45,903 nucleotides of DNA from Candidatus Nanoarchaeia archaeon (GTDB lineage: Archaea > Nanoarchaeota > Nanoarchaeia > SCGC-AAA011-G17 > JAFCDX01), in NCBI GenBank assembly GCA_028717785.1, contig JAQUND010000011.1:1-45903 (forward strand), written 5' to 3'. This document shows positions 1-45,903 of the stretch, piece by piece. A program made the position numbers and the translations under genes. Under the pieces are notes generated by a model. It was given only the letters and a program-made list of their open reading frames with translations, had not been told where the DNA came from and searched no databases. Positions within the stretch are counted from its first letter, which is position 1; each line of letters opens with the position of its first letter.

Positions 1-1822
1 TAATAGAACTACCAGTAAGCGTAATTGTTCTTGCTGTAGAATCATAAGTTACAGTTATATTTTCTGGACTTAGAAATCCAGTGGGTTCTTTAGTGTCATT
101 TAAAATAGTACTGTCAAAAACTCCAGTTTCACCTTGAATTCCAGTATTTCCTTGGACACCTGTTTCGCCTTGTAGACCATTAACACCAGTTTGTCCTTGT
201 AATCCAGTATTTCCTTGACTCCCTTGTAACCCTGTATTGCCCTGTAATCCTGTTTCTCCTTGAGCGCCATTAGAGCCTGATAATCCAGTTGTACCTTGAA
301 GACCAGTACTACCCTGTATACCTTGTGAACCCGTTTGCCCTTGTAAGCCAGTTGCGCCCTGAACACCTTGCAGTCCGGTTGCGCCCTGAACACCTTGCAG
401 TCCGGTTGCTCCTTGTATACCAGTCTGTCCCTGTAAACCTGTAGTACCCTCTAAACCAGTAACACCTTGCTGTCCCTCAAGTCCTGTATTTCCTTGATTG
501 CCTTGAAGCCCCGTATCACCCTGCAAACCAGTCTCACCTTGTACCCCTTGAGGTCCTTCAAGACCATCTTCACCCTGCAAACCAGTAACACCCTGAAGTC
601 CATTCAACCCTGTATTACCTTGTGCTCCTGTAAGCCCTGTGTTTCCTTGACTTCCAGTCAAACCTGTCTCGCCTTGGTTGCCATTGACACCTGCTAAACC
701 AGTTTGACCCTGAAGACCTGTTTCGCCCTGTATACCATTAACACCAGTTTGTCCTTGAGCGCCTTGAAGTCCTGTATTGCCTTGAATACCAGTGCCACCC
801 TGGTTGCCCTGTAAGCCAGTAATTCCTTGAAGTCCTGTGTCGCCCTGAAGACCTTGCAACCCAGTATTGCCCTGATCACCTTTTATACCTGTATCACCTT
901 GTAGTCCTGTTTGACCTTGATAACCAGAAAGTCCAGTTGCGCCCTGAACTCCTGTATTTCCTTGAATTCCTGAAAGACCCGTCTGTCCTTCTAAACCCGT
1001 TGACCCTTGTAATCCAGTATGTCCTTGTAAACCTGTAGCACCCTCTAAACCAGTAATGCCTTGCTGCCCTTCAAGTCCTGTATTACCTTGTATACCAGTT
1101 TGACCTTGAACACCTTGTACTCCAGTATTTCCTTGATTGCCTTGAAGTCCCGTATTACCCTGTAAACCAGTCTCGCCTTGTGAACCTTGCAACCCTGTTT
1201 CGCCTTGTAATCCCTGAGTACCAGTTTGACCTTGGAAACCAGTTAAACCTTGTATACCTTGAAGTCCAGTAAAACCTTGCAACCCAGTGTTTCCTTGAGT
1301 GCCAAGTCCTGTTTCTCCTTGTGGTCCTTGTAAACCTGTTGCACCTTGTGTTCCTAACCCTGTCTCACCTTGTAGACCATTTAACCCTGTTGCACCTGGT
1401 AAACCAGTAGCTCCTTGTTCACCACCCCCAGGACCTGTCACACCTTGGACACCAGTATCGCCTTTAAGACCTGTTTCACCTTGAACACCTGAGAGGCCAG
1501 TATCCCCTTGAATGCCTGGTAAACCAGTGACACCCTGTTCTCCACCTCCAGGACCTGTTACACCTTGAATACCTGTTTCACCCTGTATCCCTTGCGAGCC
1601 CGTCGAGCCTTGTATACCTGTACTACCTTGGTTACCTATATTCCCTTGTAAGCCTGTTGCTCCCTGGGGGCCCATCTGACCCGAAACGCCCGTCTGGCCT
1701 TGTAGTCCTGTATTGCCTTGAATACCAGTCTGACCTTGTAGACCCGTGTTTCCTTGGATTCCTGTTTGACCTTGCGGGCCAGTATCCCCATTCTTCCAAC
1801 TTGATCTTGAAAAATGAGACAT
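1..1822 (-). CDS. Collagen-like phage fibre protein, N-terminal 607 residues (C terminus off the left edge)
   Basis: Reading leftwards from an ATG at 1822, one frame stays open to base 1. After about 16 residues it is almost wholly Gly-X-Y triplets, roughly 180 of them, mostly of the type G-L-Q-G-N-T-G with Thr very often in the third position. The register is broken in a few places, for example at two GPGGGEQG segments and at two GLGTQG segments. The repeats stop near base 130 and are followed by a non-collagen segment starting VFDSTILNDTKEPTGFLSPE, the start of a beta-rich domain cut by the window edge. Collagen-like regions form trimeric rods in phage tail fibres, so a host-contact fibre is likely. 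The ATG lies 2 bases after the stop of the upstream gene, with AGGAA as ribosome binding site. Repeat expansion probably changes its length. The fibre role is inferred; the repeat is seen directly. Confidence 0.88.
   Translation of the reverse strand, partial: MSHFSRSSWKNGDTGPQGQTGIQGNTGLQGQTGIQGNTGLQGQTGVSGQMGPQGATGLQGNIGNQGSTGIQGSTGSQGIQGETGIQGVTGPGGGEQGVTGLPGIQGDTGLSGVQGETGLKGDTGVQGVTGPGGGEQGATGLPGATGLNGLQGETGLGTQGATGLQGPQGETGLGTQGNTGLQGFTGLQGIQGLTGFQGQTGTQGLQGETGLQGSQGETGLQGNTGLQGNQGNTGVQGVQGQTGIQGNTGLEGQQGITGLEGATGLQGHTGLQGSTGLEGQTGLSGIQGNTGVQGATGLSGYQGQTGLQGDTGIKGDQGNTGLQGLQGDTGLQGITGLQGNQGGTGIQGNTGLQGAQGQTGVNGIQGETGLQGQTGLAGVNGNQGETGLTGSQGNTGLTGAQGNTGLNGLQGVTGLQGEDGLEGPQGVQGETGLQGDTGLQGNQGNTGLEGQQGVTGLEGTTGLQGQTGIQGATGLQGVQGATGLQGVQGATGLQGQTGSQGIQGSTGLQGTTGLSGSNGAQGETGLQGNTGLQGSQGNTGLQGQTGVNGLQGETGVQGNTGIQGETGVFDSTILNDTKEPTGFLSPENITVTYDSTARTITLTGSSI
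351..404. repeat. Exact 27-bp tandem duplication inside the collagen-like gene
   Basis: Bases 351-377 and 378-404 are identical, and five more bases of a third copy follow. The unit encodes nine residues, three Gly-X-Y triplets. Exact identity at the DNA level, while other triplets use varied codons, indicates a recent in-frame duplication. Confidence 0.9.
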
Positions 1823-1824
1823 TT

Positions 1825-2157
1825 TTATTCCTCGGTCTCTAAATTAAAATGACCAATAATTCGAACATCTGTCAAACTTCCTGTACTTATCAAAGAAATC
1901 CCAGTAGCCTGTTTAATTTTCTTGTCAGCAGCATAATATTGTTTAGGATAAATCGGAATACCCGATGTTAAAGTAGCAACTCCCCCTGAAATATTTAAAA
2001 AAATAGTAGCAGTTTCAGAATTGTTTGCTATTTCAAAAGCAACAACATCTTGGGAAAAATTAATAGTACTACTTGTCAAACCAATCAATCTTGACATATC
2101 TTCAGAATCTACAGTTTGGTCTTGACGTACTGGCATCGAACGACTATATTCTGCCAT
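1825..2157 (-). CDS. Small virion-associated protein of unknown function (110 aa)
   Basis: I do not recognise a family. The protein is 110 residues, has no Cys, no membrane segment, and alternating hydrophobic/polar stretches suggesting a beta-sandwich (for example VVAFEIANNSETATIFLNIS). It sits directly upstream of the collagen-like fibre gene, its stop codon only 2 bases before the fibre ATG, so the two are almost certainly co-translated. That position suggests a fibre-attachment or baseplate component, which is inference from location only. The start ATG at 2157 follows a GGAG-type ribosome binding site. Confidence 0.7.
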   Translation of the reverse strand: MAEYSRSMPVRQDQTVDSEDMSRLIGLTSSTINFSQDVVAFEIANNSETATIFLNISGGVATLTSGIPIYPKQYYAADKKIKQATGISLISTGSLTDVRIIGHFNLETEE

Positions 2158-2166
2158 ATTTTCTCC

Positions 2167-2811
2167 TTAAAACCTTGTTCCCTTATCTTCTAAGAACTTT
2201 TTCATCATATGCATTATTGCTAAAACTGCTGCATCATTTTTGTTTCGCATCGAATTCCAAATTTTTTCTACAGTCACACCAGGATTTAAAAGATTTATTG
2301 TCTGTTTTGAATTCATTGCTTGTTCTGATAAAAGTTCTATGATTGCTTCTATTTTTATGTTTACATTCTCTATTGATTCATTTGAGTCTTTAATTTTCCT
2401 ATTTAAAATCGATATACTATTTTTTAGAATTTTTAAAGCTTCTTCTGATTGTGTTTCTTTTTCATCAACCTGAACTTCTAAATCTTTATGATATTCGACT
2501 AATTCTTTTAAAGTATCTTCAATTAAAACAAATTTTTCGTTTTTCTTTACAAGTCCTTCAATTGTTTTTTGATTCTCAGTTTGTTTCTCAACAAGTTCTT
2601 CTACTGTTTTTTTGAGATTCGAAATCTCTTGTCCTTCATGTCCGCTAAGATATGCTTCAGCTATTTGTTGTTTACTCAAACCCAATTCTTCAAGAGTTTT
2701 CAGATCGCTTGAATAAATTATGCCTGAATGCTTGTCATAACAAAAATTCAAATATTTCTTAAAAAACCCAATTTTAAAACTAGTACCAACTTTGTACGAA
2801 TACATACTCAT
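2167..2811 (-). CDS. Coiled-coil protein of unknown function, tail/baseplate region (214 aa)
   Basis: No family recognised. Residues about 1-60 look globular and include an aromatic-rich segment and a helix around LSKQQIAEAYLSG. Residues about 60-165 are rich in Glu, Lys and Leu with heptad spacing and read as a long coiled coil. The C terminus (about 175-214) returns to a short amphipathic helical region with several Met. The gene lies between two beta-rich structural candidates and shares their transcription direction, so a trimeric or dimeric tail/fibre accessory is plausible. Function is not known. Confidence 0.7.
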   Translation of the reverse strand: MSMYSYKVGTSFKIGFFKKYLNFCYDKHSGIIYSSDLKTLEELGLSKQQIAEAYLSGHEGQEISNLKKTVEELVEKQTENQKTIEGLVKKNEKFVLIEDTLKELVEYHKDLEVQVDEKETQSEEALKILKNSISILNRKIKDSNESIENVNIKIEAIIELLSEQAMNSKQTINLLNPGVTVEKIWNSMRNKNDAAVLAIMHMMKKFLEDKGTRF

Positions 2812-2837
2812 CTTCCTTAATTTTTTAATTAATTTTT

Positions 2838-3728
2838 TTAATATGTATAGCCAAACAAACCAGACTCATATCCCTGATTACTAACTTCTGTGTGATATGC
2901 TGTAACAGTAACTGTTGTTCCTGCAGGACATTGAACTGATTTGTCTGAGAAGTCAAACAAAACATTACGATTATTCCAACTATTGCGCAAAGCACAAATA
3001 GTTATTCCATTTAATTTCACTCTAAAAAGAGCATCAGCAGTACCTGTACAAAAAATTCTTTCAAGATAATAAGCTGCAGCATTAACATAAGAAAGTATTG
3101 TTGTCTCTGTGTTCGGGACAACAACTGGTGTTTCAACAAAACTACGAATTCTAGATACAGTTGAAGGATCTTCAGAAACTATCAATCGTCTATTATTGTC
3201 GACAAGTAAATACTCTAATGTAGTGCCATCAGATAGAGCAGCGACTTTTACATTTTCAAGTGTAATATCGCCAATAGTTACACTAGCATCAACTTTTAAC
3301 TTACCATCATCGGTTATTAGAAGTTTTTGCCAATGTTGTGAAGTTTCATCCCAGGCAAATACATGGGAATTAGCTTCCTGTTGTTCACCTTCAAGATGAA
3401 AATCTACCGTTGCAGGATATATTGTAGCATAAGGAGAAAGATTGATATCACTCTCTACATAAGAAGGATCTATAGCTGTAAGTTTGAAATAATATCGAAC
3501 ATTTGGTGGTACAGGTACATCAGAATCTTTTACAAGAGTACAAACTTTATTTTTGTAATTTTTGTCAACTAGATTAGGAATACCAGTTTTTACTAATGTG
3601 TAAATACCTGCAGGAGTAGCAGAACTATAAAGATTATAGCTTTTTGCTTCAGACTTAGTTAAAGGGATCCAGCCAAAAAATATATCCCCATTTCGACGGT
3701 ACAAAACTTGTAATCTAGGTGCCGCCAT
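2838..3728 (-). CDS. Baseplate/tail structural protein with Fn3-like N-terminal domain (296 aa)
   Basis: The first ~110 residues look like a fibronectin type III-like fold: a strand with YRRNGDIFFGWIPL, a YNLYSS.TPAGIYTLVKTG segment, and RYYFKLTAIDPS near the end. A middle segment around FAWDETSQHWQKLLITDDGK is followed by a short helical/strand linker and a C-terminal beta-rich domain (about 200-296) with a strand-like repeat of V and T residues. The N-terminal half is paralogous to the gene at 3847-4278. Such domains are common in phage baseplate and fibre proteins. It is the first gene after a strong terminator (3792-3819), so it probably starts a separate transcript. The assignment to baseplate/tail is inference from fold-like pattern and position. 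Confidence 0.65.
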   Translation of the reverse strand: MAAPRLQVLYRRNGDIFFGWIPLTKSEAKSYNLYSSATPAGIYTLVKTGIPNLVDKNYKNKVCTLVKDSDVPVPPNVRYYFKLTAIDPSYVESDINLSPYATIYPATVDFHLEGEQQEANSHVFAWDETSQHWQKLLITDDGKLKVDASVTIGDITLENVKVAALSDGTTLEYLLVDNNRRLIVSEDPSTVSRIRSFVETPVVVPNTETTILSYVNAAAYYLERIFCTGTADALFRVKLNGITICALRNSWNNRNVLFDFSDKSVQCPAGTTVTVTAYHTEVSNQGYESGLFGYTY

Positions 3729-3791
3729 TTTACTTCTCCTTCGGTTGGCAAAGACGTGTGTTCGTCTATTTCTTGTTAGTCCGAAGTTCTT

Positions 3792-3819
3792 AAAAAAGGG
3801 TTAGATTCCTCTAACCCTT
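3792..3819 (-). terminator. Rho-independent terminator after the 143-aa Fn3-like gene
   Basis: On the minus strand a perfect 10-bp stem (AAGGGTTAGA / TCTAACCCTT) is closed by the GNRA loop GGAA and followed by six T. It lies 28 bases downstream of the stop of the gene at 3847-4278 and about 60 bases upstream of the gene starting at 3728. Confidence 0.92.
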
Positions 3820-3846
3820 AATATTCAAAGAACTTTCAAATCAAAA

Positions 3847-4278
3847 TTATGTGCCAACTGTTGTTGTCACAACATTCCCGTCAGCATCAACAGAAACAGG
3901 TATAAATCTTTGTGTATCTTTATTAAAACCATATACGACTGAAAACTCTTTAGGGATAATTGTCTCTACTCTCGTTGGAATTGTCAAAGGTCCTTCCATT
4001 GCACCTTCAGTTCCTCCAGTAACAGGAGCGAGTTCTATATAATTCCTTGCATTGTCGTCCCAATTAACAAGAGTTTCAGTACTGAATTCGAAAACAATTT
4101 TGCCTCTAGTAGCAGGTGCATTTGATGGCTGATTAACAGCAGAGCCAAACAAAGTGTAGACACCACTCGGAGCATCTGAATAATAGAAATTAAAAGAATC
4201 TACACCCGCTCTATAATCGACAAAAAGACGAATCAATTGTCTCAACCTATAAATTATCTGTACACCTTGTATTGCCAT
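3847..4278 (-). CDS. Fn3-like structural protein, short paralogue (143 aa)
   Basis: This 143-residue protein aligns by eye with the first part of the 296-residue product of 2838-3728. Matching pieces are YRLRQLIRLFVDY against YRRNGDIFFGWIP, FYYSDAPSGVYTLFGSA against LYSSATPAGIYTLVKTG, and VYGFNKDTQRFIPVSVDADG against VFAWDETSQHWQKLLITDDG. It lacks the C-terminal beta domain. Its ATG directly abuts the stop codon of the upstream gene (GCA TAA ATG), so translation is coupled. A tail or baseplate role is inferred. The pair probably arose by duplication followed by C-terminal gain or loss. Confidence 0.65.
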   Translation of the reverse strand: MAIQGVQIIYRLRQLIRLFVDYRAGVDSFNFYYSDAPSGVYTLFGSAVNQPSNAPATRGKIVFEFSTETLVNWDDNARNYIELAPVTGGTEGAMEGPLTIPTRVETIIPKEFSVVYGFNKDTQRFIPVSVDADGNVVTTTVGT

Positions 4279-4947
4279 TTATGCTTCCTGGCTTGTTGTT
4301 TCTAATTTTCTACGTCTTCTTATGCGTTTTTCAATTTCCTGACTTATTTGTTCTTTAGCTTCATGCTTTTTTTCATCAAAATTTGGAGTTGCCAATTGGA
4401 TATCATCAGCTCCTATTTCTTTTGCAAGATTTGCTATAACATCTTTCTTAGGTGGCTCTACTACAACTTCTCTTCTTGCTTGAGTTTGAATTGGACTCCT
4501 AAGAAGCTCATCAGGCCCTTTTGTTGTAACATCAGCTTGACGTTCTCTCATTCTTCGTTCAGCTGCATTAAAATTTGGTATTACAGGTTTATCTTCTTCT
4601 TTCTGTTTTTGCATCGGAGCTTTAGGTTTAAAACTTTTTCCAGCTTGACGAGATTCTAGACTTTTGTTTGTTTCCTTTGCATCAACAGAAGTTTTTATTG
4701 GTGTTTTCTTTTGAAGAACAATCTCTTCTTTTTCTTCTATGGGTTTAGATTTAGGAATTGAAATATACTGTGATGCTTCCTCCTCTGTGACTTCTGTCAT
4801 CCATTTTGCTTTCAGAGAAGCTGAAATCCCTTTTGAAGCATCACAAGTATATTTATCAAAATAAAAATACTCATCAGTCTGTATTTTTCTGTTCAAATCC
4901 GTTAGTCTAAAGCCACCTAACCGATTACACTTGAAGAAACGATACAT
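4279..4947 (-). CDS. Lys/Glu-rich low-complexity protein in the head-tail region (222 aa)
   Basis: I do not recognise a family. The first ~55 residues look folded (MYRFFKCNRLGGFRLTDLN and an aromatic segment with one Cys). Residues ~65-150 are rich in Lys, Glu, Gln and Pro and look disordered. The C-terminal ~60 residues form a charged helix ending in RIRRRRK. The stop codon touches the start of the next gene, so the genes are coupled. The composition resembles phage internal or assembly proteins, but no function can be assigned. Confidence 0.65.
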   Translation of the reverse strand: MYRFFKCNRLGGFRLTDLNRKIQTDEYFYFDKYTCDASKGISASLKAKWMTEVTEEEASQYISIPKSKPIEEKEEIVLQKKTPIKTSVDAKETNKSLESRQAGKSFKPKAPMQKQKEEDKPVIPNFNAAERRMRERQADVTTKGPDELLRSPIQTQARREVVVEPPKKDVIANLAKEIGADDIQLATPNFDEKKHEAKEQISQEIEKRIRRRRKLETTSQEA

Positions 4948-4985
4948 ATTAATCTCCCTAAATCTTAATTTTAATTTTTTATAGA

Positions 4986-5504
4986 TTATGCTGTTGCTGC
5001 TTTACCGATTTCATTTCTCTTATCATCAAATGTACCAGGACCAATAGAAATCCATTCTTCATCACCTAATTGAGATGAAGCAAAAGCCGCAGGATCATCT
5101 TTATTCGGATCATGTTCAATTGGATGTGATGCCTCTTTACCAGCAGGATCTAACCAATCTTCGGTGCCCATCTCCATAGACATAGGATCATCAGTGTCTT
5201 CCCAAGCTTTTTCTTCATCGTAGTCATCATCAGCCATTTCTTCAACGCCCGACTGATATGCTTCTTCCATTTTACCAAGAGCTTCAAGTTCTCTTGAAAT
5301 TCTCATAAGTTTCTTGGCAAGTCTCTTTTTTCTGTTTGCAATGGAAGCAGCTCTATGAGCAGGATCTCTCTTGTCATTACCCCAGTTATTCTCCGGAGCA
5401 ACTTCTTGTTCATGATCCAATCCAACCTGCGGTCCATCATAACCAATCGCTTCACGGCATGCGCCAATCTCATCGAGATATGAAGCCTGTTTCTTTTCCA
5501 TCAT
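4986..5504 (-). CDS. Acidic protein with a GKEASHPIE motif, unknown function (172 aa)
   Basis: No family recognised. A basic helical patch at residues ~56-75 (ANRKKRLAKKLMRISRELEA) is followed by a strongly acidic stretch (~88-118) and a Gly/Pro-containing C terminus. Residues 121-133 (GKEASHPIEHDPN) closely resemble residues 343-356 of the prohead protease at 11466-13208 (GKKEATHPIENESG), a similarity not explained by overall homology. Two consecutive Met codons start the frame and a GGAGGA-type site precedes them. The position among head genes suggests a virion or assembly protein. Confidence 0.7.
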   Translation of the reverse strand: MMEKKQASYLDEIGACREAIGYDGPQVGLDHEQEVAPENNWGNDKRDPAHRAASIANRKKRLAKKLMRISRELEALGKMEEAYQSGVEEMADDDYDEEKAWEDTDDPMSMEMGTEDWLDPAGKEASHPIEHDPNKDDPAAFASSQLGDEEWISIGPGTFDDKRNEIGKAATA

Positions 5505-5545
5505 TATCCTCCTTAGGAAATGTCTTAATTTGTTTTATGTGAAAA

Positions 5546-5836
5546 TCATCCAAAACGATGATAATGTCTTAATCCTCTACGACGTTTTAATTGTGTTCTA
5601 TGTATTGAACGATATCTTTTCATTCTTGTTCTTAATTTTTGTCTATGTGTTTTATAGTAGAGTTTTCTCTTTGTTCTTGTAGTTCCTCTACTTTTTCTTG
5701 GCCTTTTAATTCTAAATCGATAACGAGCTGCCACTTCCATTGCAACTTTATCAAGTATGTCAGCTAGATCTGCGCGATTATATTTGTCTTCTAATTCGTC
5801 AGCATAATCATGCAATTTTGCTAGAATAGAGAACAT
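5546..5836 (-). CDS. Highly basic, protamine-like small protein (96 aa)
   Basis: The start is set at the ATG at 5836, preceded by GGAGG at 7-8 bases. An upstream extension would lie wholly inside the neighbouring endonuclease gene and gives an implausible hydrophobic leader. Residues 1-40 form an acidic amphipathic helical region (ADLADILDKVAMEVAARY). Residues ~41-96 are extremely rich in Arg and Lys (KRPRKSRGTTRTKRK, RTQLKRRRGLRHYHR) with almost no acidic residues. This resembles small DNA- or RNA-binding proteins packaged with nucleic acid. The fusion of a helical tag to a poly-basic tail suggests an internal head protein that condenses DNA, but that is inference. The gene starts inside the 3' end of the homing-endonuclease gene by 29 bases. 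Confidence 0.65.
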   Translation of the reverse strand: MFSILAKLHDYADELEDKYNRADLADILDKVAMEVAARYRFRIKRPRKSRGTTRTKRKLYYKTHRQKLRTRMKRYRSIHRTQLKRRRGLRHYHRFG

Positions 5837-6857
5837 CAGTCGCCTCCGAATCATATCTATATAAAAAATTAAAACAAGACAAAATCTCATTACAAGTACA
5901 AGCAAATTTCATTTTATAGACACATAATTCATCTACAATAGCAAAATCTAATTTGTTTTGTTGACAAAACTTTCTTGCGGCATCGAATTTTAAATGATTA
6001 TTTTCAGTATCTATAAAAACACTTGGTTTTATTTCGATTAAAATGCAATTATTTTTAAGACAAATTAAAACATCAGGAACATAATTTCTTATATAATCTT
6101 TTAGATAAGGTATACGAATAGGTTCGACATAATAACCAATAACATCATCAAATTTTTCTAAAGATTCGAATACTTGTAATTCCAGACTTGATCTATAATA
6201 AAATTTTAAATTGTTCTTATGTGATTTGAAAAACCCAGTTTTGTATTTTGAACGTTTATCTATTTTTTCTAACATTTTTGCTGAAGCAATTGAAATCTTT
6301 GATCTTGCTTCTAAAGTATGATGTTTGCCAAAAAAACCATTATTTTTTCCAGAATTAGCTTTACTTATTTTTTGCTTTGTATCATAAGAATGATAATAAC
6401 CATTTTGTTCGGCAGTTTTCTTTCTTGTTTTTTTATTTTTTTCAATTGCATCTAGAGTTGGTTTTTTCCCAAACATCCAACTCCCAAATTTTCTATCTTT
6501 TGCTATTTTAGACATTTTCTTTGAGAATTTTAAAAGTCTTGTATCAGTTTCTTTTGTTAAACCCTTAGACCATGATACATGACCTTCGTGTTTTCTGCCC
6601 TTGTTACTTCTAGAAATAGCTTGATTATGTTGAGTCGTATTAGATTTGTGTCTTCTTGCATGCCCTTTTATAAACTTTATTCCAAGTCTCATTTTCTCCC
6701 AAGAAATAATTTTCCCGCATCCGCAAAGACAATAACAAAAAGTTGATTCTAAAGTCTTTCTACAATTATCACAAAATTTTGTCCGATTTGAATTTGCTTG
6801 GAATTCATTAGAACATTTAGAGCAAACTTTGCGAATTTTATTTTTTAGAACTCTCAT
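5808..6857 (-). CDS. Free-standing homing-endonuclease-like protein: zinc finger, NUMOD3 repeats, PD-(D/E)XK nuclease (349 aa)
   Basis: Residues 12-32 hold a C2C2 zinc finger (CSKC and CDNC), followed by CLCGCG at 43-48. Residues ~160-190 contain a NUMOD3-type DNA-binding motif (SKANSGKNNGFFGKHH, then TLEARSKIS), with related Lys/Gly-rich segments before it. The C-terminal ~125 residues carry a TnsA/Vsr-like nuclease core: RSSLELQ with E226, YVPDV with D262, and IEIK with E275 and K277. This combination is typical of phage homing endonucleases that cut cognate sites and spread by repair. The gene overlaps both neighbours (20 bases at its start, 29 at its end), as expected of an inserted free-standing element. 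A decayed relative lies at 10541-10812. Cut site and activity are unknown. Confidence 0.75.
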   Translation of the reverse strand: MRVLKNKIRKVCSKCSNEFQANSNRTKFCDNCRKTLESTFCYCLCGCGKIISWEKMRLGIKFIKGHARRHKSNTTQHNQAISRSNKGRKHEGHVSWSKGLTKETDTRLLKFSKKMSKIAKDRKFGSWMFGKKPTLDAIEKNKKTRKKTAEQNGYYHSYDTKQKISKANSGKNNGFFGKHHTLEARSKISIASAKMLEKIDKRSKYKTGFFKSHKNNLKFYYRSSLELQVFESLEKFDDVIGYYVEPIRIPYLKDYIRNYVPDVLICLKNNCILIEIKPSVFIDTENNHLKFDAARKFCQQNKLDFAIVDELCVYKMKFACTCNEILSCFNFLYRYDSEATDVLYSSKIA

Positions 6858-7212
6858 TTTTGCTCTTCTTGATCTTTTCTTCCATTTGTTTTAATAAAGT
6901 ATAATAAAGTTCCCCATCTGATTCTGCAAGATGGTCCAAGGCAATTCGCTTTGTTACATCTTCATCAGGTGTATGCTCTTTCTCTACTTCAATCCCCATT
7001 TTCAATTCATTTTGATCGACATCTTCTTCACTAATCCCTTTTTCATTTGCTCTCCCGCTTGTAAGAAATGTTACAAACTTTGTTGCAAGTTTATAAATTT
7101 CAGCTTCAACTTCATGCACATCATAATCCTGAGCTTCTGCCCATGCATGCAGATCAGCATCTTTAGGGTTAGGATTAAGTTTTAGAAAAAATATTATGTC
7201 TTCTCTTAACAT
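6838..7212 (-). CDS. DUF5661-like protein (124 aa)
   Basis: Residues ~68-112 (DVDQNELKMGIEVEKEHTPD, then a TKRIALDHLAE helix and YYTLLKQMEE) match my memory of the DUF5661 family, in which a conserved GxxVExEHT motif precedes an ALDHL helix. DUF5661 occurs in phages and bacteria, and its function is not established. The N-terminal part (~1-60) is a helical region (IFFLKLNPNPKDADLHAWAE). The gene is immediately upstream of the homing-endonuclease gene and overlaps it by 20 bases. A promoter-like motif (7248-7264) lies 35 bases upstream of its ATG, with AGAGG as ribosome binding site. Confidence 0.7.
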   Translation of the reverse strand: MLREDIIFFLKLNPNPKDADLHAWAEAQDYDVHEVEAEIYKLATKFVTFLTSGRANEKGISEEDVDQNELKMGIEVEKEHTPDEDVTKRIALDHLAESDGELYYTLLKQMEEKIKKSKNESSKK

Positions 7213-7247
7213 TATAAAACCTCTTACAAGTTATTAGAGCACTACTA

Positions 7248-7264
7248 ATAAAAACAGTAGAATA
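7248..7264 (-). promoter_or_regulatory. Candidate phage promoter motif upstream of the DUF5661-like gene
   Basis: The minus strand reads TATTCTACTGTTTTTAT, a variant of the recurring motif TTTTCTAWAGTTTTTAT. It lies 35 bases upstream of the ATG at 7212 and just downstream of the capsid gene terminator, where a new transcript would be expected. Confidence 0.5.
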
Positions 7265-7309
7265 TTCAACATTAGAATGCAAATAAAATATGATGCAATT
7301 ATTTCAAAC

Positions 7310-7341
7310 AAAAAGCCCCGCCTTGTTTCCAGGGCAGGGCT
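7310..7341 (-). terminator. Rho-independent terminator after the capsid gene
   Basis: On the minus strand AGCCCTGCC pairs with GGCGGGGCT (one U.G wobble), followed by TTTTTG. It starts 25 bases after the capsid gene stop. The G-U pair forms only in minus-strand RNA, which fixes the orientation. Confidence 0.9.
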
Positions 7342-7365
7342 CAAAACTAATAATATTTCAATTAG

Positions 7366-8244
7366 TTATGGACGTGTAACTTCAATCAAGCTTACACCGC
7401 GCGGATTCCATACACCAATTCCGATTTGTTCGAAAATTGACCAACCAATGAGGCGGTTATCCGGATCATCAGCGGGAAGAACTGTAATGTCAATTCTCTG
7501 CGGCATAACTGCAAGGAACTTCTCTTCGGTGCATACAAAGACTGTACCAATCGGAACTACCCTGCTAACAATGATATCGGCACCCCAGATCTGAGCCATC
7601 AAACCTGTGTTCAACAAACTCTTCTGAGTTACGGGGTCCAACTGGTCGCGACCAAACTTACGGATGTCAGAATAATCTCTGGCATTCATGAACAGACGTG
7701 CAACACGAAGGTCATGTTTCTCAACTTCAGCAAAAGCATCAGCAAGCGCATCCCTGTCAAGAGACGGTGTTGCTGGTGTAACTGCGTTGAAAGGAAGACC
7801 AGTGTTTGGGTTGATCTGAGCAGCCGCAACTTGGAGGGCATTGAAACCAAGATCATCTTCACTTGCCTGGATGTCCTGTTTTGCCTTGTCCTGAGCACGG
7901 TCAATCAGATTGTACCGACGTTCTTTAATCTGGGTAAACGGAATTTTCGGGTTCGAAGCAAGTTCGAACAACGGAACGAGAATTCTTTTACCTTTGACGA
8001 TAGTTTCTGGTGTCTGGCCTTCTTCACCGATGACGATGGCCGGAACATCAACGTCTCTGTCATAGTACGGAAGAGCACCCTGAGGCAGAGGATCTACAAC
8101 TGCTGCCCGACGGAACACACCCTCATAGTCCAGACGTTCACGGAGGGGATTCTGCATCGATGCAGCAAGCTTCATCTTTCCTTCTGGGGAAAGCAAGAGC
8201 TTCTCAATGGCTCTTTCTTTGTCAGCTGCTGTCGTGATTTTCAT
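7366..8244 (-). CDS. Major capsid protein candidate (292 aa)
   Basis: The protein is 292 residues, with a helical N terminus (AADKERAIEKLLLSPEGKMK), then a mixed alpha/beta region. Segments such as FMNARDYSDIRKFGRD, WGADIIVSRVVPIGTVFVCT and LIGWSIFEQIGIGVWNPRG resemble the P-domain and A-domain segments of HK97-fold capsid proteins. It lies in the expected order: terminase, portal, protease, scaffold-like, decoration-like, capsid. It is flanked by terminators and has a strong ribosome binding site (AAGGAGATTTCC before ATG). Base composition and codon choice differ from most neighbours: it is less AT-rich and uses CGT-type Arg codons, as expected for the most highly expressed virion gene. The identity rests on context plus weak pattern similarity, so I do not claim a specific family. 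Confidence 0.72.
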   Translation of the reverse strand: MKITTAADKERAIEKLLLSPEGKMKLAASMQNPLRERLDYEGVFRRAAVVDPLPQGALPYYDRDVDVPAIVIGEEGQTPETIVKGKRILVPLFELASNPKIPFTQIKERRYNLIDRAQDKAKQDIQASEDDLGFNALQVAAAQINPNTGLPFNAVTPATPSLDRDALADAFAEVEKHDLRVARLFMNARDYSDIRKFGRDQLDPVTQKSLLNTGLMAQIWGADIIVSRVVPIGTVFVCTEEKFLAVMPQRIDITVLPADDPDNRLIGWSIFEQIGIGVWNPRGVSLIEVTRP

Positions 8245-8314
8245 GGAAATCTCCTTTAACTTACTGTTGCTTGTTTGTGAATACTTAGAACTTGTTACTT
8301 TTTGCGTCTTTCAG

Positions 8315-8803
8315 TTAGATCATCAGATCAAAACCAAGCCAAGGATCCGTCGGTGTCGGTGCCTTAGAGACACGACCAACGATATTGCTTGTTGTGTTTT
8401 CTGTTGTGAGAAGACCGAAATCACTAACATAGAGAAGAGCGCCAGCTACATAGGCGACATCGCCTGAATCAGCTTCATTGCGAGTCTCATAAATGTCAGT
8501 TTCAAACGATCCCATCGAACGCATAACAGTAACTTTACCCGAAGCAACAGCTGGAGTATTTTCGAACGGTGAGCCTGCAGCATCGTTGAGAAAGATCCCG
8601 ACAGCCGTATGGTCGTTACTGATATCGACCTCGTAATTGTCGGAATACATCGCAACCATACCTGCCAGGACTCCGTCCGGTGTGTCAGCCGTAATCCGGG
8701 ATGACGTAGCACCAGCAGCGCCATAGTTCTGACGAGTGAAGGCGCCAGGAGCCAATGTTGACAGAGAATTTCTGTCACCTGCGAACAGGATACGAAGTGC
8801 CAT
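8315..8803 (-). CDS. Capsid decoration/head-associated protein candidate (162 aa)
   Basis: A 162-residue, Ala/Gly/Thr-rich, beta-type protein with no Cys. Segments such as GVLAGMVAMYSDNYEVD, VGIFLNDAAGSPFENTPAVA and DVAYVAGALLYVSDFGLLT fit small beta-barrel decoration proteins, which phages place next to the capsid gene. It has a strong ribosome binding site (AAGGAG) and the same GC-richer codon use as the capsid gene, suggesting high expression. It sits between the scaffold-like gene and the capsid-like gene, separated from the former by a terminator. The role is inferred from position, size and composition. Confidence 0.6.
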   Translation of the reverse strand: MALRILFAGDRNSLSTLAPGAFTRQNYGAAGATSSRITADTPDGVLAGMVAMYSDNYEVDISNDHTAVGIFLNDAAGSPFENTPAVASGKVTVMRSMGSFETDIYETRNEADSGDVAYVAGALLYVSDFGLLTTENTTSNIVGRVSKAPTPTDPWLGFDLMI

Positions 8804-8885
8804 GGAACAACTCCTTACGTTAAGTTTTACTTTTGAAAACTAGCAGCACTACTGAACAGTTAATCTGAACTTATAAAAGGTTTAT

Positions 8886-8915
8886 AAAAGACAGAGGATT
8901 TCACCCCTGTCTTTT
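8886..8915 (-). terminator. Terminator after the scaffold-like gene
   Basis: The minus strand folds as AAAAGACAGGGG / CCTCTGTCTTTT with a 6-base loop, perfect if one G.U pair is counted, and the arm can extend through an ATAAA/TTTAT helix with a one-base bulge. It begins about 11 bases after the stop of 8927-10525. Confidence 0.8.
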
Positions 8916-8926
8916 TATAAAACTTA

Positions 8927-10525
8927 TTAGTCTTGTGGTGCGCCTCTCCACATCTTAGAAAGAACTTCAACTTCAGGATCACTTGTATAATCATTTTGTT
9001 CAACAAGAGAAGCATTTTTGTCGATACCAAATTCATCGACAACTTCACCATCTTCACGTTTTAAAGTTGAATGATCTGACGAACTTACTGTTTTTCCCGG
9101 ATCTTTTTTTGCAGCTTCTTTTTTTGCTTCTTCTGCAACTTCATCTTTAGGAGTCTCAGAAACTTTTTCAGCAGGGGTTTCGGGCTTGTCAGCTTTCTCT
9201 TCATCTTTTGCAACTTCAGGTACAGCTTTCTCTTCTTTGCATTCAGCAAGTTTCTTTTCAATATCTTCAGCTTTCTCTTCAGCAGAATCACCAAGAGCAT
9301 CTTCTTTGTCAGCTGTTTCAATATCACCTTCAGCTTCGGCTGACTCAGCAAGTTTACGATGATTTGCAGCTACCGTTCGATATGTACGTGCCAATTCAGC
9401 AAGTTTTGCCTTTTTGTCATCTGTTGCAGCTCCTTCAGGTTTTTCTTCAGCTAGTGGAACTGCTGCATCGGCCTTTTCTTCTTCAACTTTACCTGCTGGT
9501 GTCGAGTCTGGTGTTGCATTTGGAGGAAGAGCTGATGCTGCATCTTTTTCTGCTGGTACTGCGGTTTCTGGTTGTGCAACTAGATCAGCTTTTTCTTCTT
9601 TTTTTGCTTCTTCTGCTTCTACTGGTGCAGCTTCTACTGGTGCAGCTTCTTCAGGTTCTTTCTTAGCTTCATCATCTGCTGTCTTCATAAGGGAAATAAC
9701 TTCTTCGATATGAGCAACTTTTGCTGCAGCATCATCAGCTTTCTGATCAAGGAATTCAGCCTGCTCTTCATCATCATCTTCTTGTGCTTCGGCAGCAGCT
9801 TGACGATTGATTCTTTCGACCCGTGCCTGACGACGAAGTTCTTTTTGAGCATCTTCAATTGAAGCAAACTCGTTTTCTCCGGCAACTTTTCTTTCAAGTC
9901 TTTCAATTTCACTATCATCGAGTTTTACGATTTGAGCGATTTTCGCTTTAATAGTTTCATATGAATCTTCAAGTTTGCCCTCAACAACAAGTTGTTTTGC
10001 AATTGCAAGTCCTCTACGAGCTTTACGTTCGATAGCACGATCACTACGTTCTTGAGCAAGTTTCTTTTTCAAATTTGAAATAACTGCTTTAAAACCTGCA
10101 GCTTCACTTGCAAATTTATCCTCATCTTCATTTACATCTTCAGCAGGTTCGCCTTCGCCTTCATCTTCACCTGTACCTCCATCTTTTTCTTCAACAGAAG
10201 GATTTAAAGGTGCTGCAGGTGTCATCGGGCTTGCAACTGGTGCATCTGCACCTGCACCTTTGCCTTCAGCCTGAGTATTCACTGCCTGAACTACTTCTGA
10301 ATGAAGTTCGTTTGTATCAGTAACAGCTGGTTGATCAGCTGGTGCCGCCATCTGCGCACTGGTTCTGCTTTGAAGTGTAGCAATCAAGTCCTCAGCAAAT
10401 TTTTGAGCTTCAGCTGGTTCAAAAGTCTCTTTTGAAGACTCAACGACTTTCACCAGCTCTGATCCCTTGAATACTGCGACTTTTGTTCCACTTTTATGCA
10501 CTTTTGCACTCCAACACAAATTCAT
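8927..10525 (-). CDS. Scaffold-like head assembly protein, Ala/Glu/Lys-rich (532 aa)
   Basis: After a short folded N terminus (residues 1-55, MNLCWSAKVHKSGTKVAVFK and an EPAEAQKFAEDL helix) the protein is dominated by Ala, Glu, Lys, Asp and Pro. Predicted features are an acidic stretch around 110-140, a helical region (~145-275) with LERKVAGENEFASIEDAQKE, repeats of EAAPVEA (~295-310), and a long Ala/Glu/Lys helix-rich tail. Only the last ~50 residues look different (DHSTLKREDGEVVDEFGID, ending KMWRGAPQD). Long, soluble, coiled and acidic proteins just upstream of the capsid gene are typical phage scaffolds, and the many A-x-E tripeptides would be substrates if the prohead protease cuts such sites. 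No sequence family is recognised. A GAGGAG site precedes the ATG. Confidence 0.6.
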   Translation of the reverse strand: MNLCWSAKVHKSGTKVAVFKGSELVKVVESSKETFEPAEAQKFAEDLIATLQSRTSAQMAAPADQPAVTDTNELHSEVVQAVNTQAEGKGAGADAPVASPMTPAAPLNPSVEEKDGGTGEDEGEGEPAEDVNEDEDKFASEAAGFKAVISNLKKKLAQERSDRAIERKARRGLAIAKQLVVEGKLEDSYETIKAKIAQIVKLDDSEIERLERKVAGENEFASIEDAQKELRRQARVERINRQAAAEAQEDDDEEQAEFLDQKADDAAAKVAHIEEVISLMKTADDEAKKEPEEAAPVEAAPVEAEEAKKEEKADLVAQPETAVPAEKDAASALPPNATPDSTPAGKVEEEKADAAVPLAEEKPEGAATDDKKAKLAELARTYRTVAANHRKLAESAEAEGDIETADKEDALGDSAEEKAEDIEKKLAECKEEKAVPEVAKDEEKADKPETPAEKVSETPKDEVAEEAKKEAAKKDPGKTVSSSDHSTLKREDGEVVDEFGIDKNASLVEQNDYTSDPEVEVLSKMWRGAPQD

Positions 10526-10540
10526 AGTATCTCTCCTCAG

Positions 10541-10812
10541 TTAAAGTGAAATTTGTTTTGCTTTAATCTCATTCTCAGTTATTACAACAAACTTCATATT
10601 ATTGTCATTTACATATTTTCTAGCAGCTTCAAACTTTAAAACATTTCGTTGTAATGTTGTAGAGAATTTGGGCTTAACTTCAATTAAATCTCTTGAGCCA
10701 TCTGCATAAACAACTAAAATATCAGGCCAATAGCTTTTTTGCCTTTTAGAGACTGGCTTATTTTTCTTTTTGTCTCTTCAGATTTGGGTTTGCCTTTCTG
10801 CAAAAAACTCAT
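10541..10812 (-). pseudogene. Decayed homing-endonuclease remnant (NUMOD3 plus PD-(D/E)XK), frameshifted and internally deleted
   Basis: From an ATG at 10812 the frame reads MSFLQKGKPKSEETKRKISQ, then SLKGKK, a NUMOD3-type motif, and stops about 10 codons later. Shifting by one base at a run of six A restores a frame reading YWPDILVVYADGSRDLIEVK, then PKFSTTLQRNVLKFEAARKY, ending at a TAA at 10541. This second part closely matches the nuclease core of 5808-6857 (YVPDVLI, LIEIKP, LKFDAARKF). The Glu-bearing segment that normally lies between NUMOD3 and the PD motif is missing, so both a frameshift and an internal deletion are needed to explain it. It fills an otherwise gene-free gap of about 300 bases upstream of the scaffold-like gene. 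A programmed frameshift is possible but the deletion argues for decay. Confidence 0.8.
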
Positions 10813-10824
10813 TATACTATCCTA

Positions 10825-11463
10825 TTACATTAATTTTACTAACTCATTACAATGTTGACAGACAACATAATTTGAAGTATAACTTGGTTTTCTATTTTGA
10901 TCTACAAGATCATCAATAGTATAATGTTCTTCATTCTCACAATGAGTACAAGAAACTTTCACATAAGAATTTTCTAAAACAAATGCATTAATTTCTTTGG
11001 CCGTTTTTTCTAAACTTGTCTCTTTTATTTTAGAAATTATAGATGTGCCATATCTTGCCGAGAAAAAATAGACTTTATCTTCAATAGCACCGTTCTTATA
11101 TGCTTCTTCATAACCTACAGTCATTTTAGGTTGACTGTTGCAATACCATACCCATCGTGCTTCATCATATCTGAATCCACATGTCCATACATCAGATCTC
11201 TTATTAATCAAATTTTTTTTAATTTCTTCAGTCTGTGTTGCAAGTTTCAATTGTTTTATGATTTCAAAACTTGCTCTTACAGGATTTGAAGGGAATGTAT
11301 CTTTAACGCGTTGAATGATTTTGTTTTTTGAAACATCAACAATGACAATATCTTTCTCTAAACGAAACGCCTTCAAATTTCTTTGAAGGTCTATAGATGA
11401 TATTGCTTGTTGTTCTAGTTTCTTGACAACATTAAAACAAAAAAAATTAGAAAAAAACTGCAT
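10825..11463 (-). CDS. Zinc-ribbon protein of unknown function between protease and scaffold (212 aa)
   Basis: No family recognised. Residues ~20-85 are a mixed alpha/beta segment (LKAFRLEKDIVIVDVSKNKI). Residues ~95-150 are aromatic-rich (VWTCGFRYDEARWVWYC). The C-terminal part has two CxxC pairs, CTHC and CQHC, separated by about 30 residues, a classic zinc ribbon. The start ATG lies 2 bases after the stop of the prohead protease gene, so it is probably co-expressed with it. Likely a head-assembly accessory by location only. Confidence 0.65.
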   Translation of the reverse strand: MQFFSNFFCFNVVKKLEQQAISSIDLQRNLKAFRLEKDIVIVDVSKNKIIQRVKDTFPSNPVRASFEIIKQLKLATQTEEIKKNLINKRSDVWTCGFRYDEARWVWYCNSQPKMTVGYEEAYKNGAIEDKVYFFSARYGTSIISKIKETSLEKTAKEINAFVLENSYVKVSCTHCENEEHYTIDDLVDQNRKPSYTSNYVVCQHCNELVKLM

Positions 11464-11465
11464 AT

Positions 11466-13208
11466 TTAATTTTTCTTTTTATTAATATAGGACATAGGCA
11501 TATAAAAATCTTCACCAGTTTCTGTAATGAATTGTCCGTATTCGCCACTATCGATTGTAGTCACAAAAGATACTTTCTCTCCCTTTGTGATAACAGAATT
11601 CCCTTGCTCATCGAACCAATATGTACCTTCATCATGATCAACTGGAATGTCTTGAGAAACAACAAATATATTCGATTTTTTTACCTGTTCTAAGTCATTA
11701 ATATTTTTCATTATAGTCTTTTTGTCATCGAGTCTAATGATGAACATGGGACCACGTTGTGAAACAACTTCTCCAATTTTTCCCTTTTCTTTACCAGTTT
11801 TTATTTTAACCCTATCACCAGATTTGATTTTTGTTTTAGCAGTTTTATAGAGAGATTCTTCTGAAGCAAAAAAACAACGGGGACATTCTATAATATCTTG
11901 TTGCCCTGCATCAACGGAAGTGGCCTTTATTTTCCAAAGATCTGTTTTAAAACCACATTTTAAACATTCAAATGTATCAACTCTTGAAACTGTTTTATTT
12001 GCAGGAGCAATTTCTAGAACAACAATAGGAACTTGTTTGCGTAATTCAAAACCTGGCTTTAATCCCGCATCATCTTTTATGTCATGAGGATTATCATAAG
12101 GAATATCAGAATAATCATGGGTGGAAATTGAGAAATCTTTATTACCTGATTCATTTTCAATTGGATGAGTTGCTTCTTTTTTACCAAAAACTTTTTCAAG
12201 GATTCTATCGACAAAACCTGTTTTTTGTTTTGGTAAGACTTGACAAAGATTTTCTAACTCTTCACTTGAAAGAGTTTCTTTTGCTGTGAGTATTTGATTT
12301 GCTGTTTTGATTTCTATAGAACCGTCTTGTTTGATTGCAATATTTGCAACATCAGTATCCTTTGATGCAGCTTTTAAAAGAACTCCATCCTCTTTTACCA
12401 TTGTTTCAATTTTCGAATTGAGGATATTTGCAAGCAGATAATTACTAACTTCAGAAGTGGAAAGAATTTTTCTAAAAACAGCGCCAGCAAAAGCAGGATT
12501 AGCTACAAGAGAAACATCAAAAAATGTGTTATTTATACATATTTCTGCAGCTCTTCTTGATGTCCCATCAGGTAGTCTATAAGTAGAACCTTTATTACCA
12601 CGTCTAAGATGTTCACAATATGATGTAGGATCATTTGCAATGTTTCCACAAATACTGCATCTTGTTTGAGCTGTAGTACAACCCATAGAAACTGCATTTA
12701 TAATACCATTTTCAATATTTGCTACAAGATCTTTGTGTCTTCTATCTACAGAAAAAAGGACATCAATAAGAAGTGTGTCACCCATGTCTCTTGCAATGAC
12801 ATCAATGCATTTTCCTTTTGCATTTTCTAATCTTTGATCATGTTCTACAAAGGTTGTTGCTCTTTTAAAGGACTTGTAATCTTTTAAAAGATCATTACAT
12901 GTCCAAGCATCATGATTGTCATTGATAAATTTTTCAGTAGCAGTAGTAATCCAGTAGCCATTGTCTTCAGTTTTTACCCCAGCCATAATCGTAGTATGAA
13001 TGTAGATAAATTTCGTTGGATCAATTGTGCTTACAACCTGAAAATCAGCCTCTTTATCGACAGCTTCTTTGTCAACAGCTTCTTTTTTGGGTTCTTCAAT
13101 AGTGTTTTTGATGTTTGCTTGTTTCTTTAGAGCACTCCAACTACTAATGTCACCACCCAAAATTTCGATTTTTGCTGTTTTGAGCATGCCAACTTTATTG
13201 AAAGACAT
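11466..13208 (-). CDS. Prohead maturation protease with C-terminal zinc ribbon and KOW-like domain (580 aa)
   Basis: Residues ~56-245 form a phage prohead serine protease domain of the T4 gp21-like superfamily: FVEHDQ supplies the catalytic His (H123), GKCIDVIARDMGDTLLIDVL is a core strand pair, and NAVSMG supplies the catalytic Ser (S174). It is followed by CSICG...YCEH (C184, C187, C198, H200), a metal-binding insert I associate with large-phage relatives, and SLVANPAF. The enzyme would cleave scaffold and capsid precursors during head maturation. The C-terminal ~330 residues are unusual: a zinc ribbon (C415, C418, C442, C445) and a KOW-like segment (~460-500, SGDRVKIKTGKEKGKIGEVV). Residues 343-356 share a motif with the 172-aa gene at 4986-5504. 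GGAGG precedes the ATG and a promoter-like motif lies 56 bases upstream. Confidence 0.85.
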   Translation of the reverse strand: MSFNKVGMLKTAKIEILGGDISSWSALKKQANIKNTIEEPKKEAVDKEAVDKEADFQVVSTIDPTKFIYIHTTIMAGVKTEDNGYWITTATEKFINDNHDAWTCNDLLKDYKSFKRATTFVEHDQRLENAKGKCIDVIARDMGDTLLIDVLFSVDRRHKDLVANIENGIINAVSMGCTTAQTRCSICGNIANDPTSYCEHLRRGNKGSTYRLPDGTSRRAAEICINNTFFDVSLVANPAFAGAVFRKILSTSEVSNYLLANILNSKIETMVKEDGVLLKAASKDTDVANIAIKQDGSIEIKTANQILTAKETLSSEELENLCQVLPKQKTGFVDRILEKVFGKKEATHPIENESGNKDFSISTHDYSDIPYDNPHDIKDDAGLKPGFELRKQVPIVVLEIAPANKTVSRVDTFECLKCGFKTDLWKIKATSVDAGQQDIIECPRCFFASEESLYKTAKTKIKSGDRVKIKTGKEKGKIGEVVSQRGPMFIIRLDDKKTIMKNINDLEQVKKSNIFVVSQDIPVDHDEGTYWFDEQGNSVITKGEKVSFVTTIDSGEYGQFITETGEDFYMPMSYINKKKN

Positions 13209-13218
13209 GAGGCCTCCG

Positions 13219-13246
13219 AAAAATTGTCAATCTTTACACAATTTTT
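13219..13246. other. AT-rich stem-loop upstream of the prohead protease gene
   Basis: AAAAATTGT and ACAATTTTT form a perfect 9-bp stem around a 10-base loop, between the protease ATG and the promoter-like motif at 13265-13281. It could be a weak terminator or a leader hairpin; there is too little GC to be sure. Confidence 0.35.
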
Positions 13247-13264
13247 TGATAAAAGTCTTGATTT

Positions 13265-13281
13265 ATAAAAACTTTAGAAAA
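13265..13281 (-). promoter_or_regulatory. Candidate phage promoter motif upstream of the prohead protease
   Basis: The minus strand reads TTTTCTAAAGTTTTTAT, an exact match to the consensus of the recurring 17-mer. It lies 56 bases upstream of the ATG at 13208, in an intergenic gap. Confidence 0.55.
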
Positions 13282-13288
13282 AGTCAAT

Positions 13289-13774
13289 TTACCATTTGAT
13301 TTTTGCTCGTAACCATCCATTTAGATCACCAGGTATTGCACCTACAATACCTATGACATCAGCATTACCACCTATATTTTCGTTTGTCAAAATTCCATTT
13401 GAATTAACATATAGTTTTTGATTATAAGTATAAATTCTTGTCGTGTCATAAGCATTTCTATTAAAATCTAGCAAAACATCATCTGATATCATTGATGCTG
13501 AATGATTGCTTGAATCGACAGGACTGTTTTCATATTTATATGGTCGTCTTGCTGTTGCCAATCCATCCATATCTTTAAAATCATACTGTTTTCCATCATA
13601 ATCTTCAAGTTTGTAACCGTTGATAAGCAAACCAACTGTTTCATTTGGCAATGCTTTTTCTACAGTCATTTTGTCTACAAATCTTACTATTTGACCACCA
13701 TACCAACCTGTTCTTAGAAGATTAGGTCCAATTTTAACATTAATTCCCCAGTATTTATAGTGGATCTTAATCAT
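13289..13774 (-). CDS. Head-region structural protein of unknown function (161 aa)
   Basis: No family recognised. The protein is 161 residues with Tyr/Asn/Gly-rich strands (YKYWGINVKIGPNLLRTGWY, TRIYTYNQKLYVNSNGIL) and no Cys, suggesting a beta-rich virion protein. Its ATG overlaps the stop of the SWIM-type gene by four bases (ATGA), so the two are coupled. It lies between the portal-proximal genes and the protease, where phages often carry vertex, head-completion or capsid-lumen proteins. Function is inferred from position only. Confidence 0.65.
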   Translation of the reverse strand: MIKIHYKYWGINVKIGPNLLRTGWYGGQIVRFVDKMTVEKALPNETVGLLINGYKLEDYDGKQYDFKDMDGLATARRPYKYENSPVDSSNHSASMISDDVLLDFNRNAYDTTRIYTYNQKLYVNSNGILTNENIGGNADVIGIVGAIPGDLNGWLRAKIKW

Positions 13775-14478
13775 ATTCTTCCTGGCCTTGGTTTTATTCT
13801 TGTGGGTCGTTGTATTATAGGCTTTAATTCTCTTGGTCTTTTTTCTGTCAATGGTTTTTCTTGTTCAGGTTTTGTTGGTGTCACTGGAGCCTTTTGTTGT
13901 GGTTTTGTAGGAACTGGTTTAACAGGTACCTTAAGAGTTGGTTTGACAGGACCTTTTTGTGGGCCTTTGAACTGATCAGGAACTATAAATCTTTTAAACA
14001 AAGGTATTGACGCAGCAACATGTTTACAAATCAGATACCTTCTTTGTGGATCTCTTATATTGGGAGCGGTACCATCCGAGTATTGACGCTCAGAATAATC
14101 TTTATCAAGAGCATTAAAATCAGCACCATTATATTTCCAAGCATTACAATTACAAGATATTTCGACTTCTCTCCCAAGCATACCCTGTGTTTTAGGCCCT
14201 GTACCTAATAACTTAAAACGGACATCATAGGGCCCTTTGCTTTTTGTTTGATGACATTTTACAGAAAACATCCATCTACCATTTTTAGGATCATTACGTT
14301 TTGTTGTTGCTACACACCCTTTAGCATATTTGATAGATTTTTGATTTGTCTTAAATAATAATTCTCCTGCAGACATAGCAAGTTTTGCAAAAGGATCAGA
14401 AAACAATACTCCAAGCGGAATAATTTTTCTTGACAATAACTCATTTGCTATAGATTGAATGGCTTCTTTATTCATCAA
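13771..14478 (-). CDS. SWIM-type zinc-finger protein with N-terminal tag and Pro-rich tail (235 aa)
   Basis: The N terminus (MMNKEAIQSIANELLSRK) carries the short helix found in several other proteins of this window. Residues ~107-160 contain CNCNAWK followed about 40 residues later by YLICKHVAA, matching the CxC(n)CxH pattern of SWIM zinc fingers, which bind DNA or proteins. Residues ~170-235 are rich in Pro, Lys and Gln (PVKPTLKVPVKPVPTKPQQK), a flexible basic tail. It sits between portal and protease genes with ATGA overlaps on both sides, so it is most likely packaged in, or used to build, the head. A DNA-binding role inside the head is a reasonable guess but not shown. Confidence 0.7.
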   Translation of the reverse strand: MMNKEAIQSIANELLSRKIIPLGVLFSDPFAKLAMSAGELLFKTNQKSIKYAKGCVATTKRNDPKNGRWMFSVKCHQTKSKGPYDVRFKLLGTGPKTQGMLGREVEISCNCNAWKYNGADFNALDKDYSERQYSDGTAPNIRDPQRRYLICKHVAASIPLFKRFIVPDQFKGPQKGPVKPTLKVPVKPVPTKPQQKAPVTPTKPEQEKPLTEKRPRELKPIIQRPTRIKPRPGRI

Positions 14479-14876
14479 TAATCTCTTGCTTTCCCTATTA
14501 TTGTTCCTATAGTACGCGAATCATTCCATTCAGGTATTGCGCCCAGTCTAGCATTACTTGCTTTTGTCACGTCATCATATAATTGCTTTGATGGGAAGAT
14601 ATATACAGAACCTTTTGCATATGTCTCGTTGTCAACGTATTTATCGTTTAGATCAAAGATAATCTCAAAAACTATTTTCCAATGTTGATAAGATTGCTCT
14701 GTCTCATCTTCTCTAAAACTTGAATCTTTAAGTTCAAGATGTACATGTTTAGATTTAATAGAACTAATAAATTGTTTTACTTTTTTTTCGAAATCAATCT
14801 TATCGACAAATTTCTGTTTCGAAACTGTTCTTTCACTTGCTTTCAAAATTTCATTTGTAATAAGTTCTATATTCAT
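14475..14876 (-). CDS. Portal-proximal protein with N-terminal tag, unknown function (133 aa)
   Basis: The first residues, MNIELITNEILKASERT, form the short helix shared by several proteins here. The rest alternates a helical segment (KKVKQFISSIKSKHVHLELK) with a beta-rich part (QHWKIVFEIIFDL, GSVYIFPSKQ). No family is recognised. Both ends overlap neighbours by four bases (ATGA), in the order portal, this gene, SWIM protein. The location suggests a head or neck role. Confidence 0.65.
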   Translation of the reverse strand: MNIELITNEILKASERTVSKQKFVDKIDFEKKVKQFISSIKSKHVHLELKDSSFREDETEQSYQHWKIVFEIIFDLNDKYVDNETYAKGSVYIFPSKQLYDDVTKASNARLGAIPEWNDSRTIGTIIGKARDY

Positions 14877-17128
14877 ACTTTAAATTCTTCTCGAATTGTT
14901 TCTCTAATTGCACTTTTGATTTTTTCAATCTCGTGTGTTTCATTTAATTTTGATTCAAGTAAAAAAGTAAGTTTTGAAATATTATCAGCATATAAATCTT
15001 TTGCAGCATTTACTTTTTCTGTAATTGGCAATTCATCTTTAATTCTAGATGCAAAAACTTGAGGTAAATATTTTTTAAGCGTATGAATTCTTATTTTAGT
15101 TGTCGAAGATCCATTTAAAGCAAGAATTTCATTTTCTAAGTTCAAAACAGCACGTCTAGCATTCTGACTCAATTTTAAATCTTTTATCATTGAATCAACC
15201 CAAGCCTTCTTTGAGTTTTCTTCAACAATAATAGCAGCACCAAGTTGCTCAGCTTTATCCGTGTCCACAAATGGAATATCAGGGATTTCAACTTTATTTT
15301 CAGATTCAGCAAATAATTTTACTTTTTTTTGATCTGTTCTTTCGGGTTTGAGTCTTTTTTCTAAAGGAACTTCCAGTTCTTCTATTTCATCGTCTCTTTT
15401 CTTATCTTTTTTATTTTCTTGTCTATCATATCTACGTTGTTCTCTTGTTTCTGCTGTTTTTGTAATTTTTTCATTTTGTGTCGCAAACATTTCTGTTGAT
15501 GCTTCAGGTTCATATTTTAAACCAAGTTCTTGTGCCCTTAATTCCGCAATTGCAGGTGCAAGAGTTCTTCCAGCTTCGGTAGCAGCACCATTCATCATGG
15601 TGAAATAATTAATATCGAGTGGAGTACCTTCAAATCTCTTGAGCCTTTCTTTAACAGTTTCAGCGTCAAGCCCAAAACACTCGAGCCAAGTTTGCATATC
15701 GATTTGACCCTGAGTAACCATTTGAGCAAGCATCTGTTTATGGGCTGTATCATCAACAAAATTCAATCTGTTCCATTTGATACGAGGATACAACCATTTG
15801 ATTTTCTTTTCTTTCTTAGAAGTACCTTCTTCATATTCTGCCCAATCATTTCTTTTGGCCATAGGAAGAAATAATGATTGAATCACATAACTTTCAATTC
15901 TTTCTCTATAAATTGAATATTTTTGATTCATTACTTCTAATACGGTTTGTCCATTAGCATAAGAACCTTCACCTAACAAGAAACTTTTATTTATCATTAA
16001 CCCTATCAACAGTTCCTCGTTTATCCAATTCCATTCTGACTCTAATTGCATCAACCCTTGACTTGTTCCAACAAGGTCCCAATGCAATTCATAGTTAGTA
16101 ATGATGGCGTAATCAGGATCTGCAAAAGCACTGTCGACCTGTTCTCTAATTATATTCAGATCAGCCATACCTGTAGAATCTGCCCAAATCAAATGTTTCG
16201 GCGTAAGATGTCGAGAAGCTACAGCATCCTGTGATTGTCTTAATCTGTCTTTATAAATAAGAGTTTTGAAATTTCTCTCTACAATACCAGTACCCACAAG
16301 GTCATAATCAGCCATTTTGTAGGTGACATGAGCCACATGGCTACCATGATTTGGATCTGTATTTAAAGGTATTTTCTTTCCTGTTTGTACAAGTTCAATA
16401 ACATCTTCAGGTATTGCTTTAAAAAGAACACCTGTTTTTGGGTTATCAGGTCCATTGTTAATAATTTTCTTCATTTGCTCATTTGGAATTAAATCGACTC
16501 TCATTATATCAGTAAATTGAAGTTTTTCAAGTTCTATATAATCAGGATCTAACAGAGTCAGTTTTGTCCAACGGTTTTTCTGTTCGCTCCATCGAGCAAA
16601 AGGAAAGACGTTACCAAGTTTGTAGTATTCAACACCCATTTGAAGGAGTTTATTGAACAAATCAATACCTTCAGTGGAACACATTTCTTCGTATTCTTCT
16701 TGGATCTTCCTTGTTTTTATCTTATCTTTGCTTGGGGGTAATGTCAATCTTATACTTGACAAAGGAAGTTCAGCATGAGAATCTATAGCAGTACTAACTA
16801 AAGGATCATATTTGTAAAAATAACGACACCATGCATTTATTTCTCTATAATCACGAGGAAGTAAGATAGAACTTGGCTCAAATTCTGGGTGGTAAAAGCT
16901 TGGCATAGAATTCTTAACATTTGCTCCACCCCCACAAGTATTAGCAGTCTTAGACATTGATCTAGACATTCGATCTACTACACGTAACAAACGTTTGTTA
17001 TATTTTCTGGGCTTTCCTTGATAAAACTCAGAATCTATAATAGTTGTGTCATTCCCGAATTTGATCGTAGCGCCATTCTTTTTCATGCCACTTGAATCAA
17101 GTTCAGAGCGTTTTTTTCTTTGAATCAT
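14873..17128 (-). CDS. Portal protein (751 aa)
   Basis: Portal proteins form the dodecameric ring at the head vertex through which DNA is packaged. Typical segments are YDPLVSTAIDSHAELPLSSI (helix near residue 110), YYKLGNVFPFARW, LTLLDPDYIELEK, PKHLIWADSTGM, a stem-like region around NEELLIGLMINKSFLLGEGS (~385), and VLEVMNQKYSIYRERIESYV. The C-terminal third is an extended Lys/Glu-rich region (~560-640) followed by a helical domain (AVLNLENEILALNG to the end), longer than many portals. The gene lies two genes away from the terminase large subunit, in the normal order. The start at 17128 is preceded by a promoter-like motif at 17157-17173. Identification is by pattern and synteny and is strong. 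Confidence 0.85.
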   Translation of the reverse strand: MIQRKKRSELDSSGMKKNGATIKFGNDTTIIDSEFYQGKPRKYNKRLLRVVDRMSRSMSKTANTCGGGANVKNSMPSFYHPEFEPSSILLPRDYREINAWCRYFYKYDPLVSTAIDSHAELPLSSIRLTLPPSKDKIKTRKIQEEYEEMCSTEGIDLFNKLLQMGVEYYKLGNVFPFARWSEQKNRWTKLTLLDPDYIELEKLQFTDIMRVDLIPNEQMKKIINNGPDNPKTGVLFKAIPEDVIELVQTGKKIPLNTDPNHGSHVAHVTYKMADYDLVGTGIVERNFKTLIYKDRLRQSQDAVASRHLTPKHLIWADSTGMADLNIIREQVDSAFADPDYAIITNYELHWDLVGTSQGLMQLESEWNWINEELLIGLMINKSFLLGEGSYANGQTVLEVMNQKYSIYRERIESYVIQSLFLPMAKRNDWAEYEEGTSKKEKKIKWLYPRIKWNRLNFVDDTAHKQMLAQMVTQGQIDMQTWLECFGLDAETVKERLKRFEGTPLDINYFTMMNGAATEAGRTLAPAIAELRAQELGLKYEPEASTEMFATQNEKITKTAETREQRRYDRQENKKDKKRDDEIEELEVPLEKRLKPERTDQKKVKLFAESENKVEIPDIPFVDTDKAEQLGAAIIVEENSKKAWVDSMIKDLKLSQNARRAVLNLENEILALNGSSTTKIRIHTLKKYLPQVFASRIKDELPITEKVNAAKDLYADNISKLTFLLESKLNETHEIEKIKSAIRETIREEFKV

Positions 17129-17156
17129 TATTTATACCTTTAAAATTATTAATCTG

Positions 17157-17173
17157 ATTAATTCTTTAGAAAA
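17157..17173 (-). promoter_or_regulatory. Candidate phage promoter motif upstream of the portal gene
   Basis: The minus strand reads TTTTCTAAAGAATTAAT, matching 14 of 17 positions of the recurring motif. It ends 28 bases before the ATG at 17128 and lies in the short gap after the upstream stop codon. Confidence 0.4.
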
Positions 17174-17174
17174 A

Positions 17175-17807
17175 TTAAACTGCATCCCAATCAATAATTG
17201 ATGCATGTGGCCCGTGTCTATGTCTAAATCTAAATTCTGAATTCATAATGTATTCAAAAATGTCTTGTTGTTTTGCACCAACAATTGAGGCTAATTCAGC
17301 TGCAATTTCTTGATTTGACATTGTCGGGTGTTGCTCAAGTCTCATATTTATAAGAGTTCTTTGAGAACCTGTAAGACCACATTTCCTATTCAAACGGCGA
17401 CATGCTCTTTTCAAGTAATTAATTTCAATAGCAGCAGATTGAAAAAGGCTATCATTCATATCAATGTCATCTGGCACTCGCAAATTATCTATTCTTTTTT
17501 TAAGTTCATCAATCTCTCCTTGAGTATCATAATCAGTTTGCAAATCTTCAAGTTGTTTTTTAAGCTCATCTATTTGAGATTGAAGTGCATCGGTACCAGC
17601 ATCAGAAGGAGCCTCTGCCCCTGTATCAGTAGCAGGCATATCAGCTATATCTTGTGCTAGATCAGGATTTGGTTGTTCATCAGGGCTAACAGAAGGATCA
17701 TCAGCAGGAACATCTACAGGTTCATTAGTACCCGTTGTTTCATCGGGCGGGGTATCTTCTGCTGGTGCACTTTGTCTAATAAATCTATCAAACCATGGAT
17801 GTTCCAT
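17175..17807 (-). CDS. Acidic N-terminus plus coiled coil, head-region protein (210 aa)
   Basis: No family recognised. Residues ~13-80 are rich in Pro, Asp, Thr and Glu, a disordered acidic stretch. Residues ~75-115 are a clear coiled coil (LQSQIDELKKQLEDLQTDYD, then EIDELKKRIDNL). Residues ~125-195 form a compact helical domain with two Cys (RACRRLNRKCGLTGSQRTLI) and a HPTMSNQEIAAELASIVGA segment resembling a helix-turn-helix. The end is HGPHASIIDWDAV. It is located between terminase and portal genes. A packaging or portal accessory is possible, but the HTH-like segment leaves a regulatory role open. Confidence 0.6.
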   Translation of the reverse strand: MEHPWFDRFIRQSAPAEDTPPDETTGTNEPVDVPADDPSVSPDEQPNPDLAQDIADMPATDTGAEAPSDAGTDALQSQIDELKKQLEDLQTDYDTQGEIDELKKRIDNLRVPDDIDMNDSLFQSAAIEINYLKRACRRLNRKCGLTGSQRTLINMRLEQHPTMSNQEIAAELASIVGAKQQDIFEYIMNSEFRFRHRHGPHASIIDWDAV

Positions 17808-18090
17808 GCTCTCTCCTTTGTTTTCTCTCTTGTCTTGCTTTTTCTATCTGTTCCTGTTTTTGTTTGAATAATTGTCTTGTTATTGCTGCTCTTTTTTGAT
17901 TTGTAAAGAAACTTGTCTGTTTCTCAATTGCATTAGATAAGTCTAAAGCTTGTAAAGCCATTTTTTGCATACCAATAAGATAAAATTTAGCTGAAATATC
18001 ATTCTCTTTCAACATCGAAATTTCTTTATTTAATTCTTGAGAATGAAACTTCAGTTTATTAATTATTTCTCTAACATGTTCTATACTCAT
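17788..18090 (-). CDS. Small helical protein coupled to the terminase gene (100 aa)
   Basis: A 100-residue, all-helical, charged protein (VREIINKLKFHSQELNKEIS, then a basic Gln/Lys/Arg-rich C-terminal helix). Its ATG overlaps the terminase stop by four bases (ATGA) and its own end overlaps the next gene by 20 bases. Size, helix content and position next to the large terminase subunit would fit a small terminase subunit or a packaging accessory, but no DNA-binding motif is recognisable, so this is inference. Confidence 0.55.
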   Translation of the reverse strand: MSIEHVREIINKLKFHSQELNKEISMLKENDISAKFYLIGMQKMALQALDLSNAIEKQTSFFTNQKRAAITRQLFKQKQEQIEKARQERKQRREHGTSMV

Positions 18091-19958
18091 CTAAATGATC
18101 TCACTGGATGAATAGCTCTTTGCAAATTAGTTACCGTTTTATGCAATTTCAAACGTCTTTGATAAGCTTGATGACTTGCTACTTTATCACCTGTTGACGT
18201 AAAAGTTTGCACTCCATTTGTTCCAACAATACTCAAAGCAGACATCCCGATTTCATTGTTAGTGGCTATATATGAAGCATTGGCTAAAACATCGCACAAG
18301 TCATCCGTTGTTATTTCTCCAAGAGTAGGTGCCTCAATTAAAAATTGTTTTTTCCCAACTCTTTTTTCCTGTAAATTTTTAAGTTCTTTTATTCCCCGTT
18401 CATGATAAAACATGTCGAGTCTTTCATCATAAATAAGATCTCTCAAATTTTTGTAAATTTTAGTGTTGTAATGTCTACTAAAAGGAGTTTTGAGAGCATT
18501 CAATCCTAATTTTTTGAACTTAAGAACAGAAGATGTACTGTCAAATTGGTCAAATACTATTTTCACTATTCTGAATTTTTGACATAAACTTGTTATATAT
18601 TCGTGTATGACTTCTTCATCGATATAAGGCAATCCTTCAAATTCAGGATCTCTTAATGACCAAACTTTCCATCTGTCTAAAATGACAATTGTTCTTTTTT
18701 GTCTTTTTTCTTTTCCTTCGATTACATTAGTTTTTTCTTTTTGTTCTACATGAACCATAGCAAGAGCATATCCATTTTGAGATGATGAAGGATCTACAGC
18801 TATATAATGGGCATAATTTGAAACTGGGACTGTTGTTTCACTATCTCTTGTGATACAAGCATCAATTTTTTCAGGGTATCTAAAGAATCCTGAAATTATA
18901 GAAGAGAATTCTGCACCAAATTCTGAGTCAAATGATTCTGGGTTTCTCTTTTTTTCGCTTTCAAGATACTCGAAAGTAATTGTTTCATTCATCTCCCAAG
19001 TAGGTATTCTAAACATGATCTTGTTGAGATCAGGTTCATCACCTTCTCGACCTATACAATCAAGATATAGATCGTAAAAAATACCTGCTTTGATGTACGG
19101 CGACGAAATGCTTATGATTTTTCCATCAAGTCCAAATGTCGCTACAGAAGGAGTCAATGCCTCATAAATTTGATCTCCTGAACGGTTTCCCTCGTTATCA
19201 ATAAAGTGAGCAATCTCGTCAAGAATTCCAACTATAATGCTACCACCACGTATACCACGTGCTGTACAAGGCAGAGCCAATATTTTTATAGAAACATGAG
19301 GATCTAAAGGTTTCCCGTGTAATCTTGTTTCTTGCGTATAGAGTTCTAAATCTCTTTTTGTTCTTAAACGAATCTCAGATTGATTTTTGCCTTCGACATA
19401 AGGCGTAAACCATTTTGAATTAAGAATTCTATTTTGAGTAGCTTTTGCAAGAATTAATGCCTGATCTGTTGTACTGGCAATATTGACAATGCGAATTTCT
19501 TCGCCTTGGGGTAATTTATAGTATTTTTGAGGATCTACTTTTAAAATTAGTCTATATGCTTCATATGAAGAAATGACCGATGCAATAAATGTCTTACCAG
19601 ATCTACGTCCACAAACTAGAACAAGTTCAATAAAATCTTTAGGATCAAGGTTTCTTAAATTTGTTCTACCTTGTTGAATTAAAAAATTGACATATTCTAC
19701 TTCAGTTAAATACTTCCCTTCCTCATCAAACGGGAATGATCTTACTTTTATAGTTTTTTCTTTATCATCAAGTGAAATACCATAATAAACTTTAAGAACA
19801 AGTTTTTCAACAGCATGTAAGGGTTGATCAAGATAAAAAGGGTGTTCACAGAAGGTGATTATGTCAACTTCTTTTTCTGAATCATCAATGAGTCCCTTTG
19901 TTGCTTCTGCAAAAAGGGACTCAAATGAGAAGGAAGTATCTAAAATATCATTAGCCAT
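18087..19958 (-). CDS. Terminase large subunit (623 aa)
   Basis: DNA-packaging motor with N-terminal ATPase and C-terminal RNase H-like nuclease. With the ATG at 19958 as start, Walker A is GRRSGKT at residues 117-123, Walker B is GILDE at about 244-248, followed by an S/T-rich coupling segment (IISISSPYIKAG). The nuclease acidic residues are visible in AVDPSSS (D389), IVFDQFDS (D470) and TTDDLCD (near 552-556). A longer reading from a TTG 72 bases upstream adds residues that lie wholly inside the sigma-like gene and look unlike a terminase start, so MANDILDTSF is preferred. The gene overlaps its upstream neighbour by 8 bases. Length fits large-phage terminases. Confidence 0.9.
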   Translation of the reverse strand: MANDILDTSFSFESLFAEATKGLIDDSEKEVDIITFCEHPFYLDQPLHAVEKLVLKVYYGISLDDKEKTIKVRSFPFDEEGKYLTEVEYVNFLIQQGRTNLRNLDPKDFIELVLVCGRRSGKTFIASVISSYEAYRLILKVDPQKYYKLPQGEEIRIVNIASTTDQALILAKATQNRILNSKWFTPYVEGKNQSEIRLRTKRDLELYTQETRLHGKPLDPHVSIKILALPCTARGIRGGSIIVGILDEIAHFIDNEGNRSGDQIYEALTPSVATFGLDGKIISISSPYIKAGIFYDLYLDCIGREGDEPDLNKIMFRIPTWEMNETITFEYLESEKKRNPESFDSEFGAEFSSIISGFFRYPEKIDACITRDSETTVPVSNYAHYIAVDPSSSQNGYALAMVHVEQKEKTNVIEGKEKRQKRTIVILDRWKVWSLRDPEFEGLPYIDEEVIHEYITSLCQKFRIVKIVFDQFDSTSSVLKFKKLGLNALKTPFSRHYNTKIYKNLRDLIYDERLDMFYHERGIKELKNLQEKRVGKKQFLIEAPTLGEITTDDLCDVLANASYIATNNEIGMSALSIVGTNGVQTFTSTGDKVASHQAYQRRLKLHKTVTNLQRAIHPVRSFR

Positions 19959-20958
19959 TATTGTATGACGCCACAACTTCGAAAATAATGTCTTCTGTTG
20001 TTCTGTATCTAAGCATTGCAATTTTGACAAGTTTGTTGATCATACTTGCTGTGTAGAGTTCTTTCAATTTTGGACTTTCTCTAAGTTTCTCTCTTCCAAT
20101 TGCAATCCAATGACGAACCATTCTTTCAGTAAAAGCAGGATCTTCTTTACCAAGTTCTTTTGCGACCTCATTACTTGTCAGATCATCAGCTCCTGGATCA
20201 TCCGGATGATAATATTTTAAAAGAACTTTCTTTTCATTGTCAGGTAATTTCTTGATTTCTTCCATGAAAAGTCTCATAATCTCTTTGTTTCTTAGAACTT
20301 CGTCCGGGAGAGGTTCGTTACTCTTGAGTGTGTCCATAAGAAGAAGTGCGCTCTCACCTTCATCACCAGAAACTTCTTCGTACATACTTTTGATAGTTCC
20401 CTGACCAAAAAGTTTTAAAATCTCAAGAGTTTTATCTACATCTGTCTTAAGAATTTCAGAAAATTCTTTAAGATCTTTTGATTCATAATCAGCATTTTCA
20501 TCATCAAGTTGAGATAAATCGATTTTGTTAAAATCTGGCATTCTTTTATTTTTTTGAAAAAATGTCCTTAGAGCATTCTTGAATCTGATTTTATATTTTC
20601 CTACATCAGGTATAACTTCACCTTTACCTAGCATTTCGGCAATCGAGTGTCTATTGATTTTCGTTCCAAAAGCTTTTGCAATGTAACCTACAATTTCACC
20701 AGCAGATTTGGGAGTAAGTTCCATAAGAACTTCAAGAAAACTACTCTCAATGTGATGACGAATTTCTTCCCTTTCTTTTGCATTACTAGCAAGTTCAGAA
20801 ACTTGTTTCATCTTTTTCCCTATCAATCCGCCAAATGTCTCGCGTAAATCATCAAAGACTCTTGTTTTATCTTTTCTTGATGTTGCTGAATCTTGCAAGG
20901 TTTTAACAGCGTTTACAAGATCATCACCCTCCAATTTTTTAGATTTAAGCCAAAACAT
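19951..20958 (-). CDS. Sigma-70-like factor, probable phage transcription factor (335 aa)
   Basis: With the ATG at 20958, preceded by GGAGAG, the protein reads MFWLKSKKLEGDD. Residues ~50-105 (helices with SSFLEVLMELTPKSAGEIVG, then YIAKAFGTKINRH) resemble sigma region 2 in layout. FFQKNKRMPDFNKIDLSQL resembles region 3. The C-terminal ~80 residues are the best match: EEIKKLPDNEKKVLLKYYHP, TSNEVAKELG and ERMVRHWIAIGREKLRES follow the region 4 helix-turn-helix pattern that binds the -35 element. An upstream longer start lies inside the zinc-ribbon gene and is rejected. Placed next to terminase, it could direct late transcription and read the 17-base motif reported here. Divergent from bacterial sigma factors, so the call is tentative. 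Confidence 0.6.
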   Translation of the reverse strand: MFWLKSKKLEGDDLVNAVKTLQDSATSRKDKTRVFDDLRETFGGLIGKKMKQVSELASNAKEREEIRHHIESSFLEVLMELTPKSAGEIVGYIAKAFGTKINRHSIAEMLGKGEVIPDVGKYKIRFKNALRTFFQKNKRMPDFNKIDLSQLDDENADYESKDLKEFSEILKTDVDKTLEILKLFGQGTIKSMYEEVSGDEGESALLLMDTLKSNEPLPDEVLRNKEIMRLFMEEIKKLPDNEKKVLLKYYHPDDPGADDLTSNEVAKELGKEDPAFTERMVRHWIAIGREKLRESPKLKELYTASMINKLVKIAMLRYRTTEDIIFEVVASYNNG

Positions 20959-20959
20959 T

Positions 20960-21217
20960 TCACTCTCCTTTTGTTTGTGACATTGCTTTTCGTTTTTCTT
21001 TTCTCTTTTCAAGAATGCTTCTTCTTTTGTCAGCATCCTCTCCTATAATACAATCTAGTAATCTATGTTCACTTCCCTTTACTACTCCTGAAAATCGGGA
21101 AATCAATCTTCTTGTTTCACTTCCACATTCTGGACATTTTGCATCTGGCGAATCTATATGCAAAAATTCTTCAAATTCATATCCGCAACTAAGACAAGAA
21201 AATTCATAAATGGGCAT
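20960..21217 (-). CDS. FmdB-type zinc-ribbon protein (85 aa)
   Basis: The sequence opens MPIYEFSCLSCGYEFEEFLH and continues to CPECGS, the CxxC...CxxC layout of the FmdB/zinc_ribbon_8 family of putative regulatory proteins. The C-terminal half is Lys/Arg/Glu-rich and helical. Its stop lies 2 bases before the start of the sigma-like gene, suggesting co-translation. It is a paralogue of 21431-21709. Biological role is unknown. Confidence 0.8.
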   Translation of the reverse strand: MPIYEFSCLSCGYEFEEFLHIDSPDAKCPECGSETRRLISRFSGVVKGSEHRLLDCIIGEDADKRRSILEKRKEKRKAMSQTKGE

Positions 21218-21244
21218 ACAGCACCTTTAATTTCATTTAATTTT

Positions 21245-21415
21245 TTAAACATATACACGTATTTGATTTCGTTGTTTGTAACGTTTTCTGAGGCACTCAA
21301 CACAAATAATCTCTCCATACATTACTTCTATTACTTCTCTTGTTTTCTTATCTACGATTTCAACTTTGATACGTGCATAATTGTCTTTCTCTAGATTGCA
21401 ATTCGAGCAATGCAT
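21245..21415 (-). CDS. Small double-CxxC zinc-finger protein (56 aa)
   Basis: A short frame from the ATG at 21415 to a TAA at 21245 encodes 56 residues beginning MHCSNCNLEKDNYARIK, with a second pair in IICVECLRKRY. The two pairs are C3/C6 and C39/C42, a compact zinc knuckle. GGAG lies 6 bases before the chosen ATG; an in-frame ATG two codons upstream would overlap that site. It is the middle of three consecutive small zinc proteins (20960, 21245, 21431). Confidence 0.75.
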   Translation of the reverse strand: MHCSNCNLEKDNYARIKVEIVDKKTREVIEVMYGEIICVECLRKRYKQRNQIRVYV

Positions 21416-21430
21416 TTTCATCTCCGTTAA

Positions 21431-21709
21431 TTATTTTATATCGGCAAGTTTTGTTGCTCCCTCACCTGATCTCTCCCTTTCAATCATTTTTGATTTCATC
21501 TTGTCGTTCTTTTTTTTCATTTGGTCTTTAATTCTAAAGCCCTGACTTGGCCAATCATTTCCTTTGAGAACAAAATTCTTGTTTAAAGAAAAAAGCCTTT
21601 CACAATCACCAGAACAAATCTCGCATGACACTTTTGGAGTAGCTGTAATACCGTGCATTTGTTCTTGAACATTTCCACATTCCTTACACTGATACTCATA
21701 TGTGGGCAT
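21431..21709 (-). CDS. FmdB-type zinc-ribbon protein, paralogue (92 aa)
   Basis: It begins MPTYEYQCKECGNVQEQMHG and has a second pair in CEICSGDCERLF, the FmdB-type zinc ribbon. The C-terminal part is a Lys/Met-rich helix (DQMKKKNDKMKSKMIERERS). It is preceded by a GGAG site and, 122 bases upstream, by an exact copy of the promoter-like motif. It heads the run of three zinc proteins, sigma-like factor and terminase, so that whole block may be one transcript. Confidence 0.8.
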   Translation of the reverse strand: MPTYEYQCKECGNVQEQMHGITATPKVSCEICSGDCERLFSLNKNFVLKGNDWPSQGFRIKDQMKKKNDKMKSKMIERERSGEGATKLADIK

Positions 21710-21831
21710 TTTAATCTCCTCTTAAAAATTAATTTTATTTAATTTGTACTACTAATTATATCTTGAATTTCAATGACAATGATCTTTAAATTGAAAACAC
21801 AACACAATTCTGTCTATTAAACAATAGTCTT

Positions 21832-21848
21832 ATAAAAACTATAGAAAT
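21832..21848 (-). promoter_or_regulatory. Candidate phage promoter motif ahead of the zinc-ribbon/sigma/terminase block
   Basis: The minus strand reads ATTTCTATAGTTTTTAT, 16 of 17 positions of the consensus. It lies in a 149-base intergenic gap, 122 bases upstream of the ATG at 21709. Nothing else is recognised in that gap. Confidence 0.55.
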
Positions 21849-21858
21849 GGGAAATGAA

Positions 21859-22542
21859 CTAGTTCAAAAACCAGTTTATTGGTTGAATATTTTTAGATGC
21901 CAAAAAATCATTTGTTTTAGAAAAGTGTTTGCATCCAAAAAATTTGTATGAGGATAAAGGTGACGGATGAGCAGACATTAAAATTTGATGTTTTTTCTGA
22001 TCTATTAAAAATCTCTTATTTTTAGCAAAAGAACCCCACAACAAAAAAACAATATTGCTTTTTAAATCAGATATTTTTTCAATTACACAATCAGTGAAAA
22101 TCTCCCAACCTATTTTTGAATGCGACAATGGTTTATGGAGCTCGACTGTAAGAAAAGAATTCAAAAGCAATACGCCTTGACGAGCCCAGGACTCTAAACA
22201 ACCAGATTTTGGTATTTCAATTTCTAAATCATTTGCAAGTTCCTTAAAAATATTTATAAGACTTGGTGGCTTATCGATTCCTGCAGGAACAGAAAAAGAG
22301 AGGCCCTGAGCTTGTCCAACATTATGATAAGGGTCTTGGCCTAATAGAACCACTTTGGTGTCATCAAAAGAACACCATTCAAATGCTTTAAAGATATTAT
22401 GTATTTCTGGTCTTATTTCTTTTTCTTTGTACTCTGCAAAAATTCGTTTTTTTAATTCAATAAAATAAGACTTATCCTGTTCTTCTTGAAGGATTGTTTT
22501 CCAACTTTCAGGTAACTCTAAAATATTTTTTCTATTTATCAT
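21859..22542 (-). CDS. ung: Uracil-DNA glycosylase, family 1 (227 aa)
   Basis: Removes uracil from DNA by cleaving the N-glycosidic bond. The water-activating motif is GQDPYHN (residues 68-74, catalytic D70) and the minor-groove loop is HPSPLS (H192-S197). Supporting segments are GLSFSVP, PPSLINIFKEL, GVLLLNSFLTV and IVFLLWGSFAK. The length of 227 matches bacterial Ung. The start overlaps the upstream SLOG gene by 11 bases. Together with the dUTPase at 30976-31458 it would keep uracil out of phage DNA, implying ordinary T-containing DNA rather than a uracil-substituted genome. Confidence 0.97.
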   Translation of the reverse strand: MINRKNILELPESWKTILQEEQDKSYFIELKKRIFAEYKEKEIRPEIHNIFKAFEWCSFDDTKVVLLGQDPYHNVGQAQGLSFSVPAGIDKPPSLINIFKELANDLEIEIPKSGCLESWARQGVLLLNSFLTVELHKPLSHSKIGWEIFTDCVIEKISDLKSNIVFLLWGSFAKNKRFLIDQKKHQILMSAHPSPLSSYKFFGCKHFSKTNDFLASKNIQPINWFLN

Positions 22543-23464
22543 TACTCAAACACATTTTTAAAAAATCAATGACTTTTAATTTTATTCCAGGAGAAGTTTT
22601 TTCACTATTTCCTGCAACATTTAAAACTTTTATTGCATTACATTTCAACCAACTTTTGAATTTTATTTGTTGTTCTTTTAAATCTACATTTAAGTCAACA
22701 TCAAAATAAGGTTTATCGTATTGAACTATTGCTTCAAATGTACATTTTTCACCTGATGAATTAAAATTTGTTGCAAATCTTACTGTCCCATCAGATTCTT
22801 TAACATTTAGATAAGTTCTTGGAGGATAATAACTTGATTCATGTTCTTGCATATTGTATAATTCTTTATATTCTGGTTTGTCTCCATCTAATGTTCTAAA
22901 ACCTGCAGGCATCCATCCACCAGATTTAAACCCTATCAATTTTGCTGTAATTATACCAGCTTCATCAGCCCCTGTTTGACCACCTGAAATAATTTTTTCA
23001 ACTTGAATATTATACCAATCAACTGTCGTAGGAATACTTTGTGTTTCTCTTGAAAAATCGAGCTTTGTGATCAAATCCGGTCTATGTAATCTGATCATCT
23101 TTCCAATCAAAGTAGTATGACAAAAAAACATTCCTGTATTTTTTATTTGCTCTTTTGAAGAAGAACTACTCGGGCACCAACAACATAAAATATATTGTTG
23201 TTTTTTGTCAAGACTTTCAAGCCAGTTTTCTATTTGTTCCCATCTATCTACATAACCTCCTCGTAACTCATTTATATAGCTATCAATAGAATTGCCACAA
23301 TTTCTAAGTCTTAATCGAAAACCATTGACATCTTTTGGGAACAAAAATTCTAAGTCATGATACTTACACCACTCAGGTTTCCAACAAGCAACACTGTATT
23401 TGTTTTCTAATTCATGTTTCTTTGCTTCAAAAAATGAAGTTAATAATACATTGAATTCAAGCAT
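22532..23464 (-). CDS. Two-domain protein: DUF488-like N terminus plus circularly permuted YpsA SLOG domain (310 aa)
   Basis: Residues ~154-310 match the circularly permuted YpsA type of SLOG domain: VEKIISGGQTGADEAG (161-167 GGQTGAD), GGWMPAGFRTLDGD, YYPPRTYLNVKESDGTVRFA, and a late NVAGNSEKTSPGI. SLOG domains are Rossmann-like and are thought to bind nucleotide or ADP-ribose-type ligands; several act in phage-defence signalling. Residues ~40-130 contain YILCCWCP...FFCHTTLIGKMI, similar in layout to the C...CH motif of DUF488-type proteins. The fusion suggests sensing or modifying a nucleotide signal. It ends inside the Ung start and follows a terminator. Function is not known; a counter-defence role is only a possibility. 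Confidence 0.75.
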   Translation of the reverse strand: MLEFNVLLTSFFEAKKHELENKYSVACWKPEWCKYHDLEFLFPKDVNGFRLRLRNCGNSIDSYINELRGGYVDRWEQIENWLESLDKKQQYILCCWCPSSSSSKEQIKNTGMFFCHTTLIGKMIRLHRPDLITKLDFSRETQSIPTTVDWYNIQVEKIISGGQTGADEAGIITAKLIGFKSGGWMPAGFRTLDGDKPEYKELYNMQEHESSYYPPRTYLNVKESDGTVRFATNFNSSGEKCTFEAIVQYDKPYFDVDLNVDLKEQQIKFKSWLKCNAIKVLNVAGNSEKTSPGIKLKVIDFLKMCLSNDK

Positions 23465-23480
23465 ATCTATTTATATACCA

Positions 23481-23520
23481 AAAACAAAAAGAGCCGACAC
23501 CTTTGAACCTGCCGGCTCTT
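23481..23520 (-). terminator. Rho-independent terminator ending the LigD-like run
   Basis: On the minus strand AAGAGCCG pairs with CGGCTCTT (8 bp), followed by TTTTTGTTTTTGG. It begins 13 bases after the stop of the phosphoesterase fusion at 23533 and separates it from the SLOG/ung pair. Confidence 0.92.
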
Positions 23521-23532
23521 ATTAATAAAAAA

Positions 23533-25245
23533 TTAATTTTTATGTTTATGAATCTGAACTACGCGCTCTTGCTGTAAAGCTTTTTCTTTTGAAGGATGCC
23601 TTCCTAAAAGTCTATCTTGATCCTTTGTGTATAAACACCATCGTTGTTCTGATTTGGGTCTATTATCTTGATCTTTTTTAGGGCATTTTTTGATTATTGC
23701 TATCTTGATAAGTTCATGTTTACTAAGAATCTTTTTCTCTTCATTTGTCAAAAGGTTACTCAAGTATTTTATTGGATCTTTAAAACCATAACGCTCAATA
23801 TATTTGAAAATAATATTGAAAGCTTCCCAATTTTTACTAAATTTGCAACCTAATAATTCAAATTCATTTGTTTTGAATCTAATTAAACGAAATTCTTTAA
23901 TTTCTTCTTTCAAAGTTTTCAAATCTTGAAAATCTCGTGTTAATTTTGCTTTTATATCAGTCGTGTCCTTATTTGCTTTTTCTTGATAGACTAAGTCATT
24001 CACATGAACTTTTGTTCTAAAAATAAAGGGTAGAACAAATCTAACAATAGACAAAGCTTGCTGTCGTTCTTTTGCAAATTCTTCATCAGGTACAAAAGTA
24101 GTATCGACAAATTTTGGAGAACTCAACCACGAATCCTTAAGAATATCATAAACAGAATCAGATTCTAAACGTCTATTTTTCCCTATAACAAAGAATTTCA
24201 CGGGATGGTCACCAACCAACTTCTTGTCATTTAACCTATAGACATATTGGCGGATAAATTGCCTTATCTCGAGATCATTCGAGCAATGTCTAACCGATTG
24301 TAGATTGTCTTGTCTAAACTTGTCAAAATCTATAGAAACATTTATATCGACATCAGTTTCCGGAACATATTGATTAGTAACCATTGATCCTGTCATTGAA
24401 ATATCAGTTACCCAATTTTTATAATTGTTAAATTTAGAAAGAACACTAGAGAGCCTATCAAGAATTATCTTTCTAATTTCAGATTTTAATCTTATTGGTT
24501 CGACTTTCAAATCCCAAATCATAGGACAAAAAGTTTCTTGAGGATAATCAATTATCGAAGCATGCTTGGGCAAACGTCTTTCAAAAAAAATTTCAAGTTC
24601 TTTGGGTAAGAGTTTTTTCTTTTTTAAAACTTCTGCATTCTGCTCCAACATATCTTTCCCGCCTGGGACATAATCTCTTCTTTCGATTAAAGGTTGCATT
24701 ATCTGAGCAATAATTCTCTCAGTATTTGCTTTTTTGTATTCTGATGTATCTTTAACTTTTATCCAAAGAAATTTTTTAGCACTTGTTTTTATAAGAGCAT
24801 AATAACCATCAACTTTTTTACCATTAAATTTTACCACGTATTTCTTATCATAATCGACATCTACAAGTTCAAAAGTTCCTTTGTCATAAATATCGACTGT
24901 TCCTGCACCATAATGCCCTTCTGGTATAGTGCCCTCAAAATCACGATAAGCTATATCATGATCTTCAGTTTCTGATGCAAGCAAAGGTTTATCGCTTGGG
25001 AGTTTATGCTTTGGAATTGCCCAACTTCTAAGCACTGTACCTGATTTGTCTGGGAATTTTGTTTCTGGTTCCGTTGTGCTATCATTATCCCAAACACGCT
25101 TTTTGTAATATGAAGTAAGGGCATCTTTCAATGAATCAACAGGGAATTCAAGTCGTAGATCCCAGTGTTCATTAGTAGCGACATGATGTTGTATTACGAA
25201 TTTTCCTTTATATCCAATTTGAAGTTTTTCTTTATCGTAACTCAT
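23533..25245 (-). CDS. LigD-type 3'-phosphoesterase domain fused to a Pol-beta-like nucleotidyltransferase (570 aa)
   Basis: Residues ~10-165 match the LigD phosphoesterase domain, which trims 3'-phosphate and ribonucleotide ends. QHHVATNEHWDLRLE holds H21, H27, D29 and R31, equivalent to the active-site residues of Pseudomonas LigD. RSWAIPKHKL is followed by EDHDIAYRDFEGTIPEGHYG, giving H96 and Y100. Residues ~255-420 contain TGSMVTNQYVPETDVDINVS, with G286-S287 and D298/D300, the signature of Pol-beta-type nucleotidyltransferases. The C-terminal ~40 residues (RWCLYTKDQDRLLGRHPSKE) are a small motif common at the ends of phage proteins. I know no standard LigD with this fusion. The ATG overlaps the upstream stop (ATGA) and a terminator follows. 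It may process DNA or RNA ends together with the polymerase and ligase upstream. Confidence 0.85.
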   Translation of the reverse strand: MSYDKEKLQIGYKGKFVIQHHVATNEHWDLRLEFPVDSLKDALTSYYKKRVWDNDSTTEPETKFPDKSGTVLRSWAIPKHKLPSDKPLLASETEDHDIAYRDFEGTIPEGHYGAGTVDIYDKGTFELVDVDYDKKYVVKFNGKKVDGYYALIKTSAKKFLWIKVKDTSEYKKANTERIIAQIMQPLIERRDYVPGGKDMLEQNAEVLKKKKLLPKELEIFFERRLPKHASIIDYPQETFCPMIWDLKVEPIRLKSEIRKIILDRLSSVLSKFNNYKNWVTDISMTGSMVTNQYVPETDVDINVSIDFDKFRQDNLQSVRHCSNDLEIRQFIRQYVYRLNDKKLVGDHPVKFFVIGKNRRLESDSVYDILKDSWLSSPKFVDTTFVPDEEFAKERQQALSIVRFVLPFIFRTKVHVNDLVYQEKANKDTTDIKAKLTRDFQDLKTLKEEIKEFRLIRFKTNEFELLGCKFSKNWEAFNIIFKYIERYGFKDPIKYLSNLLTNEEKKILSKHELIKIAIIKKCPKKDQDNRPKSEQRWCLYTKDQDRLLGRHPSKEKALQQERVVQIHKHKN

Positions 25246-25523
25246 AAAACTTCAAACCTCATATTTCTTAATCTTGACAATCTTCTTTTCAATTCATTTT
25301 TAAGAGTTCTTTCATTAGTTACTTCCATATTCATAAGAATATCAAGAACTATTGATATGTTAGGCCTTCCCACAAAATTAGAAAAACCTGGAGCAGCCCG
25401 AATTGTTTTTTGAAAAAGAAGTGAACTTGGCCTGTCTAAAACAACATTAATTCGTATTTTTCTTGTTCTGTCAGCAGCTTCTTTTAAAATTTCATTTGCT
25501 ATTTTCTGGACTTGTTTCTTCAT
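25242..25523 (-). CDS. Small tagged protein in the LigD-like run, unknown function (93 aa)
   Basis: It begins MKKQVQKIANEILKEAADRT, the shared N-terminal helix. The rest alternates strands and basic helices (RKIRINVVLDRPSSLLF, ERTLKNELKRRLSRLRN) and is Arg-rich. No family recognised. It overlaps the holin-like gene at its start and the phosphoesterase fusion at its end by four bases (ATGA), so it is translated with both. Confidence 0.65.
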   Translation of the reverse strand: MKKQVQKIANEILKEAADRTRKIRINVVLDRPSSLLFQKTIRAAPGFSNFVGRPNISIVLDILMNMEVTNERTLKNELKRRLSRLRNMRFEVL

Positions 25524-25755
25524 TAGTTTCTTCTTTAATAGATTTTCTTGATTTTGATTTTACAGCAGCATGGCCTAAGCCCAAAGCTGACAATAAGAAA
25601 CCAAATATAGTCACACTCTTTGAAAAAACTAGAGGAAAACCATCAGGGCAACCATTGGGCCATATCACAGCTATACTCGGAATTAAAACAGACCAATAGA
25701 TCAATGCAATTGTTCTTTTTCTTCCATTAATGAGCCGCCATAATTTAACTAGCAT
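25492..25755 (-). CDS. Two-TM holin-like membrane protein (87 aa)
   Basis: The 87-residue protein has two hydrophobic segments, about 16-32 (IALIYWSVLIPSIAVIW) and 47-65 (SVTIFGFLLSALGLGHAAV), a short Pro/Gly/Cys-containing loop between them, a basic start (KLWRLINGRKR) and a charged, hydrophilic tail. Small proteins of this topology near an endolysin are commonly holins that permeabilise the inner membrane. The endolysin lies about 1.3 kb upstream in the same run, separated by the polymerase and cupin genes, so the pairing is suggestive, not certain. GGAGG precedes the ATG, which overlaps the polymerase stop. Confidence 0.55.
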   Translation of the reverse strand: MLVKLWRLINGRKRTIALIYWSVLIPSIAVIWPNGCPDGFPLVFSKSVTIFGFLLSALGLGHAAVKSKSRKSIKEETNEETSPENSK

Positions 25756-26606
25756 AATGCACCTCCAGTTTTATTGATTTCATAGAGTATGCGTAGATAA
25801 GAGGATTCTTTCTTTTTATTATCCCATTTGAATTTCTTTCCAATAACTTTTTGATAAATTTTATCAAACTTTGCATCTTCTTTTTTAAAACTTTTTAGAG
25901 AAGAAACTGGTACACAACATAATCCAGTTTCTATTCTCATGCTATATGGTGCAATATGACCACCATCAGATTTCATCGGTGAAAGATCTATATTAATTTT
26001 TGAACCAGAAGGCTTATTTGTTGCAATTACAATCTTGTCATCGTCTTTAAAATATTCTTCCAGACGTTTTTCAACATCTTTTCTGATAGCACTTATATCA
26101 CGTTTTGATTTTAATTTTCCTTTTACATGAAAACCTCGTTTTCCTGTAAAATTTATCTCTGGATTTGATTTGAAATCTTTTTGTTCTTTTATAAAATCAA
26201 CACATTGCGAAACAATATCTTTCAAAGATTCAAATGTTGCACTGGACCCTGGATCAATATCGAAAATAGCTTCATCCGTTGTAGTTGGAGATGTAATATG
26301 GTATTCACCTGTCTTCCCTGTGTGATATTGTTCAAAATCATCAACTGAATTGATCCTAATATATTGAGTTTTTTTATCATAAGGACGTCTTATGTAAAGT
26401 CTTGAACCCGGACGAATTGCCATGACAACAAATAAATCATGTCCTTTTAATTCTGGTACAAGTTTATTTTTTACACCATCATAATAATTCCAGACATCAA
26501 TTTCTTTCACACCGTTAGAAAAATATTCATTCTTTTTGACTACAAGTTGGTCAGGATGTTCTGGATAATCTGCTGTTTTATTCAGTAGTTTTTCCATCAA
26601 ATTCAT
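25749..26606 (-). CDS. LigD-type DNA polymerase/primase domain protein, stand-alone (285 aa)
   Basis: Archaeo-eukaryotic primase superfamily, closest by eye to the LigD polymerase domain, which fills gaps and adds nucleotides during end joining. An N-terminal YYDGVKNKLVPELKGHDLFV corresponds to the family's YY-x-lPhl segment. The catalytic motif I is AIFDIDPG (D116, D118), motif II is FTGKRGFHVKG (G155-H160), and motif III is INIDLSP (D207) followed by HIAPYSMRIETGLCCVPVS. All three metal ligands and the SGxxGxH-type motif are retained. It is a single domain, not fused to ligase or phosphoesterase. It overlaps the cupin gene upstream and the holin-like gene downstream. A stand-alone phage primase is an alternative reading; the neighbouring phosphoesterase and ligase genes favour the LigD view. 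Confidence 0.82.
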   Translation of the reverse strand: MNLMEKLLNKTADYPEHPDQLVVKKNEYFSNGVKEIDVWNYYDGVKNKLVPELKGHDLFVVMAIRPGSRLYIRRPYDKKTQYIRINSVDDFEQYHTGKTGEYHITSPTTTDEAIFDIDPGSSATFESLKDIVSQCVDFIKEQKDFKSNPEINFTGKRGFHVKGKLKSKRDISAIRKDVEKRLEEYFKDDDKIVIATNKPSGSKINIDLSPMKSDGGHIAPYSMRIETGLCCVPVSSLKSFKKEDAKFDKIYQKVIGKKFKWDNKKKESSYLRILYEINKTGGALC

Positions 26607-27021
26607 CCGTTTTATCGTTCAATGCATCAGCTTTTGTCTTATGAATTATTTTATCTTTGTGTTGCGGTGGTGCATAAAGTGTGTAAAGTTTAAGATCTTC
26701 TTTTCCTGTGTTAATTATATTGTGTTCTGTACCTGCAGGAATCAATATAGAAAAACCATCTTTAATTTGATGGGTCTCTCCACTAATAACAACTTCACCA
26801 GAGCCAGCATCTAATCTAAAAAACTGATCGACATCTTTATGTGTTTCTTTTCCAATATCTTCTTTAGGTTTTAATGTCATCAAAACTAATTGTAAGTTTT
26901 CTGCTGTATAAATAACTTTCCTGAAATTTTTGTTTCTTATTGTTTCTTCTTCTATATTGATGACAAAACCTTTTTTCTTGTTTTTCTTCAAAATCTCATC
27001 GGCTATTTTTGAAACATTCAT
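26578..27021 (-). CDS. Cupin-fold protein with N-terminal tag (147 aa)
   Basis: It begins MNVSKIADEILKKNKKKGFV, the shared short helix. Residues ~40-120 form a cupin beta-barrel: KETHKDVDQFFRLDAGSGEV and GFSILIPAGTEHNIINTG, similar to mannose-6-phosphate isomerase-type small cupins, with His residues that can bind a metal. The second-motif PxGxxH is clear, while part of the first motif is altered. The substrate is unknown. It lies between the endolysin and polymerase genes in a closely packed run. A tag placed before an enzyme-like domain is one of the clearer cases for a sorting signal. Confidence 0.75.
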   Translation of the reverse strand: MNVSKIADEILKKNKKKGFVINIEEETIRNKNFRKVIYTAENLQLVLMTLKPKEDIGKETHKDVDQFFRLDAGSGEVVISGETHQIKDGFSILIPAGTEHNIINTGKEDLKLYTLYAPPQHKDKIIHKTKADALNDKTDEFDGKTTE

Positions 27022-27029
27022 AATTTCAC

Positions 27030-27509
27030 CTATGCTAGAAATTCAAAATGTGGATAATCAGGGTTTTTAAATCTTCCTCCCCATTTCAATCCTACACTTT
27101 CTCCAAGTAATCCAGCTTCTAAATAATCAGGCTGTTCATTTTGATTGACATTAACTTTTACATCCCAAATAACTTTTCCATTTTTTGTAATAGCAATATC
27201 AAAAGCTCGTGATTTATCGTTTTCTTTATAACCATCATCAAGATCTACGAGATGTCGGGATGCAAGTGTCCATGTTACTTTATTCTTATTTTCTTTTTCT
27301 GTAATTGAAGGTAAATTAGCCATTCTTCTAAGGATATTGACTTCTCTTACAGGTTGTCTGCCTTGAGCATATAGTGCCTGTTGTTCTTTTACTGTTCTAG
27401 CTGTACATGTCACTATAAAAGCGATTTTTGCAGCATCCATTTTTTCTTTGAATTTAGCATATATTAGCTGCATTTGTGGTGTTAAATCTTCAATTTTTCT
27501 TGAAGCCAT
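27030..27509 (-). CDS. M15-family peptidoglycan peptidase, endolysin (159 aa)
   Basis: Zinc peptidase that cuts cross-bridge or stem peptides of peptidoglycan to release phage. TLASRHLVDLDD gives the first His (H86), SRAFDIAI the Asp (D104), and PHFEF the second His (H154), matching the M15 zinc set, and GLKWGGRF precedes the last ligand as in L-alanyl-D-glutamate endopeptidases such as the T5 endolysin. CTARTVKEQQALYAQGRQ is the usual N-terminal helix. There is no signal peptide, so a holin is expected (candidate at 25492-25755). The gene lies 3 bases from the AAA+ gene stop. Confidence 0.88.
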   Translation of the reverse strand: MASRKIEDLTPQMQLIYAKFKEKMDAAKIAFIVTCTARTVKEQQALYAQGRQPVREVNILRRMANLPSITEKENKNKVTWTLASRHLVDLDDGYKENDKSRAFDIAITKNGKVIWDVKVNVNQNEQPDYLEAGLLGESVGLKWGGRFKNPDYPHFEFLA

Positions 27510-27512
27510 AAT

Positions 27513-28973
27513 CTATTCTTCCTGATAAGATTCTGGCCATACACCTTCATTTTGTTTAAATTTCTTCTTTATTTTTTCGCCATTAGCTTTAGGGTTAAGT
27601 TCTTCTAGAGCAATCATAGCATCTTCCCAATATATTCCCTCATGATCAATTAATGTTTTAAGTTCTTCAGCAAGTTTATCATAATCAGTAGAGTTCCTTA
27701 CGATGATAAATTCTTTAATGTTTTCACGATTCTTAGGGTGTTTCATAGGTTTTCTGCCAAAAGCAGCAAGAATTTCACCAGCAATTTTGTCAATATTGTT
27801 ATTCAGAACTGAAGCGGTTTTGATTTGCGCTTTTTTAGTGAAATGCTTGTGTATTGCAGCTTTAATTTCTACCATTGTTTGTCCAGGAAAGAAGTTCTCA
27901 CGTATAATTTCGCAAGCTTCTCTAAGACAAGAAATTATTTCTTTGTCTTCATTGGTTGCAAGAATTTTTGCAGTATTTACAGTTTCAACAACATGAGACC
28001 CTGTAAAATCTTTTGAAAGCGTGATAATTTCATCATCGACAGCTTTTCCAAGATGTTTGAAATACATCATTTTAAGATTCTCAGGTCCAGGTAAACCAAT
28101 CTCTATTCTTCTATCAAAACGACAAGGGCGAGAAGAAAGAGCTGTGTCCAGCATTTCAATTTTATTTGTAGATGCTATAACAACAAGTGGTTCACCAAAT
28201 TTTCTCATACCATCAAGATTTGTAAGCAGATCGCCAAGTTGATTTGAAGCTGTAAAGTTATCTCTATTTCCACTCATAAAATCTATATCTTCGAATGCAA
28301 GAACTGTTGGGCCAAGATATGCCAAGAACTCAAACAGCTTACTAACAGCCATATATCTAAAAGATTCAGCTGTCACATAAATTCTACTTACATTTTTCTT
28401 GTCAAGATCATTAAAAACAGCTTTTACAACAGAAGTCTTCCCAGTCCCTGGAGGCCCATACATAACAAGACCCCGTTTGTTCACTCCTGCTGTTGCAAAT
28501 TTTTGATTTCCAAGAAATTCTGATGTGTTAAGCCGTATATCTTTCTTAGCTTTTTCGGTAAGGATAACATCATCCCAAGAAACTTTCGGAACATCCCTGA
28601 AAAACATTGTTTCTTTTTCAGCATATAGGCATTTTCCACGATATTGATTTTTCTTAATCATATCGTTTTCAAATCTGTCAATCCATTGTTTTGCTTCTTC
28701 TCTTGTTTGAGCATAACAGTTCACATGAAAACTACCATACTGCATATATGCTGTAATTATTTTGTTATCATAAACTGCAGATAAATTTTCAATTGCAGGC
28801 ATTGTGTTATAGACATCGATTTGTAAATCATCTAAAACTGGTTTTTTCCCAAAATCATTTGCTGTTGCAATTTTTGGTGTTTGTTCCTTCAACAGATTTG
28901 TGATTGTATATTTTGCAATTGGGACAAGTAAACCATCATAAGAACGAGAAACTGGAGTGAGACCGAGTATCAT
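27513..28973 (-). CDS. AAA+ ATPase with C-terminal tagged module (486 aa)
   Basis: Residues ~130-340 are a classical AAA+ domain: Walker A GPPGTGKT (173-180), Walker B VLAFEDID (224-231), sensor-1 ASTN (267-270) and Arg-finger region SRPCRFDRR (281-289), closest to the Cdc48/BCS1-like group. The first ~125 residues are an N-terminal domain I do not recognise. Residues 390-405 (LNNNIDKIAGEILAAF) carry the short helix that other proteins here have at their N terminus, followed by about 80 residues of unrelated sequence, so this looks like a fusion of an ATPase with a formerly separate tagged protein. It could remodel or unfold a phage or host protein. It sits upstream of the endolysin in the same run. 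Confidence 0.85.
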   Translation of the reverse strand: MILGLTPVSRSYDGLLVPIAKYTITNLLKEQTPKIATANDFGKKPVLDDLQIDVYNTMPAIENLSAVYDNKIITAYMQYGSFHVNCYAQTREEAKQWIDRFENDMIKKNQYRGKCLYAEKETMFFRDVPKVSWDDVILTEKAKKDIRLNTSEFLGNQKFATAGVNKRGLVMYGPPGTGKTSVVKAVFNDLDKKNVSRIYVTAESFRYMAVSKLFEFLAYLGPTVLAFEDIDFMSGNRDNFTASNQLGDLLTNLDGMRKFGEPLVVIASTNKIEMLDTALSSRPCRFDRRIEIGLPGPENLKMMYFKHLGKAVDDEIITLSKDFTGSHVVETVNTAKILATNEDKEIISCLREACEIIRENFFPGQTMVEIKAAIHKHFTKKAQIKTASVLNNNIDKIAGEILAAFGRKPMKHPKNRENIKEFIIVRNSTDYDKLAEELKTLIDHEGIYWEDAMIALEELNPKANGEKIKKKFKQNEGVWPESYQEE

Positions 28974-28987
28974 ATTTAATCTCCTTT

Positions 28988-29323
28988 TTAATTACTCTCT
29001 TTTAGATGTTTTTTATTAACAATGTGGTATTGTTCTAATGGGAAAGCTTTAAGTCTTTTCAAAACATCAAGTACTTTTTGTTTGCTTTTTACATCAGAAT
29101 TTATCTCTACTTCTACAAGATTTTTGCCAGTAAAATCTGGGAACTCTTCGTCATCTATATCAAAAACTTTAAGCTCTACTGTTAATCTGCTTAAATGCCT
29201 TTTCAATTCTTCAATTTTTGTTTCATCAAGACCCCATGACCCAAGATCCTTTGGATATTTTGCCGATGTTTCTAAATTGAAAGCAAGTTTTTTAACTATA
29301 GAATTCAATTCTTTCAAAATCAT
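28988..29323 (-). CDS. Small protein coupled to the DNA ligase gene, unknown function (111 aa)
   Basis: No family recognised. Residues ~1-20 (MILKELNSIVKKLAFNLETS) form an amphipathic helix. The rest alternates helices and strands (LKRHLSRLTVELKVFDIDDE, NLVEVEINSDVKSKQKVLDV). The ATG overlaps the ligase stop by four bases (ATGA), so it is co-translated with the ligase. It also has its own candidate promoter motif inside the ligase 3' end. Confidence 0.6.
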   Translation of the reverse strand: MILKELNSIVKKLAFNLETSAKYPKDLGSWGLDETKIEELKRHLSRLTVELKVFDIDDEEFPDFTGKNLVEVEINSDVKSKQKVLDVLKRLKAFPLEQYHIVNKKHLKESN

Positions 29324-30459
29324 AAGTTTCCTCCAACAACTGATCTTATAATAGACTCAGATATAATAAAAAGTTTAGAACTTTTTAAAAAATTTTTTTT
29401 CATTTTAGCATAATCTGGTAATTGACTCAAACGCAAATCCTGTGCATTTATATCTTTATCGGTTCTTTCTCTAACGAATCCAGGTTTTGAAATAGTAGCA
29501 GCAAATTGATCTTCAATTTTTTCCCAAGATTTATCTTTAAATTCAAATGTATTGACAGGTCTATAATTCAATCTCTCGTAACTTGTTTCTATAACTTTAT
29601 TCATTTTAAAAGGATCGACCCAAATAGTTCCATTTTCTTTCTTTATCTCATATTTTTTAGCAAGTTTCCACCATTCATCCCGATCAGTATCTGTAAAACC
29701 AACTCCTAAATTTATGACTTTATAAAACTGTTTCCCATCATAAAAACCTAATATCAAAGCCCCCATACGGCCTTTATTCTTCCCACGACCTTCTTGAACA
29801 GCTAATACGCCAAGATCTAAAGTAAAAACAGGTTTAGACTTATAGATTTTTCCATCTGCCGTTCGAACAACTATACCTTCATTTTTTTCTTTTTCGACCC
29901 ACTTGTTCCAAACTGATTTCAAGTCAGAAACTTTTCCGATTTTATGATCTACTGGATAAATATGCTTCGATTTCCCAAACCATTTTTCGAGTTTTTCAAA
30001 ATTTGTTTTATAATCTTCATAAGAACTTGAAACTTCTTTATTATCAAGTTCATGAACTTCAAAAGGAAAAAATTCTATATGTTCTTCTTCACCAAGTTCT
30101 GGTTTTCTTAACGTTGATTCAGTATCGTTAAAATGTACTGGTTTTCCATGAGATGAAGTCTTTGCAAGTTCTCCAAAAATAATAGCCTGTCGAACTTTTT
30201 CTTTTTTCAAAATAGTTTCTATTTCGTTCGACACAGGCATATCTTGACGAATTCTACCATCTTTTGAACTGAACTTTACATCTCCTGGAGTATATTCCAT
30301 GCCACCTAATTCGCCATCAATTTTTTCTGACGCGAAAATCTCTTGGTCTCCAACTTCTTTTTTGAGCTCATCAAAGCTTAAGGAGACCATACCTTGATGC
30401 TCTTTCCAGGATTGTACTTGTTTTGTTAAGCTATTAGACTTGTCAATATGGGACTTCAT
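29320..30459 (-). CDS. ATP-dependent DNA ligase, LigD-type (379 aa)
   Basis: Seals nicks using ATP through a lysyl-AMP intermediate. The nucleotidyl-transfer motif is SEKIDGE with K46 as nucleophile; other motifs are AIIFGEL, EGIVVRT and KSKPVFTLDLGVLAV, followed by an OB-fold-like region (GRMGALILGFYDGKQFYKVI). It is stand-alone, with no polymerase or phosphoesterase domain. I place the start at the ATG at 30459 (MKSHIDKS): a TTG 51 bases upstream also opens the frame but would translate through the candidate promoter motif at 30475-30491 and give an odd hydrophobic leader. No ribosome binding site precedes the ATG, which lies exactly 15 bases after that motif. The polymerase and phosphoesterase genes lie 3-6 kb downstream. 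Confidence 0.9.
   Translation of the reverse strand: MKSHIDKSNSLTKQVQSWKEHQGMVSLSFDELKKEVGDQEIFASEKIDGELGGMEYTPGDVKFSSKDGRIRQDMPVSNEIETILKKEKVRQAIIFGELAKTSSHGKPVHFNDTESTLRKPELGEEEHIEFFPFEVHELDNKEVSSSYEDYKTNFEKLEKWFGKSKHIYPVDHKIGKVSDLKSVWNKWVEKEKNEGIVVRTADGKIYKSKPVFTLDLGVLAVQEGRGKNKGRMGALILGFYDGKQFYKVINLGVGFTDTDRDEWWKLAKKYEIKKENGTIWVDPFKMNKVIETSYERLNYRPVNTFEFKDKSWEKIEDQFAATISKPGFVRERTDKDINAQDLRLSQLPDYAKMKKNFLKSSKLFIISESIIRSVVGGNL
29366..29382 (-). promoter_or_regulatory. Candidate promoter motif inside the 3' end of the ligase gene
   Basis: The minus strand reads GTTCTAAACTTTTTAT at 29381-29366, one base change from the TTCTAAAGTTTTTAT core. It lies 42 bases upstream of the ATG at 29323 but within ligase codons, so it may be partly chance. 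Confidence 0.35.
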
Positions 30460-30474
30460 GTCAAATAACAGCAA

Positions 30475-30491
30475 ATAAAAACTATAGAAAA
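30475..30491 (-). promoter_or_regulatory. Candidate phage promoter motif ahead of the DNA ligase
   Basis: The minus strand reads TTTTCTATAGTTTTTAT, an exact consensus copy. The ligase ATG follows after exactly 15 bases with no ribosome binding site in between, which would give a very short or absent leader. Confidence 0.6.
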
Positions 30492-30515
30492 GAACTAGAT
30501 GTTTAGACAAACGTT

Positions 30516-30929
30516 TTAAACAGTTACAGCTTCGGCATCTACTTCCTCAAGTATTTTTTGCAAATCATACTTGGGTTTCAATTTCATCTTATGCTGTTGT
30601 TTGTCGTATTCAAGGAAAGGATGTGGAGATTCACGCTTATCTTTTATGAAAAGCTCGATAAACTCTTTACCACCTCGAAGAAGTTCATCTATCGATAATG
30701 TCTTGACATCAGGGTTTCCTAAGAAAAACTTTTTATCAAGATATCCAAAATCTGCAAGAGCAATTTCAGGTTCACTTTGGCTAGTAAAATCTTCCCAAAA
30801 TTTTTTTCGATCTTCAGGCGATAAAAACTCAAAATGTAGATCGGCATGCCCTTTCCCCTTAACAGGTACCTGAGGCATTGCTTCTTTTACTATATCATCT
30901 AACAATCTATTATATTCAGCACATTTCAT
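30516..30929 (-). CDS. Unknown protein upstream of the DNA ligase (137 aa)
   Basis: No family recognised. Residues ~1-18 (MKCAEYNRLLDDIVKEAMPQ) resemble the short N-terminal helices of other proteins here. The rest is charged and mixed (HADLHFEFLSPEDRKKFWED, GGKEFIELFIKDKRESPHPF). A promoter-like motif lies 28 bases upstream, and AGGAG precedes the ATG. A 10-bp helix (30933-30959, one G.U pair) can cover this ribosome binding site if it is transcribed. Located between dUTPase and ligase. Confidence 0.65.
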   Translation of the reverse strand: MKCAEYNRLLDDIVKEAMPQVPVKGKGHADLHFEFLSPEDRKKFWEDFTSQSEPEIALADFGYLDKKFFLGNPDVKTLSIDELLRGGKEFIELFIKDKRESPHPFLEYDKQQHKMKLKPKYDLQKILEEVDAEAVTV

Positions 30930-30957
30930 TCTATTCTCCTAACAAAATATTAAGAGA

Positions 30958-30974
30958 ATAAAAGCTTTAGAAAA
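30958..30974 (-). promoter_or_regulatory. Candidate phage promoter motif downstream of dUTPase
   Basis: The minus strand reads TTTTCTAAAGCTTTTAT, one change from consensus. It begins just after the dUTPase stop and ends 28 bases before the ATG at 30929. Confidence 0.55.
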
Positions 30975-30975
30975 T

Positions 30976-31458
30976 CTACTGTCCAGTTGAACCAAAACCT
31001 CCCAAACCACGTGAAGTAGCATCAAGATCTTCTACTTCTATAACAGGGAATAAACCTACAGGACAAACAACAAGTTGAGCAATCTTATCACCAACTTTTA
31101 GTTCTTGTCGCTCATGTCCTATATTTGCAATAATAATTCCAATATGTCCTCTATATTGCTGGTCAATTGTACCCGGACTATTTACAACTATAAGACCTTT
31201 GTTCAAAGCATTGCCACTTCTTGGTCTTGCTTGAATTTCCCAACCTATACCTGCAGTACCTGCAAGCCCTGTGTCAATTAAAACCCTATCATTTGTTGAA
31301 AGTATCACGTTTTGAGCACCTTCTGACATTTCCTTCAAACCTGAAACTTCAAATTTCTTAACAAAATGATGTATGAAAACATCAGCACCAGAATCTGTTG
31401 AATTAGCACGTTCTGGCAATCTAGCATCAGCATATAACTTTTTGATTTTTAAGTTCAT
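30976..31458 (-). CDS. dut: dUTP diphosphatase (dUTPase), trimeric type (160 aa)
   Basis: Hydrolyses dUTP to dUMP and pyrophosphate, keeping uracil out of DNA and feeding dTMP synthesis. All motifs of the trimeric family are visible: STDSGADVF near 20-28, PRSGNALNKG at 79-88, VVNSPGTIDQQYRG at 91-104, and the C-terminal Arg/Gly-rich motif RGLGGFGSTG at 150-159. Length of 160 is slightly above the usual 140-155. Its ATG overlaps the stop of the small zinc-finger gene (TAATG). Confidence 0.96.
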   Translation of the reverse strand: MNLKIKKLYADARLPERANSTDSGADVFIHHFVKKFEVSGLKEMSEGAQNVILSTNDRVLIDTGLAGTAGIGWEIQARPRSGNALNKGLIVVNSPGTIDQQYRGHIGIIIANIGHERQELKVGDKIAQLVVCPVGLFPVIEVEDLDATSRGLGGFGSTGQ

Positions 31459-31616
31459 TATGCTCCAATCTGAATTTCTTCAAAATGTACATGTGCAGGT
31501 TTCAAACAATGAACTTTTTCCCAACATTCAAACGAACAAAATCCATCATCAGTTTCAACATTATCAACATGATAGCTTTTATTGCATTCAGGATTTGAAC
31601 AATTAGAATGAGACAT
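31458..31616 (-). CDS. Small Cys/His-rich protein upstream of dUTPase (52 aa)
   Basis: A short frame from the ATG at 31616 encodes 52 residues beginning MSHSNCSNPECNKSYHVDN, with C6/C11 and a second pair in FCSFECWEKVHC. A metal-binding knuckle is likely. The stop TAA overlaps the dUTPase ATG (TAATG) and a GGGGGCAGG-type stretch precedes the start. No known family. Confidence 0.7.
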   Translation of the reverse strand: MSHSNCSNPECNKSYHVDNVETDDGFCSFECWEKVHCLKPAHVHFEEIQIGA

Positions 31617-31644
31617 ACCTGCCCCCTAGTTAAAGTTTTTTATA

Positions 31645-34194
31645 TTAACCACAACCAACATAATCTGGACAATCAATACAACGTTGACAACCACCCTCCA
31701 TTACAACTCTACCACCACAAACTGGGCATTTAATTCCCTTAAGCTCTATACCATCATTTAATGTTTTAGACAAAAACTTTCTAACGGCAGTAAGAAGCGT
31801 TGAAACATTATCCCCATCAATTCCCATCAAAGAAACAAGTATGTCTTCTCTAGGGATATTGTGTCTCAAACACAAAGAAATCATACGTCCAAGTCTATTA
31901 TGAGGATAATCTTCATTTGCTTTATCGACAGTCTCTTTTACAATCTCTCTATCTATTCCGCAAGATAATGCAAGTTTAGAGAGATTTCGAGCTGCTTTAT
32001 TACAAACTTTTAATTCTTCACCACCATATTGTGAATTAGTATAGATCCAAATACAAATAGGGAATTCTTTTCTTGAATCTTCAGGAAGATATGAAAAATG
32101 TAAATAGAATTTTTTACCTTCTCTTTTTATAATATGAGTTTCACCGTTTATGAAAATGTCGGGAAGTTTTATGTCTTTTGCAATAATTTCTCGTCTTGCA
32201 GCTTTACTTATATCAGAAAGTACAGATTCCATTGAACCTTCACGATATGTCGTAAAACCATTAAGTCCAAGTTTCCATGCCTTCAAGTAAAGTTCTTTAA
32301 AATCATCAAAAGGATAGTCATTAGGAAGATTCGCTGTTTTGCTAGTACTTTGATTATTATAGAATTGAACGACTTCTTGAATTCTCAAATGATCATCAAT
32401 TTTCAAATCTTTTGTTGTAACAAGATACTTTGAATGATCTTCATCAGGGAAATTATCAAGTAACCATTGATACCCGTAATCTCTTACTTTATTTATCTTG
32501 CATAAACCCCTGTTATGAGGCTCATAATAATATTCAAAATCACTATACTCGCCCCTCCAGTATTCATAATCTTTCTCTTTATGATGTTTTAAGAGTTTTT
32601 TGACGTTGTCAGCGTCAAGTCCTTCGGGCCACTGTTGACAAATAACTTTTCTCTCATACTCAATAAGAAAAACAGGCTCAATTCCGTTTGAAGTGATATC
32701 TGAAAGCAAAGATGAGTTACCAAGCGGCGGAACAGTTGTAGTTTTTGCATTTCTTGCACCATATTTTCTCAACATTGCTCTTGTGTCGTCTGTAATTCTT
32801 ACAGAATTGAAAAATTCTGTGCTCTCAAATTCAGCTTTTCTATATGCTCCAAAAACTCCTTTTTCTTTAGCAAGTAATGCTGATGTTTGCCATGTAAGAT
32901 TTTCTTTTAATTGGCAAATTTTCTTAGTGAATTCAACAGCTTCTTGACTATTATAAGGAATTTTGAGCATCATTAAAGTAGAACCCAAACCATTAATCCC
33001 CATACCTATTTGACGAAGATTATCTATAACCCATTGATAACTTGGCAGAGGTGCATAAGTAAGATCATTTACGTTGTCAAGCATTCTTGTAAAAATCTTT
33101 ACATCTTTGATGTATTCGTCAAAGTCAAAATAAGTAGTTCTATCAATTTTTATATGGACATATTGAGTGAGGTTTAAAGAGCCAAGAAGACAGACAGTGC
33201 CAATAGATGCTAGACCTCCTATTTCCCCACAAGGGTTGGTCGCTGTTACTCGACCAAGATATGCAACAGGATTGTTGTGCATCATATTATCAGCAAAAAG
33301 GACACCAGGCTCTGCTCTATCATAACAAGATTGCATTATCAAGTTATAAAGTTCTCTTGCTTTAATTTTTTTGAACACAACTCCATTAAAACTCTGTTCA
33401 AAGAACTCATCGTTTTCTACAGCTCTCAAAAAATCATCAGTTAGAACAACAGAGATATTGAATTTTGTCAATACACCAGAGGTCTGTTTTGCTCTTACGA
33501 ACTCTTCACAATCAGGGTGTGTAACGCTCAAGGCACCAAGCATTGCACCTTTTCTTATTGAATCTTTTATAATTTCCTTTACTTTCTCGAATTTTTCTGC
33601 TCCAAGATAGTTCTTGATTCTATCAACATAACCATCAGCATCACCTTGAACAATACATTGAGAAACAGCGTCCCAGATTTTCATATAAGCTACAACACCA
33701 GGATGCTTGATTCCAGTACCTTTAATTATAGAACCACGAGGTCTAATAAAATCAAAGCTTACACCATAACCACCTTCAGAAGCAAGAGTTTTTGCTTGTT
33801 CTGTTATGGTTAAAAAGATATTTAACAAATCATCAGGAGAATCATCAGTTTCATATTCAATAGGAAATTGTATGAGTTTGTTTTCTGTTTCACGTTCATA
33901 TGAAACTTTTGCATTAGAAACAGGAGCAGCAACAAAACAATTAAGTAAAGTTGCTTTCTTGTAAGTAGTCCCTACATTTGCTGTTATTCTCCCGCCAGTA
34001 GTACATTTCAATCCTACTGGTTCCCCTTCGACGATTTTTACAAGTGTATGTAAAAAAGGCTCATACCACTCATCAGGATTTTTTTCTACAGATGCAAGGG
34101 CTCTAGCAACTCTTTGGAAAGTCTCGTATGGAGTCTCATTACCAAATTTATATTTTGAAGCCCATATTTCTCTAGCAAGTTCAGTTTTAAACAT
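31645..34194 (-). CDS. nrdJ: Adenosylcobalamin-dependent (class II) ribonucleotide reductase (849 aa)
   Basis: Reduces ribonucleotides to deoxyribonucleotides with a B12-derived radical. The catalytic core shows N320-P-C322-G-E324 (TNPCGEIGG), with the radical Cys C322, a redox partner C335 (TVCLLGS), and C86 in LLNCFVAAP. The C-terminal tail CQRCIDCPDYVGCG has the mobile Cys pairs that recharge the active site, preceded by a zinc-type CPVCGG. Phosphate-binding VPPLGNSSLLSD is also present. As a single long subunit with no small subunit nearby it fits class II. It implies dependence on cobalamin from the host or environment. The insert around residues 690-800 (a TSCPD-like helical domain) occurs in other class II enzymes too. 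Confidence 0.93.
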   Translation of the reverse strand: MFKTELAREIWASKYKFGNETPYETFQRVARALASVEKNPDEWYEPFLHTLVKIVEGEPVGLKCTTGGRITANVGTTYKKATLLNCFVAAPVSNAKVSYERETENKLIQFPIEYETDDSPDDLLNIFLTITEQAKTLASEGGYGVSFDFIRPRGSIIKGTGIKHPGVVAYMKIWDAVSQCIVQGDADGYVDRIKNYLGAEKFEKVKEIIKDSIRKGAMLGALSVTHPDCEEFVRAKQTSGVLTKFNISVVLTDDFLRAVENDEFFEQSFNGVVFKKIKARELYNLIMQSCYDRAEPGVLFADNMMHNNPVAYLGRVTATNPCGEIGGLASIGTVCLLGSLNLTQYVHIKIDRTTYFDFDEYIKDVKIFTRMLDNVNDLTYAPLPSYQWVIDNLRQIGMGINGLGSTLMMLKIPYNSQEAVEFTKKICQLKENLTWQTSALLAKEKGVFGAYRKAEFESTEFFNSVRITDDTRAMLRKYGARNAKTTTVPPLGNSSLLSDITSNGIEPVFLIEYERKVICQQWPEGLDADNVKKLLKHHKEKDYEYWRGEYSDFEYYYEPHNRGLCKINKVRDYGYQWLLDNFPDEDHSKYLVTTKDLKIDDHLRIQEVVQFYNNQSTSKTANLPNDYPFDDFKELYLKAWKLGLNGFTTYREGSMESVLSDISKAARREIIAKDIKLPDIFINGETHIIKREGKKFYLHFSYLPEDSRKEFPICIWIYTNSQYGGEELKVCNKAARNLSKLALSCGIDREIVKETVDKANEDYPHNRLGRMISLCLRHNIPREDILVSLMGIDGDNVSTLLTAVRKFLSKTLNDGIELKGIKCPVCGGRVVMEGGCQRCIDCPDYVGCG

Positions 34195-34235
34195 GATGAT
34201 TTCCCGTCTAGTGTAAGACTAATATGGTTCTCCGA

Positions 34236-34406
34236 TTATTTAAATTCTTGTATATGTAATGAGAGGAGTTCAGCTACAAAAGCTAAAGTTTGCTTTTCTT
34301 TAGGTGTGAATTTAAATCGTTCTATTTTATCGCCTTCGATAATATTTTCTATATTTTGTAAGGCTGTCTCAAAATCTTGTTTTTTCTCAGATAACTTTTC
34401 GCTCAT
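34236..34406 (-). CDS. Small helical protein, unknown function (56 aa)
   Basis: From the ATG at 34406 the frame encodes 56 residues (MSEKLSEKKQDFETALQNIE, ending LLSLHIQEFK), a charged amphipathic helical protein. A TTG upstream would overlap the previous gene and is not used. AGAAGG precedes the ATG. Its start lies 1 base after the stop of 34408-34554. Confidence 0.6.
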   Translation of the reverse strand: MSEKLSEKKQDFETALQNIENIIEGDKIERFKFTPKEKQTLAFVAELLSLHIQEFK

Positions 34407-34407
34407 G

Positions 34408-34554
34408 TCACCCTTCTTGCATATCAACTAGTTTTGTTTCTTTATCGCCACACTTCTTACAAATAAAGACCTGCATTATCTTATGCAAGTCTTCACCAAA
34501 ATTCTTACTTTCAACATCAAAATCTATCGAGCCGCATTTTTTGCAAGCGTTCAT
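34408..34554 (-). CDS. Small zinc-ribbon protein (48 aa)
   Basis: A 48-residue frame from the ATG at 34554, MNACKKCGSIDFDVESKNFG, then FICKKCGDKETKL. C4/C7 and C32/C35 form a zinc ribbon. AAAGGAG lies upstream of the ATG, and a promoter-like motif lies 41 bases upstream. Confidence 0.7.
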   Translation of the reverse strand: MNACKKCGSIDFDVESKNFGEDLHKIMQVFICKKCGDKETKLVDMQEG

Positions 34555-34595
34555 TTTTATTAATCTCCTTTAATTTATTTCTATAAAAAGGAGCA

Positions 34596-34613
34596 ATAAA
34601 AACACTAAAAAAA
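34596..34613 (-). promoter_or_regulatory. Candidate promoter motif ahead of the small zinc-ribbon gene
   Basis: The minus strand reads TTTTTTTAGTGTTTTTAT, a looser version of the consensus with one extra base. It ends 41 bases before the ATG at 34554. Confidence 0.35.
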
Positions 34614-34682
34614 CAAGTCTTTTGTTTATTAATAAGAATGAGAAAAGAGAACTACGTGATGTCTGGTGAGAAAAATAATTTG

Positions 34683-35239
34683 TCAGTCTACTTCAATATC
34701 CTGATCAACTAATTTTTTAACTTCTGCAAATTCATGTTGATCAAACCCTTTAAGCCTTGCAGTCCAATTAGGATTGTCGGGGAGACAATCCATAACATGT
34801 GCTACAGTTTCAAAACTTACTGGAGTAAAATTGTTACTGTCAACACCTACATCAAAAGATTTTCCAAAGGGCTCGAGCATACCGTGCGAGTGTCCGTATA
34901 AATGCCACGAATTGAAATGCGATTTATGCCAAACACGCATTGCAAAATGAGATAGAACAATAGTTTTCTTTTCAATTTTAATTATATGTAAGTCATAAAC
35001 TTTATCAAAAACACTACAATCATATCTATAATCATGATTCCCTACAATCAGCTCGATCCGGCCCTTCAATCTCTTTCTATAATGATAAGGGTTCTTAAAG
35101 GAGAAATCCCCAAGATGATAGACTGTGTCGCGCTCACCAACTACATTGTTCCAATTATTTATTATTGTTTCAAAGGACGATCGCAATAATGTATAATTTT
35201 TGAATGACCAAGATGCGTGTCGGAAGTAAAGAAAATCAT
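34683..35239 (-). pseudogene. Metallophosphoesterase split by a one-base frameshift
   Basis: The long frame (34683-35186) has GDFSF, GNHD and YGHSHG motifs of calcineurin-like phosphoesterases but starts late, at a weak TTG. Directly upstream, in another frame, an ATG at 35239 encodes MIFFTSDTHLGHSKIIHYCD, then RP, which is the missing start with the metal-binding D-x-H motif. The two join perfectly as ...HYCDRP/FETIINNWN if one base is added near 35171-35176, in CCTTTGAAAC. The ATG at 35239 overlaps the helicase stop codon (ATGA), confirming the intended start. So this is one gene with a one-base deletion, whether real inactivation, a programmed shift or an assembly error. The intact enzyme would hydrolyse phosphodiesters or phosphomonoesters. 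Confidence 0.85.
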
Positions 35240-37926
35240 TGTAGGAGTTCTCTATTTTCTATTAAGACTTTCTCATATAATTTTTCACCTAAAATGTCTC
35301 GAGCAAGAAGTTGCTTTTGTTTGAAATCTAGTATAGTACAAATACCTTCTTCAAATAACTTTCTTACTCTTACTCCGCCAATACCCCTCAGAGAACAAAG
35401 TTCGGTTTGTTTATCCGTAATTTCGTATTCTATTCTTAATTGAAGTTTTCTCCAAAAATCAGATCTGTTCCAATGTGCATGCATTTTGTCTATCATATCT
35501 AAAGCAGTACACATGCGCTCAGCATCAAACTTGACCTGACGTTTTTGATGTTCTCCCAGTTCTTCTGAAAAAGTCAAACAAGCATAGAAAGCTACTCCAA
35601 TTGTACCACAACTTTCTGAAATAATTAAGTTTCTATTTCTACATGATGCTACAAATTCTTTTACAAGATCCTGCATTTCTTTCCCAGCAAAAACATCAGT
35701 GTTGTCAGGTATATTTGCTAGAGCCCAACTTATAGCATAATCGTCAAGTTTATTCTCAACAAAAAGCCGATTGAAATTAAAATACCAACTTGAGATAGAA
35801 TATGGGCTATAATATAAGTAAGCAGCAACACGTCCTAGTTTTGTTACCTTATAGTTGTTTCCAACTTTTTCAATAACTTTTATTCTTTCTAATTTTGAGA
35901 GCAAATTTTCAGCATCACACCTATCAAGAAAATTGCTTTGAAAAGCTGCAAGACTTCTATTATACCAATCCATCAAAGTTGATATATCATAAACGTTATT
36001 CTCAGAAATTTCAGAAATTATATGAAATGCAAGAACATCTTGGTCGTTCATTGTCGATAGAATTGGAGGAATGTTTTCACACCAACTTTTATATCTCATG
36101 AATTTATTTTGAGGAAGAAGTACATGAGCATCACCTTTAGGATCAAGCCCGACACGACCTGACCGTCCTACCATTTGTTTTATATCCAAAGGTTCGACTT
36201 CTTGTATTCCTCTATGAACACCTACGACAACACATCTTCTGCAAGGTAAATTAATTCCCCAAGCAAGGGTAGATGTTGCAACTATAATTCGTATCCCATT
36301 TTTATCTTTAAACTCATTAGGAATTCGTACTCTATCTTCGAGAGTAAGTTCCGAATTATGGAGTTCTACTTTTTCACCCATATCTTTTAACATGGTAAAA
36401 ATTGATCTACCCATATTTTTTGAATGAACAAAAACAATGAATTTATCTTCTTTAAATTGTTGTGTAACAGCAATTGCTTTATTCATTTTGTTTTTTTCAA
36501 CAGATTGATATTTCCCATAATCATCATACGGTTCATAATGGATATCAAGTTGACAAGGCCTGTAATCCGAATTTATCAATTCTGATTTTTTGCCATTCAG
36601 ACTAGAAAGCCAACGCGCAAGTTCATCAACATTCGGCATTGTAGCAGAAAGAAAAATAACGCGACAGGAAGGATTCTGTTTTGTAAAACGCATTATTGCG
36701 CTCTCAGCTTTATCTCCTCTCCCTTTTACGCATAAAAGATGAGATTCATCTTGAACAATAGTTCCTGCCTCTAATAACCAATTGTTTTTTTCTATTGCAA
36801 TTCTTCGAGTACGACTGTCAAGCATTTCGGTTGTCATTATAATTATATGTGCATTGTTGAGTTCTTCAACGCGTTTTTCTGTAAGCTGATAATCTCCTGT
36901 AACAATACTCACATTTAATTTTGACCATCCATGATTTGGATTTGTCCAGTCTTCATATTTCTCTTGTGAAACTGCTTTCAAAGGAGAAAGAAAAATTGCT
37001 TTCCTGCCCTTAGCAATAGAATCGCTCATGAACATTTCAGCAACAGTAGTTTTTCCAGCAGAAGTAGCAGCAGCAACTACACAATTGACATCCTGATTAT
37101 AATATGCAAAAACTTCAGATTGAACTGGATTAAAAAATTCAAATTTGAAATTCAAATATGGAAAATTTGATGTCGGTACAAGTTCAATGTTTTTCTTTGT
37201 TTTGAGTTGTATTGAAGATTGTTCTTGCTTTTGTATAAAATTTTGTTTTGGAAATTCTATCTTCATTTGTTCAGATTCATCAGTTTCTTCAACGCCTTGA
37301 GCATAAATTTCGACATTTCTTACCTGTCTTGTCCCTGTGCAACCTGTTACAAAAAATTGAGTACACCCATAAAATTCGCCTTTTCTTCCATTACGTTTTT
37401 TCATGGGAGCATCACATTCAGGACAATGAACAGCAGGCTCATTTTCTTGAGGGTCTGTAATTGTTTTGGGTATGTTTATGTGTCCTGTCAAGGACATTGA
37501 AGTTTTGCAATTGGGATATGACAAACAGCCATAAAATTGGCCCCTGATCCCTTCTCTAAGAACCATTACGCTTCCGCAAGACTTACAAAACTTTAAATTT
37601 GTAATTTCTTGTTTGAACTCATCAAGTTTTTCTTTAAGACGTTCTTTCCAATTCGACATCCGATGTGTTCTTTTAGCTTTATCTATGGGTTTTGAACTTT
37701 TTTTATCCAGCAGAACACATCGAATTGCATCTTCACCAAGAGACCGTGAAGTGCCTGCAAATTTATCTATCGAGGAATAGATACGAACAAAAATTGTTGG
37801 ATTTTGTGTTTTTAAATCATAAATAATTTCATTAGAAGCTAGTTCATCTGCTTCAGAATAAATCCCATAACTTCTAAGAAAATCTTCGAAATTCTCTTTT
37901 AATATCATAACTGATGTTGAAGTCAT
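35236..37926 (-). CDS. Ski2-like/Hel308-like helicase with two topoisomerase-type zinc ribbons (896 aa)
   Basis: SF2 helicase that unwinds nucleic acid using ATP. Q motif FNPVQSEVF (265-273), Walker A AATSAGKTT (286-294), DExH box DESH (393-396), motif III LSATMP and motif VI QMVGRSGRVG (584-593) are clear. The C terminus ends in a winged-helix-like and helix-hairpin-helix region (LRGIGGVRVRKLFEEG), as in Hel308. Unusually, the N terminus carries two C4 zinc ribbons of the bacterial topoisomerase I type (FCKSCGSVM...YPNCKTS at 114-142 and HCPECDAPM...GCTG), preceded by a ~75-residue domain (VRIYSSIDKFAGTSRSLGED) seen in other phage proteins. AGGAG precedes the ATG. Probably a replication or repair helicase. 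Confidence 0.9.
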   Translation of the reverse strand: MTSTSVMILKENFEDFLRSYGIYSEADELASNEIIYDLKTQNPTIFVRIYSSIDKFAGTSRSLGEDAIRCVLLDKKSSKPIDKAKRTHRMSNWKERLKEKLDEFKQEITNLKFCKSCGSVMVLREGIRGQFYGCLSYPNCKTSMSLTGHINIPKTITDPQENEPAVHCPECDAPMKKRNGRKGEFYGCTQFFVTGCTGTRQVRNVEIYAQGVEETDESEQMKIEFPKQNFIQKQEQSSIQLKTKKNIELVPTSNFPYLNFKFEFFNPVQSEVFAYYNQDVNCVVAAATSAGKTTVAEMFMSDSIAKGRKAIFLSPLKAVSQEKYEDWTNPNHGWSKLNVSIVTGDYQLTEKRVEELNNAHIIIMTTEMLDSRTRRIAIEKNNWLLEAGTIVQDESHLLCVKGRGDKAESAIMRFTKQNPSCRVIFLSATMPNVDELARWLSSLNGKKSELINSDYRPCQLDIHYEPYDDYGKYQSVEKNKMNKAIAVTQQFKEDKFIVFVHSKNMGRSIFTMLKDMGEKVELHNSELTLEDRVRIPNEFKDKNGIRIIVATSTLAWGINLPCRRCVVVGVHRGIQEVEPLDIKQMVGRSGRVGLDPKGDAHVLLPQNKFMRYKSWCENIPPILSTMNDQDVLAFHIISEISENNVYDISTLMDWYNRSLAAFQSNFLDRCDAENLLSKLERIKVIEKVGNNYKVTKLGRVAAYLYYSPYSISSWYFNFNRLFVENKLDDYAISWALANIPDNTDVFAGKEMQDLVKEFVASCRNRNLIISESCGTIGVAFYACLTFSEELGEHQKRQVKFDAERMCTALDMIDKMHAHWNRSDFWRKLQLRIEYEITDKQTELCSLRGIGGVRVRKLFEEGICTILDFKQKQLLARDILGEKLYEKVLIENRELLQ

Positions 37927-37981
37927 TATTCTCTCCTAAGTACTATTTATATCTAAATAATTTATAAAGTATGCCAAAAAC

Positions 37982-38013
37982 AAAAAGCCCCTGGAAGTTA
38001 TTCTTCCAAGGGC
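37982..38013 (-). terminator. Rho-independent terminator ahead of the helicase gene
   Basis: On the minus strand GCCCTTGGAAG pairs with CTTCCAGGGGC (11 bp, one G.U), loop AATAA, then TTTTTGTTTTTGG. It follows the stop of the tagged protein at 38032 and precedes the helicase, so it ends that operon. Confidence 0.93.
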
Positions 38014-38031
38014 CTTTTAAAATCCAACTTT

Positions 38032-38292
38032 TTAATAATCGAATCTAGCAAGTTCTTTCAATAATTCAGGTTTTGTTTGTTCACTTGACAAAATTTCTTG
38101 TGCAAAATCAATTTCAGCACCATCTTTTAAATACTCAAATGCTAGAATTGTACGAAGTTCTTTTAAAGAAAGAGTTCCAACATTCTTATTTCCAAGTTTT
38201 TTCTTAATCTTATTATACTCTTGTTCTAAACTACGAAGATCAAAATTACATATTTTAAGAATTTCTGATGCAACTCTTTCTACATTTTTCAT
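38032..38292 (-). CDS. Small tagged helical protein (86 aa)
   Basis: It opens MKNVERVASEILKICNFDLR, the shared N-terminal helix, and continues helically (LEQEYNKIKKKLGNKNVGTL, EYLKDGAEIDFAQEIL). No family recognised. Its start overlaps the upstream stop by four bases (ATGA). It is the last gene before a strong terminator. Confidence 0.65.
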   Translation of the reverse strand: MKNVERVASEILKICNFDLRSLEQEYNKIKKKLGNKNVGTLSLKELRTILAFEYLKDGAEIDFAQEILSSEQTKPELLKELARFDY

Positions 38293-38807
38293 TCTTTAGC
38301 CTCAGGTTCTGCTTTTTGTTTTTCTTGAACTTCTTTTTTTTCTTGCTGAGCATTGAATGTGTTGTAAAGACGTCTGTCGACACTCAATAAACGTTTAAAA
38401 GCTGGAACTCCATTTACAACACCAAAATTCAAAATTTCTTTTAACAACCGAACAGCAGGATATCTGTCAACCATAGAACTATATCGCATCATAATTCTTC
38501 TAAGTTCCATAAGAAATTGTGCAACATCACCTACTGTTCTTTTTTCGGCACCTTTTTCTAAAGACATTAAAATTGTATTTCTTGGTTTTCTAATTCTGGG
38601 ATTGTCGATCAAAGGTGTAATTTTTGAAAGAATTTCATCATTACCTTTACTTGCAAGAAATTTTCTTAAAAAAGTAGAATAAACCTGAAATTCTTTTGAA
38701 ATTTTCTTTTCCGCTGCAAGATCAGTTTCAGGTTTTTTTGTTTCAGCTTCAAGTTCTAAAGCAGCAGTTTTTATTACATTTGCATAATTTAATAATTGGT
38801 TTTGCAT
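38289..38807 (-). CDS. Helical protein of unknown function (172 aa)
   Basis: All-helical and basic. It starts MQNQLLNYANVIKTAALELE and ends in a Gln/Lys/Glu-rich tail (QQEKKEVQEKQKAEPEAKE). A middle stretch (RKPRNTILMSLEKGAEKRTV, GDVAQFLMELRRIMMRYSSM) looks folded. Unrecognised. It overlaps SpoVG by 19 bases and the next gene by 4, so SpoVG, this gene and 38032 form one operon. Confidence 0.65.
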   Translation of the reverse strand: MQNQLLNYANVIKTAALELEAETKKPETDLAAEKKISKEFQVYSTFLRKFLASKGNDEILSKITPLIDNPRIRKPRNTILMSLEKGAEKRTVGDVAQFLMELRRIMMRYSSMVDRYPAVRLLKEILNFGVVNGVPAFKRLLSVDRRLYNTFNAQQEKKEVQEKQKAEPEAKE

Positions 38808-39061
38808 GTATCCTCCTTAATTTTTTCAAATTCAGATAAAATTCTGTGTTGAATGTTTTTTCTAAAATCTGTATTGAGTGGATGTACAAGATCTTTAAAT
38901 TTATCACCCACTCTTTTTGATGGCATTGCTATAAAAATACCTTTTTTCCCATCAAGAATTTTTATTCCATGTACCACAAGTATGTCATCTAAAGTGATGC
39001 TCACATAAGCTCTTACTTTTTTATCATCGGAAATAGTGACACGTACTTCTGTTATTTCCAT
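38789..39061 (-). CDS. spoVG: SpoVG-family regulator (90 aa)
   Basis: The 90-residue protein matches SpoVG across its length: MEITEVRVTISDDKKVRAYV, SITLDDILVVHGIKILDGK, then GIFIAMPSKR and HPLNTDFRKNIQHRIL. SpoVG is a small dimeric regulator that binds nucleic acid in Firmicutes, Spirochaetes and others. A phage copy may alter host gene expression or act on phage RNA. The ATG has no ribosome binding site and follows a promoter-like motif after exactly 15 bases, the same spacing as at the DNA ligase. Confidence 0.9.
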   Translation of the reverse strand: MEITEVRVTISDDKKVRAYVSITLDDILVVHGIKILDGKKGIFIAMPSKRVGDKFKDLVHPLNTDFRKNIQHRILSEFEKIKEDTCKTNY

Positions 39062-39076
39062 GACACGTATGGCGAG

Positions 39077-39093
39077 ATAAATACTTTAGAAAA
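39077..39093 (-). promoter_or_regulatory. Candidate phage promoter motif ahead of spoVG
   Basis: The minus strand reads TTTTCTAAAGTATTTAT, one change from consensus. The spoVG ATG lies 15 bases downstream with no visible ribosome binding site. Confidence 0.55.
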
Positions 39094-39097
39094 CTGT

Positions 39098-39129
39098 TTT
39101 GATCTTGCGCTTGCTAGAGCAAGATCAAA
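39098..39129 (-). terminator. Stem-loop overlapping the stop of the radical-SAM gene
   Basis: TTTGATCTTGC and GCAAGATCAAA form a perfect 11-bp stem with a 10-base loop, overlapping the stop codon of the gene at 39125. The minus-strand tail (ACAGTTTTC) is only weakly U-rich, so termination is likely but not sure. It lies just upstream of the spoVG promoter-like motif. Confidence 0.6.
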
Positions 39130-39658
39130 TACTAAAACCAGTAATAAGTACTTCACCTGTCTTTTTATTAATACGATATTCCCGACGATAAACAGGAAGG
39201 TTGAGTTGTTGTTCACCTAAAGGAGTAAGAAAGATGACTTCTTGATTTGAAGAGCCTTTCCACTGCGACTCACATTTTTTTTCTGAATCAAAGGGCCCCG
39301 AGCAAAGCATATCTATGGTGGTTAAAATTTTACTAAATTTTTCTTTGATTTTTGGAAAAGTATAACCTGAGCACAAAAAAATGCTTTTTTTTCCGAAAAT
39401 CATTTCTGACAATGCAAATATCGAATCATATTGGTCTAAAGGTTCTCCACCCGTAATAGTCAAACCTAAGGACGAAGATTTTAAAATAGAAGATGCAAGT
39501 TCTTCTATTTCTATAGAAGTTCCTGCATTGAAATCCCATGTATCTGTGTTGATACAATCTTTGCAATGGATACTGCAACCTTGGACCCAAATTGTGAAGC
39601 GATCTCCCGGCCCTTGTACATGACTTTTTTCAATAATGTGATTTAATTTTAAATTCAT
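39125..39658 (-). CDS. Radical-SAM activating enzyme, NrdG-like (177 aa)
   Basis: Iron-sulphur enzyme that uses S-adenosylmethionine to make a radical. The cluster motif is GCSIHCKDC (C28, C32, C35; CxxxCxxC), preceded by FTIWVQ and followed by NTDTWDFNAG, and GLTITGGEPLDQ (about 66-75) is the SAM-binding glycine motif. Size and the WVQGC pattern match NrdG-type activases, which install a glycyl radical in class III ribonucleotide reductase. No NrdD gene is in this window and the RNR present is class II, so the partner is unknown. A QueE-like enzyme is an alternative. The next gene starts immediately upstream. Confidence 0.85.
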   Translation of the reverse strand: MNLKLNHIIEKSHVQGPGDRFTIWVQGCSIHCKDCINTDTWDFNAGTSIEIEELASSILKSSSLGLTITGGEPLDQYDSIFALSEMIFGKKSIFLCSGYTFPKIKEKFSKILTTIDMLCSGPFDSEKKCESQWKGSSNQEVIFLTPLGEQQLNLPVYRREYRINKKTGEVLITGFSI

Positions 39659-39955
39659 CTAATCTAGAAAACCATCAACTAATTTTAAAATTTCTTCAAT
39701 GAGTTCTTTTTTCTTCATTATTTTTCTAAAATCTTTGCCCGCCTTATGTGAACCAGGCACGACAGATTTTATTAGTTCATAATCATTTTTCTTCTTTTTC
39801 CAGACATCTAAAGTTACATTGCTTCCACTTATAGTAAAGCAAGGCTCTTCATCATGTTCTGATTTTGATTGCACAATTTGTTCTGCAATAAAACTTTCAA
39901 ATCCTTGTGTTTTATTTAAAACCTCATCGGCAATTGTTTTTACAGACTTTTTCAT
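39659..39955 (-). CDS. Small tagged protein (98 aa)
   Basis: It starts MKKSVKTIADEVLNKTQGFE, the shared helix. The rest has a beta segment (EEPCFTISGSNVTLDVWKKK) and a basic helical C terminus. No family recognised. It ends immediately before the radical-SAM gene start and overlaps the gene at 39952 by four bases (ATGA), so three genes are coupled. Confidence 0.65.
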   Translation of the reverse strand: MKKSVKTIADEVLNKTQGFESFIAEQIVQSKSEHDEEPCFTISGSNVTLDVWKKKKNDYELIKSVVPGSHKAGKDFRKIMKKKELIEEILKLVDGFLD

Positions 39956-40338
39956 ATCACCATTTTTTCAAGAATCCTGATGGGAACTTCAGCCATAATT
40001 GAAACCACTGTTGTATCAATATGCGCCTCGACATTTTCAACAGACTGATTTGGATAAATCCTGTCAAACCAAACTTTAGCTTTATCTTCAGTTCTATCGG
40101 GTATTATCTCTTTGACAATACCATTAGAATTTTCAGCAAAAGCACTAAAAGGTTCCGTGAGTCTAACTCTGTCTCCAATTACAATTTCTATATCATAAAC
40201 ATAACTTGTTGACTCAATATTTAAACGCACAGGCTGATCTAGAACTGTAAATTCTATTGTTCCTCTGCTACTATCTTCAATAACTAGTTTTGCAGAACTT
40301 ACAGTTATAGAGATAGGATCAGTTAGAATGACATCCAT
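39952..40338 (-). CDS. Beta-rich protein of unknown function (128 aa)
   Basis: Almost entirely strand-forming (DPISITVSSAKLVIEDSSRG, VYDIEIVIGDRVRLTEPFSA) with no Cys. The GDRVRL...NGIVKEII segment looks like an SH3/KOW-type barrel strand pair, but no family is clear. The start ATG overlaps the upstream stop by one base (TAATG). Confidence 0.6.
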   Translation of the reverse strand: MDVILTDPISITVSSAKLVIEDSSRGTIEFTVLDQPVRLNIESTSYVYDIEIVIGDRVRLTEPFSAFAENSNGIVKEIIPDRTEDKAKVWFDRIYPNQSVENVEAHIDTTVVSIMAEVPIRILEKMVI

Positions 40339-40589
40339 TATCTCAAACTACCAGGACGTCTTTCGCCATCAGCAATATTCAAATTCTTGTTGTCTCTCAA
40401 TCCACCAAGAATACCCATATTATAAGTGAACACAAGATTTGTAGTTTCTACAATTTTATAAATACTATGGGGAACTTGTGACAAAGGACCTGTTTTAGCA
40501 CCAGTTACTGGATTGAGATCGTTGATTTCGAAAAGTTCTTTAGGCGATGCAACACCGGCATCATATGTAACTTTTTGACGAATACCCAT
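40338..40589 (-). CDS. Small protein of unknown function (83 aa)
   Basis: I start it at the ATG at 40589 (MGIRQKVTYDAGVASPKELF), which has AAGGAGGATAAA directly upstream. A longer frame to 40634 would translate through the spacer to the promoter-like motif and is rejected. The protein is short with a Gly/Asn-rich end. No family. Coupled to the next gene by one base. Confidence 0.6.
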   Translation of the reverse strand: MGIRQKVTYDAGVASPKELFEINDLNPVTGAKTGPLSQVPHSIYKIVETTNLVFTYNMGILGGLRDNKNLNIADGERRPGSLR

Positions 40590-40636
40590 TTTATCCTCCT
40601 TAAAGGTTTTGGCAAAAACTTTTAAAGAAGACACAG

Positions 40637-40653
40637 ATAAAAACTATAGAAAA
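40637..40653 (-). promoter_or_regulatory. Candidate phage promoter motif, exact consensus
   Basis: The minus strand reads TTTTCTATAGTTTTTAT. It fills the gap just after the stop of the upstream gene (40654) and lies 47 bases upstream of the ATG at 40589. Confidence 0.6.
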
Positions 40654-41343
40654 TCAAATACTTTTGCTAACTGTGCTCAACAAATTTCTTACATTTCCTA
40701 TTTTTAATTCTTCAAGAAATTGTCGCTCTTTTATAATACGTTTTTCTGATTTTAACCAGATTCTTTCTAAAATTATTCCTTTAGAATATTTTAAAAAAGA
40801 AGCCATTCCTACACTATGAGTGTCCTTTTCTAAAAAGTAACACCACAACTTAGTTTCGCCTGTCATAGATTCATAAAATAAATCTTTTCTTGAAAGCGTA
40901 TAAGTTGTACCCTCAAAAACAAACGATTTTAATCCTACACAATTCATTTTGTATTCGACATCCGAATATACATCCTTTGCTCTTGAAACAAAAAAATCAT
41001 AAGTATCTTTATTAAAAAGCAGAGAATGTGATAAATTTATAAGACGTATTTGTTCCATTCTATCAGAACAAATTTTGCAATCACGTAAATGCTCGAGCAA
41101 CATTGTTCGTTGTTCTTCTGGTACATAAGACAAATTCTTTTCTTTAGACTCGTTATCCGAATCTTCTACGAGCATCTCTAAAAAAGGATTTGTTATATGA
41201 CCAAACTCAAAAAGATAAGAAACTATTTTTTGTTCTGTCTTGCAACGAGGACAGATTACGACAAATTCTTCTTTTATATTGTTCCAAGTGTTTCTATCGA
41301 CATCATTAATAGAAAGTAAAGTTTTACAAGTATTACATCTCAT
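40654..41343 (-). CDS. Two-zinc-motif protein, part similar to anti-sigma zinc fingers (229 aa)
   Basis: Residues 1-35 form a zinc ribbon (MRCNTCKTLLS and ICPRCKTEQ; C3, C6, C31, C34). Residues ~75-98 (EEQRTMLLEHLRDCKICSDR) match the H-x3-C-x2-C pattern of zf-HC2 domains found in anti-sigma factors. The remainder (YDFFVSRAKDVYSDVEYKMN, CYFLEKDTHSVGMASFLKYS) is mixed alpha/beta and unrecognised. An anti-sigma-like or RNA polymerase-directed role is possible but unproven. The start ATG and the GIY-YIG gene's stop overlap slightly at 41343. Confidence 0.65.
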   Translation of the reverse strand: MRCNTCKTLLSINDVDRNTWNNIKEEFVVICPRCKTEQKIVSYLFEFGHITNPFLEMLVEDSDNESKEKNLSYVPEEQRTMLLEHLRDCKICSDRMEQIRLINLSHSLLFNKDTYDFFVSRAKDVYSDVEYKMNCVGLKSFVFEGTTYTLSRKDLFYESMTGETKLWCYFLEKDTHSVGMASFLKYSKGIILERIWLKSEKRIIKERQFLEELKIGNVRNLLSTVSKSI

Positions 41344-41915
41344 TATTTCACCATATATTTTTTTTGAAATTCAATCTTAAATTGTCTTGCTTCTTCTTGA
41401 GAACCGATTTTAGAATCGACAAGTTTTACAGGTCTTCTTTCTTTTGATTTTGTATAAGGCGAACCGCTACCACCATTATGGTATTTTATTGCATTTTCTA
41501 AATTTATTGTTACACCACAATAAAATGTCAGATCCTTGCATTGTAGGACATAAGCAGTATATTGTGGTTCTTGTTGCTCGATTTGAATAGGAGTTTCAAA
41601 ATTAGATTGTTGTTTAGATTGCTCAGGTTGTTTTTTTATTTCAATAACTTCTTCACTTATTTTTGGCAATTCAGCTTTTTCAGTCTTTAATTCAACTGGC
41701 TCGACTACAGGCTCTACAATAGGAAAATCAAATTTTGAAATATCACATTTTATTGAAAGAAGCGAAACGCATTTTCTACAAACCAAAATACTTGGTGTGA
41801 CCTTTAAAATCTTAAAACCCACATCATGCTGTTTATACGGTTCAGGACATCCTCTTGAACAATATAAATATTTTTTAAGTCTTCCTGAATCATCTGTGTA
41901 AAAAAATTCTTTCAT
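41343..41915 (-). CDS. GIY-YIG domain protein with altered catalytic motif (190 aa)
   Basis: The start is at the ATG at 41915, which overlaps the DUF932 stop by four bases (ATGA). A longer frame to 41978 would overlap that gene by 67 bases. Residues ~1-65 hold Cys pairs (YCSRGC and CRKCVSL). A Pro/Glu/Gln-rich linker follows (~70-120). Residues ~120-190 match the single-domain GIY-YIG/YhbQ type: YTAYVLQCKDLTFYCGVT, KYHNGGSGSPYT, then ERRPVKLVD and EEARQFKIEF. The Arg normally found three or four residues before the His (as in ERRxxxH) is absent (NLENAIKYH), so nuclease activity is doubtful. Confidence 0.75.
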   Translation of the reverse strand: MKEFFYTDDSGRLKKYLYCSRGCPEPYKQHDVGFKILKVTPSILVCRKCVSLLSIKCDISKFDFPIVEPVVEPVELKTEKAELPKISEEVIEIKKQPEQSKQQSNFETPIQIEQQEPQYTAYVLQCKDLTFYCGVTINLENAIKYHNGGSGSPYTKSKERRPVKLVDSKIGSQEEARQFKIEFQKKYMVK

Positions 41916-42835
41916 AATTTGATTAATGTCGAAACCGACTCCCAAGCTTTTTGTTTTAAAAGCAAACCATTTCCCCAAAATAGGGATTCTAAATGATTTG
42001 AAATTTTTTCTGAATGACTTGAACCTTTTGACAATCTTTCATAATCGATGTAATTTACGACAGAACAAAACCATGACCAAGCAGAAGTAGAGTTAGAAAA
42101 TTTTTTGCTTTCAAAATTGTGTTGTTGTCTGATTTTTTCTAAATTGTTTTTTGTTCTCGTTGATTCAAGGCTATACGTCGAAAAAACGCTTTCAATAAAC
42201 ATTTCAATTTTTTTTGTATCGAAAACAGATTTATATAATTTTAAAATCGACTCCTCAAATTTTTGATAAAATCTGTCAGCTAAATCGAATATTTTTTTTG
42301 AATCGTCTATTCGTTGATAGACTTTGCCTACATGACGTAATGCTATTCCTTGTTCAACTCTTTTCCCAAAAGAAATATTCAATAAAGTTTGAGTAGATTT
42401 TCTTATAGGCAAAAAATAAGCTCGAATCGCTCCTCTACCATCATGAGCATTTGAAAAAAGAATAAATTTCTCTATTACATCTTTTGATGGTAATGTTATT
42501 TCATCATTTAATTTTATAAGCAACCAAATTTTTTCACCTTTTCCTATAAAACCAGCTGCATGAAATGAAGCAGAACCATTCTGTATTGATTTATCTAAAA
42601 AAGAAAAAACATTTATATTCTGAATGCTCTTATAAGACGAATTGACAATTCCTAGAACATCATTCGTATCTGTTCGTACAATTGCAACTTTTCCATCAAT
42701 TTTCTGTCCATCAACAACTTGAATTCTTTTTGATTCTACTGTCCAATTCAACTTTGCTTTTTGCATTGCATTAGCTGATGTTTTTGTTGTCTTGGGCAGT
42801 GTAATCCCAAACTCTCCCCAAATTTTTCTAGACAT
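41912..42835 (-). CDS. DUF932 phage/plasmid-like protein (307 aa)
   Basis: The length and several segments fit the DUF932 family: VAIVRTDTNDVLGIVNSSYK, SFHAAGFIGKGEKIWLLIKL, FILFSNAHDGRGAIRAYFLP and RHVGKVYQRI. DUF932 proteins are widespread in phages and plasmids. Their function is not settled; some are linked to plasmid maintenance. The stop overlaps the GIY-YIG ATG (ATGA). It is preceded by an intergenic gap of about 60 bases. Confidence 0.85.
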   Translation of the reverse strand: MSRKIWGEFGITLPKTTKTSANAMQKAKLNWTVESKRIQVVDGQKIDGKVAIVRTDTNDVLGIVNSSYKSIQNINVFSFLDKSIQNGSASFHAAGFIGKGEKIWLLIKLNDEITLPSKDVIEKFILFSNAHDGRGAIRAYFLPIRKSTQTLLNISFGKRVEQGIALRHVGKVYQRIDDSKKIFDLADRFYQKFEESILKLYKSVFDTKKIEMFIESVFSTYSLESTRTKNNLEKIRQQHNFESKKFSNSTSAWSWFCSVVNYIDYERLSKGSSHSEKISNHLESLFWGNGLLLKQKAWESVSTLIKL

Positions 42836-42895
42836 AAAAACTCCATCTTATCTAAATTTGCTTAATAATATTATAAAGAAATCCAAACAAGTGTT

Positions 42896-43036
42896 TCATT
42901 GTTCAAAATTAATTTCATCATCAGCAAATAATTCTTCTTCATCCAAAATGCTATCTGTTCCCTCGAATTCGTCATCATTGTCATTGATGTCATCATCGTT
43001 AAATAGAATTTTATAAATATCATCGTCTTCTGTCAT
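42896..43036 (-). CDS. Very acidic mini-protein (46 aa)
   Basis: From the ATG at 43036 the frame encodes 46 residues, MTEDDDIYKILFNDDDINDN and onward to EEELFADDEINFEQ, about half Asp and Glu. AGAGGA precedes the ATG. Small acidic phage proteins sometimes mimic DNA or bind host polymerase or nuclease, but nothing here proves it. A promoter-like motif lies 39 bases upstream. Confidence 0.65.
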   Translation of the reverse strand: MTEDDDIYKILFNDDDINDNDDEFEGTDSILDEEELFADDEINFEQ

Positions 43037-43075
43037 ATTTTCCTCTTTCTAAAAACTGTGTTTTATTTTCACAAG

Positions 43076-43092
43076 ATATAACGTTTAGAAAA
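43076..43092 (-). promoter_or_regulatory. Candidate promoter motif in the divergent region
   Basis: The minus strand reads TTTTCTAAACGTTATAT, a 17-base variant of the consensus. It lies between the divergent genes at 43036 (minus) and 43143 (plus). A looser plus-strand stretch (TTTTTAGCTTTTAAAT at about 43099-43114) may serve the plus genes. Confidence 0.4.
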
Positions 43093-43142
43093 TTTTCCCT
43101 TTTTAGCTTTTAAATTGTAGGATTTAACAAAGGAGGATCAAG

Positions 43143-43325
43143 ATGAAAAAAGATTTAATTTATGTTACGACCTGCGAAAACTGTATTCATTCAGATTTCT
43201 GTTGTATATTAAATTCTTACACTTGCAATAATTTTATTCCCACCATTGATTCTAATTATAGATATGTACTAGATCCAAATTTATTTGAAATAGAAAAACA
43301 AAATTTTGCATTGTATTTATTATGA
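43143..43325 (+). CDS. Small Cys-rich protein (60 aa)
   Basis: A plus-strand frame with a perfect AAAGGAGG ribosome binding site 6 bases before the ATG. The 60-residue product has TTCENCIHSDFCCILNSYTC, with C11, C14, C20, C21 and C28, a likely metal-binding knuckle. No family recognised. It leads a three-gene island transcribed opposite to the rest. Confidence 0.75.
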   Translation: MKKDLIYVTTCENCIHSDFCCILNSYTCNNFIPTIDSNYRYVLDPNLFEIEKQNFALYLL

Positions 43326-43366
43326 TCGAAAATTAGAAAATTAAATTAAATCTAATTGAAGATTAT

Positions 43367-43636
43367 ATGACACATATTAAAGATATTAATGCTCTACGCA
43401 CATCTTGTTCCTACACTGGAGCTTTTTTAGACCCTTTCAGTGAACAAAAACTTATCCCATTAAAAAAGAAACTTGTCAAAAAAGCAATAAAACAATACAA
43501 AAATGTAACGGCTTGTAGCCCATTCTGTTTTCAGCTTCATGAACAAAAACTTCTCTTCTGGTTCAACCATAACGAAACTACTAAAACTTTATCCCATACA
43601 ATCAAAGCTTCTATAGTTTCATCTATAACTTTTTAG
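43367..43636 (+). CDS. Small basic protein of unknown function (89 aa)
   Basis: A plus-strand frame of 89 residues (MTHIKDINALRTSCSYTGAF, then KLIPLKKKLVKKAIKQYKN) with a TGAAGA stretch before the ATG. Three Cys and a helical Lys-rich middle are visible. Unrecognised. The ribosome binding site is weak, so it may be read from the previous transcript. Confidence 0.5.
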   Translation: MTHIKDINALRTSCSYTGAFLDPFSEQKLIPLKKKLVKKAIKQYKNVTACSPFCFQLHEQKLLFWFNHNETTKTLSHTIKASIVSSITF

Positions 43637-43668
43637 TTCTTTCCAATTCAAATAATTAAAAATGCTTT

Positions 43669-44514
43669 ATGAACTACAAATGCAAAGTCTGCTCTTGGAC
43701 AGGCACAAGAGGTGATTTAGTACTAGACAAAATTAACTCAAACTCAAATTATGACAATCATAATCATTTGAGACATCCCGACACCTTCAGCACTGATTTC
43801 AGCTATATACTCAATGTTCAAAATTGGTGCTACTGTCCAAATTGTTTCAACATGTTTCCAATACCCAGATCTGAAACAGTCCTTTCGCTTGTACATCGTG
43901 GCTCAGTAATCTCTATTGTCACTAATAATCCATTCCATAGAGGCCCAACATTCTTACATCTCGGAAGAATTCTTGATTTTGTTGTAGGAGAAAGAAATAT
44001 ATCATTTCTCGGATATAAAGCCCTTGAACATTTTCCTTTCAATCTTAATATGATTCTCAGCACTACTCCAGAATTAGAATTTGAATCAAAAATCGTCTTG
44101 AAGATTGTCCACTATTTTCATAAACAACATTTTAATTGTGAAGCACGAGACTATGACGATTATAAGCTTTTTGGGAGATGGGGTATTATTATGAAAAATA
44201 CTTATCCACTAAGAAGTTGTTCACTTTGTGCTAGAATTCATGATTATGAGACAAAAAAATCAAATGGTTGGCCACTGTCAGTCAAAGCAATTGATAGAAT
44301 AAAAATGGATACTTTTAAAAGTCTTGCAAATGTGCCATTAAACACAAACAATAAATTCAATAAAATCTTTAATCCGCAAAATATTGTAGAAAAACCACAA
44401 ATCTGTTGTTGCAACGAAATAAGCAAGAAACCAAATGAATTTTGCTCTATTCATAATATTGCTGACATTGTTGGTACTGCATCACCAAGCAATTTAGCAA
44501 GTCTAAATTTCTAA
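43669..44514 (+). CDS. Cys-rich zinc-finger protein (281 aa)
   Basis: Plus-strand protein beginning MNYKCKVCSWTGTRGDLVLD, with CYCPNC near residue 60, CSLCARIH near 183 and CCCNEIS...CSIH near 250, giving several possible zinc-binding sets. The body (ISIVTNNPFHRGPTFLHLGR, FPFNLNMILSTTPELEF) is not a family I recognise. It ends convergently with the MazG-NMNAT gene, and their stop codons overlap in the four bases CTAA (44511-44514). No clear ribosome binding site is seen before the ATG. Confidence 0.6.
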   Translation: MNYKCKVCSWTGTRGDLVLDKINSNSNYDNHNHLRHPDTFSTDFSYILNVQNWCYCPNCFNMFPIPRSETVLSLVHRGSVISIVTNNPFHRGPTFLHLGRILDFVVGERNISFLGYKALEHFPFNLNMILSTTPELEFESKIVLKIVHYFHKQHFNCEARDYDDYKLFGRWGIIMKNTYPLRSCSLCARIHDYETKKSNGWPLSVKAIDRIKMDTFKSLANVPLNTNNKFNKIFNPQNIVEKPQICCCNEISKKPNEFCSIHNIADIVGTASPSNLASLNF

Positions 44515-45386
44515 ATCTTATAAAGACCTTTAGACTTAATATATTCGATAACGTCTTTATCCAAATAAGATGCAACAGTTTCAAAATTTCCAACACCACA
44601 ACATTCTCTTAATCTTGTCGAATTAACCTCCACCGGCGGAACATCAGGATCTATATATCTATGTGGCTGTTTTAAACACCATTCAGCACCTTCGAAAACA
44701 TAACCTTGTCTATTAATCACAACAAATGGTACAATCTTCAAAAGATCTTCATAATTAGACCACTGTGTTATTGTATTTGCATTATCAAGCCCAATCATTA
44801 AACTAAAAGAGAAAAAATCCTTATAAACAGGGTCATTCATTAACAACTTCATAAAATGATATGTCTCACCCTGAAATTCATGTGTTATTTCATAATCAAA
44901 AACTCTTATTCGAGCATCAACCCTTGCTGCTATACGACACATCTCTAAACGATCTTCAGCGCTTGCAAGATCTTTACCATAAAGATGCTTATAACAAGGG
45001 GTCAACCACACTTCATCAAAATCGCTACTATGATTCAAAACTATTTGAGCAGCTTCAATATGCCCATTATGAATCATATTGAATGCTCCGCCCTGAATCA
45101 CTACACGACGTTTTCTACCCAAAGTCTTATATTGTTTCTGACGCCGCTTTATTTTTGCCAATGTCCCCTGAATCACATCTTCAAGTTCCCAACCATTTTC
45201 ATTACACGATTGAATCGCAGAACAAAGAAGATCGCCTGTCTCTTCTTTCATTCCACGTATATCGACTGTTCTCGATAACTCAATTGCTTCTCCAAGTATA
45301 TCATTATGCCGCTCACGCAAAGAACTATGCCCGAACGACTCAACAAAAAGCTCGTCTATCGTTTTTTGCAATTCTTTTGTATCCAT
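44511..45386 (-). CDS. MazG-like pyrophosphohydrolase fused to nicotinamide/nicotinate-nucleotide adenylyltransferase (291 aa)
   Basis: The start is at the ATG at 45386, preceded by AAAGGGA; a longer frame upstream to 45455 is likely untranslated. Residues ~1-90 follow the MazG helix pattern: GEAIELSRTVD and MKEETGDLLCSA give E33, E36, E48, E49 and D52 in the EExxD-type metal set, for hydrolysing nucleoside triphosphates or ppGpp-like substrates. Residues ~95-291 are a NadD/NadM-like adenylyltransferase: VVIQGGAFNMIHNGHIEAAQ (GxFxPxHxGH) and VEVNSTRLRECC near the end. It would make NAD+ or its acid form from mononucleotide. Phage NAD-synthesis enzymes can offset NAD-depleting host defences; whether this one does is unknown. 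The fusion is unusual. Confidence 0.88.
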   Translation of the reverse strand: MDTKELQKTIDELFVESFGHSSLRERHNDILGEAIELSRTVDIRGMKEETGDLLCSAIQSCNENGWELEDVIQGTLAKIKRRQKQYKTLGRKRRVVIQGGAFNMIHNGHIEAAQIVLNHSSDFDEVWLTPCYKHLYGKDLASAEDRLEMCRIAARVDARIRVFDYEITHEFQGETYHFMKLLMNDPVYKDFFSFSLMIGLDNANTITQWSNYEDLLKIVPFVVINRQGYVFEGAEWCLKQPHRYIDPDVPPVEVNSTRLRECCGVGNFETVASYLDKDVIEYIKSKGLYKI

Positions 45387-45446
45387 ACATTCCCTTTCTA
45401 AAATATCTTCAATATAATTACTTTTTATGCACCAGGGTTCTATATA

Positions 45447-45493
45447 CAAAAACAATTATAGCTAGCACAACTATATGTTGACTAGCTTTATTG
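45447..45493 (-). terminator. Imperfect hairpin after the RRM gene
   Basis: On the minus strand AGCTAG/CTAGCT with flanking CAAT/ATTG helices and a small internal loop is followed by TTTTTG. It could end the RRM/tRNA transcript. The stem is weak and imperfect. Confidence 0.4.
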
Positions 45494-45509
45494 TATGTGA
45501 GTTACTTGT

Positions 45510-45788
45510 TTATCTGCGGTAAGGAGGTCTGTTCCCTGCGGGTCTTCTTTCCTGTTCTCTGGCAGCTGATACTGACAACTGACGCCCTTCGATTGAAGAT
45601 TGCGAACCTTCTGACAATGCTCTGTCTGCATTATCCAATTCGACAAAACCAAAACCACGTGACCGCCCTGTATCGCGATCCATAATAACTTTTGCAGACA
45701 TGACACTTCCATACTGTTCAAAATGTCTCTGCAGAGCAGCATCATCCGTGCTAAACGGAAGATTCCCTACATAAATCTTCTGACTCAC
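45510..45788 (-). CDS. RRM-type RNA-binding protein (92 aa)
   Basis: A single RNA-recognition motif with RNP2 IYVGNLPF near the start and RNP1 RGFGFVEL near residue 50, followed by a short Arg/Pro-rich tail (EQERRPAGNRPPYRR), as in small glycine- or arginine-tailed bacterial RNA-binding proteins. The start is a GTG at 45788, 5 bases after GGAGG; an upstream GTG would place that GGAGG inside the coding sequence. The gene is less AT-rich than its neighbours, suggesting a cellular origin or recent acquisition. It lies directly downstream of the tRNA. Confidence 0.9.
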   Translation of the reverse strand: MSQKIYVGNLPFSTDDAALQRHFEQYGSVMSAKVIMDRDTGRSRGFGFVELDNADRALSEGSQSSIEGRQLSVSAAREQERRPAGNRPPYRR

Positions 45789-45819
45789 AAGAACCTCCAC
45801 TAACGTTAATAATGAAAAA

Positions 45820-45893
45820 TACCCCGTGCAGGACTCAAACCTGCGACCCTCTGCTTAGAAGGCAGATGCTCTATTCAACTGAGCTAACGGGGC
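45820..45893 (-). tRNA. tRNA-Arg (anticodon UCU)
   Basis: A complete cloverleaf reads on the minus strand. The acceptor arm is GCCCCGT with ACGGGGT (one G.U), the D arm is GCTC...GAGC, the anticodon loop is CTTCTAA with anticodon TCT, and the T arm is GCAGG...CCTGC. The discriminator is A and CCA is not encoded. It decodes AGA, the Arg codon favoured by most AT-rich genes here. Confidence 0.95.
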
Positions 45894-45903
45894 AAAGTTT
45901 CAT

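Follow-up and report, generated by a model that had tools for sequence, protein, structure and literature searches.

The stretch of DNA analysed here, 45,903 nucleotides long and termed the window throughout, encodes a LigD 3'-phosphoesterase (PE) fused to a probable Pol-beta-type nucleotidyltransferase (NTase), a LigD-type primase-polymerase (Prim-Pol) and an ATP-dependent DNA ligase (Table 1). They are specified by three separate open reading frames (ORFs) on the same strand, which bears out the three-gene, split LigD-like set reported in a preliminary description of the sequence. The chances are about even that the three proteins form one functional, LigD/LigC-like module for DNA mending that is phage-encoded and, as far as the records reach, Ku-less. 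The domains and their catalytic residues are present in the window, and linkage and fusions of the same domains occur in some relatives.

Gene context

The window is phage DNA, as had been proposed, of a tailed phage, and contains genes for terminase, portal, head protease and major head protein; its assignment to the jumbo kind is judged from its kin. Its capsid protein is closest to that of Bacillus phage G and to that of an uncultured relative; between major head proteins, identity is 50% with LR745208 and 48% with Bacillus phage G, both of which have genomes of ~490 kb. The longest contig among the database clusters of the window's proteins measures 424,144 bases and is apparently the parent of the window, which would then represent about one tenth of it. 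A megablast search of positions 20001-45000 against phages gave no match.

All three enzyme genes are carried by a tightly packed run on the minus strand, extending from ~30.9 to 21.9 kb, in the order 137-residue protein, ligase, 111-residue protein, AAA ATPase, endolysin-like M15 peptidase, cupin, Prim-Pol, two small proteins, PE-NTase, SLOG-like protein and uracil-DNA glycosylase (UDG), with six other genes interspersed among the ligase, Prim-Pol and PE-NTase. Farther along the minus strand are a sigma-factor-like gene and then the genes for terminase, portal, head protease and major head protein. The 137-residue protein is a possible additional component of the module, as it resembles an N-terminal extension carried by the PE-NTase homologues P0029 and P0016 (blastp E 5.5e-6 and 2.4e-4, weak matches against a small database, 172 proteins). 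A dUTPase gene is located near the module on the same strand and a tRNA-Arg gene is also found inside the window. A defence system was set aside, as PADLOC, run on eight proteins, matched only the AAA ATPase (best IetA).

Table 1. Features encoded in the window, with positions counted from its first nucleotide.
Feature	Position	Strand	Basis
ATP-dependent DNA ligase, nucleotidyltransferase + OB core, motif I K46	29320..30459	-	sequence and fold matches
LigD-type primase-polymerase (AEP), D116/D118/D207	25749..26606	-	Pfam and alignment
LigD 3'-phosphoesterase (~residues 13-167), probable Pol-beta-type nucleotidyltransferase (~238-375), helical part and short C-terminal motif	23533..25245	-	
137-residue protein adjoining ligase, possible further module part	30516..30929	-	weak blastp link
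Small protein with hydrophobic stretch, between Prim-Pol and PE-NTase	25492..25755	-	holin-like by eye only
Endolysin-like M15 peptidase within the run	27030..27509	-	
AAA ATPase, between ligase and Prim-Pol	27513..28973	-	
Uracil-DNA glycosylase (Ung type), one gene from PE-NTase	21859..22542	-	
Terminase large subunit, downstream of module	18087..20030	-	
Portal protein	14873..17128	-	
Head maturation protease-like protein	11466..13208	-	
Major head protein	7366..8244	-	

The three enzymes

The N-terminal part of the PE-NTase protein is a genuine LigD 3'-phosphoesterase domain, whose active site, H-H-D-R-H-Y, is complete, in keeping with the residues originally listed as retained. The NTase part to which it is fused is probably of the Pol-beta type, as had also been suggested, and its fold search returns general Pol-beta NTases at low Z. 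The Prim-Pol matches PF21686 (E 2.3e-13) and keeps all three of the catalytic aspartates attributed to it. The third of these, D207, is replaced by glycine in 15 of 26 aligned rows, and part of the Prim-Pol family is therefore possibly non-polymerising. An alignment of 12 of the glycine-bearing proteins (A5) contains an invariant glutamate nearby (E246), so that these Prim-Pols could lack activity, or their carboxylate could have shifted position.

The ligase is a two-domain, ATP-dependent enzyme, which hits Pfam RNA_ligase and has a C-terminal OB/DNA_ligase_A_C region. Its matches among solved chains, in sequence as well as in fold, are DNA ligases in the overwhelming majority; it also matches 61 phage records, all at less than 60% identity, and the 20 listed mostly carry a DNA-ligase annotation. 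On these comparisons it is a generic ATP-dependent DNA ligase, not demonstrably of the LigD type. The claim that the window holds the three catalytic parts of LigD consequently stands for the PE and the Prim-Pol, which score as LigD families, and is uncertain for the ligase.

Occurrence and linkage in relatives

Seven related IMG/VR virus records, which may be fragments, were reached via alignments A3, A4 and A6. All seven have a PE domain, whilst the Prim-Pol is found in two and a ligase, by profile A3, also in two. IMG/VR scans with the PE-NTase protein and with the Prim-Pol alignments A1 and A5 gave no match, nor did genome-contig scans with alignments A1 and A4. In a 41-kb record (G001) the ligase (L001, 5988-7109) is followed two bases on by a 750-residue Prim-Pol-PE-NTase fusion, with a tape-measure-like gene near. 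A 159-kb record (G002) encodes in one direction, with other genes interspersed, the portal, a 1796-residue protein that begins with the ligase, a 1743-residue protein with the Prim-Pol and a rubrerythrin-like end, a 595-residue protein, a 782-residue protein with the PE, the head protease and the major head protein. The PE stands alone, as a protein of 175 residues, in a 358-kb record (G003), and in a 71-kb record (G004) it is accompanied by a separate NTase-domain relative, which the NTase-only profile matches at E 1.1e-21 (Z set to 1000), upstream of a head protease.

In the remaining three records (G005-G007; 141, 179 and 178 kb) the PE has a ligase-like part, which is firm in G005 and weak in the other two. 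The G005 protein (L024) is a PE-ligase fusion with a single LigD-model match spanning both parts (PRK09632, residues 123-516, E 1.3e-21); its ligase part gave no match to the ligase profile A3, an empty answer that shows little. The ligase-like part of the other two proteins (L025 and L026) has KVDG and later motifs by eye, with PF04679 at E 0.003 in L025 and none in L026, no match to profile A3 in either and the PBCV-1 ligase at an E of about 1. PRK09632 matches two stretches in each, the best being 27-171 and 27-164, respectively.

Neither PE nor Prim-Pol was found in the three phages that are near by virion genes (phage G, LR745208 and Tunturi_5). The phage collection contains no match to the Prim-Pol or to the L001 fusion, and for the PE-NTase only a weak match of the NTase region to a 735-kb phage represented by two equally long records, in which Prim-Pol and Ku were not found and a single weak ligase match was obtained. 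Weak ligase loci were also recorded at L015 and L021. A LigD-like PE-Pol protein (P0050) matches two gut "Bacteriophage sp." records, the first of which (L022) is by eye a bacterial chromosome, and was rejected; plasmids were likewise set aside, the Prim-Pol matching three Sinorhizobium replicons at ~25% identity, one annotated ligD.

Linkage was also compared through the longest contig of each database cluster, using 28 Prim-Pol clusters, 120 of the 197 PE-NTase clusters and 22 ligase clusters. For at least 10 of the 28 Prim-Pol clusters, one of them the window's own, the longest contig has the same size to the base as that of a PE-NTase or ligase cluster, which is strong but indirect evidence of the same contig. 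Among the matches listed, three sizes are common to Prim-Pol, PE-NTase and ligase clusters (424144, belonging to the window's own proteins, 24911 and 21840), three to Prim-Pol and ligase only (10607, 5047 and 12946) and four to Prim-Pol and PE-NTase only (45536, 83143, 17074 and 43418), with a further pair of PE-NTase and ligase clusters at 12910. The PE-NTase rows that match the 24911 and 21840 contigs are without a PE domain. Moreover, a Prim-Pol-PE fusion is found in P0038. Judged from these sequence comparisons, the grouping of the three genes is not due to chance. Linkage or fusion of these parts recurs in some relatives (L001, G002, P0038 and L024), but only two of the seven PE-bearing records have the Prim-Pol. 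The closest relatives are known only as database proteins, of which P0005 bears the NCBI name of a Nanoarchaeia MAG and may represent misbinning.

Proposed function and alternatives

By analogy, the PE would trim 3' ends by removing 3' phosphates and any excess 3' ribonucleotides, the Prim-Pol would add a few (ribo)nucleotides to fill in a short gap or overhang, and the nick would then be sealed by the ligase. This order is proposed because the studied LigD, AP-NHEJ and LigC enzymes work so (PMC8656161, PMC4797286, PMC5663958). For the fused NTase, a role in untemplated nucleotide addition or in regulation is possible. A common function is likely because the domains are fused and co-located in diverged viruses. 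The endolysin-like gene interleaved with the set and the closeness of head genes, the second of which recurs in G002, suggest that the module is expressed late and acts in connection with packaging or entry. It is accordingly probably made alongside the lysis and head proteins, and it probably acts on the large genome of the phage itself, either ahead of packaging or soon after entry. If no Ku takes part, it would most naturally work on gaps, nicks and short overhangs that have annealed, in preference to free blunt ends. Points against a single mending module are the D207-to-glycine rows, the presence of the Prim-Pol in only two of seven records, the lack of PE and Prim-Pol in all three virion kin, the failure to find UDG in the four related records searched and the 24911 and 21840 rows without PE.

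Of the other readings, true NHEJ is unlikely but has the most to recommend it. Here a split LigD would work with Ku from elsewhere in the phage genome or from the host, either circularising the genome or mending double-strand breaks. The PE and Prim-Pol do belong to LigD families, and phage Ku exists, having been described in mycobacteriophage Corndog (PMC4351075) and in 11 phages (PMC8136500), but the ligase is not specifically of the LigD type and Ku itself was not detected. In line with the preliminary description, none is encoded among the 40 window ORFs scanned, which cover only a small part, about one tenth, of the apparent 424-kb contig. A six-frame Pfam search found none in any of the seven related virus records, which may be fragments, and this search may miss a diverged Ku, as it rang in five of 14 control genomes and above the cut-off in one. 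A phage without Ku is thus a description that holds for the sequence examined and is unproven for the whole genome. The original interpretation is accordingly supported in part: its LigD-like module holds and is linked in some relatives, and the LigD type of the ligase and the absence of Ku from the whole genome are both uncertain.

It is quite unlikely, though conceivable, that the end-mending kit is part of the virion programme itself. It would then be made with the head proteins (in one relative the domains belong to very large proteins encoded between the portal and capsid genes) and possibly packaged and injected, such that the linear jumbo genome would, on entry, promptly be mended, filled in and closed with no need of Ku.

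Base or ribonucleotide excision repair, in which UDG would open uracil sites and the Prim-Pol, PE and ligase would undertake short-patch filling, is distinctly unlikely. Such a role would resemble that of LigC/Prim-PolC, which acts in excision repair and is linked to a glycosylase (PMC5663958), and the UDG and dUTPase genes do lie near the module on the same strand. However, UDG was found in none of the four related records searched, the Pfam hits for the 40 ORFs scanned in the window include no AP endonuclease family and a PE partner for LigC goes unmentioned in the portions of the literature examined.

RNA repair is very unlikely. Cleaved tRNAs would in this case be healed by the PE, together with the Pol-beta NTase and an RNA_ligase-like enzyme, in the manner of the sets of RlaP NTases and RNA ligases carried by jumbo phages (PMC7824862), and the RNA_ligase hit and the tRNA-Arg gene speak for it; yet no RlaP model is found among the Pfam hits of the PE-NTase protein (P0001) at E 0.1, the ligase has its OB/DNA_ligase_A_C region and overwhelmingly DNA-ligase structural matches, and the Prim-Pol is LigD-type. 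That the genes are unrelated and merely close in a crowded phage genome, as the six intervening genes and the lack of a detected Prim-Pol in most PE-bearing virus records might suggest, is highly improbable given the fusions and common longest-contig sizes in diverged relatives.

Relation to known systems

Split PE/Pol/Lig operons (AP-NHEJ) are known in cells (PMC4797286). In the archaeo-prokaryotic NHEJ of Methanocella paludicola the separate Ku, Lig, Pol and PE are cellular, whereas the present set is found in a phage with no Ku seen, its PE is fused to a probable Pol-beta NTase, its ligase is not specifically LigD-type and its genes lie beside lysis and head genes. Bacterial LigD houses the same three activities, by family, in one protein rather than in three ORFs, and partial fusions occur in some of the phage relatives. 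Mycobacterial LigC/Prim-PolC likewise combines a LigD-like Prim-Pol and an ATP ligase with a glycosylase nearby, but the phage set includes a PE domain and its UDG linkage is seen only in the window. Archaeal stand-alone LigD-type PEs (3p43, 3p4h) are cellular and without the NTase fusion. Corndog, with its Ku and genome circularisation, is likewise a case of phage recruitment of NHEJ parts, although it is Ku that Corndog encodes, whereas the phage studied here encodes the catalytic parts and shows no Ku in the sequence examined. The ends of the phage genome, where circularisation of this type would use short cohesive 3' termini, lie outside the window. Corndog is thought to rely on the LigD of its host.

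Since cells are known to have split AP-NHEJ operons and phages to have Ku, the phage module, with no Ku seen, is a variation on known systems and not a new kind. The preliminary description knew of no such split set in a phage, and no report of the PE, Prim-Pol and ligase trio in a phage was found in the literature searched, a body that excludes preprints and most subscription papers. In a survey of 224 jumbo phages, the word LigD is absent from the main text and the NHEJ passages concern SbcCD (PMC7824862).

The catalytic half of NHEJ in a phage lineage, with no Ku seen, would provide a natural test of LigD-type enzymes without Ku. LigD without Ku is also common in archaea, where one study gives 230 of 243 genomes with LigD but without Ku (PMC7719229). 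The appearance of the same domains in phages as separate genes, as Prim-Pol-PE-NTase and PE-ligase fusions and within very large head-operon proteins suggests that the domain set has been selected as a unit outside cells. Moreover, because the set lies next to lysis and head genes, a coupling of DNA mending to packaging or entry becomes a testable idea.

A shared N-terminal stretch in six proteins

Six proteins of the window begin alike, with a few helix-like residues that fit the pattern I/L/V-A/S/T/G/N-x-E-I/L/V-L/I/M/V. In the 50 genes used for the count, out of 54 translated ORFs, this pattern lies near the N-terminus in six, against three places elsewhere in them. A count of six was reached in none of 2000 shuffles (mean 0.24, maximum 3), with a pattern that was picked post hoc, after it had been seen. 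The stretch may resemble T4-type prohead protease sites.

Features of the window and of two viral loci
Feature	Locus	Coordinates	Strand
Similar N-terminal stretch	window	13771-14478	minus
Similar N-terminal stretch	window	14475-14876	minus
Similar N-terminal stretch	window	25242-25523	minus
Similar N-terminal stretch	window	26578-27021	minus
Similar N-terminal stretch	window	38032-38292	minus
Similar N-terminal stretch	window	39659-39955	minus
NUMOD3 and TnsA-like endonuclease, near capsid gene	window	5808-6857	
GIY-YIG protein	window	41343-41978	
1874-aa viral protein: 3'-phosphoesterase, LigD-like ligase part, intein splicing regions, SNF2-type helicase	L024	9617-15241	
1743-aa protein: Prim-Pol adjoining rubrerythrin-like domain, beside portal and capsid genes	L002	15306-20537	

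LigD-type proteins

The third catalytic aspartate of the Prim-Pol (D207 of P0002, the window protein) is replaced by glycine in 15 of 26 aligned rows, and an invariant glutamate is found close to this position in A5, a subset of 12 proteins with the glycine.

The C-terminus of the phosphoesterase-nucleotidyltransferase protein (23533-25245) carries, by eye, a WCLY...LGRH...EAL..ER motif, which is also seen by eye inside a 1407-aa protein of the virus record G002 (L002, 2127-6350). The database protein P0036, found on 11 contigs, joins a LigD-type phosphoesterase domain to an Fe/Mn superoxide dismutase.

Other features of the window

The NUMOD3/TnsA-like and GIY-YIG proteins are possible homing endonucleases. 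Positions 1-2000 have a higher GC content (46%) and contain tandem repeats, the period of which is a multiple of 9 in all 14 repeat rows. This region may encode a collagen-like fibre that extends past the window edge.
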